IMG/VR virus record: IMGVR_UViG_3300020430_000030
Location: 1-43,453 of that record
Source: a virus
Direction: 5' to 3' (one strand)
Length of the DNA stretch: 43,453 nt
Under the pieces are notes generated by a model, which did not search any database, was not told where the DNA came from, and saw nothing but the letters and a program-made list of their open reading frames with translations. Of the stretch, positions 1-43,453 are shown one piece after another (the first letter of the stretch is position 1; each line of letters starts with the position of its first letter). The translations under genes and the position numbers were made by a program.

Positions 1-128
1 TAAGTTGCTTTCTCAAAAATATTTTTAAATTTGCGTGTATCCCAAGCATCATTGTATAATATACTGCCTGAGTTGTCGACCACTGTCACCCCCGTGATAC
101 TAGTCGATACGTCTAGACCAAGTATCAT
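1..128 (-). CDS. RuvC-like Holliday junction resolvase, 3' part cut by window edge
   Basis: The first 42 residues are visible before the window ends. They begin MILGLDVSTSITGVTVVD and continue with a short hydrophobic strand (GSILYND). The G-L-D-x-S-T-S-x-T-G pattern is the first strand and first catalytic aspartate (D6) of the RuvC/RNase H fold, as in phage RuvC-like resolvases, which cut four-way DNA junctions before packaging. The ATG overlaps the stop of the upstream cupin gene in an ATGA junction, which supports this start and implies translational coupling. The other catalytic acidic residues lie outside the window, so the function rests on the N-terminal motif alone. Another RNase H-fold protein remains possible. 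Confidence 0.7.
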   Translation of the reverse strand, partial: MILGLDVSTSITGVTVVDNSGSILYNDAWDTRKFKNIFEKAT

Positions 129-541
129 TCAGACCGTCCATAGTCGTCTTCGATTCTAACAGGCTTGTCTGCCAAGTGGTTTCCTATCTCTACAATAGTC
201 GACTCCTCTACTGCCGTTAGACGATAGGGGCAGCCAGACTGTACGTTAAGAGTCATCCCGGGCTCAAGCATAGCCTCATGCCAAGGGTGCCCCACAGGGT
301 CATCAAGCGTATACTCATCACCATACTTAGCGTGAACTTTGCCCGTAAGAACGATTAGTGATTCACTTTTTTGTGGATTGTATTTAAGGCTTGTTCTTTT
401 TCCTTCTTGTAAAGTTAGTAATTTTCCGTGGCCAGCAGTAAAACTAGCCCAGATCATTTCTGAGCCCCAGGGTTTATCCTCTTTTCTCCATCTTGTAATC
501 CAAGCAGCTTTTGCGTGCTTTTCTTCTCTAATTTTAGACAT
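125..541 (-). CDS. Cupin-fold protein, mannose-6-phosphate isomerase type II-like, metal site degenerate
   Basis: This 138-residue protein has the layout of the C-terminal cupin of type II phosphomannose isomerases (ManC family). There is a KPWGSEMIW box near residue 24, a central GK(V)H strand, a late strand with TIVEIGNH, and a closing IEDDYGR. In active members the first cupin motif reads roughly H-H-x-R-x-E. Here the same place reads KYNPQKSESLIVLTG, keeping the lysine and glutamate but not the histidines, and the later R-H-R is replaced by PYR. The metal site therefore looks lost, and the protein may bind a sugar or act structurally. TAGGAGAGG lies just upstream of the ATG and overlaps the stop of the preceding gene. 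A related cupin with intact ligands lies at 40416-40760. Confidence 0.75.
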   Translation of the reverse strand: MSKIREEKHAKAAWITRWRKEDKPWGSEMIWASFTAGHGKLLTLQEGKRTSLKYNPQKSESLIVLTGKVHAKYGDEYTLDDPVGHPWHEAMLEPGMTLNVQSGCPYRLTAVEESTIVEIGNHLADKPVRIEDDYGRSE

Positions 542-550
542 GCGCCTCTC

Positions 551-1801
551 CTAAAAATCTAGCTTTAGTTTAAAAGTATAATCTAGATCTTCAAGTTTTT
601 TCACAGGATTTGCCAAATTAGCAATTGCAATTAAGTTTCCTTCGTCATCATAGAGGCCAATTTTAGTAATGAATGTCTGTTTTCTATATGAAGCTACGGG
701 GTCTGGGTAGCTGGACGACATCGTGTTCTTTGCTTCGATTGTGTCTGATTCTTTGTAGATTCTGGATCCGGTAACCGGCGTTAACTTTCTCTGCTGGCCG
801 TGTTTTACAAACGTAGGATTGTTTGAATAGTTTAGGTGCCCTTTTGGCGCGTGAGCCAGCATGGTCATTACCGGCACATAGTTTGTACCTTTATAGTCAA
901 TACCATAACTAATATATTCTGTAGATCCACTGGTTGTGGTGTATCCATCGCCGGGCATGGTGGTGCCCCAATATTTCCACGCAGAGGTTCTAAGATCTGA
1001 TGGATCATTAATATAATCACGGCCTGTAGCACCGCCGCCATACACTGCTGTGGTGTTTTCTAGGTTCCAGCTTCCTGTTAAGATGATAAACCCTTCGTTA
1101 TACAGAACGACTCCCGCAACCTTGTTAGCGCCCTGACTTTGCGCGTATGCAGATCCTGAGATCTGTATTAGCTCACCATTGCGCTCTTTGTCTGCTAGTT
1201 CTGCCACCAATGTTCCCGAGACATAGTACTTGAGCGATACGCTACCTTTTTTGATTGAAGAGCCATACAAGATTGAGGGTATGCTGATCAGGTTTAAGTC
1301 TTGGTTGCTCTTATCTCCTAGTGAGGACGAGTATGCATAGTGATCACTAAGAGGCGTATAATAATTCATCGTATTCTTTAGTGCCGTTATTTGTCGACGT
1401 GCAGTGCCTTGTTGATAAAAGCCCCTGCTTAACGATGCGGTCATCGGATAACTTGATGACATGACCGTACCATACCCAAAAGCAGCAAACGAGCCAGCAG
1501 TTACGGTCTTAAACGAAGATAGGGTGCCATCTTTGGTCACGAATGGATAAATAAGACCGTTGTCATTAACACTATCAAAGCCAATCGTACGGCCTGTGTT
1601 AGCTTCTGCTCTATCGACATTCATCTCATGTAGGCTCACTTGACCAGTTGAGGTATTAAGAACGGATGAAGCAAACGAACCACTCATGTTAGATTCGTCA
1701 TTGATATAGATCTTTTCATCATAAACAAAAAAGCGGAATCTTGGATACGTTTTGATCCTGTTGTAAATGATGTCTTCGGAATTAAACTTATAGATGTACA
1801 T
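551..1801 (-). CDS. Virion structural protein, paralog of the 384-residue protein at 2496-3650
   Basis: This 416-residue protein is of no named family that I recognise. It is rich in Ser, Thr, Gly and Tyr, as beta-rich phage tail proteins often are. Its C-terminal half matches the protein at 2496-3650 in order: IKKGSVSL, then AGVVLYNEGFIILTGS, then NYSNNPTF, then TFITKIGLYDDEGNLIAIA and a final KLKLDF. The equivalent pieces there are IKKGSFSL, AGLIFYQAGIVVVTSS, NYSANPTY, SFVTTVGLYSADNELMAVA and RVRLDY. The two are therefore paralogs separated only by the J-domain gene. The N-terminal part (MYIYKFNSEDIIYNRIKTYP) is not shared. A tail, fibre or baseplate-periphery role is inferred from position. 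It starts 15 bases after the J-domain gene with only a weak ribosome binding site. Confidence 0.7.
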   Translation of the reverse strand: MYIYKFNSEDIIYNRIKTYPRFRFFVYDEKIYINDESNMSGSFASSVLNTSTGQVSLHEMNVDRAEANTGRTIGFDSVNDNGLIYPFVTKDGTLSSFKTVTAGSFAAFGYGTVMSSSYPMTASLSRGFYQQGTARRQITALKNTMNYYTPLSDHYAYSSSLGDKSNQDLNLISIPSILYGSSIKKGSVSLKYYVSGTLVAELADKERNGELIQISGSAYAQSQGANKVAGVVLYNEGFIILTGSWNLENTTAVYGGGATGRDYINDPSDLRTSAWKYWGTTMPGDGYTTTSGSTEYISYGIDYKGTNYVPVMTMLAHAPKGHLNYSNNPTFVKHGQQRKLTPVTGSRIYKESDTIEAKNTMSSSYPDPVASYRKQTFITKIGLYDDEGNLIAIANLANPVKKLEDLDYTFKLKLDF

Positions 1802-1816
1802 GCTCTATTAATTAGC

Positions 1817-2494
1817 TTAGATGCGGATTTCTTTTTGTAATTTTACACAACCAATAATTTCAGCGTACCTGCTGAACAGGTTTACTTTTGATACGGTCGG
1901 GCCTTCGTTGCCGTACACCCATTCAAAAGTCTGCTTGACTCCATCAATTGTTTTTTCAATTTTCTTTTTTTCGCTGCGCATCCAGACAAGCTGCTGGTTC
2001 GTTGGTTCTGGCAATTCCACGTCTAGCTCTTTTGCAATTTGAGCCATCTTAAAGAAGTTACTGTCTTCTAAGGCCTGCTTTGCCTCTAAAAATAGTCTTT
2101 TTTTCTTTTCTTTAACGCTCTCTTGCTTTTCAGCTAATAGCTTATCGGGGTGTGTTTGTACAGCAATTTTTCTATATAGGTTTTTCAAGTCGCGGGCGCT
2201 GTCATCTAGATCATCGTTTTCAAGGTCTTCTTCAATCTCAGAGATCTCTTGCTCAGTCAAATCGACAATATACGGATCTACTTGCTTTTCTTGATATGTT
2301 TCTTGTGTCTTTTGCGTATTACAATCATAATCATACTCTTCGCAAAACTCAAGAAAATCTTCTTGAAACTCTTGTTTTCTAAGCTCGTGTTCTTCTGTAA
2401 CGTAGTCCAGCTTAGTGTACAGATACTCTAGTTCTGTCAAAAGTCTCTTGTACTTTGATTTAAGTCGGCGGGATGCTTTAACATCGCCTGACAT
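1817..2494 (-). CDS. J-domain (DnaJ-type) co-chaperone
   Basis: This is a 225-residue protein. Residues 1-65 are highly charged and helical, likely a coiled coil. An acidic linker follows. A J-domain lies around residues 98-150: DLKNLYRKIAVQTHPDKLL forms helix II plus the H115-P116-D117 loop, then a lysine-rich stretch and FLEAKQALEDSNFFKM form helix III. The HPD tripeptide is the part that stimulates Hsp70 ATPase in all known J-proteins. There is no zinc-finger or C-terminal peptide-binding domain of full DnaJ, so substrate choice probably comes from the coiled coil or the roughly 75-residue tail. It sits between two paralogous structural genes (stop to start 15 bases downstream, 1 base upstream), which suggests it helps fold tail proteins using the host DnaK. 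The J-domain call is firm; the client is inferred. Confidence 0.85.
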   Translation of the reverse strand: MSGDVKASRRLKSKYKRLLTELEYLYTKLDYVTEEHELRKQEFQEDFLEFCEEYDYDCNTQKTQETYQEKQVDPYIVDLTEQEISEIEEDLENDDLDDSARDLKNLYRKIAVQTHPDKLLAEKQESVKEKKKRLFLEAKQALEDSNFFKMAQIAKELDVELPEPTNQQLVWMRSEKKKIEKTIDGVKQTFEWVYGNEGPTVSKVNLFSRYAEIIGCVKLQKEIRI

Positions 2495-2495
2495 T

Positions 2496-3650
2496 TTAGT
2501 AATCCAGACGAACTCTCAGCGTCATCTCGTTTGTCGGATCCTTGCGAAGGGGCTCGGACAATTTAGCAACAGCCATCAATTCGTTGTCTGCAGAGTATAA
2601 CCCTACTGTCGTGACAAATGAAACCGGAGTATCTGTGCTCTGCTGCTTAACTCGCAGCTTTGATGCACTAAGGTATGTCGGGTTTGCGCTGTAGTTGAAC
2701 TCATTGTGATTTGCTCTGCAGAAGTATACTGTTGAGTTTAGCTCTGTTGTGTTATTGAAGGAGACATTATGAATTCTAGCGCGGAAACCATCACAGGAAG
2801 CACTAATGTTTGAGCCTGTCATGATCTGGTGTGCAGTTTCAGATGTTGAGGAGTTATAGCCCTTATGGCCAAAGATTGACGCGGTGAGCGGGGCTCCGAG
2901 TGAGGTGTGTAAGAGGCCACTTCCTCTTACATTCTGATCTGCACCCGACTCAACGCGTAGAAGAACTGAAGATGTGACAACAACGATACCTGCCTGATAA
3001 AAAATCAGGCCGGCCTTTTGTGTTCCATTAGGCTGTGTAAGGACACTGGAGCCTTCGTCTACTGTTGCGTAGAGGATACCATACTCTCCTGCAGGTGAGT
3101 TAACCCTGAAGTCGTTCTGGGCGTTTGTGTCTGCAAGCTTAATTCTCTTCTCGAATGTGTTTGCAGAAGTCTTATGAGGGGCATCTGCGCCAACGCCTAG
3201 AGTTAGCGAGAAGGAGCCTTTCTTGATCTCGTCTTTAACGAGCAGTCGTGAGAAGTTAAGGAAGTAAGCACTGTCAATCTTAGTGCCGCCGGCTAGCAAG
3301 TCACCATCTTCGTCAAACATCTGTACTGAGCCTGTGTGATCGAACCCCATAAGGACTTGTGCCATTTGGTTATAGATGTTGATCTTCTTTCTCTGTGCGA
3401 CCGTATTGGAAGCACCAGAAAGAGCAGAATGTGCTGAGTATCCTGTGGTAATATCGAAAACATGGTTAGCAGAAGAACTTAGGTAAGGGTAATCATAAAC
3501 TGATTGGAACTGCCCATGTGCAAAGTTTTTAATATTTAAATCGGCATAAGTGCCTGACACGATTGAGCCCGTAACCGGAATCGCTTCATGTAGTAATGTC
3601 TTTGTTGAAATTACGTCGTTATTAGAAAATGATTTGAATGTAGTAGCCAT
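2496..3650 (-). CDS. Virion structural protein, paralog of the 416-residue protein at 551-1801
   Basis: This 384-residue protein starts MATTFKSFSNNDVISTKT after a TAGGATTT ribosome binding site. Its middle and C-terminus align with the protein at 551-1801 through IKKGSFSL, AGLIFYQAGIVVVTSS, NYSANPTY and SFVTTVGLYSADNELMAVA. It ends in alternating hydrophobic residues (MTLRVRLDY) typical of a final beta strand. No enzyme motif, signal peptide or membrane segment is visible. The run of neighbouring large beta-rich proteins after gp25 and gp6 suggests a tail fibre or baseplate-peripheral component, but the exact structure cannot be told from sequence alone. Its stop codon lies one base before the J-domain gene start. 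Confidence 0.7.
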   Translation of the reverse strand: MATTFKSFSNNDVISTKTLLHEAIPVTGSIVSGTYADLNIKNFAHGQFQSVYDYPYLSSSANHVFDITTGYSAHSALSGASNTVAQRKKINIYNQMAQVLMGFDHTGSVQMFDEDGDLLAGGTKIDSAYFLNFSRLLVKDEIKKGSFSLTLGVGADAPHKTSANTFEKRIKLADTNAQNDFRVNSPAGEYGILYATVDEGSSVLTQPNGTQKAGLIFYQAGIVVVTSSVLLRVESGADQNVRGSGLLHTSLGAPLTASIFGHKGYNSSTSETAHQIMTGSNISASCDGFRARIHNVSFNNTTELNSTVYFCRANHNEFNYSANPTYLSASKLRVKQQSTDTPVSFVTTVGLYSADNELMAVAKLSEPLRKDPTNEMTLRVRLDY

Positions 3651-3662
3651 ATTTAAATCCTA

Positions 3663-4577
3663 TTATTGCTTTCTTACGAATCTAACTGGTACGTCAATTC
3701 GATATCCTGTTGTAGCGCCTGTAATTCTCAGGGTTGTATCAATGAAAAAGCAGCTTACTGAACCATTCACTGTTGTCGTGGAGCCAAGCTCGGTAAACAA
3801 GAATGTGCCAGTATTTAAGTCCAATGAAGATTGGACCTGCAATTCAATGAAGGTGCCGCGAGGGCCTTGCACTGTTTGTGTGCTAGCTGCAACGTCTCTC
3901 TCTGTATTCTCGGATACAATACCAATATCAGTACCGAGTGAAAAGAAATACGTTGCAATGTTGTCGTCATCAATGAAGGAGGGAGATGCGATGCTTCCAT
4001 TGCTTGGATTGACAAGAGAGCCAAATCTGTTATCAATCTCTACAATATACTGTGTTTCGACCAAATCAGCGTCAATTGTAAACGCTGGTGAGATCTCTGT
4101 TGTGTCTAGTCCCTGGTCACAACGAATTGTTGTTCCAGCGCCCACGTTTTCTCCATAAACAATTCCGTTTACTGCGTTACCGGAAGCGTCGGTGCCGACC
4201 GCTTCCTCTGTGTCTTTATTGACTGCGACTAGAAAAGCCCCTGAAGTGTGCCTAGCATTACTTGGGGCGTAGATTTCATTTAGTTTAATAACTGGGAGGT
4301 ATAGAAGGTTTGTTCGCGGGATTGAAATTAGGCGGGACTTGAGCATCGAGGTGTTGTTAGTAAAGGCCTCAAGTACAGGAGTCTGTAGCACCTCTAAGTC
4401 ATAGTATGCGCTGCCAGAAGCATGATTCTTATCATACAATGCGTAATCAATCTCATCATCTCCTAAAGCGAATTTTGTAATCTTGAAGCTTCCGTCGCCC
4501 TTAGCGAGACGGAAACGGCCCGTATCAGTCAATACGGCATCAAGAATAATATCTCCAGAGTTATCTAAAAATGCCAT
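3663..4577 (-). CDS. Virion structural protein with an N-terminal domain shared with the protein at 10994-12037
   Basis: This is a 304-residue protein. It begins MAFLDNSGDIILDAVLTDTG and continues with RFRLAKGDGSFKITKFALG, then DDEIDYALYD. The same pattern, D-x-I-x-D-x-x-L-T-x-x-G-[RK]-x-x-L-A-K-G-x-F-K followed by a DD-x-x-x-Y, opens the 347-residue protein at 10994-12037, so the two share a domain of about 50 residues. The rest is beta-rich with no motif I recognise. The ATG is preceded by a strong AGGAAGAGG ribosome binding site in a 52-base gap, one of the largest non-coding gaps in the window, so it may be the first gene of a transcript covering 4577 down to 1. A virion role is inferred from neighbours. 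Confidence 0.7.
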   Translation of the reverse strand: MAFLDNSGDIILDAVLTDTGRFRLAKGDGSFKITKFALGDDEIDYALYDKNHASGSAYYDLEVLQTPVLEAFTNNTSMLKSRLISIPRTNLLYLPVIKLNEIYAPSNARHTSGAFLVAVNKDTEEAVGTDASGNAVNGIVYGENVGAGTTIRCDQGLDTTEISPAFTIDADLVETQYIVEIDNRFGSLVNPSNGSIASPSFIDDDNIATYFFSLGTDIGIVSENTERDVAASTQTVQGPRGTFIELQVQSSLDLNTGTFLFTELGSTTTVNGSVSCFFIDTTLRITGATTGYRIDVPVRFVRKQ

Positions 4578-4593
4578 GTGTCAATCCTCTTCC

Positions 4594-4606
4594 TTTTATA
4601 AATAGT
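4594..4606. promoter_or_regulatory. AT-rich element with TATAAATA in the gap before the 304-residue gene
   Basis: In the 52-base gap between the 838- and 304-residue genes the plus strand reads TTTTATAAATAGT. It contains the octamer TATAAATA known as the T4 late promoter, but pointing away from the genes. In the gene direction it reads CTATTTATAAAAGG and abuts the ribosome binding site. A nearly identical element lies at 27562-27573. It could be a promoter in either direction or simply AT-rich spacer. Confidence 0.3.
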
Positions 4607-4629
4607 GACAATTGTAAATAGTACGCAAC

Positions 4630-7146
4630 TTACGAACTTTCTTCTAAATCTGTCTTTACTCTCTTAGTTTTAAATCTTAAATTGATGTCAATTTTTTTCC
4701 CAGTTTTCTTAGAAGTCAGTCGGAGCTTAAATTTCTTGTTCCAAATCGACTCTTGCGAATAGCCATACGTTAGGTTGCCTTTGACATCTTTTGCAGAACC
4801 AAAGCTATCAAACTCGGATTTACTCTCATTAATTAGTGTTTGTTCAACATTTGGGATAACTTGAATGAATCTTCTACCAGTTTTAGTCTTAACAACGTCA
4901 TGTCTAGTGTCCATATCGTATATTCTAATTACTGGATAAAAGGCCCCCTTGTCACTAACCATCTCCACCTCGTATACTGCTGTGGGGGCGCCAATCTTAT
5001 TGTGAATGTCGATTGCCCTAAACATGTAGTAATATTTCTGATTTGATTTAATTTGATCGATGTAGGCAGTCGCAGTAGCTTTTTGTGGTGTATCAAGAGA
5101 AATATCAGTGGGTACAGTTTTCCTAATATTTCCTTGGAAGTCTGCATACGTTTTTGGTGGCGATTCTGTACGGTAAATTTGAAATGCTATCGGATGATCA
5201 TCTGCCGAATACATGATCGGGTCTGTATTGTTAAGATTCTTTGCTATTCTGATCATCCTGACCATTTGTCTGTCCTCATCATTGATCTCGATTGGATCCA
5301 TTACAAGATGGCCTGTTGAGCTTTGCATAATAAATTTTAGGAACCTGCTGTCGGTTCGGAAAGGAACAATGTCAATTTCTGGGGCTAACGGAGGATCGTC
5401 AATCAGTCTTCCCGAGTGCGTAAAAAACGGAGTCTCTGCAATAAACACATTGGGGAACACTGTAACGTCTACTTCGGCCATAAATCTTTTATCTGACGGC
5501 ACCTCGATAGCAGTTCGGAGGCCGCTTACATTATTTACGATTACATGGCCAGGGACGCGTGGTGTAGTTGGCTCTCCTGATATCGAGTCTACCAATTCAA
5601 CGCACTTCCTAGTGACTCTACGGCTTGTCGACAAGTTGCTGTAAACATATGTTGAGCCAATTACCAAGCTATACACCGTTGCTTCATACCGGTATCTTTG
5701 GCCAAATTTAACTTGCGTATCAATAAAGTTTATAACATCCACCTCGTTTGTGTTTGCTAGCCAGAAAGTTTGAATTGGTGTAGTAGATTCACCCAAAAAC
5801 TTTTCTACTTTGTACATAACCTCTTCTGAATAACAACTATCTCCGTCTAGGATATCTTCAAACCTTCTCTGTTGACTTTTTACTAAAGTTCTTAATTTGC
5901 CAGAAAAGATCATACTCATCATTTTCTTATAAAATCCAAAATCGCTCTTGTAAGCCATTTGAATTTCTTTGTTGTCTTGGCCAATAAAAATGCCAGTTTC
6001 CATAACTGCAGGCGAGGCTTGATTAAAATGCTGGAGCCAGTCTTGAACGTTCCACATGCGAACCGATGTTTGTCTCATACTAGATACAGTTTCAACATTC
6101 TTTTTGCCTAAGCCGTTTTGCTTTTCATATGGCAAAATTGTTGCTACCAAATGAGGGTTGCGACTTGCTGGCCAGCGGATTCCTCCAACAGACGCACCAT
6201 ACACATCTTTCATAAAGAGGGCGCCCATATTAGCATCTTTTAGAATCTGAGTGAATTGCGTGGTCTTATCTGTTGCAAATGTAATCTCAGAATACATCGG
6301 AAACATTTGTTTTTTATTATTGTACTTTAACATAGAAATCGAACTAGGTGACATCATAATGTTGTGATATGCTGTTGTAACTTGCCGGTACGGGTCTGAG
6401 TTTTCGTTAAAGGTGCGCCGGTTGATTGCTCTGGCGAACGATTCCAAGTATTGTGTACTGTTTGAGGCAAGAGGGTTTTCAGAACCTTTATCTGTAAACT
6501 TATTAATTTGATTAACTGTCAAGCGGCCGGCAAGAGACACATGCGTTTTAAAAATTGCATTTCTGCCAGCTGTCGCACCGTCAACATTCCCTTCTTTTAA
6601 AGAGTACAATGCATACAGGTTAGGAATCAATTTTTCATCAGATAACCTGCCCATCATTGTTTCATATGATTCTTGATAATAATTGTATTCAAGATTAACA
6701 TTGCTAGTTTTTACCTTGACTCCTCCTATTTCTTTTGACTCTTTGTTTGAAAAGGGCTGGTCGACTGTAAAAGTATGGTCCCTAAACATCTGACCTGTGT
6801 TTATTGCAGGTGTAAACGTCTGTCCGTTATAAGAGCCTCCTAGCACAAATGCATTCCAATGACTTTGATTTACGAATTTTGTTGAGTCTCCGTAAATCCT
6901 CATTGTAACTTTTTTAGATGGTAAAGCTGTATTGTCATTGTCCACCTCTTCAGAGTATGAACGACCATTAATGACTGCGCTTTGACCCATTTTTTTATCT
7001 TTCGCCAAATACATTAGGTGACTTTTAGATGAATTGGGATTTGGACTAATGGTAACCCAGTGTGCTTTTAGTTGGGCGCGTAGAGGATCACTAGAACCGT
7101 CCACTTGGCCGGGTGCGATGTATGTAGCCTTTTTACTAATAGACAT
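4630..7146 (-). CDS. Large virion structural protein with fibronectin III-like segments
   Basis: This 838-residue protein belongs to no named family I recognise. Two stretches look like the last strands of fibronectin type III domains: FGQRYRYEATVYSLVIGSTY around residues 480-500, and a longer region around 650-735 that includes FQIYRTESPPKTYADF and YYYMFRAIDIHNKIGAPTA. Fn3-type modules are common on phage tails, where they are thought to aid surface binding. The C-terminus is basic and lysine-rich (FKLRLTSKKTGKKIDINLRF). The ATG overlaps the upstream stop by one base (TAATG) with GGAGG upstream, so it is coupled to the 1286-residue gene. Its position in the late block argues for a tail or baseplate-associated component. 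Confidence 0.65.
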   Translation of the reverse strand: MSISKKATYIAPGQVDGSSDPLRAQLKAHWVTISPNPNSSKSHLMYLAKDKKMGQSAVINGRSYSEEVDNDNTALPSKKVTMRIYGDSTKFVNQSHWNAFVLGGSYNGQTFTPAINTGQMFRDHTFTVDQPFSNKESKEIGGVKVKTSNVNLEYNYYQESYETMMGRLSDEKLIPNLYALYSLKEGNVDGATAGRNAIFKTHVSLAGRLTVNQINKFTDKGSENPLASNSTQYLESFARAINRRTFNENSDPYRQVTTAYHNIMMSPSSISMLKYNNKKQMFPMYSEITFATDKTTQFTQILKDANMGALFMKDVYGASVGGIRWPASRNPHLVATILPYEKQNGLGKKNVETVSSMRQTSVRMWNVQDWLQHFNQASPAVMETGIFIGQDNKEIQMAYKSDFGFYKKMMSMIFSGKLRTLVKSQQRRFEDILDGDSCYSEEVMYKVEKFLGESTTPIQTFWLANTNEVDVINFIDTQVKFGQRYRYEATVYSLVIGSTYVYSNLSTSRRVTRKCVELVDSISGEPTTPRVPGHVIVNNVSGLRTAIEVPSDKRFMAEVDVTVFPNVFIAETPFFTHSGRLIDDPPLAPEIDIVPFRTDSRFLKFIMQSSTGHLVMDPIEINDEDRQMVRMIRIAKNLNNTDPIMYSADDHPIAFQIYRTESPPKTYADFQGNIRKTVPTDISLDTPQKATATAYIDQIKSNQKYYYMFRAIDIHNKIGAPTAVYEVEMVSDKGAFYPVIRIYDMDTRHDVVKTKTGRRFIQVIPNVEQTLINESKSEFDSFGSAKDVKGNLTYGYSQESIWNKKFKLRLTSKKTGKKIDINLRFKTKRVKTDLEESS

Positions 7147-10100
7147 TAAAAGCTGCCTCCGCTAAGTTTAATATAGTCCTGGGCGCCTACTGCTAAAATT
7201 ACATCTTCAGTGGCACAGTAATCTGTCTGTACATCCTTTTGGGTATAGTGTTCAGTTATCATTGTTGTTACAACTTGCGATTGTATCTCTGACATTGACG
7301 GGGCCATTTTTGCATTTAACTGGGCGGCTGCAAAGCCCTGGTCTGTAGTTGTCTTACTGTATGGAGTCAACACTACTTCTCCTGCTGACATTTCTTTGCC
7401 GGTCATAGCTGTTTTATCTTTGTGAATGTGATAATCACCAATATAATTAGTTCCGTCTGGTGTTTGGTATTCTCCGCCGGCCGTATAAAGGCCAGATTCA
7501 GCAATGTTGTTGGAGGCTACTGTGTTATTTGAGCTTAAGTCTAGAATAAAATATTGATTATAGACCGGCAGGTCTAGCAATTGTGAGTCTCCGATATGAA
7601 GCGTATCGTTTCTGTATCTTGTTAATTTGCAAAGCAATTGCCCCTTTCCATTTAGGTGGTCCGCGGTTAGTAGCTCATATATCGGTGCCTTCATCAATCT
7701 GTTGTTTAATGCATTGGTAGAAAAACCTTTTAATACTTCAATCTTTTGAAGATTAAAATATAAAAGTTCGAACAAGGGCCTGGTATCTGGTGATGCTATT
7801 GGGTCAACCTCCATCGTGTGCCACTGCTTGGCAGGAGCAACTTGATTTGTTTTTGCAAGAAATAGGCTTTTTACTTGGTTTGGAATTTTTCTAATCTTAG
7901 TTCCGCTTTCAGGGCCAGTTTGATAAGTTGTTTGGGCAGAAATTGCGTTTTTAGGATTTGCAATATCAAAAAATTCTAAAGTTTTTGCAAACTGCATTTT
8001 CTGGCGTGATTCCATATCGATTGTGGCAACTTGCGAGTACGCAGATTTTGTTCCTAAAAAGTTTTGCAGACCAGTAGATGCAAGGGTTCCGACCAATGAT
8101 GATGCAATTGAGCTTACATCCGCAACACTGATTTGCATATCTGGCTTGATCGTACCAATGTCATCTAGATCCGCAGATTCTTCGGCAGAGGACGATATGG
8201 CATTTCTAATTGCTAAAAGAGTGTTTTCTCCCAAAATAGATGTGACTTCTACAAGGGGGTCACTGTCGGTAAGCCTAGTGGATAAATATGGCGTCTGTGC
8301 CGAAATTGTAATCCCATAGAGCGACAGTAGCGAGGTAGCTGCAGCGTTAATCTTGGCTGCTTGTAGGTCCGCCGTTGTCGTAGGATCAAACGTGCCAGGG
8401 CTAAAGTTTAACACAGGCATCGTCATAGACCGGGCTGCGGGGTGAGCTTGCAACAATGAAATGCTAAACATCATGTCTTTGTATTGTTCTGTTTCGTATA
8501 AGGCCGGCCCCCTATTAAGCAGCATTAAATTACGAGAACCCACTTTGATATGTGCAGGCGCAATATACGAATATCTATATGTCAGCATATCTTGAATTGC
8601 ATCCTTTGAGCCAGCCGGTTGATTCGTATAAAATCGGACCTCTTCTTCAGCCATACGTTTAATGAAATCATTTCTCGTAATCTTAGCAAGGCCGGGTTCG
8701 GTTTCCTGATCGTAATACAAGTATTTTGTACCCACATTTGAAAGGGTCTTGTTGTTGTAAACTTCAGGAAACAGATAAGACACAGTTTGTGATTTTGTTA
8801 ATTTTCGAACAATCTTTGAATTGTCGCTAAGATAGCTGGCCGTGGCCGGTTCATCGATTAGGATCATGTCAATTATCTGCTGTTCTAAGCTTTCAAATCT
8901 GTTTACAGTGGTCAAGATTGAATCGGGAGTCGCAAAAGAAGGCTCTAGCTCTAAGTACATTTTTTTAGCTAACTCGGTAGCATCAGCAGAAGATAGTGCT
9001 GCTACAATTTGTAAGATTTCAACATATTTCGCAATCGGTGTGATCCAAGGCGCAGTAGTAATAGAGCCGTTCTGCAGCATTACTGTTAACTCTTGCTGAG
9101 TCATTGCAGCTACCACATCTGGGTTGGGGAACGAATACTTTTTATACAGCCCTGAAATGTAAAACTCAGAGAACCTGTCGTTTGCCTCATCATAATTGCA
9201 AGCCAAATTAGACATATTATAATAGTCTCTAATACGGCGGCTAGCTTTGCGAAGCTCTTTTATTTTTTCATACAAGAATTCACTAATTTTGTCAATGTAT
9301 TGTAGTTCCACCCTATAGCGAAAGCTACCAGTCTTTCTATTAGCTACGGAAACGTCTCTTGCAGCAAAAGCTCTTCTGTTGTTACTAGTGATTCCGGCCA
9401 ATGAAATTTCTGAAAAGGTTCCCACTCTCTTATCTTCTGTTGAAGATATACTTTTTTTAAAGCGGTGGCCGGCCAACATACCATTACTTTGCGGAGTGGC
9501 GTGTGCAATCACTTCTACAATCGATTCTCTGTCGCGAGTCATGTGGTTATCAAACTGCTGAAGGACTTTCTCGTCATCGATACGCTCCCTGATCAAGCGT
9601 GCGCCTTGCAGGCTAATTTTTGAAAACAGTAGTTGTTGTATGTCTCTTGAGGAGCGCTGAATCATGTTTTTATGTGCGCTAGATTCTACCGCCAACAGGT
9701 ACCAGTCAAGAACAAAACTTAGACGACAAGAACTCATCGAGTCTCTTGTTAACATACAAGGGCTAAAATATCTTGCAGCAGGTTGCTTGTGGCCTATAGT
9801 TGCAGACGTAGTATTATAATCTTTGTTGCGGATATCTACTGTGGCCGCATCTTCGTCACTTGGCTGCGGTATAAGATTTGGAATTATGCTTAATTGTTCA
9901 ATCGTTCTTTCATCTTTAATCGTTGAGTTTGAAATAACTTTTACATTTAAAGTTGAAGCTTTGTTAATGATGTTGTTGTACAATTTCATTTTTCCATGCA
10001 CAAGATCATAAATTCGTCCAGACATTGTGTTTGGGCTTCTTTTCTTCCAACTTGACAACATTTTTTTAACTTGTTCATACTTTGTGTGCTTGTCCGAATC

Positions 10101-11006
10101 TTTCTTTGTGATATTTTCAAGATGTTTTTTGTACTGTGCACCTGTAGAGTTTGCTGGTACATTTGGCAGGGATGCTAAAACTTGCAGCATATCTCTACGA
10201 ATCAAATTATCGTTTAAGGTGTTTGCTGGGATGTATTTATTAGAAGCGACCTTGTACACCGGGCCAGCGTATGCGTTGGATGTACCTGCGGACATATACA
10301 TCTTTGCTGTGCTAACACGTTGGCCATCCCTGTAGACAGCTTCAACAGTTGTATTGCCACATGAAGAGAACAACATCTCTTTTGACAAATTTAAGCTATA
10401 ATCGTTAGCCATCTGCTCAACATCAAAATATACATTTGTAAAATAGGTAAGATGCTCAGGGCTTGCTGTATTAACAGCAAACTTAAACTTAAGCACTAAT
10501 TCTTGAGTCCCTGGTTCAAAGTTTTCGTCCTTGTAAAAACCTTCTAGGCCCACAATATTAGATAAAGATCTAGTTTCTACTTTTACTGTGTTGTTGTTTG
10601 GGCGATGCTTGTTAATCTCAGAAGGGACCGGAGTTACTTGACCACTTTTCAGCATCTTTGTAAATTCTTTGTTTTCGGAATGAACCAGCTGTAGGTGCAT
10701 GTACTTTACAAGATCTTGTTCATAAACCCAATTTGATTGACCGTTCTGCTTAATTTCGTCCATAAGGACCACGGTAACTTCAACTAAAAGATTTCTAGGA
10801 TCTTTTTTGACTAAAAACCCAGGATGTTTTAGCTTTTGCTTGCCTGCACGATCTTTATAAATGATAACTTCGCGTTCGTGATCAATGTGTGGATTGTTAA
10901 CACGAGGAGGCAGAGGAGAGTATGACAACTTTACTTGTCGGATACGAGGTGTTGGCAAAACACCTTGCATCATTGGCTGACCCGAAACTGGTGTTAATCT
11001 TTGCAT
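7146..11006 (-). CDS. Very large virion structural protein, function unknown
   Basis: This is a 1286-residue protein with no recognised domain. The N-terminus is proline-rich (MQRLTPVSGQPMMQGVLPTP), followed by alternating beta strands (LLVEVTVVLMDE). A helical central part (residues about 560-720) carries charged heptad-like runs such as EFLYEKIKELRKASRRIRDY. The C-terminal third is Ser/Thr/Gly-rich. There is no signal peptide or clear membrane helix. The start overlaps the end of the 347-residue gene by 13 bases and is preceded by GAGGAT inside that gene. It lies between other tail-periphery genes, so a virion role is likely; size alone cannot separate a fibre, a baseplate arm or a neck whisker. 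Confidence 0.6.
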   Translation of the reverse strand: MQRLTPVSGQPMMQGVLPTPRIRQVKLSYSPLPPRVNNPHIDHEREVIIYKDRAGKQKLKHPGFLVKKDPRNLLVEVTVVLMDEIKQNGQSNWVYEQDLVKYMHLQLVHSENKEFTKMLKSGQVTPVPSEINKHRPNNNTVKVETRSLSNIVGLEGFYKDENFEPGTQELVLKFKFAVNTASPEHLTYFTNVYFDVEQMANDYSLNLSKEMLFSSCGNTTVEAVYRDGQRVSTAKMYMSAGTSNAYAGPVYKVASNKYIPANTLNDNLIRRDMLQVLASLPNVPANSTGAQYKKHLENITKKDSDKHTKYEQVKKMLSSWKKRSPNTMSGRIYDLVHGKMKLYNNIINKASTLNVKVISNSTIKDERTIEQLSIIPNLIPQPSDEDAATVDIRNKDYNTTSATIGHKQPAARYFSPCMLTRDSMSSCRLSFVLDWYLLAVESSAHKNMIQRSSRDIQQLLFSKISLQGARLIRERIDDEKVLQQFDNHMTRDRESIVEVIAHATPQSNGMLAGHRFKKSISSTEDKRVGTFSEISLAGITSNNRRAFAARDVSVANRKTGSFRYRVELQYIDKISEFLYEKIKELRKASRRIRDYYNMSNLACNYDEANDRFSEFYISGLYKKYSFPNPDVVAAMTQQELTVMLQNGSITTAPWITPIAKYVEILQIVAALSSADATELAKKMYLELEPSFATPDSILTTVNRFESLEQQIIDMILIDEPATASYLSDNSKIVRKLTKSQTVSYLFPEVYNNKTLSNVGTKYLYYDQETEPGLAKITRNDFIKRMAEEEVRFYTNQPAGSKDAIQDMLTYRYSYIAPAHIKVGSRNLMLLNRGPALYETEQYKDMMFSISLLQAHPAARSMTMPVLNFSPGTFDPTTTADLQAAKINAAATSLLSLYGITISAQTPYLSTRLTDSDPLVEVTSILGENTLLAIRNAISSSAEESADLDDIGTIKPDMQISVADVSSIASSLVGTLASTGLQNFLGTKSAYSQVATIDMESRQKMQFAKTLEFFDIANPKNAISAQTTYQTGPESGTKIRKIPNQVKSLFLAKTNQVAPAKQWHTMEVDPIASPDTRPLFELLYFNLQKIEVLKGFSTNALNNRLMKAPIYELLTADHLNGKGQLLCKLTRYRNDTLHIGDSQLLDLPVYNQYFILDLSSNNTVASNNIAESGLYTAGGEYQTPDGTNYIGDYHIHKDKTAMTGKEMSAGEVVLTPYSKTTTDQGFAAAQLNAKMAPSMSEIQSQVVTTMITEHYTQKDVQTDYCATEDVILAVGAQDYIKLSGGSF

Positions 11007-12037
11007 TCTTCAATATCCTCATCAGTAATATTGCTGGCGTATAGGTTAAATGGTACCTCTGCTTCTGGGCAGTTTAAGTCTAGTGTTTCTAGAGAACCGA
11101 GTTCTTCGCCGGCAGACTTTAGCTGTTGATAAATAGCGCACAGAGTTTCTGTTGGAATTTCAGAATCTACTCGTACATCAAAATAGTATGAAACGTCATC
11201 CATAGATTCAGGCGTAGCCCGAGTGTCGTCATAATCAACCAAAACATTGTTGACCACGTTACTTCTTTTTTTTCTAAAATTCAATGGTCTCAACACCTCT
11301 TTTTTTGTTGGGTTCAAGACTGAGGGTGTGCTAATGCTCCCAGATACATCAACTTCCTCTACTTCAAAAATTTCAATCATAAAATTGTCATTCATGAAGT
11401 CTGTATTTTTTTCATCAATCTCAATCAATAGCTGATCGCCTACTGTGTAGAAATATGTACCGTCTTGAAACAAAGACGTAGTGTCTGTATATTCTTGCTG
11501 GGCCATTCTCATTGATTCTTGGCGAACTGGTGCTGGTGCATTTACGTCTCGTATTTGTGTTTTGTAAACGATTTCCGATCTTAGTTGCGGAATCTTTGTT
11601 GTTGGATGAGAACCCGTTGCATACTCTATAGAACCCAATAGTTCTGAGCCAAAAAATCTAATTTGCCATGCTGGAATCTCCGTAGTGTGTAGAGCAGAAG
11701 TTCCTAGCGGGGCTGATAAAGCATAATGTTTGTCTGCCACTGGCTGTACTGTTGGAACTTCACCATTTGTGCCGCGGACTTCATTGACGATTCGTTTCAC
11801 TTCGGTTTCTGCACCGTAAAAAATGTGCTGGGCTCGTAAAGATGGGGTATCTTCTTGGATTCTAGGCTCTATGTCGTTCTGATCCTCACTGTCACCAGCA
11901 TAAGCAATATCATACAGAACATTGTCATCAAAGAATGCATAGGATACTGGCTTGAATTTTCCTTTGGCCAACAAGCTCTTTCCGTATTGTGTGAGCTTAA
12001 TATCTATAACATCTTCTTTTTTATTGAAAAATGCCAT
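10994..12037 (-). CDS. Virion structural protein with N-terminal domain shared with the 304-residue protein
   Basis: This is a 347-residue protein. Residues 1-45 (MAFFNKKEDVIDIKLTQYGK, then SLLAKGKFKPVSYAFFDDNV) match the start of the protein at 3663-4577. The rest is different: a beta-rich middle with many Thr and Pro residues and an acidic, cysteine-containing C-terminus ending DEDIEECKD. The shared head may be an attachment domain that docks two different proteins to the same kind of site; that is inference. The gene starts after a 48-base gap with AAGGAACG upstream, and its end overlaps the 1286-residue gene by 13 bases. Confidence 0.65.
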   Translation of the reverse strand: MAFFNKKEDVIDIKLTQYGKSLLAKGKFKPVSYAFFDDNVLYDIAYAGDSEDQNDIEPRIQEDTPSLRAQHIFYGAETEVKRIVNEVRGTNGEVPTVQPVADKHYALSAPLGTSALHTTEIPAWQIRFFGSELLGSIEYATGSHPTTKIPQLRSEIVYKTQIRDVNAPAPVRQESMRMAQQEYTDTTSLFQDGTYFYTVGDQLLIEIDEKNTDFMNDNFMIEIFEVEEVDVSGSISTPSVLNPTKKEVLRPLNFRKKRSNVVNNVLVDYDDTRATPESMDDVSYYFDVRVDSEIPTETLCAIYQQLKSAGEELGSLETLDLNCPEAEVPFNLYASNITDEDIEECKD

Positions 12038-12085
12038 TTATTGATCGTTCCTTTTCAAATGATACATAGTCAAGCTTTTTTAAAA

Positions 12086-15000
12086 TTAGTAGCCACCATA
12101 CCCGTAACCAGAAAGTGGTGAGCCGACAAGCGCAAAGTCTGCGAGAGAGCCTACACCTGTCAGAGTATCTTTAAATCCGCTGTCGTAATTTCCGACGTTA
12201 ATATCAGAAAGCCCAGGGCTGCCGCCGCCAGCAACATTAATTAGAATTTCCGGTGTAGTTCCATCATCGGCCGGTTGCACAAATGGGCCGGCAGTTACAT
12301 CAACGCCTGCTAGCGGCCCAGAAGAATATCTGTCCATGTCGTACAGAATCTCCTCATTGGTAATGCCAGTTACTTCTTGAAGCGATGGGTCAAGAAGGCG
12401 TTCGGCCGGGCTGGGCGCGAACCCGGGTGTGCGACTAGGGTCCAGCATCAATCCAGACCTGTCGGCGCTAGGAAAGTCGGGAGGCTGAAGGGGGCCCGGG
12501 GTGACCTCAACACCGGAGATGGATGGACCAGAGGAGGGAGTTGAGCCTCCAGAGGAGCCAAGTCGAGGGTTTGTAGAGCCAAGCACGCCTTGACCAGGGA
12601 TTGGCGGCTTCACATATTGCCCTTGCTTCGTGGGACGACTTCCGGCGTCTCCAACCTTCAAGATTGTTGGAATGTTTTGAGGCAAGGCACTGAATTCTAC
12701 AGACGCTTTAATCTGTGCCATCTCTACAATGGAAAAGTGGTCATAAGGCCAGTTAAATCCGTACTTAGCATCAGAGTTGGAACCCAAGGTTACCTGTCTA
12801 CTTCTGGAGATCTTATCTAGCCTGTCTAGTTCTGGGGTTGACGCTATGACCTTATCGTAGTAATTTGTACTTGAGCGCTGCTTGACCTTAAATACCATCC
12901 ACTTAACCTTGTCACTCAAAGGCTTACCAGTCTTTTTGTTAGAATAACCCATTAGCTCGTTAATTAACAGGTTGTGAGTAATAGTAGAGGTAGATGTAGT
13001 AAACTTTTCAGCGCTGGGTGGCATCAAGTTTTGCCAAATGTAGGACAAATCATTCTTATCAAATGTCATGTTAAACTCAAACACATACATTGCTACTGGC
13101 TGTACCAGATTGCGATTCTTAACAAAGTCAAAAACAGGAGGGAACACATACTTGTCCATTTGTCGCACTAGTGTTCGCAAAGTATCTCCAGGCTCATCAC
13201 TCTGGTCGGATCTTCTGTATGTCTCTTCGCCCAAAATAATATCAACCATATGAGGGTCAATCTTGAAAAAGTGTCTTTGGTTGTTCTTTTCAATAAACGG
13301 AACGGCAACAACAGCTTCGCTGACTGTAATTTTATCTCTTAGGTTTCCTAGGCGCTTGGGTGTCGTGTCCATTCCCACAAAACCAGCTAGCGATTTCATT
13401 CTTTCGCCAGTATCGAGTCTTCTGTATCTGTGAAGATCGAAGGAGCCTGTAGCGTTAAACGGTGCATAGTCTGCCCCTTGTTCAACAGAGGGATGGTTTT
13501 CAAGCCATGATTTTGGAATGTCTCCAACTTCAAGCCATACGCCTTCGTTTTTGTTTGGAATTGTGCCGAATTGATGCCACATTCCTCTAGCCACAGTTCC
13601 CGATCCATAAACTGGAAGTGTGAGTAGGTCATCCGTAATCGGGCGTGGCGCAGTACCCCCCTTGTCTGCTGTTAGTGGACTAAAGTTCAACATTGGTGTT
13701 TCAAACTTAGGCTGGATGATCCATGCGGGTGAATCACCTACCGTTCTTTTAACGGAAGCTACTTGAGCGCGGCCCGTGGCTCCGACATTGCTATATGCAA
13801 AGGCCTTAACTTTGCCTAGGCCGCGCAAGTTTAAGCATGAATCAAGCTGCATGGCGTTCGCATTAATATTCTCTGCTGAATACAACGATGAGCTATGATA
13901 CCCATTTGGAATAAATTGTGGAGACTTGTTACCTGTTGAAGCGGTAACATGCTGGAATCCAGGGTCTACTCTTCTTTGTACAACTGTTACAGAGTCTAAG
14001 ATCTCACCCAAAGAATACGTTTTTGAAACTGTCGGTTTAAAAATAATGTCACACCACGCTTCGCCGTGCATATAAGGGGGAGTATATGACCAGTTGTACC
14101 CCTGTAGACTATCAAGCGTACCAGAAGCAGTACTCCTAAAACTTCCTGTGCCAAAGAGGACACGCGGACACTCATCGGTACCATAAGTGCTATATTGGCC
14201 GCCTACAAGGTTGATATATTCTTCCGAGATATTCATGCCATATGAAGCAGTGAGCTGTCTAGCAATAGCAAAAGGATAGGTAGTATTGGTGGGAGAATTC
14301 GTATTAACGTTGTTAACGTGGCCGGCGTCACCACTTGTTTTATTTCTTATCGTATGCGTGCGTCCAAGAACCGGATATCCAAATGCTGAAGAGCGAGAGT
14401 ACATTGTAAAAGTTTCGTGTAGCCCAATATCATCTTGCGGGTCTTGTGGCACATCATATGGCAGGGCGCGTAGTGCAGCAACTCGTTCGGCAGAATAGTC
14501 TCTCTGGCGGTTTAGTGAGCGATACATTTTAATTCTCATTCCATATACATCGCCAGCATTTGCATATAGGTTTAGTTCGTCTTGAGGTCTGGAGGCAATT
14601 GAGGTAAAGCTTCCGTTTCTCAAGAAAAAGTCGGGAACTGAAGCTAGGAAGTTATTTGTCATCAATGAGTAGATGTCATCCCCAGTACCGTCCCAAGAAG
14701 CAGTTACATCAAGAGACGCTGACGGATGAGCAGTATAATCGTATAATTTAATATCTTTAAGATAATTTTCAGGACTAATAATTGCTTCGAATGGGATTCT
14801 CTTATCCCAACGGCCAACATTAACCGCAGGCTCTACTACTGTTGAAATAAAAATAGCAGTAATTATACCATCGGCGTCTGCGTTGGTGGTAAAGGTAGCT
14901 GTTGATTCTTTCAAGCCGGGCAAATCCTTCAGATCTGCCTTTACTGTGTAATAGCCGGGCTTATATCCCGGGAAAGACCCGGTTGGATCAAACACACCAG

Positions 15001-18000
15001 AATATGCTAGGCCATTTGAAATGCCACCAACAGACGCGGATGCAGGCGTCATTGCTTGTTGAATTGCAAGTTTTCTATAATCTTCTTTTAATTTGAAGCG
15101 GCCATTCTTTAATGGGACAATACTCTCAACAGTAGAGAGTGGTCTTTTTGATAATGTTACCTTGGGCGCAGATGCACTGTATACATCATCAAGGTAATTA
15201 TGTAGTTCTTGGTCAAGCTCAGGATTTGGCATGCCGAGGCCCCAGTAATCCGAGGCTCCGCATCTTACTTTATAAATCTTTGAGCCGGTTAGCATTACTG
15301 GCCAGTCACACGCAATACCAGACTTGATTGTATTAAACATGATACCCGGAGCGAACAGTGGCGTGATAAAGTTTCTAAATGCAAGATCCGTATTTACTCC
15401 AGCAGTTTCACCATAAATTGGCTCATCGAAGTTGGTGCTTCGGTCCCCATTTGGATCTAGTAGACCTGGGCCTGAATACTTAATGTGCTGCCCGTATGAA
15501 GCGGAAAGGGCCGCGGCAAGTTGTAGTGTTCGCGTTGCAGGATAAAACCCATCGTATGGATTAAATTTCAAATATGCGTTGCACTGCAGTGTTAATGCTG
15601 ACGGCTCGTAGTGCTCTTCGAGATCATTTTTTAAGACCTCAAAATGCTTCAAGAAATCAGTTGTACCGTAAACCTTAAAGAAGTTTTGTTCGGCGCTGTT
15701 CGCGGCTTGAGCGTCTGAGCCTGACGGCATACCGACCATTCTAAAGAGTGAGTTCTGTTCCGCCAAGAAGTCGCTTCCTTTATTAAGGATGTAATCTTTT
15801 AAGTGGTCTTCAATTCTAAATTCAGGAACAACTGTATAATCTTTTGCTTTTGTCCTTACGTCTTTCTTAAATTCATCATAATCACTTTGCCACGGAGTAG
15901 ATGATTGTGAAACAAATTTAACTGTTTGTACATTTGCGGCGAGTGCTCTTGTTGTGTTAAGTAAGTTTCGCTCTTCAACCTTTCCTGCTAGCGTTGGTGC
16001 ATCCCAGGCTGTTTGCGTTGCAAAGATAGGAATATATCCAAGCCAGTTACGTTCATCGCTGAGCGGAAGCGGAGTAGACGGATTAGCGGTATTAGCATCT
16101 GAGAAGTGTGGGCCATCAGGATATAGATTAGGATCTTCTGTTACTCTAATACCTAAAATTTCTTGGCCGCGAGAACCAGATGATGTTACAAGTGGCGGCT
16201 GTGTTGGGGAACTAATTGATGAAGTTGCATGAAGCATTTGTGGCATAGCATATTGTGGCCCCGCTTCGGGCTGTAGACGAGCGGTACTCGCAGAGACAGA
16301 TCCACTAGAATGTGTAAACTTGCCTCCTGACCACTTTAGCGGATAGCTCCATCTATTAACAAGCTCACCTTCGCCTGCTCCGAAAAGTCGACTCTGCTCA
16401 TCAACATGACCCCAACGAAGATAGAATCTCTGATTAGTAATAGATTTACTATCATCGACAAGATTGTTCATTGAGCCCGTAGAGGTGTCTAATGGCCAAA
16501 TACTAGCAGCAGACTCATCAGAAGCCCATTGAGCTAGCTTTCCGTATGTTGTTCTACCATGAATCGTTGGCCCAGCTCTGTCAAGTCGATTTTGCTGTCC
16601 ACCAATCCAGAAATTATTTTGATAATCAGCTTTTTGACGTACCTCGTTCAAGTACATGTTTTCTTCAGATGGGTAAATAATCTCAGAATATTCAAACTTT
16701 TTAATCTCAGTTACAGGAGAAATTGACGTCTCTAGGGCGCCCCGGGTGTACATACCTTTAACTTCTTCGTATACGGCTGGCGTCGTCTTGAAGAGATTGA
16801 AATCTTTATCAATCTTCTTAATGTTGAAGTAGTTCATTTCGTTACCAAAAGGAGTTAAAATATCAACAGGTAGCGAGCGAACGATTGTCTTACCAAACTT
16901 ATTATTAATTGGAGTTGAAACAGAGACACTTGATCGCAATGGGAAGAACTTTGTAGTTAGTGGCGTAACACGATTAACACGGTGGAGTAAACCATGTCGT
17001 GGCCTAATTGTTCGCAATCCAGTAGAAGAACTGATCGCAAGCTCAGGAGCATCTGGTCGAATGTAAGTCCAGCTATTTGTACGTCGCGATTGGTATCTTA
17101 CGAGTGGGTGGGTGGCGCCGCGAATCTGCTTCCATGTGGGCCAACCATAAGGACCTTGTCTGTGAAGAATCAGAGCGTTGAACACCAATGGCGCGCTGCT
17201 GGTTGTTGGAGTATTGTCGAGCGGCTTCGATAAGAACGTGCTATTTATATAAGTTGATGTTTCGTACTCAGTCCCAGGGTTGCTTGGGGCCAAGTCGGTG
17301 CCTGCAGCGTGGCCTAATACATTGTCTGCCGCGTCGGACGGCTCTACCACATGGCTGTTCATTCCCGCAAAGTCTGTAAATAAAATTGAACCCTGGTCTC
17401 TTGCCGCTAGTCTGCTGCTAACTCCATCTTTTGCTACACCAAACTCACGTTCGCCGTGGCCTTCCGGCTCAAGCACAGAGTGATAATCGCTTGCCGTAAT
17501 AAACGGAATTGAGTTTGAGGCAGTTGGGAAGCCTTTCGAATAATAACTTGGCGCTACAGATTTGCGAATCCATGAATAATTTGTGTGGTTTCTTGGAAGA
17601 GTATGCTGAATATAGTAGTTGTCGTACTTGCTCTCATCATGAAACTGGTAATTATCACCATAAGTATACACCGCGTTTGAAGCTGCAGCGATATTAACTG
17701 AGGCGTATGTTGACCGCGTAATCTCGGTTACAGAGCCCATTGAGCCAAGGTGGTTGTTTGCCAGTACGTCTTTTACTAACGCACCAGAAACGTGTAGCGC
17801 GGCGTCGTTAGCCGGATCCGACGTGTGATCGCCCATGCGCCACCATGATACAAGATGGTCTGTAACCTTTGAACTAAATGTAGTGCCATCTAACGGGTGT
17901 GCTCCATTTGATTCTGTAAGGTTTGGCATCTGTCCTCTTGCATAAATTTGCCTAAATTCAACGGAACCAAGAGCTTCTTTCCACATAGCCATTTCATGGA

Positions 18001-21000
18001 TTGTTGTGTCTTTAATAGTTCCCCATGTTCCTCCTACGTTTCCGGCGCCAACATTTATATAACTACCGTTAGAAATTTGATTCATCGTGGCTGCGGGGCT
18101 GACATGAGATGTAGACAGAGTTTGTTCATGGTTATCGACATAAAGTAGTGGAACATTGCTCGCATCTGTACCATCATAACTTACAATAATATTGTGTAAT
18201 TGAGAAGCTGTAATTGCATTCGGCGCCGTTTGCCAGTGCTTATGCTTTGTTGTGGTATTATTGAATACTTTAAGATTGATTTTTTCATTGGCATCAACCG
18301 TTACAAGAAAAACAGGCCTATTAGAAGCTATTGACTTCTGATGAGTATCGCCTAGCGAGAACAGTGCGGCTTCATTGGGTTGCTCTTGATTAAAGGTAAC
18401 CCACGTTGCAACTGTAAATTTTGTAGTACCCATATTGCTTATGTTGGGGTTTTGCAATTTAAACGTATCACCACTGGTGCCTGCTGACCCAGGTCGGAAT
18501 GTAATTCCGGTGGCACTACGAACACCTGTTGTGGTAGTCGTCACTGTCTCTGTTCTATCAGTTATAAAACTATTTTGTCGGGTGCGATTTCTGTGTACCT
18601 TGTGAAACCCAGGATGTTCCTCTAGAAGCTGGCCTGGCTGAATTGAAAAACTATCAATGTCGTAATGTCGTGCCGAGTCGCGGCCAAAGCGGCTTGTCCA
18701 GCGTGTCAAGTGAGTACGAAGGCCCCATGGTTCACCATGAATATCACTAACACGGTAAATACTGCCAACGGCGCCGGTTTGGAACAGCGTACCAGAAAAC
18801 TCGGCATTTGTCATCAGGCTTGATGTGGCAATTGAAGCAGATGTTGCAATGTATTGGTGTTCTCCACGAACAAGCCTGTTTCTAAAAGTGATGACGTCAT
18901 TTGGGGACATTTCTTCGTGAGCAGGATCCAAATAGCCGCGTGAAATAGATTCAAAGCCACCGGGGGCGCTGAACCTAGTAACGATTACTGTTTCGTTAGT
19001 TGTACGAGTTGGAAGAGTTGCATCCTGTATACCTGATGTATCGTAATCACGAACCCATTCGCGGCCTTCATCCATCATTGGCTTACGTGGGCGAATCATG
19101 TCAATTTCTGACTTGGTTAGTACTGCTTGATCGGGCTCTCTCAAATACAAGTTGTTTACAGATCTTGGAGAGGTTTGAACAATTTCGTAGTTGCGTCTGT
19201 AGTTTCCAATTGGGCCATGATCGCGAGCGTCTGAAATAACTGTGTCAACCGAAGCAGTCGTCTGTAGAATATTCTTAATGTTGACCGGGCGCTTAACAAG
19301 TTCTTCTCTGTACCTTGTTGCTTTTGGTGCATGGTAGTTTAGGATGATCGGATCTTTACCACCAGACATGCCAGTAACTGTTAGCGGAACACCGGTAAGT
19401 GAAGTTGTAATGGCCACATTACCTACTGTTCCTAGGATTGCATTACCAATAGAGCCAGGGGCACCATATCTTGTGTTTTCAAGGTTTACATTTACACCAT
19501 CGGTGCTGGCGTTTACATACAAGCCTGATACCGAGTTTACGGCATCTCGCAGAGCTATGGCGCGTTGATCGGCATTGCTGGCGCTTGAAATATCGACAGC
19601 TGTTCGTCCTGCTGTGACGCTTCCGTTTGTATCAAATTCAAAAATTGTAGCGTTAACACCGTCACTAATTGTAATAGTGTCTCCATCGGCGGGCGCAGGG
19701 GAATTAGCAAAAGCAACCACTCCAGTAGCAGCGACAGGATCGCGGCCAATGTCAGGGAAAGGATAGTCTTGTGCTACAAAACCAAATGCGCCAGTGAGAG
19801 GCGTAGGGTTGCCCGCTTTACCAATCAAGATTCTCCACTCTTCAGGTCGGTTTGCAAAGCTGTCAGTACCCGGGTTCAGCCTGACGTGTCGAGACTGCTT
19901 ACCACCGACATACTTGTTAGTGAATGGCCCTTGAAGTGGCGCCTCTTGATCACGGCCATAGGTATCATGATGAATGTTTGTAATCGTAGAGCCGGTCAAG
20001 AAGCCACCCCTTGTAGAACCCAGGCCTTCAGTTCCGATCCATTCAGCGTTGAATCCGCTGTCGACAGAACTTGAAAGAATACGGGCGGGAACAGCCTTGG
20101 CAATCGTAGTTACTGCATATGTGTTATCATACAATTGGTCGTATGTTTGTGCTTTACCGTAGATCGCTTCGCCCTTGTAAATCTTTTTAGTATTAAGAGC
20201 ATCATTATCGTTAACATCTTTGAATTCTTTAATCTCTCTGCCATCTACAACGATAACATTTGTTGGAATATCAGGCATGTTGTTGCCCAACAAAACAAAA
20301 GAAGATGAGACCGTTGATGGGCCGCCGACTTCAAGAGCGGCTTTTGCTACGTCAGCGCGATTGTTACGAGCCAAATTAGTGCCAGAGCGGTATTCAGGCA
20401 CTTCATCTATTTGGAACCTGTATGGTTTAGTAAACCTTCTGAGCGCGTATGTGCGGCCAGAATATGTTGTGCCGTCTGGTTTTGCCAGTGAGTTTTGATC
20501 TGGGCTTCGGTGTGTAACTAGGGCCTTACGAATCTCTTCTTTATCGGAGTTTACCTCTTCTGAAGCGTCTCCTTCTAAGGGCAGGTTGCCCGCGCCAGTA
20601 CGTTCGGCACGTTCTTTCCAATATACAGCGTTATCAGATTGATCTCCAACAACAGGATGGTGGCCATGTTTCCAATCGTATGTAAGCTCTGTAACGCCAC
20701 GCAAGCCAGCTTCTGGATCGCTCTGCTTAAACTCAATTGTTGGGAACTTAGTCCAGTACTTGTTGCGCTCCAACACATGGGATTCGACCATATTGTGCAA
20801 CTCTTCTGATACCTCGGCCGAGGCAGGAATAAGCTGTTGAATCACAGTTGTGACTGCCGAGTCAATCCATTTATAGAACTCGATATAGCGGTCTAAATCA
20901 GGAGTATTTCCAATTCTTTCATAGAAAAGCTGTCTTAGCTTACCCAAGTCTTTGTATTCTTGACGATATCTATTGACCGGATCTCCGATCAGGTTATTAA

Positions 21001-24000
21001 AATCAACAACAGATGCAAACATATTAAGCATTTCTTCAGAGATTGTCTGATACATACTCTTTTCAATCGCATAATAATGCTGAATGATACTGTGTTCTCT
21101 CGTAAACTTGTCGTCGTCTTGAGTTAAAATCTGAACCGCATCGCTTGTATTTAGCACTTCTGGGCCGGTTTGTCGGGCTGTTGAGATATATTCAACGTCT
21201 ATCGGCGGGACGTCTCCAGATTCAGGAGGCAAAAAGCTGTCTCCCTTACCACTGTGCTGATTCATAATAATAGGGGTTAACCAACCATATCTGTTTTCGC
21301 TTACAATGTCGGAGGAGCCAGAGGAATAATCATCAACAAAAAAGAATGAGTCACTAGTTGATGGATCTGCTGGATCAGAACTGGCTGAAACCACATTATC
21401 AAACGTCCAATTTAGGGCAAGAGTATCGATCTTAGGGACGTAGATTCCGCCCATCTCCTTAGTATAAAGGTTCAAACTCTTATAAGGGTCAGTAATACCG
21501 TAGTTTTCGGGATCTTTAGCATGAGAAATCAAGTCCTCATTCTCTAAAAACGAAGCCCAGTATTTAACTGACGATGCTTTTACGTCTGAGTTTGTTATGG
21601 TTGTGCCTGTATAATTTTGTCTATCCGCTCCAACATATAGACGCTTGCTAGAACGAAGGAAGTTTCGGCCGACATGGCCCTCTACTGTTCCGCTAACATG
21701 AAACTCGTTTTCTACAATTCCACCCTCAATATTCACACCATAAAAATGTACATCATAGGTTGGGCTAATATTGGAGCCTGTCGTGATGTTAGTGACTGGA
21801 ATTGTCGGCGCAACCCTTACAGACAAACTCCAGCGCTTGTTAGAATACGTTTCTAAGTAAATAGACGAAGTCAATTCAGGCAGCATTCCGGCTGAAGAGG
21901 TCAACATAAAGTAGACGTGTTGCGACTCCTCAGAAGGGCGAATGGCCAAAACTTGGAAGTTAGAGTAATCCGGGGATGGTACTGTTAGAGAATCACCATT
22001 GGCGGAATGCATTCCAAACAGCGAAGACTTAGTAAAAGGCGTTGGAAAGTAGCCAACATCCTTAATTGTTAGCTTTTCTGGGAAAATAAAGTCTGCTTCT
22101 GCTGTCATTCCAAGCAGTTCTTCGTGGCCTAGACTTGCCGTCACTGTCGTTACACCAGAACCAGTAATGTAGCCTACAGAATTAGCATTGTTAGGGTCTG
22201 CAAACTGGTATACGTTTGTATCAAACTTATCGGGATCGTTGAAGGTAACAAACTTTCGGCGTGTACTCTTTGTTCTGGTGTTTTGCTTTAGTTCGTACGT
22301 TGTGTTTGTGGAGTACAGGTTTAGTCTGACCAACTCTTCGTCTACGCCAAAACATCTAATAATGTTTCTGATTGATTTTTCAGTACCCTTCGACTTGTAA
22401 ATGTATGTCAAGTTGTTGTAGATGTTTTGGTAAATAAGGTTTTTAACTTCAGTAATGTCCCTAGTATAGTTCCTATCTTCATCTCTCGCAGAAATGGATT
22501 CTAGAACATTTGCCTGTACAAACATGTGAGGCGCGTTCATGCCAACACTTTCTAGTAGGTGAGTGGCGAATGGGTATGGCTTTGCTGAGGCCGTTAGATA
22601 CGAAGTTGCGCGGAGCTTTGGAAGGGCGCCAATAAGATGGTGAATTGTATCAAAATAGCTTCCCATTAACTGCGTGACGTTTGTTAGCGAGCCGTCACCA
22701 GGGCTAGTTTCATCCATTTCCCTAATAAACTCGGGAATAGAATTTAAGAAGTAAGCATTGTTGTTATCATCCCATGCTGAGCCGGAGGCTTTTAACTCTG
22801 TTGTTAGCGAAACAACAGTCGGGTGATCCTTGTAAATAATAGGATCTTTATACTCACTAGGAGCCGCTAAAGATTCCACAATCGCTGAGCCGGTGTTTCT
22901 TGAAGTACTTCCGGGGTACCCAACCCAAGTACCATTTGAAATGCGACCTGAGTAGTCAAGGATGCGTTTGTCAGTGTCGTCATCTTCTACGATGCCTTCG
23001 TTAAATTTAAAATAGACGCCTAGGCCAGTATTGTATGGCTCATTATTGGTGCCGCCGCGAACTTGGGTAAACCAATTGCGGCCGATTTGTTCAGATGTTC
23101 TTTTGGTAGTCCAGTACCTAAACTCGTCAAGAGAGCCACTTAGCAGACCATAACCCAAGTTACCACCGAGGGTAGTTCCCGTCTGTAGAGCGCCTAGGTT
23201 GGCTCGTAAGCCGCCGGTAACCTCTGTTAAAGCGTCAGCAGTCGTTTGATCTTGTGTGCGTAATAAGTCGCCATTCTGATAGAATCTGAACGTGGTTGTA
23301 GTACCAGAAGACTCTAAACTTAGTGCATAATGATTCCAGCCATTTCCTACAACATTAGATGATGCCCAGCCAGCCGGGGCAACTGCCAAGTCTGATACTG
23401 AGGTGGAGCCGGAAATTAGCGTTACGCGAACTGGGTCTGTGGCTGAGGATGTTAGCTCAATGAGCAGGCGGCCGTATGAATCATCATCTTGAGACTTTCC
23501 ATTCCAAAGATCGAACACAACCTCGCGCTTGGTATTGCTAGCGTTAGAAGCAGCTTTGTTCAACCAAAATTCAACTGTTACACCGTTGGTAGGAGACAGT
23601 CTTAAGTTTGATAGCCGTGAGCCAGGATTTGTTCCTTGATTCAAGCCAGTTAACGCATAGGGGTCTGTCTGTAGTTTGTTGGCATAATCAAAGACGCTAT
23701 GTATCGGCTGACCCGTTGATGATAAAATATCATATTGAATATGGCTTCCAGTTTGTGGGCCACCAAAAACTTGAATATACTCGTTTGAACTTACTGGGCC
23801 ATAAGAGCCAGAGATTGCACCTGTGTAAGTTGCAGATTTACCAAGGGTGACATACCCGTTTGTACGAGGATACTGATTGTCTAAAACGTGCTTTGTTAGA
23901 TAATTTAAACGAAGAGTGTATTCTTTGATCTCGTGGTCAGAGCCATCATACGGATACTCACGATAAATTGCTTTAATAGCATCATCGTAATACTTTTCAG

Positions 24001-24181
24001 CGGAGCCAAAATATGCAAAGTTAGAAGCGGACTCATAGTTGATAAACGGTTCGAATCTCTCTTTGTCGCGGAGGGCTGCATCCAGATACTCAATAGATTC
24101 CACCTTATCTTTGGTGATATTCTCTGCATCTTCTGATGTTAGTATTTGTTGTGGCTTCTCAAATAAATCTTTGATTCCCAT
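12086..24181 (-). CDS. Giant tail/baseplate protein with two LamG-like domains and a putative gpI/gp7-like wedge segment
   Basis: This 4031-residue protein comes from a 12.1-kb gene, far above usual phage protein sizes. In order: an N-terminal helical region; a LamG/concanavalin-like domain at about 190-420 (VTVEFWL, GWNHYALSL, GSLDEFRYWTTKR, GVYFKFNEG); a helical stretch at about 570-620 with the K598-G599-T600 motif inside IYKSKGTEKSIRNIIRCFG, resembling the KGT segment of P2 gpI and T4 gp7-type wedge proteins; a helix bundle at about 1077-1120 (KLRQLFYERI, YKWIDSAVTTVIQQLIPAS); a beta module near 1484-1612 (ADGDTITISDG); a second LamG-like domain at about 1893-2120 (FTVATWVTF, LHNIIVSYDG, LVSWWRMGD); then a long beta-rich region and a Gly/Pro/Ser-rich tail from about 3845. 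It lies two genes after gp6, where T4 encodes gp7-gp12. Wedge plus receptor-binding functions in one chain are inferred. Confidence 0.75.
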   Translation of the reverse strand: MGIKDLFEKPQQILTSEDAENITKDKVESIEYLDAALRDKERFEPFINYESASNFAYFGSAEKYYDDAIKAIYREYPYDGSDHEIKEYTLRLNYLTKHVLDNQYPRTNGYVTLGKSATYTGAISGSYGPVSSNEYIQVFGGPQTGSHIQYDILSSTGQPIHSVFDYANKLQTDPYALTGLNQGTNPGSRLSNLRLSPTNGVTVEFWLNKAASNASNTKREVVFDLWNGKSQDDDSYGRLLIELTSSATDPVRVTLISGSTSVSDLAVAPAGWASSNVVGNGWNHYALSLESSGTTTTFRFYQNGDLLRTQDQTTADALTEVTGGLRANLGALQTGTTLGGNLGYGLLSGSLDEFRYWTTKRTSEQIGRNWFTQVRGGTNNEPYNTGLGVYFKFNEGIVEDDDTDKRILDYSGRISNGTWVGYPGSTSRNTGSAIVESLAAPSEYKDPIIYKDHPTVVSLTTELKASGSAWDDNNNAYFLNSIPEFIREMDETSPGDGSLTNVTQLMGSYFDTIHHLIGALPKLRATSYLTASAKPYPFATHLLESVGMNAPHMFVQANVLESISARDEDRNYTRDITEVKNLIYQNIYNNLTYIYKSKGTEKSIRNIIRCFGVDEELVRLNLYSTNTTYELKQNTRTKSTRRKFVTFNDPDKFDTNVYQFADPNNANSVGYITGSGVTTVTASLGHEELLGMTAEADFIFPEKLTIKDVGYFPTPFTKSSLFGMHSANGDSLTVPSPDYSNFQVLAIRPSEESQHVYFMLTSSAGMLPELTSSIYLETYSNKRWSLSVRVAPTIPVTNITTGSNISPTYDVHFYGVNIEGGIVENEFHVSGTVEGHVGRNFLRSSKRLYVGADRQNYTGTTITNSDVKASSVKYWASFLENEDLISHAKDPENYGITDPYKSLNLYTKEMGGIYVPKIDTLALNWTFDNVVSASSDPADPSTSDSFFFVDDYSSGSSDIVSENRYGWLTPIIMNQHSGKGDSFLPPESGDVPPIDVEYISTARQTGPEVLNTSDAVQILTQDDDKFTREHSIIQHYYAIEKSMYQTISEEMLNMFASVVDFNNLIGDPVNRYRQEYKDLGKLRQLFYERIGNTPDLDRYIEFYKWIDSAVTTVIQQLIPASAEVSEELHNMVESHVLERNKYWTKFPTIEFKQSDPEAGLRGVTELTYDWKHGHHPVVGDQSDNAVYWKERAERTGAGNLPLEGDASEEVNSDKEEIRKALVTHRSPDQNSLAKPDGTTYSGRTYALRRFTKPYRFQIDEVPEYRSGTNLARNNRADVAKAALEVGGPSTVSSSFVLLGNNMPDIPTNVIVVDGREIKEFKDVNDNDALNTKKIYKGEAIYGKAQTYDQLYDNTYAVTTIAKAVPARILSSSVDSGFNAEWIGTEGLGSTRGGFLTGSTITNIHHDTYGRDQEAPLQGPFTNKYVGGKQSRHVRLNPGTDSFANRPEEWRILIGKAGNPTPLTGAFGFVAQDYPFPDIGRDPVAATGVVAFANSPAPADGDTITISDGVNATIFEFDTNGSVTAGRTAVDISSASNADQRAIALRDAVNSVSGLYVNASTDGVNVNLENTRYGAPGSIGNAILGTVGNVAITTSLTGVPLTVTGMSGGKDPIILNYHAPKATRYREELVKRPVNIKNILQTTASVDTVISDARDHGPIGNYRRNYEIVQTSPRSVNNLYLREPDQAVLTKSEIDMIRPRKPMMDEGREWVRDYDTSGIQDATLPTRTTNETVIVTRFSAPGGFESISRGYLDPAHEEMSPNDVITFRNRLVRGEHQYIATSASIATSSLMTNAEFSGTLFQTGAVGSIYRVSDIHGEPWGLRTHLTRWTSRFGRDSARHYDIDSFSIQPGQLLEEHPGFHKVHRNRTRQNSFITDRTETVTTTTTGVRSATGITFRPGSAGTSGDTFKLQNPNISNMGTTKFTVATWVTFNQEQPNEAALFSLGDTHQKSIASNRPVFLVTVDANEKINLKVFNNTTTKHKHWQTAPNAITASQLHNIIVSYDGTDASNVPLLYVDNHEQTLSTSHVSPAATMNQISNGSYINVGAGNVGGTWGTIKDTTIHEMAMWKEALGSVEFRQIYARGQMPNLTESNGAHPLDGTTFSSKVTDHLVSWWRMGDHTSDPANDAALHVSGALVKDVLANNHLGSMGSVTEITRSTYASVNIAAASNAVYTYGDNYQFHDESKYDNYYIQHTLPRNHTNYSWIRKSVAPSYYSKGFPTASNSIPFITASDYHSVLEPEGHGEREFGVAKDGVSSRLAARDQGSILFTDFAGMNSHVVEPSDAADNVLGHAAGTDLAPSNPGTEYETSTYINSTFLSKPLDNTPTTSSAPLVFNALILHRQGPYGWPTWKQIRGATHPLVRYQSRRTNSWTYIRPDAPELAISSSTGLRTIRPRHGLLHRVNRVTPLTTKFFPLRSSVSVSTPINNKFGKTIVRSLPVDILTPFGNEMNYFNIKKIDKDFNLFKTTPAVYEEVKGMYTRGALETSISPVTEIKKFEYSEIIYPSEENMYLNEVRQKADYQNNFWIGGQQNRLDRAGPTIHGRTTYGKLAQWASDESAASIWPLDTSTGSMNNLVDDSKSITNQRFYLRWGHVDEQSRLFGAGEGELVNRWSYPLKWSGGKFTHSSGSVSASTARLQPEAGPQYAMPQMLHATSSISSPTQPPLVTSSGSRGQEILGIRVTEDPNLYPDGPHFSDANTANPSTPLPLSDERNWLGYIPIFATQTAWDAPTLAGKVEERNLLNTTRALAANVQTVKFVSQSSTPWQSDYDEFKKDVRTKAKDYTVVPEFRIEDHLKDYILNKGSDFLAEQNSLFRMVGMPSGSDAQAANSAEQNFFKVYGTTDFLKHFEVLKNDLEEHYEPSALTLQCNAYLKFNPYDGFYPATRTLQLAAALSASYGQHIKYSGPGLLDPNGDRSTNFDEPIYGETAGVNTDLAFRNFITPLFAPGIMFNTIKSGIACDWPVMLTGSKIYKVRCGASDYWGLGMPNPELDQELHNYLDDVYSASAPKVTLSKRPLSTVESIVPLKNGRFKLKEDYRKLAIQQAMTPASASVGGISNGLAYSGVFDPTGSFPGYKPGYYTVKADLKDLPGLKESTATFTTNADADGIITAIFISTVVEPAVNVGRWDKRIPFEAIISPENYLKDIKLYDYTAHPSASLDVTASWDGTGDDIYSLMTNNFLASVPDFFLRNGSFTSIASRPQDELNLYANAGDVYGMRIKMYRSLNRQRDYSAERVAALRALPYDVPQDPQDDIGLHETFTMYSRSSAFGYPVLGRTHTIRNKTSGDAGHVNNVNTNSPTNTTYPFAIARQLTASYGMNISEEYINLVGGQYSTYGTDECPRVLFGTGSFRSTASGTLDSLQGYNWSYTPPYMHGEAWCDIIFKPTVSKTYSLGEILDSVTVVQRRVDPGFQHVTASTGNKSPQFIPNGYHSSSLYSAENINANAMQLDSCLNLRGLGKVKAFAYSNVGATGRAQVASVKRTVGDSPAWIIQPKFETPMLNFSPLTADKGGTAPRPITDDLLTLPVYGSGTVARGMWHQFGTIPNKNEGVWLEVGDIPKSWLENHPSVEQGADYAPFNATGSFDLHRYRRLDTGERMKSLAGFVGMDTTPKRLGNLRDKITVSEAVVAVPFIEKNNQRHFFKIDPHMVDIILGEETYRRSDQSDEPGDTLRTLVRQMDKYVFPPVFDFVKNRNLVQPVAMYVFEFNMTFDKNDLSYIWQNLMPPSAEKFTTSTSTITHNLLINELMGYSNKKTGKPLSDKVKWMVFKVKQRSSTNYYDKVIASTPELDRLDKISRSRQVTLGSNSDAKYGFNWPYDHFSIVEMAQIKASVEFSALPQNIPTILKVGDAGSRPTKQGQYVKPPIPGQGVLGSTNPRLGSSGGSTPSSGPSISGVEVTPGPLQPPDFPSADRSGLMLDPSRTPGFAPSPAERLLDPSLQEVTGITNEEILYDMDRYSSGPLAGVDVTAGPFVQPADDGTTPEILINVAGGGSPGLSDINVGNYDSGFKDTLTGVGSLADFALVGSPLSGYGYGGY

Positions 24182-24192
24182 AAAACTACTCT

Positions 24193-25722
24193 CTATTCTT
24201 CAATTCTAAACCTAAACTTATTTGGCTGGACTACCCAGGCTGATATCGCTTGATCATAGAAACTAAAATCTAGAGTATATGAGAAGCCTGCTTCTAACAT
24301 TCTGAAATCGATGTCGCAATAGTTTCCAGATACATCATGTGACATTAGCGTGTGCATGTCAGAGCCTGTTCCAAATGGAATGATTTCAAAGTCATCCGCG
24401 TCCCTTGTGATACGGTACGATGCGCTATGAATAATTGTGTTTTCAATAGTATTGTTTGCCCTTGTATAAATAGTTGGGCTCCAATCTTTTTCACGAGCAT
24501 ACAGGCGGATCCTGTCTTCATCTGTGCGATGATATTTCTTTTTAAGATTTGGCACAGCAAGTACATAATTTATGTTATTACTCATAATTGAAGAGTCGGC
24601 TGATCGGGGGATGATTGAGCCAGTAAAAAATTGTGTTGTTGTTTCGCTAGTAGTGTCTTCAATATGCCATACATCCTTGATGGTAGAATGCGCGGTCGTT
24701 GAGCCTGTCATTGAAAGCGAAACAGAGTAAATGCCAGTTGTTGAAGTTTGACTAGCCGTTGCATACACATTACCGGCTGCGGCTACATTGCCGCCTTTGG
24801 CTAGCAAAAATGGATTGGTGGCTCCAGTGGCCTCGTACAATGCGACCACAACTTGCTGGTCAGCGTCTAGAGGGATCGAACGCAAGCGGCCGCGGACAAA
24901 ATTGTAAAAATACAATGTATTTAAATTGTCACTTTCAGTTGCCAAAGAACTACTGTAGTAGAAATTGCCTCTATCATCTTTTACCGCCGAATCCCAACGG
25001 GCTTCGATGACTGGTCTATAAATAAAATGTTCCGAGGTGCGGCCCCAAAACTTCTTGGTGTAATAAGACCGGAAGTTGCTTGTATCGGATAACTGAGGAT
25101 CTAGTCGAACAATAACTCCATAGTTATTTTTTGTTCCCGCAATCCATTTTTCAACAAGCGGGGTTACATTTACTTCCATGTCCTCAACTCCTCGGTCAAA
25201 AGACGCTGTAACTCCTGACGAATCGTCATAGTCCCAGTCGCCGCCAGGGGTAGTCCATGTGGTACCATATGAAGCACTAATCCAATCAGAGCCTGGGCGG
25301 CCGTCGTTTGTGTCGGTAAAGTTATCCATGTCCAAACCTTCGCCTTCTTCCCAGTCTCGGTTTAGAATTGCAGCAACGAGTTTTAGATTTCTTGGAGTTG
25401 TTTGAGAATGCGGGGCATTATAAAGCTTAAGATAAAAATTTACGCTACCTGATGCGGGGATCTTGCCCAGTACTCTGTCCTGTTTTATTGAGCGCATGCC
25501 TTCAGCGTACACTTCGCTTCCTGTTACAGGAAACTGAATTAGGAAGCGCATTGACTCGTTTGCTGCTTCACCCGTACCGGATGTTTTTTGTCCATAGATT
25601 CTAAACGTTTCTAATATATCAGCTGCGCCCATGTTAGAACCAGTTGCACGAGTCGTCAAATTAGTCTCATAGGCATTTGTAATTGTGTTATCTTTAGTAG
25701 CCCAGTATCTTCTAATAGCCAT
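24193..25722 (-). CDS. Beta-rich virion protein, possibly with a DNRLRE-like domain
   Basis: This 509-residue protein follows gp6 directly (one-base TAATG overlap). The N-terminus is MAIRRYWATKDNTITNAYET. Residues about 60-245 have the rhythm of a DNRLRE-type beta domain: an early statement of strands (MRFLIQFPVTG), NFYLKLYNA, DWEEGEG, then NVTPLVEKWIAGTKNNYGV followed by IVRLDP, near a conserved W and RPVIEARW. Such domains occur on extracellular and virion surface proteins. The second half has an unrelated beta pattern ending in FRFRIEE. Its position between gp6 and the giant gene is where T4 places wedge subunits, so a baseplate role is plausible. The DNRLRE assignment is by pattern only. 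Confidence 0.55.
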   Translation of the reverse strand: MAIRRYWATKDNTITNAYETNLTTRATGSNMGAADILETFRIYGQKTSGTGEAANESMRFLIQFPVTGSEVYAEGMRSIKQDRVLGKIPASGSVNFYLKLYNAPHSQTTPRNLKLVAAILNRDWEEGEGLDMDNFTDTNDGRPGSDWISASYGTTWTTPGGDWDYDDSSGVTASFDRGVEDMEVNVTPLVEKWIAGTKNNYGVIVRLDPQLSDTSNFRSYYTKKFWGRTSEHFIYRPVIEARWDSAVKDDRGNFYYSSSLATESDNLNTLYFYNFVRGRLRSIPLDADQQVVVALYEATGATNPFLLAKGGNVAAAGNVYATASQTSTTGIYSVSLSMTGSTTAHSTIKDVWHIEDTTSETTTQFFTGSIIPRSADSSIMSNNINYVLAVPNLKKKYHRTDEDRIRLYAREKDWSPTIYTRANNTIENTIIHSASYRITRDADDFEIIPFGTGSDMHTLMSHDVSGNYCDIDFRMLEAGFSYTLDFSFYDQAISAWVVQPNKFRFRIEE

Positions 25723-27530
25723 TACGCAACAGTCCCCTTAATGTCATTTTGTGCATACTTTAATTCTGCAGAGCAATTTAGTGGAATCTTAATGTATCTA
25801 CCGTCTGCAGATTTGTGTTCATTAAGATCAAGAAAAGTGTCAGAGTAAGCTCCGCCGCGAGCAATTTGTACTTTCACACTCTTAACATCTACGACTCCAT
25901 CAAGGTCGTTCAGACGTTTCTGGATATCTGAAATGTAAATCGGTTCTCCCATGGCCAAAGGTTGGTTAAACATGTCACTAACCGCTACAATGCATTGATT
26001 TAGTACTGCGTGCTTGTCATGATCGCGATGCGATACGACGCTAAAATCTACTTTAAAGTTCACAATTTTGCCAGATAAAATATCAATTGTATCATTAATC
26101 ATTCTATATTGGTTTAGCCACATTTTTAAGTTTGATTTTAGTGCGTCGTTGCAGTACGAAAGTTTGCCATTTTCATCCTCAGCTAAAACGTACAAATTCA
26201 AGTTTCTTTTGAGCGAGTCAGGATCTCTCATAATATTACAACGCTTAATTTTCCCATACTTTGGATCCATCGAATACACAAGAGACATATAATCATTTTG
26301 AGTTACGGCCCTGTTTTGTGTAGCGTAGTTATCGTAAACGTGACGCTTGATATCATCAGATGTGGGTAATGTGATATCTCCAACAATTGGCTCTTCATTA
26401 AAACACTCAATTGAGTTCTGTACGTCTTTAATTTTTTGTTGTGTCAGAATTCTTTCGTCTTTAAAAACAAAATTTGAAAAGGTCACTTTATCAACCATTC
26501 CAACACCAGCGTTAGCTGTATCGGCAGTATTGATTCTATAGGTAATATGTACGCTAGTGTTCGCGGGGCTGATTCCTAGCTTGTCCGTCGACAACAAATT
26601 AGATGGATCAAACGAAACTTCAGAATTATAAGTTTTTCCAAATCTGTCAAGTGCAGTGTTTAGTGGCTCAACAACAGAAGGCGCTGAAGCTTCTGAATCG
26701 GACCCGTGCCCAAATTGAACATAAAGAGTATCTACATCAGATTCAAGGATATACCTTCTGGGTACCGAGAAGGGCCTCAATACTGAAGGAACTCCCGAGG
26801 CTCTTGCTTCTTTGTTCACTACGTCTTTGTAGATGACATCTTGAGAAAGATATTCTACTTGATAGTACTCATGACCTTCATCATCTCTTACACTAAGAAC
26901 TTCTGAGACAATAGAAAGCGGACCTACTGGAAGTTTCAAGAACTTTTCAAATGTGCCCACCGTTTCTGTTCTGCGAACAAGTTCTCCTGAAATTACCTTC
27001 CCATGAGCTTTGATAGCGTAGTGTGTTGGCTGGCCCGTACTTTGGCTTCGGCGGGCGGCTACAATCTCGTTAAAGGGTTCTGAGAAGTCTATGTCCTCTA
27101 CAAGAATAAAGCTGGCTTTTGTTTGTGATGATCTTAGTTGGGCGCCGGCCTTGAGTACTGGCACATAATTCATGTCTACGCCCATTCCTGTTGCAGAGGC
27201 AGGAACAACAATATAAATTGCGACGGCTCCGGTAGACGATGGCACGCCTTTCCAACGATAGCCAAGAGACTTGGCATGACGTACAACGTTTTGATATTCA
27301 ATAGCGGTGTCAAGAAAGCTTTCGTTAGCTTGATAATCTAAGTAAAAAGATAATTGGTCACCAACGTAAGCTACTGTGTCCAACAACATTGAACCAAAGG
27401 AACTATCATTAAAATCTTTGTATGTATCAGGATAATAGACTTTCGCCTGTTCAACTAAATCTTCTTTAATTGTAGTGAAATCACGACTAGTGTAATTAAT
27501 TCGGCGTGTATATCTCTTATTTTTAGACAT
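25722..27530 (-). CDS. 6: Baseplate wedge protein, T4 gp6-like / baseplate J family
   Basis: This 602-residue protein is close in length to T4 gp6 (660). The N-terminus carries the hallmark of the family: NYTSRDFTTIKEDLVEQAK, then a YPDTYKDFNDSSFGSMLLD stretch and VAYVGDQLSFYLDYQANESF, matching the gp6/baseplate J N-terminal helical domain. Later regions hold a beta sandwich, DDIKRHVYDNYATQNRAVTQ followed by NDYMSLV (typical of J-like proteins), and a C-terminal part with GEPIYISDIQKRLNDLDGVV. In T4, gp6 dimers form the ring around the hub and start sheath contraction. It is preceded by gp25, as in T4, P2 and related contractile systems. The ribosome binding site is TTGGAGACTAACGA before the ATG, at the end of a 42-base gap. 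Confidence 0.93.
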   Translation of the reverse strand: MSKNKRYTRRINYTSRDFTTIKEDLVEQAKVYYPDTYKDFNDSSFGSMLLDTVAYVGDQLSFYLDYQANESFLDTAIEYQNVVRHAKSLGYRWKGVPSSTGAVAIYIVVPASATGMGVDMNYVPVLKAGAQLRSSQTKASFILVEDIDFSEPFNEIVAARRSQSTGQPTHYAIKAHGKVISGELVRRTETVGTFEKFLKLPVGPLSIVSEVLSVRDDEGHEYYQVEYLSQDVIYKDVVNKEARASGVPSVLRPFSVPRRYILESDVDTLYVQFGHGSDSEASAPSVVEPLNTALDRFGKTYNSEVSFDPSNLLSTDKLGISPANTSVHITYRINTADTANAGVGMVDKVTFSNFVFKDERILTQQKIKDVQNSIECFNEEPIVGDITLPTSDDIKRHVYDNYATQNRAVTQNDYMSLVYSMDPKYGKIKRCNIMRDPDSLKRNLNLYVLAEDENGKLSYCNDALKSNLKMWLNQYRMINDTIDILSGKIVNFKVDFSVVSHRDHDKHAVLNQCIVAVSDMFNQPLAMGEPIYISDIQKRLNDLDGVVDVKSVKVQIARGGAYSDTFLDLNEHKSADGRYIKIPLNCSAELKYAQNDIKGTVA

Positions 27531-27545
27531 TCGTTAGTCTCCAAC

Positions 27546-27573
27546 TGATAAATAGCTCTGGTTTTATAAATAC
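27546..27573. promoter_or_regulatory. Paired ATAAATA elements in the gp25-gp6 gap
   Basis: The 42-base gap between gp25 and gp6 carries two plus-strand copies of ATAAATA (27548-27554 and 27566-27572); the second lies in TTTTATAAATAC. The core matches the T4 and cyanophage late promoter element but on the strand opposite the genes. In gene orientation it reads GTATTTATAAAACC and GCTATTTATCAG. Similar sequence precedes the 304-residue gene. The role is unproven. Confidence 0.3.
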
Positions 27574-27965
27574 TACGGCGAAACAGTTATTTCATCTACA
27601 ATTCCATGACCATATGAATATGTTATTGAGATAGAAAGTTTGTTTTCTTCAATATCTGATAGCATACTGTTAGCGGGAGTATCCAGTGCGCTAGCAAACG
27701 ATATGTTTTCAATCGTAAGAAAAGACATGTATCTGAGAGTTTGACTTTTAATTCTGTTTTCAATATGCCCAAAAACATCCCTTGTGAGATTTTGAAATAA
27801 GTATTTCTTCAGTCCCACTCCAAAGTCTGGATCCATTGTTCGTTCGCCCGGCTCAGTCATTAACAAAATTAAAAAATCTTGCTTGACAGCCTCTTCCATG
27901 CCTTCAACTAATAAAAATCCATTTAGACCGCCGGCAATTAAAGGCAGTGTTGCATCAAAACCCAT
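27573..27965 (-). CDS. 25: Baseplate wedge protein, T4 gp25 / GPW family
   Basis: This 130-residue protein is almost the same length as T4 gp25 (132). It shows the family signature: a helix with VEGMEEAVKQDFLILLMTEP, then GERTMDPDFGVGLKKYLFQN, a conserved loop ending in a beta strand, then a helix (FGHIENRIKSQTLRYM) and a final IENISF strand. gp25 is the lysozyme-fold wedge protein that joins gp6 at the core of the contractile baseplate, with no enzyme activity. It lies directly upstream of gp6, as in most contractile systems. It has AGGAG seven bases before the ATG, overlapped by one arm of an inverted repeat. Confidence 0.95.
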   Translation of the reverse strand: MGFDATLPLIAGGLNGFLLVEGMEEAVKQDFLILLMTEPGERTMDPDFGVGLKKYLFQNLTRDVFGHIENRIKSQTLRYMSFLTIENISFASALDTPANSMLSDIEENKLSISITYSYGHGIVDEITVSP

Positions 27966-27975
27966 CGCTATTCTC

Positions 27976-28012
27976 CTAAACTAAATACTCGCTTTTTTAT
28001 TTTATAGTTTAG
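27976..28012 (-). promoter_or_regulatory. Inverted repeat over the stop of the giant gene and the gp25 ribosome binding site
   Basis: CTAAACTA at 28012-28005 (minus-strand reading) pairs perfectly with TAGTTTAG at 27983-27976, with 21 bases between. The first arm contains the TAA stop of the 2634-residue gene. The second arm runs into AGGAG, the ribosome binding site of gp25. As RNA this eight-base-pair stem would partly cover the gp25 start signal, and a ribosome finishing the upstream gene would open it. There is no U tract, so it does not look like an intrinsic terminator. Confidence 0.45.
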
Positions 28013-31000
28013 AGTTCTCCAAACTTGTTATATGGCCGATCTCTACGGCGTCTCTTAAACTTGCGGCCTCCTCGTTTCTTTTTACCAGAGTTGTCATCTC
28101 GGTTCTTGCTACGGTCTTTTTCGTTCGATGTTTGCTCGTCATCTTCCTTGTCTAGCCAATCGCGAGACTTATAGTACGACCGGAACATCTTTACTAGGCG
28201 ACGCTTTGTTCTTTTAAAGAACTCCATGTCCCAGTCATCAAATGACTCTGTAATGAGGAAGCCGCCGCCTAGGGCCTCTCTGAACGCGTAGTTGTGCCAT
28301 TCGCCCGCCTCATTGTCGGGTACAGGGATTCCGTTTCCTAATATGGTCAGCATATCCTCTAGATCTATCTTTTGCGTCTTTTCGCCAATTGACATCACAA
28401 ACCCCATACTTGTGTAAATGCCCATGAGTGATACTAGGCGATTAAGTGGGAAAACATATTGGAATAGCATCTCAAACTCAGGGCTCTTGACAATATCTTG
28501 GCCTAGGCAATACAAGTCCATATCAAAATCAATGTTCATGATGTGTTGATTGATAGTATGATCTAATGCGTCATATTCTGCGGAAGCGAGTGGGATAATA
28601 TATTTTGAGTTTTTCAACAAGTACGGCAATTCATTTTCTCTAATACTTGTTCCTCGTTCACCAGACCAGATATCTAATAAAGCAGCTTGATCGGCCGCGG
28701 CATCTGTAAGCTCTCCGGGTGAACCCTCTTCGGCATCAGCAAGAGTTATGCCCGTAACATTTAGACCTGACTGCTGTAAGTTTGCGGGAGTGACATAATA
28801 AGCCTTTTCCTTTTTCATATTATTATAAATGTATGACCAGTTTTCAGACTCTTTAAGCGACTTGAACAATGCATCAAGCTGTTCAACACACGATTCTGGT
28901 GGGATGTAACATAGTCTTAGGCCGTAACGAATTCCCATTTCGCCCTCGATTCCTGTCACTTCTTCCGTTGGATTGCCCTGTCTATCATTTGCGTATGTAA
29001 ATTCTAGATTGCCAAAGAAGTCTGATAGTTTATTATCGCCATATTGTTCTGAAATGCTCTCAAGCCACTGCTTCCACTCTTTGACATTAACCACGCCATC
29101 TATGTGCTCAGGCCTGTTGGTAATTTCATCCGGCAAGGAAACAGTCATTCCCATTCCGTTCTTGTCGGTTACACGAACATACTTTTCTAAAAAGAACTCG
29201 CCATTTGTAAATCTGGATTTATACGAGCCTACTGAATAGTAACCGTCATCATTGATTTTTACTTGAACATCTAGTTTGTCTGTGTCGATATTTGTTTCAT
29301 ACTGCTCAAGCGGATTAGTCATTGGCACAACACCGGAGTCTAAGCCGGGTAGGGCCCTTGGGGAGAACGAGGCGCCTACATCAAATATCTTGGGAGACTC
29401 TAGCGGCTGGTCTGATTTTTTAAGGCTATATTCAGAATGACCTGCAACGAAGCCGCTTTCGCCAATAAAATATTCATAAATATTATCAATATCTGGCACC
29501 AAGCCTGGAATTGGAGAGCCTTCCGACATCGCCATAACAAACCTTTCGGCCATGTACTCTAATTGCTCTTCAATCAAAACTCTTACAATTACATTTGCAT
29601 GTTCTTCAGTATCTTTGACTGCTTGTAGCAAATGCCACCTTTGGTAAACGTGTAGTTTAGTAGTAAGGCCCACTTTTCTTCCGAAGATAACTTCAGGATC
29701 AAATTTTGTTGGATCAATCGGTACTGGAAGTTCGATGTTCCCAAACTTTCTCCATGGATTTAGCCCTGACTTCATCTTTGATTTGTGTAAATCGTCTTCT
29801 GACGGATAGTGGAAGTCTTCTTGCAGTGCGTTTAGTGCGTCAATTGCTTTTTGAACTTCAGGCTTAACCTCTCGACCATCTAACTGCATCTGCCTTGCAA
29901 AAGACTGTACGCATTGCTCAAGGAAAGTGTACCACAAAGCTTCGCCGCGAAGGAAGCCGCCCTTGCGACTCAGGTTCTGCATGAAGTCTTCCTTCATCGT
30001 AGCAAGAATATATTCAACGTATGTGTAATCCAATACCTCTGGAATTTTTGCCTTGAACTTACTAAACATTGGCATCGCCTTGATCAGCTCTTCAACACAA
30101 TAAATTCTAATCATTGCAATGATGGGGCCTTCCATACCGGCAGCAGAGGAACGGTCTAAAATTCTAGAGTACGGAAGCTCAATAACACAGTCTGGGCATT
30201 CTGCTAGTCTAGGATCATCGGGCATCTTCTTTGTTAATTCATCCACCCTTTCTTTGATATCTTCAAAATTACAGACTGGATACCGCTTGGGTTCCTTGCC
30301 GTCTACCTCTGGCAATAACAAGTCCCTGATTCCAAGCCAGCCCTCATATTTCGGAGGCTCAATGTAATAAGGCGGACGAAGCCATGAGCCACCATGATCT
30401 GCTGGATTTAAGAAGTGCATCCTGGCGTGGTTTGATTGGCCCATAATCTGATTGTCTTCAATGTACTTGCTAATCTTTTTGATGTTAGGTAAACTTCCAA
30501 AAATCATATAAGAGTCTCCTAACTCAGGCGCTAGGTCTTCTAGGATATAGTTCATAAACGGCTTGTCGCCGTCAGGACTCATGTACATTTTATCTGTGGC
30601 TGTTAAATCATCGTCGGTGCCGGGAGTAAATCCATATTCGTATGCCTCACTGTTGCCCGCAATCATGTTTGCGAAATAGTCTAACAGCGTATTCATCATG
30701 TTGTCGTGAGTTTTGTGGCCGGTATAGCCGGTGTCAGCAGAACCTGCAAATGGCAGACTGGCGTTAAATTGATTTACCTGTTCATCGGTCAGGCCCAAAG
30801 AACTATACTTTTTATGCAAAAAGTCGTTCCAGCAATTAATTTGTGGCGACAAAGGCAAAGTATCAAGTGTATGTGTATTTCTTAAAGCCTCTGCTTCTTC
30901 TGTTAAGCTGCCTGTGATTGTTAGTTCAAACCGAACATCTTCTACTCCTTGTGTAATATCGAAGTCAGGCTCTGCCGAAGCGGTCGCAAACCCAGCTGGA

Positions 31001-34000
31001 AGGTTCATGAATGGATTTGTGACATCTACAACTCGTAGATGATATACATTGTCAATATTAGTAACGGGTGTTGCTGTTTCATTGTTATCTTCAATTATGT
31101 AAGAACCGTACTCAAGATTGAACCCTTCAATAAACTGTAGATTCTCGCTGAGGTTATCTTGCTTGATTCCGCGAGCATTGTCTCTAAACTTTAGTACCAG
31201 ATCGGGACTTTTGGCGCCAGGAGAAACAAACGGATTCTCTTCTGTGCCCATATAGTTTCCTCTGTCATCACGAGGATATGCGCCTTGTCCGATCATTGAA
31301 CCAAGCGGAACATCTTCAACATTAAAATATGAATATTCTGTAGGTGTGAATTCAGATGTAGAAACATACCCGTCAGGATTGTGCTTACTGTCCCTAAGAT
31401 ATTCTTTAAAATACTGCCCGACATACTTTGGGTAATGGCCACGTTCACGCTGGTAGATTGGCTTAAGCCATTGTTCAGCAGCGGTACCAGCTAGCGTTTC
31501 AGGGTCTTCAATTCCAAATCGTTTTAAGCTCTCCATTTCGTAGTCTACTACGTTACGATTAAAAATTGACTCAAATTGGTGACGGCGCCATGGAAAACCA
31601 AGTGTGTCTGACAGAATCATTGACATAAAGCCGCCGCGGCCGTTGATATCACGAGCATAAGCGCGACCAACAATGTCATATAGTCCCTCATTTGCTGCTC
31701 CAATAAGATCCATCATCAAAGGTGGATCGCGTGGTACTAGAGCATCTGCTGGAATACAGCCGTTTTCATCGGGCTCTCCAACATATGGAGGCATGTTATT
31801 TTCAATAAAGTTCTCAACGCCGCCCTGCATAATGTCTGCAATCTGTGAGATATCGTTAAGGGCGCGGCCGCGCATGGCATCAAACTGTTGCTGAGCCTGC
31901 TCTGGCGTTGTCCCGTCTTTACTCAGCAAGATTTGTTCTCTTAGATTTCTAAACTCATCTAGTTCGTCCTTAGTTTTACACAGCATCGGGTTTGCAGGTC
32001 GGACGGCCGGGATTTCGTCCTGTGTAGCTCGCAGCTGCATCTTGAACTGGTGTGGTAAAAGATTACCAATGTTTTTGAACAAGTCAGCAATTTGTGTGTT
32101 GGAACCGAGCACAGAAGCAAACACTGGATTTTCTGACTCTACGACTTCTTGTACAAGAGAGGTCGCGACTGGGTCGTAGTTACCCAAGAGCAAGTTTGTA
32201 AGCTCTCCACCTGTGAGCACCGTTGAAATGTCTGCGATAAGTTGCGTAACCGCGCCTTCATTAGCCATCTTTGCAGCATCGGCAGCTGTGACAGAACCTA
32301 GGCCCCTCATAGCGTTATTTGCTACTGTTTGTGCCTCTTCATCTGTGGCGTCAGGGCCGCAGAAGGCGCCTTTAACCATGTCAAGGAATCCACGAGGAGG
32401 ATCCTCACAATGACCGGCAGCCTCCATTGCAATAGCAGTATTTTGAGCAAACTCGCCACCTTCACTTAATTCAGCACAAACTTGATCTGCGACAGCATTC
32501 ATGGCTGCTTCTGCTAGTTTTTCAAGCATTGAACACAAAGAATCAAACAAAATCATCACGATCTTTGTCAACAGCCACAACAACAACCTAAAGATAATGT
32601 AAATTGCGATTTGATACGCTATCAGCAATAAGATTCTAAAGAAATCTTTCCAGTTTGGCATCTGTAGATTGGGCGGGCCCGGGGCTACCAACCTAAGAAC
32701 CATGTTGCAGAAGTCGATTTCAAGAGTATTTAGAAAGTCAAGCAGTGGCGGATCCCAAAGAGGCGGAATTGCGCAATCAAGAAGGGCAATAATTTTTGCA
32801 ACGATGGCGGCGCCGGGTAGGTCTTCCAACACATCCATCAAAGCATCAAAGCCTTTTTCTGAGTAATATTCGAGAATGGCCTTGATATATTCTTGAAGAA
32901 CAACCGAAACAGTTCCACCAAGTGCTGCACCTAGTGAGCCGCGAGTACCAAAGGGTCCTGGGTCTCCGATTCTTCCTTTATCGAGCGCCTCAATAGAATC
33001 GGCATATAGACGAGCGGCCGTGTCTGCGCCAGCTTCAGCAACAGCTAACTGTTCTGACCTAGCTGGTTCTGGCAGCAACTCTGCTTCGGCTTGTAGGGCG
33101 CCAAGCGATCTTGAATACTCTGCGTAGTACTCGTTCTTCCATCGATCTGACTTATCGGGGAATGGGTCATCTGATTCAGACCCAGTCCAAGGACCAGCAG
33201 GGGTGTCGACGGAGCCATCAGTTGAGTTTGTGACTGTATGCGCGCTGTTGACTCTATTGATTAAATCTTGTAAAGCGGAGATATAATCACCAGATGCTGA
33301 CGCGATCTGTTCTCCCGTAATTCCCGCGTCTTTGTAACCCTCGATCTCATACTCGGTAAAGTAACCTGCTAAGGCGTTAGCGTGCTGCCCTATTGACAAT
33401 ACATGAGTCATTGCTGCTTGATCCGTAACACTAACTTCGAAGCTGTCTGTGATATAATAACCTAGTCCAAAATATTCTTCTCCAGAAAAGTACTCGGTCC
33501 TAACATCATCGACAATAGTCGCTGCTGGGCGGGTGTCGTGTGGATCTTCGATTGATTCTTGCCTTACTTTTGTCTCAAACTCTCTTGCAATCTTTATAGA
33601 GGCTCTCATGGCGTCCTCAAAGCCGCGGGCAAGAGCTTGGAGGGCCGGAGTTACAGCAGTCTGAGATTGTCTTGATTCTGCTTTCTCTTTCGCTACAGGA
33701 CTACCTGGGCCACCCCAAGCTATATTGGAGCCCTTATTGCCCATAGATGGCCTATTGCTAAAGGGTGCTTCTGCTACAGGGTCGGGATCTCCTACCTTGG
33801 ATTGCCATGGAAGTGTGTGCGCACCAATTGCTGCTTCGACCTTCGCAAGAATTTGTGCTTGATCTTCGGGAGGTAGGCCAACAAATACTTTTTCAAGTTC
33901 CACCGCAGGCATTGAAGCCAGAGCGGCAGCGATTAGTACTTCAAGGACCTCATCGAGCGCAAAGCCTTGCATGAGACAATCCAAGAAAGCCAGCATAAGG

Positions 34001-35913
34001 TCAAATAGGCCGCAGAAAGTAATCTCATCTAGTCCTTTTCTATAAAGCCCTTCAATGTTTTGAATCTCTGCTAAGTTATACTGCAGAGTATTAAGCATTT
34101 CGAAAAAGCCAACAAAAATTTTCAAAGCTTCCCGCACAGCAGAAGACATCATTTCAGAATTTGCGTCTTTTAATTTCTGAAGCATCTCCTCGCGTTCTTC
34201 TGGGGACATACAAATAAAGTTATGGAACTGGTACATTACAGCATCCCAAATGCTGAACAGTTCGTTCATAAAATCGTCACCCAAATCTGCAAAATATTGG
34301 CCCACTGCACCTAGCGGATCGTCACATAAGCCTTCAATTAATTGACCTGAAGTTACTAAATGGGCATTTTCTGCTGCTAGATTTGCATTAGAACGATTGT
34401 GCGCCTCACTTTCTGACTCCATTCTATAGCCGCCGGCGCCGTCATTGAGAGTGGGATCCCAAATTTGCTGGGGGCCTCTGTAGGTTGGAGAGTTTGGATC
34501 TGTTGATTTATATGGCCACTGGTCGGCATTTCTTTCCACTTCAGCAAAGGCACCTTCTGTAAGTGTTCTTTCACGGGGAGCCGGTGATGTTAAGTGATCT
34601 CCAATGGTTTCAGCATCTGGGATTCCCATACTTCTGCGGACTGAATTTAATTTATCACCAACTTTTTGAAGCGACCCCGGAGTCTTGGCTTCAATTTTTT
34701 CAGTTTCTGTCATCTTTCCGACAGCATTTGTAATAGCATCAAGATCTGCTTCTGTAGCTTGCCCGACTGCAGCTGAAGCTATAGCGGAGACAGCACTTGT
34801 CATGTCGGCGCCTTGATTAATAACAGGTGTTGGAAAAACAAACTTTTGTGCGAAGTCGGTCCACTTCATCATGCCTTGTCGTTGAATTAGGGCCCCGACA
34901 GCTTCTTGAATGTTTATTAGCCAATGTAACGTAGTGGGTCGATTAAATGGCTCAGTTCCTCTAAGAGAAGAAATTTGAATTGCTTTATACTCTGATGGTG
35001 TTTCTCGGCAAGAACCATGCGCTGTAACAATGATCCGTTCAAGGGTGCCGTCTTCCGCTAAGCCAAACTCTACATTGTTTGCTTCTTTAAGACCGGTATC
35101 CGAACTAGCTCGCCCCGATTCTCCTCTAGATTCTCTGAGTACCCATCCCTTAGTCCTTAAAAACTCGTACAGAATAGGCTTTACCTTGCGCAGATAATCC
35201 GCTTCTGTATTTAAGTTGACTGGAGCACCCCCTGGAAACCTAATTGATCCTCTCTGTGTCTGGTAATAGATTGCTTGATACTTAGCGTACACGCGGAGGC
35301 CTTCGACAAGTTTGTCAACTTGTTGGTCGAAGTCTTGCATCTCAACTTCACCAGTCTGTACAACCTCTCGCGGAGGAATAGCCTCTTCAATTTCTGGTGA
35401 GATCTCGGGAACATCGGATGAGTTTGGCAACATGTCAAACTCATTTGCGGGAATCTCGATCAAGACTCGCATTTTCAATTTGCGGCGGGGAGGAATAAAG
35501 TGATCTGTGGCGCCTGCTAGCTTAGTAGCAATAGCTACCGTGTTTTCGTCCAAAGCTTTATTAAAATGAGCTAACAGTCTAATCGCTCCCGCCTTGGTAT
35601 ATTCATCGAGGCGGGCCTGAAGGGTGGACTCACCACCAGTTCCTTCGTATTTCGTTCTTAGATTGATTGAATATGTACACTTTCTTTTGTTTAAGAATGG
35701 TTCATTTTCAGTCGTCTTAGTCCAATCAATGTTTGGAGCAGCAGGATTTGGAACACACGTCGGACAATCGACCACAGGTATAGCTGGGCCGGGTTCTTCA
35801 GGCACACATTGACTTTCATACGTTGGAATCGTTTGATAGTCAATGAAGCTTGGTTCTTCGGATGATGTTTCTGTTTCTTCTGTAGTTTCTGAACTAGAAG
35901 TATCTTCTGCCAT
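28009..35913 (-). CDS. Giant 2634-residue baseplate-region protein with a hydrophobic core segment
   Basis: This protein is not of a family I can name. The N-terminus is an acidic Ser/Thr/Glu run (MAEDTSSSETTEETETSSEE) followed by a Pro/Cys-rich stretch with C36, C50 and C53 (CPTC). A second CPxC pair lies at C1906/C1909 (ECPDCVIEL). Helical hydrophobic stretches occur at about 634-677 and, most strongly, at about 1088-1122 (ILLLIAYQIAIYIIFRLLLW and on), long enough to cross a membrane once or as a hairpin. The C-terminus is very basic (KKKRGGRKFKRRRRD near the end). It lies between the spike-like gene and gp25, so it probably belongs to the baseplate hub or tail core; a tape-measure or DNA-ejection role is possible because of the hydrophobic segments but is not shown. 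AGGATTAGAA precedes the ATG. Confidence 0.6.
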   Translation of the reverse strand: MAEDTSSSETTEETETSSEEPSFIDYQTIPTYESQCVPEEPGPAIPVVDCPTCVPNPAAPNIDWTKTTENEPFLNKRKCTYSINLRTKYEGTGGESTLQARLDEYTKAGAIRLLAHFNKALDENTVAIATKLAGATDHFIPPRRKLKMRVLIEIPANEFDMLPNSSDVPEISPEIEEAIPPREVVQTGEVEMQDFDQQVDKLVEGLRVYAKYQAIYYQTQRGSIRFPGGAPVNLNTEADYLRKVKPILYEFLRTKGWVLRESRGESGRASSDTGLKEANNVEFGLAEDGTLERIIVTAHGSCRETPSEYKAIQISSLRGTEPFNRPTTLHWLINIQEAVGALIQRQGMMKWTDFAQKFVFPTPVINQGADMTSAVSAIASAAVGQATEADLDAITNAVGKMTETEKIEAKTPGSLQKVGDKLNSVRRSMGIPDAETIGDHLTSPAPRERTLTEGAFAEVERNADQWPYKSTDPNSPTYRGPQQIWDPTLNDGAGGYRMESESEAHNRSNANLAAENAHLVTSGQLIEGLCDDPLGAVGQYFADLGDDFMNELFSIWDAVMYQFHNFICMSPEEREEMLQKLKDANSEMMSSAVREALKIFVGFFEMLNTLQYNLAEIQNIEGLYRKGLDEITFCGLFDLMLAFLDCLMQGFALDEVLEVLIAAALASMPAVELEKVFVGLPPEDQAQILAKVEAAIGAHTLPWQSKVGDPDPVAEAPFSNRPSMGNKGSNIAWGGPGSPVAKEKAESRQSQTAVTPALQALARGFEDAMRASIKIAREFETKVRQESIEDPHDTRPAATIVDDVRTEYFSGEEYFGLGYYITDSFEVSVTDQAAMTHVLSIGQHANALAGYFTEYEIEGYKDAGITGEQIASASGDYISALQDLINRVNSAHTVTNSTDGSVDTPAGPWTGSESDDPFPDKSDRWKNEYYAEYSRSLGALQAEAELLPEPARSEQLAVAEAGADTAARLYADSIEALDKGRIGDPGPFGTRGSLGAALGGTVSVVLQEYIKAILEYYSEKGFDALMDVLEDLPGAAIVAKIIALLDCAIPPLWDPPLLDFLNTLEIDFCNMVLRLVAPGPPNLQMPNWKDFFRILLLIAYQIAIYIIFRLLLWLLTKIVMILFDSLCSMLEKLAEAAMNAVADQVCAELSEGGEFAQNTAIAMEAAGHCEDPPRGFLDMVKGAFCGPDATDEEAQTVANNAMRGLGSVTAADAAKMANEGAVTQLIADISTVLTGGELTNLLLGNYDPVATSLVQEVVESENPVFASVLGSNTQIADLFKNIGNLLPHQFKMQLRATQDEIPAVRPANPMLCKTKDELDEFRNLREQILLSKDGTTPEQAQQQFDAMRGRALNDISQIADIMQGGVENFIENNMPPYVGEPDENGCIPADALVPRDPPLMMDLIGAANEGLYDIVGRAYARDINGRGGFMSMILSDTLGFPWRRHQFESIFNRNVVDYEMESLKRFGIEDPETLAGTAAEQWLKPIYQRERGHYPKYVGQYFKEYLRDSKHNPDGYVSTSEFTPTEYSYFNVEDVPLGSMIGQGAYPRDDRGNYMGTEENPFVSPGAKSPDLVLKFRDNARGIKQDNLSENLQFIEGFNLEYGSYIIEDNNETATPVTNIDNVYHLRVVDVTNPFMNLPAGFATASAEPDFDITQGVEDVRFELTITGSLTEEAEALRNTHTLDTLPLSPQINCWNDFLHKKYSSLGLTDEQVNQFNASLPFAGSADTGYTGHKTHDNMMNTLLDYFANMIAGNSEAYEYGFTPGTDDDLTATDKMYMSPDGDKPFMNYILEDLAPELGDSYMIFGSLPNIKKISKYIEDNQIMGQSNHARMHFLNPADHGGSWLRPPYYIEPPKYEGWLGIRDLLLPEVDGKEPKRYPVCNFEDIKERVDELTKKMPDDPRLAECPDCVIELPYSRILDRSSAAGMEGPIIAMIRIYCVEELIKAMPMFSKFKAKIPEVLDYTYVEYILATMKEDFMQNLSRKGGFLRGEALWYTFLEQCVQSFARQMQLDGREVKPEVQKAIDALNALQEDFHYPSEDDLHKSKMKSGLNPWRKFGNIELPVPIDPTKFDPEVIFGRKVGLTTKLHVYQRWHLLQAVKDTEEHANVIVRVLIEEQLEYMAERFVMAMSEGSPIPGLVPDIDNIYEYFIGESGFVAGHSEYSLKKSDQPLESPKIFDVGASFSPRALPGLDSGVVPMTNPLEQYETNIDTDKLDVQVKINDDGYYSVGSYKSRFTNGEFFLEKYVRVTDKNGMGMTVSLPDEITNRPEHIDGVVNVKEWKQWLESISEQYGDNKLSDFFGNLEFTYANDRQGNPTEEVTGIEGEMGIRYGLRLCYIPPESCVEQLDALFKSLKESENWSYIYNNMKKEKAYYVTPANLQQSGLNVTGITLADAEEGSPGELTDAAADQAALLDIWSGERGTSIRENELPYLLKNSKYIIPLASAEYDALDHTINQHIMNIDFDMDLYCLGQDIVKSPEFEMLFQYVFPLNRLVSLMGIYTSMGFVMSIGEKTQKIDLEDMLTILGNGIPVPDNEAGEWHNYAFREALGGGFLITESFDDWDMEFFKRTKRRLVKMFRSYYKSRDWLDKEDDEQTSNEKDRSKNRDDNSGKKKRGGRKFKRRRRDRPYNKFGEL

Positions 35914-35921
35914 TTCTAATC

Positions 35922-35934
35922 CTATAAATTATAG
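35922..35934. repeat. 13-base palindrome at the junction upstream of the spike-like gene stop
   Basis: CTATAAATTATAG is two six-base arms (CTATAA and TTATAG) around one central base. It spans the stop codon of the 354-residue gene and lies against the AGGAT ribosome binding site of the 2634-residue gene. It may be a small RNA stem or an AT-rich -10-like sequence (TATAAT reads on the minus strand). Short palindromes of this kind also arise by chance. Confidence 0.3.
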
Positions 35935-36993
35935 CGATATCATAATTGTCGAACTGTTGATATATCGCATTCCGAACACTTGTAAATAGGTTAATTTGTA
36001 AAACATGGTATTGATCTTTTGTGAAAAGAGAGGTAGGTGAACGTCTGATAACATCTTTATAATGTTTTGAATACCCGCACTTGCCATCTCTGGTGAGGGC
36101 ATCGTATAGAAGGGCGTACTTGGATGCGTGTGTACTGCCATTACCATGTTCATAATCGTCTGCTCTTTAGCCAAGTTGACAACGGCCCCCTGAAGCTGAT
36201 TTACTAACCCAATTAGTTCGTCTAGAGCCTCGACTAGATTATCTCCAGCTACAGCAGGTTGAATCCTTTCAACAGTAAACAAGCCTTTGGAGAGTGAAAA
36301 GTGTCGGGAAGTGCCCAGCTGGTTGCCAGCTATTAGTTCAATTTTGGGGGCAGGCCTAATATTTTTAGCACCGTGGGACATCTTTTCTCCACCGGGGCCA
36401 GCTTGTGTGTTTTTGGCGCGGCCTGTGATAATCTTAATGCCGCCGCGGCCAACGAGTCGGATTTGATCGGCTTTTGCTACAACCGCTGACTGTGCAGTAT
36501 AGTTGCCTTGTGTTCCGGGTGAGAGGCCAAAGTTTTTATCACAATCTGTTTTTTGTGAAATATATACTCGGGCGGCGTCGTTAAACATGCTCGGTGCAAC
36601 AATATCGTCATCGGCTGCGCCGGCGGGGGTTAGTAGCCCATTTCCTTTACTTGAACCTCTACCTACAACCAAATCGATAGTACCGCAGTGAGAGTGCCCT
36701 GCTCCACCGTAACCAGAGGCGCGGCCGGAGGGGCGGTCTCGGCCAAGAACAATCCATGAATTGTTTTTTCCAGAGATAATTGATTCACAAGGAGCAACGT
36801 CAAATGTGGGGATGGGCTCAATCATCGTCTGACAGTTAAAGCCCTCCACCGGGGCGCGGCGCTCTTGGGCTGCAGCTTCTGATTGTCCAGATTCTCGCGG
36901 ATCTGCTAGCGCTTCATCTAGTTCATTTTGCCGGGTATCGCTTAGGCCCTCTCTATAAGCTCCTTCAGTCCGGCCTTTTCCAGTAATTCCCAT
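35929..36993 (-). CDS. Putative baseplate spike/hub-associated protein
   Basis: This is a 354-residue protein. After a charged N-terminal 45 residues, it has glycine-rich strands: SIISGKNNSWIVLGRDRPSG, GHSHCGTIDLVVGRG, and later DQIRLVGRGGIKIITGRA and KIELIAGNQ. Short repeated strands of the form D-x-I-x-L-V-x-x-G-G-I-x-I are typical of the triple beta-helix of gp5/VgrG-type spikes. Near the C-terminus, AVHTHPSTPFYTMPSP resembles the H-T-H-P ending of several Mu gp45 and gpV-like spike proteins. The gene lies directly after the hub/M15 peptidase gene, which fits a spike or hub accessory role. No known family is assigned with certainty. AAAGGATATAAGAT precedes the ATG. Confidence 0.5.
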   Translation of the reverse strand: MGITGKGRTEGAYREGLSDTRQNELDEALADPRESGQSEAAAQERRAPVEGFNCQTMIEPIPTFDVAPCESIISGKNNSWIVLGRDRPSGRASGYGGAGHSHCGTIDLVVGRGSSKGNGLLTPAGAADDDIVAPSMFNDAARVYISQKTDCDKNFGLSPGTQGNYTAQSAVVAKADQIRLVGRGGIKIITGRAKNTQAGPGGEKMSHGAKNIRPAPKIELIAGNQLGTSRHFSLSKGLFTVERIQPAVAGDNLVEALDELIGLVNQLQGAVVNLAKEQTIMNMVMAVHTHPSTPFYTMPSPEMASAGIQNIIKMLSDVHLPLFSQKINTMFYKLTYLQVFGMRYINSSTIMISL

Positions 36994-37006
36994 ATCTTAT
37001 ATCCTT

Positions 37007-38260
37007 TTAAACCTGTGCACTGTTTCGATAATCTGCAAACGTATAATCATTCGGATCTGTGTTCGCTGCCGATGCAGCATCATAAAACGATTTGCCAGTT
37101 TCTTTGCTATGTGTAGCGCCCCAATCAACATGAATTGGATCGTAGTTTCGCCAATGACCACCCCAACGCATTCCTTCTTGCTCTGCTATAGCAACAAGCC
37201 CTGAATCAATCCACTCGTTTTTGTTCGTATGGGACATGAGCATCTTACCGCTTGACAACGTTGGGTTAAAATCAAGGGCCCAGCCATTCGAATGATAACT
37301 CCAGCCCGCGGACGGCTCAGGATCAGTCTTGCCTCTTGCAATCCACTCGCGGCGGAGACGCTGCTGATCTGACGTATCTCTGAAGGAACTGTTTAATCTA
37401 AACTTTATGGTTTTTTCAGACCAGCACCTGTAAAGAAATGATTTAACTACTGGTCTGAAATCTGGATGTAATCCTGCCAAAAGGGGTGCGTGCTGTTGTT
37501 TATTTGGTAAACTAGCATCATTATCATAATTATTTGCTAATGTGGCGCGCTCTGCGGGCGACCGAGGGATGGGTGGAGCGCGATTTGTTGGGGCGTTACT
37601 CGATGCACCAGTACGATGATCGCCTACAGATGTCGTATCTCCAGAACCAAATAATTCCGCCATAGTATCACATCCATTTCTCAAGTTGTTCGCGGCGTTG
37701 CCAAAGACCTCAGAGCTGATGGCTGAAGGTCGAAACATGGCCTTGTAGTTTGGTGAACCCTGACGGCCTCCTGAAGGTGATTTTTCATACGTTACCCAAA
37801 CGATATCTCCTACCGAAGGGCGAGGAGGCTGCATCACAGCTTGGCCAGCGCCTCTAACATTTTCATTTTGTTGAACCGTTGCATAAGAATAAGCGTAGGG
37901 GTGCTTATCAATTGCGTCTTGTACTTCAATAGGTAAATCCTCGACGGCGCCAGGAAACTCTGCCAAGCTAGTACACGGATCTGTCAACGCTGAATGAAGC
38001 TCGGGGATTCTGATTTTAAATTTATATCTAACTGCGCCATCTGTCCGAGGCTCGTTTTCTCCCGGTGGTGGCGCAGAAGTCAGTACAATTGCTTTATACT
38101 CTATTACTCCAGCATTAGTATCGCGGGTGTGAGACCCGACCATTGTTTGATTCATGCGATTTACTGCTAAGAAATTGAACCGATCAGCCTCATATTCATA
38201 TAAGTCTGCTCCGTGTCGAGTAACTTCTGGATTTAGGCCGCCGGGCTTGTATACGGTCAT
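37007..38260 (-). CDS. Baseplate hub protein with OB-fold-like region and M15-type peptidase domain
   Basis: This is a 417-residue protein. Around residues 145-180 the segment VGDIVWVTYEKSPSGG, ending YKAMFRP, looks like an OB-fold of gp5/VgrG-type hub proteins. Residues about 265-400 form an M15 (VanY/D-alanyl-D-alanine carboxypeptidase-like) domain: NSSFRDTSDQQRLRREW, then SYHSNGWALDF with H323 and D330 (H-x6-D), then WGGHWRNYDPIHVDWG with D374 and H377. These are the zinc-binding and catalytic positions of the family, so activity on peptidoglycan cross-links or peptide stems is likely. Where T4 gp5 has a lysozyme, this protein would carry a peptidase, used to open the wall during entry. 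It lies in the baseplate block, not beside holin or spanin genes, which argues against a simple endolysin. A free endolysin remains the alternative. Confidence 0.75.
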   Translation of the reverse strand: MTVYKPGGLNPEVTRHGADLYEYEADRFNFLAVNRMNQTMVGSHTRDTNAGVIEYKAIVLTSAPPPGENEPRTDGAVRYKFKIRIPELHSALTDPCTSLAEFPGAVEDLPIEVQDAIDKHPYAYSYATVQQNENVRGAGQAVMQPPRPSVGDIVWVTYEKSPSGGRQGSPNYKAMFRPSAISSEVFGNAANNLRNGCDTMAELFGSGDTTSVGDHRTGASSNAPTNRAPPIPRSPAERATLANNYDNDASLPNKQQHAPLLAGLHPDFRPVVKSFLYRCWSEKTIKFRLNSSFRDTSDQQRLRREWIARGKTDPEPSAGWSYHSNGWALDFNPTLSSGKMLMSHTNKNEWIDSGLVAIAEQEGMRWGGHWRNYDPIHVDWGATHSKETGKSFYDAASAANTDPNDYTFADYRNSAQV

Positions 38261-38264
38261 TTAT

Positions 38265-38549
38265 CTATACGTCTCCTGAGCTTATTAAGTCAAACAGTTC
38301 CTTCTTGTCATTTTCAGACAGTGCATCAGTCGTGTTTTCTCGTTTTTGGAGAAGCCCCATTACCTTTACAAGTTGTTCATTGGAACGCTGCAGTGTCTCT
38401 ACATACTTGGCCGCGATTTGGCCCACAGTTTCGTGTGCGTCAGCCTTGCTGCTCATATAGTTGATCGCATCGTTCAACAGCTCTTTGGTAGTCTCTCTAT
38501 CATTTCTGATATTATCGACTGCTTCGTTAATGTAGTCATCTAATTTCAT
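38265..38549 (-). CDS. Small helical protein downstream of the late sigma factor
   Basis: This 94-residue protein begins MKLDDYINEAVDNIRNDRET. I place the start at the ATGA overlap with the sigma factor stop, with AAGGCGAG upstream; an in-frame ATG 18 bases earlier (MGSRRV) is also possible. The sequence is almost all helix, with heptad-like spacing (AAKYVETLQRSNEQLVKVMG), and ends in an acidic KELFDLISSGDV. I do not recognise the family. Tight coupling to the gp55-like gene hints at a related role, for example a late-transcription partner, but there is no match to T4 gp33. A small virion or chaperone function is equally possible. Confidence 0.6.
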   Translation of the reverse strand: MKLDDYINEAVDNIRNDRETTKELLNDAINYMSSKADAHETVGQIAAKYVETLQRSNEQLVKVMGLLQKRENTTDALSENDKKELFDLISSGDV

Positions 38550-39238
38550 AACTCGCCTTGATCCCATTTACCTTTAAACGTTCGATAACGCTTCCTCATC
38601 TTGTTCAAGTTGTTTACAACTTGCTTGGTATTCAGGCCCGTAATCTCACGCAGGTAAAGGTAAATAGCTTTTTTGTTAAAAATTTCGATGTCGTCTGGGT
38701 TCGCTAGCAAAATCTTAATGGCTTCGTAAACCTTGCGCTCGTTGCCCCTCATCGTCTCGACATCCCATGATTCCATCTCTTTCCACAATAGGTTCCAGAA
38801 TTCAAGCTCCATTCTGTGTGGCATGTATTGATTAACAGTTGACATATGATCCAACTGTGTCTGCATTGGTACAGAATCAATATCTGTTTCTCTTATCTTT
38901 TGCTTTTGCTGCTTCTTTACTTTATGAATAAACCAATTTTTTGTAATTACAGAGAAATACGAAAATGCCTTTTTTCCTCTTGAAGCATCGTATTTGTCTA
39001 AAATTGTTGTTAGCCAAATCTTGCATTCTTCCCTTAACTCATCTACATTAGACAAGTTGGTGAAATTATAAGTGTAGCAAATCTTATCGACCATCTCTGA
39101 AAATGCTGGGCCTATCCAATTTTCGTACAGGTATGTGCGCTCCCTCAAGTCTTGCGTAGCAACGTATTTAATAATCGCCTGCTCGTGCTCAACTGTAAAA
39201 TACTGTTTAGAGTTTTTACTCCTGCGTCTGCGTGCCAT
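38546..39238 (-). CDS. 55: Late-transcription sigma factor, T4 gp55-like
   Basis: This is a 230-residue protein. It starts MARRRRSKNSKQYFTVEHEQ and has a region 2-like helical core: ELREECKIWLTTILDKYDAS, then RGKKAFSYFSVITKNWFIHK and the basic VKKQQKQKIRETD. The R-G-x-K-A-[FY]-S-Y-F-x-x-[IV]-x-K-x-[WY] signature and the basic N-terminus are those of marine T4-like gp55 proteins. In T4, gp55 joins host RNA polymerase and, with gp33 and the gp45 clamp, reads late promoters with the TATAAATA element. T4 gp55 is 185 residues, so this is somewhat longer. GGAGGAG at 39246-39252 fixes the start, which overlaps the upstream gene by 23 bases. It likely controls the structural block downstream. Confidence 0.87.
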   Translation of the reverse strand: MARRRRSKNSKQYFTVEHEQAIIKYVATQDLRERTYLYENWIGPAFSEMVDKICYTYNFTNLSNVDELREECKIWLTTILDKYDASRGKKAFSYFSVITKNWFIHKVKKQQKQKIRETDIDSVPMQTQLDHMSTVNQYMPHRMELEFWNLLWKEMESWDVETMRGNERKVYEAIKILLANPDDIEIFNKKAIYLYLREITGLNTKQVVNNLNKMRKRYRTFKGKWDQGEL

Positions 39239-39578
39239 CTTCGGGCTCCTCCATCTCTTCTACATCGTCTTGTGCTGGTAAATCAAACAAGTCATAGAAC
39301 TCTTCATATTCGTCAAATGAAGCAGACAAATCTCTTGCATGATCAATCAGCGCTTGCAGCGTTTCGTCTCCATAGTACATTTCTAGTTCATAAACATATT
39401 TTAAATGCACCGCAAACGCAGTAATAGAATCTTTGAGCGAGCCAATTCCTTCAGATACTGATGCGAACTTAACTAAAGAAATGCGCGTATAATAAATTAG
39501 CAATCCATTTATTGCTAAAGATGCTAGTAAAATTACACCTAATATTACGGCCGCTTGGACAGATAGGCTAATTGTCAT
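39216..39578 (-). CDS. Small single-pass membrane protein
   Basis: This is a 120-residue protein. Residues about 7-30 (AAVILGVILLASLAINGLLI) form one transmembrane helix at the N-terminus. The rest is soluble and helical, with MYYGDETLQALIDHARDLSA, and ends in a very acidic tail (DDVEEMEEPEDG). A basic patch (TRISLVK) follows the helix, which would suit a cytoplasmic C-terminal domain. I do not recognise the family. The start overlaps the zinc-ribbon gene by 11 bases and has GAGG upstream; its end overlaps the sigma factor gene. A spanin- or holin-like role is not supported by any specific motif. Confidence 0.65.
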   Translation of the reverse strand: MTISLSVQAAVILGVILLASLAINGLLIYYTRISLVKFASVSEGIGSLKDSITAFAVHLKYVYELEMYYGDETLQALIDHARDLSASFDEYEEFYDLFDLPAQDDVEEMEEPEDGTQTQE

Positions 39579-39837
39579 TTATAAAATCCTCATTTTTTAA
39601 ATTTGCGCGCTGTTGTTCTAGCTCTGTTCGAGCAGACTCAATGTGGTCTTCAACGCGTTCTTTGACTGTTGTGTCGGAGGATTTCGATGCAGTGTTAATT
39701 CGTGGACGAGAAACAAGTTTAACGAGATATCCGCTGCTAAGACACAGAGGACACTCGCTAATTTGTTCATTAATTGAATGAAATACTTCCGATGATTGCT
39801 CACAAGATTCGCATAAATACGAATACCTTGGCATCAT
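39568..39837 (-). CDS. FmdB-type zinc-ribbon protein
   Basis: This is an 89-residue protein. MMPRYSYLCESCEQSSEVFH and then ISECPLC give the FmdB regulator/zinc-ribbon pattern M-P-x-Y-x-Y-x-C-x-x-C with a distal C-P-x-C. The zinc ligands would be C9, C12, C29 and C32. The tail from about residue 50 is charged and helical. FmdB-type ribbons occur in bacteria and in several marine T4-like phages near late or structural genes; their function is not established. Two ATG codons stand in tandem at the ATGA junction with the upstream gene. The second (MPRYSY) is the usual family start, but the first gives the overlap. Confidence 0.8.
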   Translation of the reverse strand: MMPRYSYLCESCEQSSEVFHSINEQISECPLCLSSGYLVKLVSRPRINTASKSSDTTVKERVEDHIESARTELEQQRANLKNEDFINDN

Positions 39838-40064
39838 TCTACCACAAAACTTGAATCACTTTCAGTAGTTGTGACATCGGGCGAGGAGGCCCTTACAATC
39901 GGTGGGTTCATAACTACTAGGCCAGTGTCTGACAGCCTAAACTTCATCCCCTTTAGTACGGGAACAATATCGCTCTGCTCCAACAAGCTTCTCTGCAGGG
40001 CCATCATTACCGCCCCAAGTGCTTGATCTGAGAGTGTCATATTTTTCTTTGTTTCTTCGCTCAT
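39834..40064 (-). CDS. Small conserved-type phage protein of unknown function
   Basis: This 76-residue protein begins MSEETKKNMTLSDQALGAVM. I place the start at 40064 because AAGGAG lies five bases upstream and the ATG overlaps the HAD stop as ATGA; an ATG 18 bases earlier (MEKGAK) lacks these supports. It has two parts: a helix (ALGAVMMALQRSLLEQSD) followed by strands (IVPVLKGMKFRLSDTGLVVM) and a Ser/Thr-rich acidic tail. I do not recognise a family or enzyme motif. It sits in the string of small genes ahead of the sigma factor. Confidence 0.6.
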   Translation of the reverse strand: MSEETKKNMTLSDQALGAVMMALQRSLLEQSDIVPVLKGMKFRLSDTGLVVMNPPIVRASSPDVTTTESDSSFVVE

Positions 40065-40366
40065 TTTTGCTCCTTTTTCCAATGTGCGGGATTCATTGCT
40101 TTATCGTCAATGAACAAATCATAAATTGGTTTTCCCAATTTTAAATCATGGTACTTAACGCCCCAGGCATCAAGTTGTTTTTTGGTTACTTCATACCAGT
40201 CGATTCCACTACCCGTGCCGCGGGCTGTCCAGTAAACCACTGTGTGACCGTTTTCATAATACTTATTAGCTTTTTGGATATTCTCTACAATCGGCGTAGA
40301 TAAAGAATAGTCTCTGCTTTCAGGTGTGTTAGCAATTGTCTCATCAATGTCAATAAAAACAATCAT
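40061..40366 (-). CDS. HAD-superfamily phosphatase-like protein
   Basis: This 101-residue protein lies near the lower size limit of the superfamily. The motifs are in order: motif I VFIDIDETIAN with D6 and D8 (nucleophile and acid/base); motif II VVYWTARGTGSG with T47; K79 in KLGKPIYDLF as motif III; and D87/D88 in FIDDKAM as motif IV. All catalytic positions are present, so a phosphohydrolase is expected. There is no large cap domain, as in small C0-type HAD enzymes. Its neighbours (cupin, pyruvyl transferase and CMP-sugar genes) suggest a sugar phosphate or nucleotide substrate, but that is inference. It follows a 49-base gap with AAAGGAAAATAAT upstream of the ATG, so it may start its own transcript. 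Confidence 0.8.
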   Translation of the reverse strand: MIVFIDIDETIANTPESRDYSLSTPIVENIQKANKYYENGHTVVYWTARGTGSGIDWYEVTKKQLDAWGVKYHDLKLGKPIYDLFIDDKAMNPAHWKKEQK

Positions 40367-40384
40367 ATTATTTTCCTTTAATAC

Positions 40385-40390
40385 ATTATA
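40385..40390 (-). promoter_or_regulatory. TATAAT -10-like element before the HAD gene
   Basis: In the 49-base gap between the cupin and HAD genes the minus strand reads GTTTATAATG, an exact TATAAT with its first base 24 bases ahead of the ATG. An AT-only hexamer (TTTTAA) lies 18 bases further upstream, but there is no TTGACA-like -35. It may drive the small-gene and sigma-factor group from host polymerase. Support is weak, as the gap is AT-rich throughout. Confidence 0.35.
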
Positions 40391-40415
40391 AACGATATTG
40401 TTTTATTTTTAAAAT

Positions 40416-40760
40416 TTATTCTCTGTTATAATCGTCACTTAGTCTAACAATATCGTCTTCACCAAAGTAGGTTCCGTGTTGCACCTCGATAAAAATCAAT
40501 TCATGTTCGGTATCGTTTTCGACGCGATGGCGTACACCAATTGGAATTTGAATTACTTCGCCCTCGATGTACCAGCCTTCAGCATCGTCTAGTGTCACCT
40601 TGGCAACACCTTTGACTACTGTCCATACCTCGCCGCGCTGGTGGTGATATTGGTAGCTTAGACGCTGGCCAGGATTTACTGTGATTCTTTTTACCTTACA
40701 GTAGTCTGTGTCCAATAGGTTTTCGAACTTGCCCCAAGGACGCTCTTCAATGTAATTCAT
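40416..40760 (-). CDS. Mannose-6-phosphate isomerase-type cupin (type II PMI C-terminal domain alone)
   Basis: This 114-residue protein has the start set at MNYIEERPWGKF, with GGAAGG upstream. The RPWG box, then LSYQYHHQRGEVWTVVKG with both histidines, the arginine and the glutamate of the metal site, then PIGVRHRVEN and the closing RLSDDYNRE together match the C-terminal domain of ManC-type bifunctional GDP-mannose pyrophosphorylase/phosphomannose isomerase. Here only the cupin is present. The likely reaction is fructose-6-phosphate to mannose-6-phosphate, or a related sugar phosphate isomerisation. Its end is 49 bases before the HAD gene. The start overlaps the oxygenase gene by 14 bases. 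The paired, degenerate cupin at 125-541 is likely a distant copy. Confidence 0.88.
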   Translation of the reverse strand: MNYIEERPWGKFENLLDTDYCKVKRITVNPGQRLSYQYHHQRGEVWTVVKGVAKVTLDDAEGWYIEGEVIQIPIGVRHRVENDTEHELIFIEVQHGTYFGEDDIVRLSDDYNRE

Positions 40761-41652
40761 TTGTTGTACCTTCCACATTTAAAAAGTCTACTAATGGGAC
40801 TTGCCAATCTTCGAGAGACTTAAATTGTTCTTTGCTTATTAAAAATCTTTTTGACTCTTCGTCAACGCTCTGATTTCTGACCTCTGGTGCTATCACATAA
40901 TTTAAGGTCAGCATGTCTCTAGTACCTTTAGTAATCTGGCTACCCTTGTGAAATCCGTTTGTTGTTGCAATTAACAGATCTCCGTAGTTTGCTGTCAGAT
41001 GCACAATTGATTCAGAGCCATACATTTGTACAATTTGAGAATCTTCCCATCTATGCTGCAGCTGCCAATTACGCGGCATCTTGATATTAGAACCCTTCAC
41101 GTAAGTAAAGGGCCCATTGTCTTTGTTGACATCATTTAAGTACACAAAAAACTTTATGAATTTTACAGGGCTATTGAAGTCTCTATGAAACTTATTTGTG
41201 CCGTTGTTTTTAGTGTATCTTACGTCCGATCTTCTGAGATTGCAAGTTCCTAGCGCTGGGGTACATCTGTAGTAAGTTGTCGCAATGTCTACAAGACGTT
41301 CGTCCAGTGCGATATCAAGGACATAATCAGAATTTAAAAAGGGCTGATCAAGTTGCAGATGGCTTCCGGCTTGAACGCTTTTAATGTGCTCACCAGTTTT
41401 AAGTTTTTGTCTAAATTCATTTGCCAAAAGATCTAGTTGTTTTAAATCAAAAAAGTTTTCAATCTTGGCATATCCTTTTGTATTGATGCTATCGATTACG
41501 TCTTGGTATTTTTCAAGCCCTTCATGATTAAACTGTTTATATTTCTCTCTTCTTTCAGTAATCTTAGCGTTATAACGATTAATTGCCTTCTGCTGGCCGC
41601 AGTAAAACTCACACTCTTTATCGGTTACCCACCGTTTTGAATCAATTACCAT
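40747..41652 (-). CDS. PhyH-type 2-oxoglutarate/iron(II)-dependent oxygenase
   Basis: This 301-residue protein has the usual length for the phytanoyl-CoA dioxygenase family. The iron ligands are H156 and D158 in KFHRDFNSP and the distal H235 in NGFHKGS; R245 in TKGTRDMLTLNYV is placed to bind 2-oxoglutarate. FVYLNDVNKDNGPFTYVKGS is the typical core strand-turn. Family members hydroxylate lipids, sugars, amino acids or nucleotides, and the substrate cannot be told from sequence. Being inside a sugar cluster suggests a glycan or its lipid carrier. The ATG lies six bases inside the upstream pyruvyl transferase gene. The protein also has a charged N-terminal 60 residues of unknown role. Confidence 0.85.
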   Translation of the reverse strand: MVIDSKRWVTDKECEFYCGQQKAINRYNAKITERREKYKQFNHEGLEKYQDVIDSINTKGYAKIENFFDLKQLDLLANEFRQKLKTGEHIKSVQAGSHLQLDQPFLNSDYVLDIALDERLVDIATTYYRCTPALGTCNLRRSDVRYTKNNGTNKFHRDFNSPVKFIKFFVYLNDVNKDNGPFTYVKGSNIKMPRNWQLQHRWEDSQIVQMYGSESIVHLTANYGDLLIATTNGFHKGSQITKGTRDMLTLNYVIAPEVRNQSVDEESKRFLISKEQFKSLEDWQVPLVDFLNVEGTTNELH

Positions 41653-42782
41653 GATAGCATTTTTCCGTTTTGAGTCAAATTTAGCAAATATCTATTTGCT
41701 TCCTGCATACATTTTGAAAGTTCTTCTGATTGGGCTATCGGGTAGATACTTTCTTTTACAATCTTTACTTGATCTAAATGATATTGAGACAAAAAGGAAA
41801 ATATGCGACGATTTTGTTCACATATCTCTTCATACCTATTAAGATTGTGTTCAATTTTTGCAATCCATTGGTCGGTGTTAAAATTTTTAATGTCGGCTTG
41901 CAACCAATAGTCTTGCATAGAACCTTGATAAAACATTAAATCTCCTTCTGTTTTCCACATATTACTTTTATAAGTCATAAAGGGGCAACTAGCAGCATAA
42001 CTCATAACACTACCGTGATGGCGACCAGTTACATTTAAAAGTGAGTCTTTACAATTTTCGTAATAATCTTGAAAATTTAATTTTTTGTGAAATATGTTTG
42101 GTCCTTTAATGCCTCTTAAAAATTGTCCATCGGACACAGGATTTGAGGGCCAATCAAGGATGTCGCACTCGTATCCTTTTTGAGCAAAATGATTTATAAT
42201 TTTAGAAAAATTGTTAACATTTTTTTCACTATTAAAAAGTGAACTTTTAGTAAAAGAGCCGGCGCCGAACATAATTCTTTTTCTAACATTCTTCTGCTTT
42301 TTTTCACTTAAATCATATATAGCTGTTCCTATATCTGGTGCTAGGTACAAATTATTTACGCCGGCATTCTTTAAAAATTCATATGATATTGGGTCTCGCA
42401 CAGTGACGGCCTTACAGTGTTTAAACACAGAAAGCCATTTTGATATCTCTCCGCGGCGCACAAAATTTTGAAACTGAACTCTGGGGTCGAACGTAAAATT
42501 GCACAGATACACTGCAGGGGCTCGTTTCAAAGACGCTTTTACAGCTTCGTAAAGTTTTAATTCGCCGCCGGCGGACATAGAACCTTCCCCATTAACATAA
42601 ACCACATCATATTCTTTTTTAAACTTTGAGCGCTGCTCAAGATAACTCTTTTGTAGTGTGTTGACAAAAGTTATTTCAACCTCATCATACACTTGCTTAA
42701 AGGTGTCTCTTAGCATGTGAGACACTAATTGACAACCTAAATTTTTTGATATGATTGTATCATTTAACAATAAAATTTTCAC
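41646..42782 (-). CDS. Polysaccharide pyruvyl transferase-like protein
   Basis: This is a 378-residue protein. It has a Rossmann-like start (MKILLLNDTIISKNLGCQLV), VVYVNGEGSM, VTVRDPISYEFLKNAG and YLAPDIG. A C-terminal part with NVTGRHHGSVMSYAASCPF followed by MTYKSN matches the conserved G-R-x-H-x-x-x-x-x-x-x-x-x-x-P-F segment of the PS_pyruv_trans family, which adds pyruvate ketal to sugars of surface polysaccharide. Related proteins also occur in phage and cyanobacterial glycan clusters with other sugar transfer roles. The start is GTG in a GTGA overlap with the cytidylyltransferase gene. By eye this gene is more AT-rich than the structural genes, which hints at separate acquisition. Confidence 0.8.
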   Translation of the reverse strand: MKILLLNDTIISKNLGCQLVSHMLRDTFKQVYDEVEITFVNTLQKSYLEQRSKFKKEYDVVYVNGEGSMSAGGELKLYEAVKASLKRAPAVYLCNFTFDPRVQFQNFVRRGEISKWLSVFKHCKAVTVRDPISYEFLKNAGVNNLYLAPDIGTAIYDLSEKKQKNVRKRIMFGAGSFTKSSLFNSEKNVNNFSKIINHFAQKGYECDILDWPSNPVSDGQFLRGIKGPNIFHKKLNFQDYYENCKDSLLNVTGRHHGSVMSYAASCPFMTYKSNMWKTEGDLMFYQGSMQDYWLQADIKNFNTDQWIAKIEHNLNRYEEICEQNRRIFSFLSQYHLDQVKIVKESIYPIAQSEELSKCMQEANRYLLNLTQNGKMLSW

Positions 42783-43453
42783 TTGTTATTCCACATGTAT
42801 AAACTTTCAGCCATTGTAAATTGCCATTCATAATCAATGTCAAAAACTTCTTGCTCTTCCATTTGAAACAGTTTAATATCACCGGGAATATTAAAGTCTC
42901 CCATCCATATTCCTTCTTTAATTCTGTCTAGTCTACCGGCATAGAGACAATGTGCGGCTTCATACACTGGTGCAACCGTTTTGGTATTCATCACCGCTTC
43001 CGTTAGTGGAGTTATCAGATCCTTGTTGAAATTCCAAAAGTAATTCTTTTTTCTAATTACGCCAAACATTCCATCTGATTCTGTGTATGAGTATGTCCTG
43101 ACAAACGTGTCGATTGTTTTTGAAGTTAGAAACGGAGCACAGGCGTTTACTAGCACACAATATTTATGAGGCAATTTATCCCACCATTCGTACATATCTG
43201 TCATAGGCGTACCTTCTGACTTGGCTGATTTTTCTGATCGACGGTAGATATTAACGTTATGCTTTTCACCAATTTTAAGTAATTCAGGTTCATGCACAGA
43301 CAAGTAAAAGTTTTCTTGTGGAAAACTTGTACATTTTTTAATCTTTTCTAGCGCAATGTCTGTTAGGGTAGTATCGGCAAACGGACGAATCATCTTTTGG
43401 GGTACTCTTTGAGAACCTAGCCGAGCTTGGATAATTACGGCCACATCATCTAA
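42779..43453 (-). CDS. CMP-sugar cytidylyltransferase (NeuA/SpsF-like), 5' end probably cut by window edge
   Basis: At least 221 residues are visible. AVIIQARLGSQRVPQKMIRP is the nucleotide-binding loop of NeuA/KdsB/SpsF enzymes, with the G-S-x-R-x-P-x-K pattern. Further on are EGTPMTDMYEWW, VLVNACAPFL (the strand before the metal site) and a C-terminal FDIDYEWQFTMAE typical of NeuA-like proteins, where an Asp pair binds metal. The reaction would activate an acidic sugar with CTP. A GTG at 43444 could start the protein, but the frame stays open to the window end (LDD before it), so the true start is probably outside. It begins the glycan module and overlaps the pyruvyl transferase gene by four bases (GTGA). 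Confidence 0.85.
   Translation of the reverse strand, partial: LDDVAVIIQARLGSQRVPQKMIRPFADTTLTDIALEKIKKCTSFPQENFYLSVHEPELLKIGEKHNVNIYRRSEKSAKSEGTPMTDMYEWWDKLPHKYCVLVNACAPFLTSKTIDTFVRTYSYTESDGMFGVIRKKNYFWNFNKDLITPLTEAVMNTKTVAPVYEAAHCLYAGRLDRIKEGIWMGDFNIPGDIKLFQMEEQEVFDIDYEWQFTMAESLYMWNNK

Follow-up and report, generated by a model that had tools for sequence, protein, structure and literature searches.

A giant protein with LamG domains and a putative gp7/gpI-type wedge core at the baseplate locus of uncultured phages

The baseplate locus

The window, that is, the whole stretch of DNA analysed here, is a virus record of 43,453 bases from a marine contractile-tailed phage that encodes a protein of 4031 residues next to recognizable baseplate genes:

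27573..27965, minus strand: gp25-type sheath initiator, 130 aa (PF04965, E 6e-12)
25722..27530, minus strand: gp6/gpJ-type baseplate wedge protein, 602 aa (phrog_219, E 1e-19)
24193..25722, minus strand: 509-aa protein directly upstream of the giant gene (66/66 relatives)
12086..24181, minus strand: giant ORF, 4031 aa plus stop, ATG start, predicted mass 444.6 kDa, laid out as a putative gp7/gpI-like wedge N-half, a LamG-rich middle and a C-half without a known fold
10994..12037, minus strand: 347-aa protein directly downstream of the giant gene (9/9 testable relatives)

An earlier, sequence-only reading had described an uninterrupted frame of 4031 residues filling 28% of the window, which is exactly what is found (12086-24181; 12,096 bases; 27.8%). 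Its position is right and its strand needed correction, as the frame is open on the minus strand and the plus strand is full of stops there. The order gp25, gp6, 509-aa protein, giant is found in all 66 relatives with enough upstream sequence. The gene thereby occupies the gpI/gp7 position after gp25/gpW and gp6/gpJ, with the 509-aa gene lying between gp6 and the giant. By both gp6 and terminase, Flavobacterium phage immuto and Microcystis phage Mel-JY01 are the closest isolates; their proteins of 1265 and 1336 aa sit at the same position in the locus.

Several other genes of the window deserve mention in their own right. A second very large ORF (2634 aa; 28009-35913, minus strand) lies upstream of gp25; one relative (L003) encodes a counterpart no shorter than 2070 aa, and there is no match in phage records. 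At 37007-38260 (minus strand), a Peptidase_M15/VanY-type domain ends a baseplate-region protein that, going by this domain, is possibly a tail-tip peptidoglycan enzyme. Two tail-operon proteins (3663-4577 and 10994-12037, minus strand) start alike, with MAFLDNSGDIILDAVLTDTGRFRLAKG and MAFFNKKEDVIDIKLTQYGKSLLAKG, and are possibly paralogues, and a protein among the tail genes (1817-2494, minus strand) has a sub-threshold DnaJ domain (E 3e-4). Sugar genes at 40416-43444 (minus strand) and in L126:10367-12688 encode a MannoseP_isomer cupin, a PhyH dioxygenase, a polysaccharide pyruvyl transferase and CTP_transf_3; beyond the window, these are joined by NeuB (E 1e-77) and by a weak MptE-like match. 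Together, these look like a phage-borne nonulosonic acid pathway.

A genuine coding frame in a large family

The giant ORF is a genuine coding frame. Specifically, an IMG/VR contig of 92,221 bases (3300030330_005162) carries an identical giant ORF (100%), while the first 3.1 kb show 10 mismatches and one gap relative to the window, so that the two are not copies of one file. N and C content also share a single frame in about 40 distinct relatives. Joining of the frame by an assembly error, which would have undone the earlier reading, was checked and is ruled out by the second assembly and these relatives. Compared with L122, the nearest different relative (4753 aa), differing sites amount to 0.37, 0.27 and 0.65 at codon positions 1, 2 and 3, respectively, and the excess at third positions is present in every module, although it is least clear in the tail. 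The second assembly and this third-position bias therefore establish that the frame is coding.

A two-sequence profile search found relatives of the giant protein in at least 425 viral contigs, 80 of which were kept for detailed analysis. N and C parts share one frame in 44 of them and form two adjacent genes in 9; the C part is absent within the available sequence in 4, and 23 run off the contig. Complete one-gene forms (n=42, window protein included) range from 2823 to 4753 aa, with a median of 3174, so that 4031 aa is large yet ordinary for the family, whose longest member (4753 aa) is found in a record of 203,859 bases. The bacterial and archaeal species genomes searched contained no relative, and scans of the whole giant protein returned no match in Pfam at 0.1 and none in PHROGs. 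Distant relatives, such as those in Immutovirus and Mel-JY01, retain a core of mostly 1.2-1.7 kaa, and no C-half is detectable in their available sequence. Four distant core relatives (among L137-L216) match Zincin_1 metallopeptidase, with a best E of 2e-4.

A modular protein with three LamG domains

Residue-by-residue coverage of the window protein by its relatives yields a module map, to which structure models and family profiles add the following features, all on the minus strand:

Residues 1-1470: N block, in nearly all relatives
Residues 16-110, 23852..24136: N-terminal helices, from the structure model and conserved columns
Residues 200-399, 22985..23584: LamG/pentraxin domain 1, in all relatives scanned
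Residues 454-640, 22262..22822: helical gpI/gp7-like core, within the best conserved stretch (77% against L122)
Residues 594-632, 22286..22402: KGT motif (Tail_P2_I, PF09684, E 0.0098, 10.8 bits)
Residues 642-933 (713-933 by HMM), 21383..22258: LamG-like domain 2, in all relatives scanned
Residues 1040-1140, 20762..21064: helical segment, ending LIPASA...VESHVLERNKY
Residues 1480-1610, 19352..19744: DGDTITI beta module, in few relatives (about 7/79)
Residues 1921-2122, 17816..18421: LamG domain 3, in the variable middle
Residues 2170-3840 (about), 12662..17674: conserved C-half, in 9 relatives largely encoded by its own downstream gene
Residues 3840-4031, 12089..12664: Gly/Pro/Ser-rich tail, not conserved and private to the window protein

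The model of residues 1-1186 (pLDDT 72.6) shows helices at 16-110, 454-610 and 1043-1117 and beta domains at 200-436 and about 640-875. The conserved N-terminal helices carry the sequence SASNFAYFGSAEKYYDDAI...YPYDGS, and the helical segment at 1040-1140 is common to the Mel-JY01 and Immutovirus cores. Residues 1610-1790 are present in most relatives and residues 1800-2170 are variable, after which conserved blocks resume and continue to about 3835. Two features named from the sequence alone were recovered, namely the DGDTITI-type module, with its motif at residue 1499, and the Gly/Pro-rich tail, which contains 17% G and 12% P as compared with 7.4% and 5.4% elsewhere. Between the window protein and L122, conservation is highest in the stretch that contains the gpI-like core, whereas the region of the third LamG domain is among the least conserved (35%).

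The LamG-like domains of that reading are present as well, but they number three (200-399, 713-933 and 1921-2122) rather than two, as counted with an HMM grown from the giant-protein family in a scan of 55 proteins. The first two domains are found in 55/55 of these; a further zero to three per protein occur only beyond them, in the variable middle, and LamG number rises with length among one-gene forms (Spearman 0.65, not corrected for kinship). Their place among LamG and concanavalin-like domains follows from a jelly-roll fold together with profile matches: Foldseek searches of the N model return pentraxins and laminin G domains (best E 5e-7, a pentraxin), PF13385 matches 8 of 12 relatives (best 4e-58), and the family HMM agrees. 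The three domains make receptor or surface binding by the giant plausible.

A gpI/gp7-like core

The likeness to wedge subunits is centred on residues 454-640. A Tail_P2_I search of five phage records, including the window, gave its sole match inside the giant ORF, at residues 594-632. This match lies under the curated cut-off (10.8 versus 20.6 bits), and the giant protein is therefore called gpI/gp7-like rather than a member of Pfam Tail_P2_I. More distant relatives provide a bridge. The proteins of immuto and Mel-JY01 align to the giant family (E 4.5e-12 and 4.7e-13), as does an alignment of 44 distant relatives (E 1.6e-16), which in turn matches the P2 gpI family around the KGT motif (E 5.9e-4). 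This match scores 31.1, whereas none of 200 column shuffles scores above 23.2; its hhalign probability is low (29%). Neither control, the C-half or the reversed profile, matches the P2 gpI family. Tail_P2_I is also the Pfam family with the most matching members in this alignment (7/44).

Other comparisons add little to this likeness. A direct hhalign comparison with T4 gp7 stays at chance level (E 0.29) and falls outside the core, and searching PDB sequences with the N and C profiles returned nothing relevant. Of the comparisons proposed in the earlier reading, made here by sequence profile, the one with P2 gpI gave a weak alignment and those with T4 gp7, gp10 and gp12 found no similarity. The Foldseek search of the N model is dominated by LamG matches, which mask the gpI core, and most of residues 523-598 have a pLDDT below 50, so that the model does not confirm a gpI fold in these helices. 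The profile comparisons support homology to gpI, if weakly, and residues 454-640 very likely form a core of the gpI/gp7 kind.

A C-half encoded in one gene or in two

In 9 close relatives, the C-half is a gene of its own with its own ATG, directly after the N-half. Since relatives encode the halves as separate genes, a two-part fusion of an N-terminal wedge protein and a C-terminal partner is the supported reading of the giant gene. The tree of the N block requires at least four changes, in either direction, between one-gene and two-gene forms (three partial loci being counted as split). The break points differ among lineages, and no common cleavage site is thus implied. Read-through of TAG was considered as a cause of the split genes and dropped, because the second ORF lies in another frame in 6/9 cases and has its own ATG, and because TAG serves as a normal stop codon in the window.

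The model of residues 2720-3840 (pTM 0.75, mean pLDDT 68.5) has no fold match in the PDB; its matches come from BFVD alone and are uncharacterised viral proteins (E 1e-37 to 1e-73). A tblastn search with the C-half found no match in 50,697 phage records.

A model of the giant protein

Taken together, the giant is probably a gp7/gpI-type wedge subunit of a T4-superfamily contractile tail that is expanded by LamG domains and carries a fused partner. The baseplate wedge role first suggested from the sequence is backed by gene order, by the gpI-type KGT motif and by the homologues that Immutovirus and Mel-JY01 carry in the corresponding position; the 509-aa protein encoded between gp6 and the giant, like the sub-threshold Tail_P2_I match, tells against it. 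Specifically, we infer that the gpI-like core (roughly 454-640, with 1040-1140 perhaps closing it) would pack with the neighbouring gp6-type protein to form the baseplate wedge. The LamG/pentraxin domains, inserted around and after the core, would face outwards and present lectin-like surfaces on the baseplate rim, two of them fixed and others gained or lost in the middle, where they could meet host surface sugars or proteins. The C-half, a separate protein in some relatives, may constitute an outer, peripheral part. A bolder extension, which is offered tentatively and seems doubtful, would make the C-half a new baseplate fold; joined to the gpI-like core in a single chain, it might amount to an almost complete wedge arm, with modules swapped via LamG insertion and repeated gene fission or fusion.

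It is unlikely that the giant is a fibre or adhesin at the periphery, docked on the baseplate while another protein is the wedge subunit, and that its KGT likeness reflects convergence or a shared docking motif. While several LamG domains, a variable middle and a sub-threshold gpI match would suit such a protein, no other gpI/gp7 candidate was found near gp6, the best conserved part is the gpI-like core and not a tip (77% versus 35% in the third-LamG region), and much shorter relatives retain the core at the same locus. It is highly improbable that, as the sequence-only reading had proposed, one chain stands in place of T4 gp7 to gp12 and so unites wedge, arm and short fibre. The size of the giant and the separately made C-half of some relatives speak for such a fusion, but hhalign comparisons of the N, middle and C family profiles with T4 gp8, gp9, gp10, gp11, gp12 and wac all gave E above 0.05, the C-half is without a PDB fold match, and the operon continues downstream with more large genes (347, 1286 and 838 aa). 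Least probable of all is a polyprotein in which a phage protease would separate the N-half from the C-half close to the gene boundaries of relatives; the halves that relatives make as separate proteins speak for it, and the differing break points speak against it.

If the giant is indeed a wedge subunit, the enlarged wedge group is widespread and gains and loses LamG domains at one place. The family would thereby offer a way to study how these myoviruses recognize their hosts, as well as a natural experiment in which virion proteins are joined and split.

Comparison with known systems

In the wedge core, the gp6 dimer is joined by subunits of the gp7 type, to which peripheral parts are attached (PMC10457771, PMC8894135); these subunits have been described as a hotspot of re-engineering (PMC8894135). 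Their sizes vary, from 242 aa in XM1 gp17 to 1032 aa in T4 gp7 (PMC10457771), and the family described here would stretch this core baseplate part to 2800-4750 aa in uncultured phages. Like P2 gpI and T4 gp7, the giant follows gp25- and gp6-type genes, and it shares the aligned KGT-motif helix with the P2 gpI family. In contrast, it is 23 times as long as P2 gpI and four times as long as T4 gp7, and it has LamG inserts and a C-half, the latter found in neither.

Immuto gp109 (YP_010114574.1, 1265 aa) and Mel-JY01 WWT39511.1 (1336 aa), both annotated as hypothetical, share the homologous core and the locus order; unlike the giant, neither has a detectable C-half, and most of the LamG-2 region is missing from immuto gp109 in its alignment to the giant family. 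The main text of the Baltic Flavobacterium phage paper mentions neither immuto nor mass spectrometry. The C-half model resembles BFVD entries from marine viruses (e.g. A0A0F7LAZ6 and A0A516MAV8) to which no name or function is assigned.

Two further systems offer functional parallels. Vp4 Gp119 is likewise a wedge protein with sugar-binding-type domains, in its case a carbohydrate-binding module, and its binding to host cells has been shown (PMC11406892); it differs in its length of 831 aa, in being another wedge component (BW3) and in CBM folds other than LamG. The gp7-like region of AlgoCIS Alg12 similarly forms an exposed, variable platform for fibres (PMC8894135), whereas Alg12 combines gp7-like and gp6-like parts in one chain, with no LamG array described in the available part of that source.
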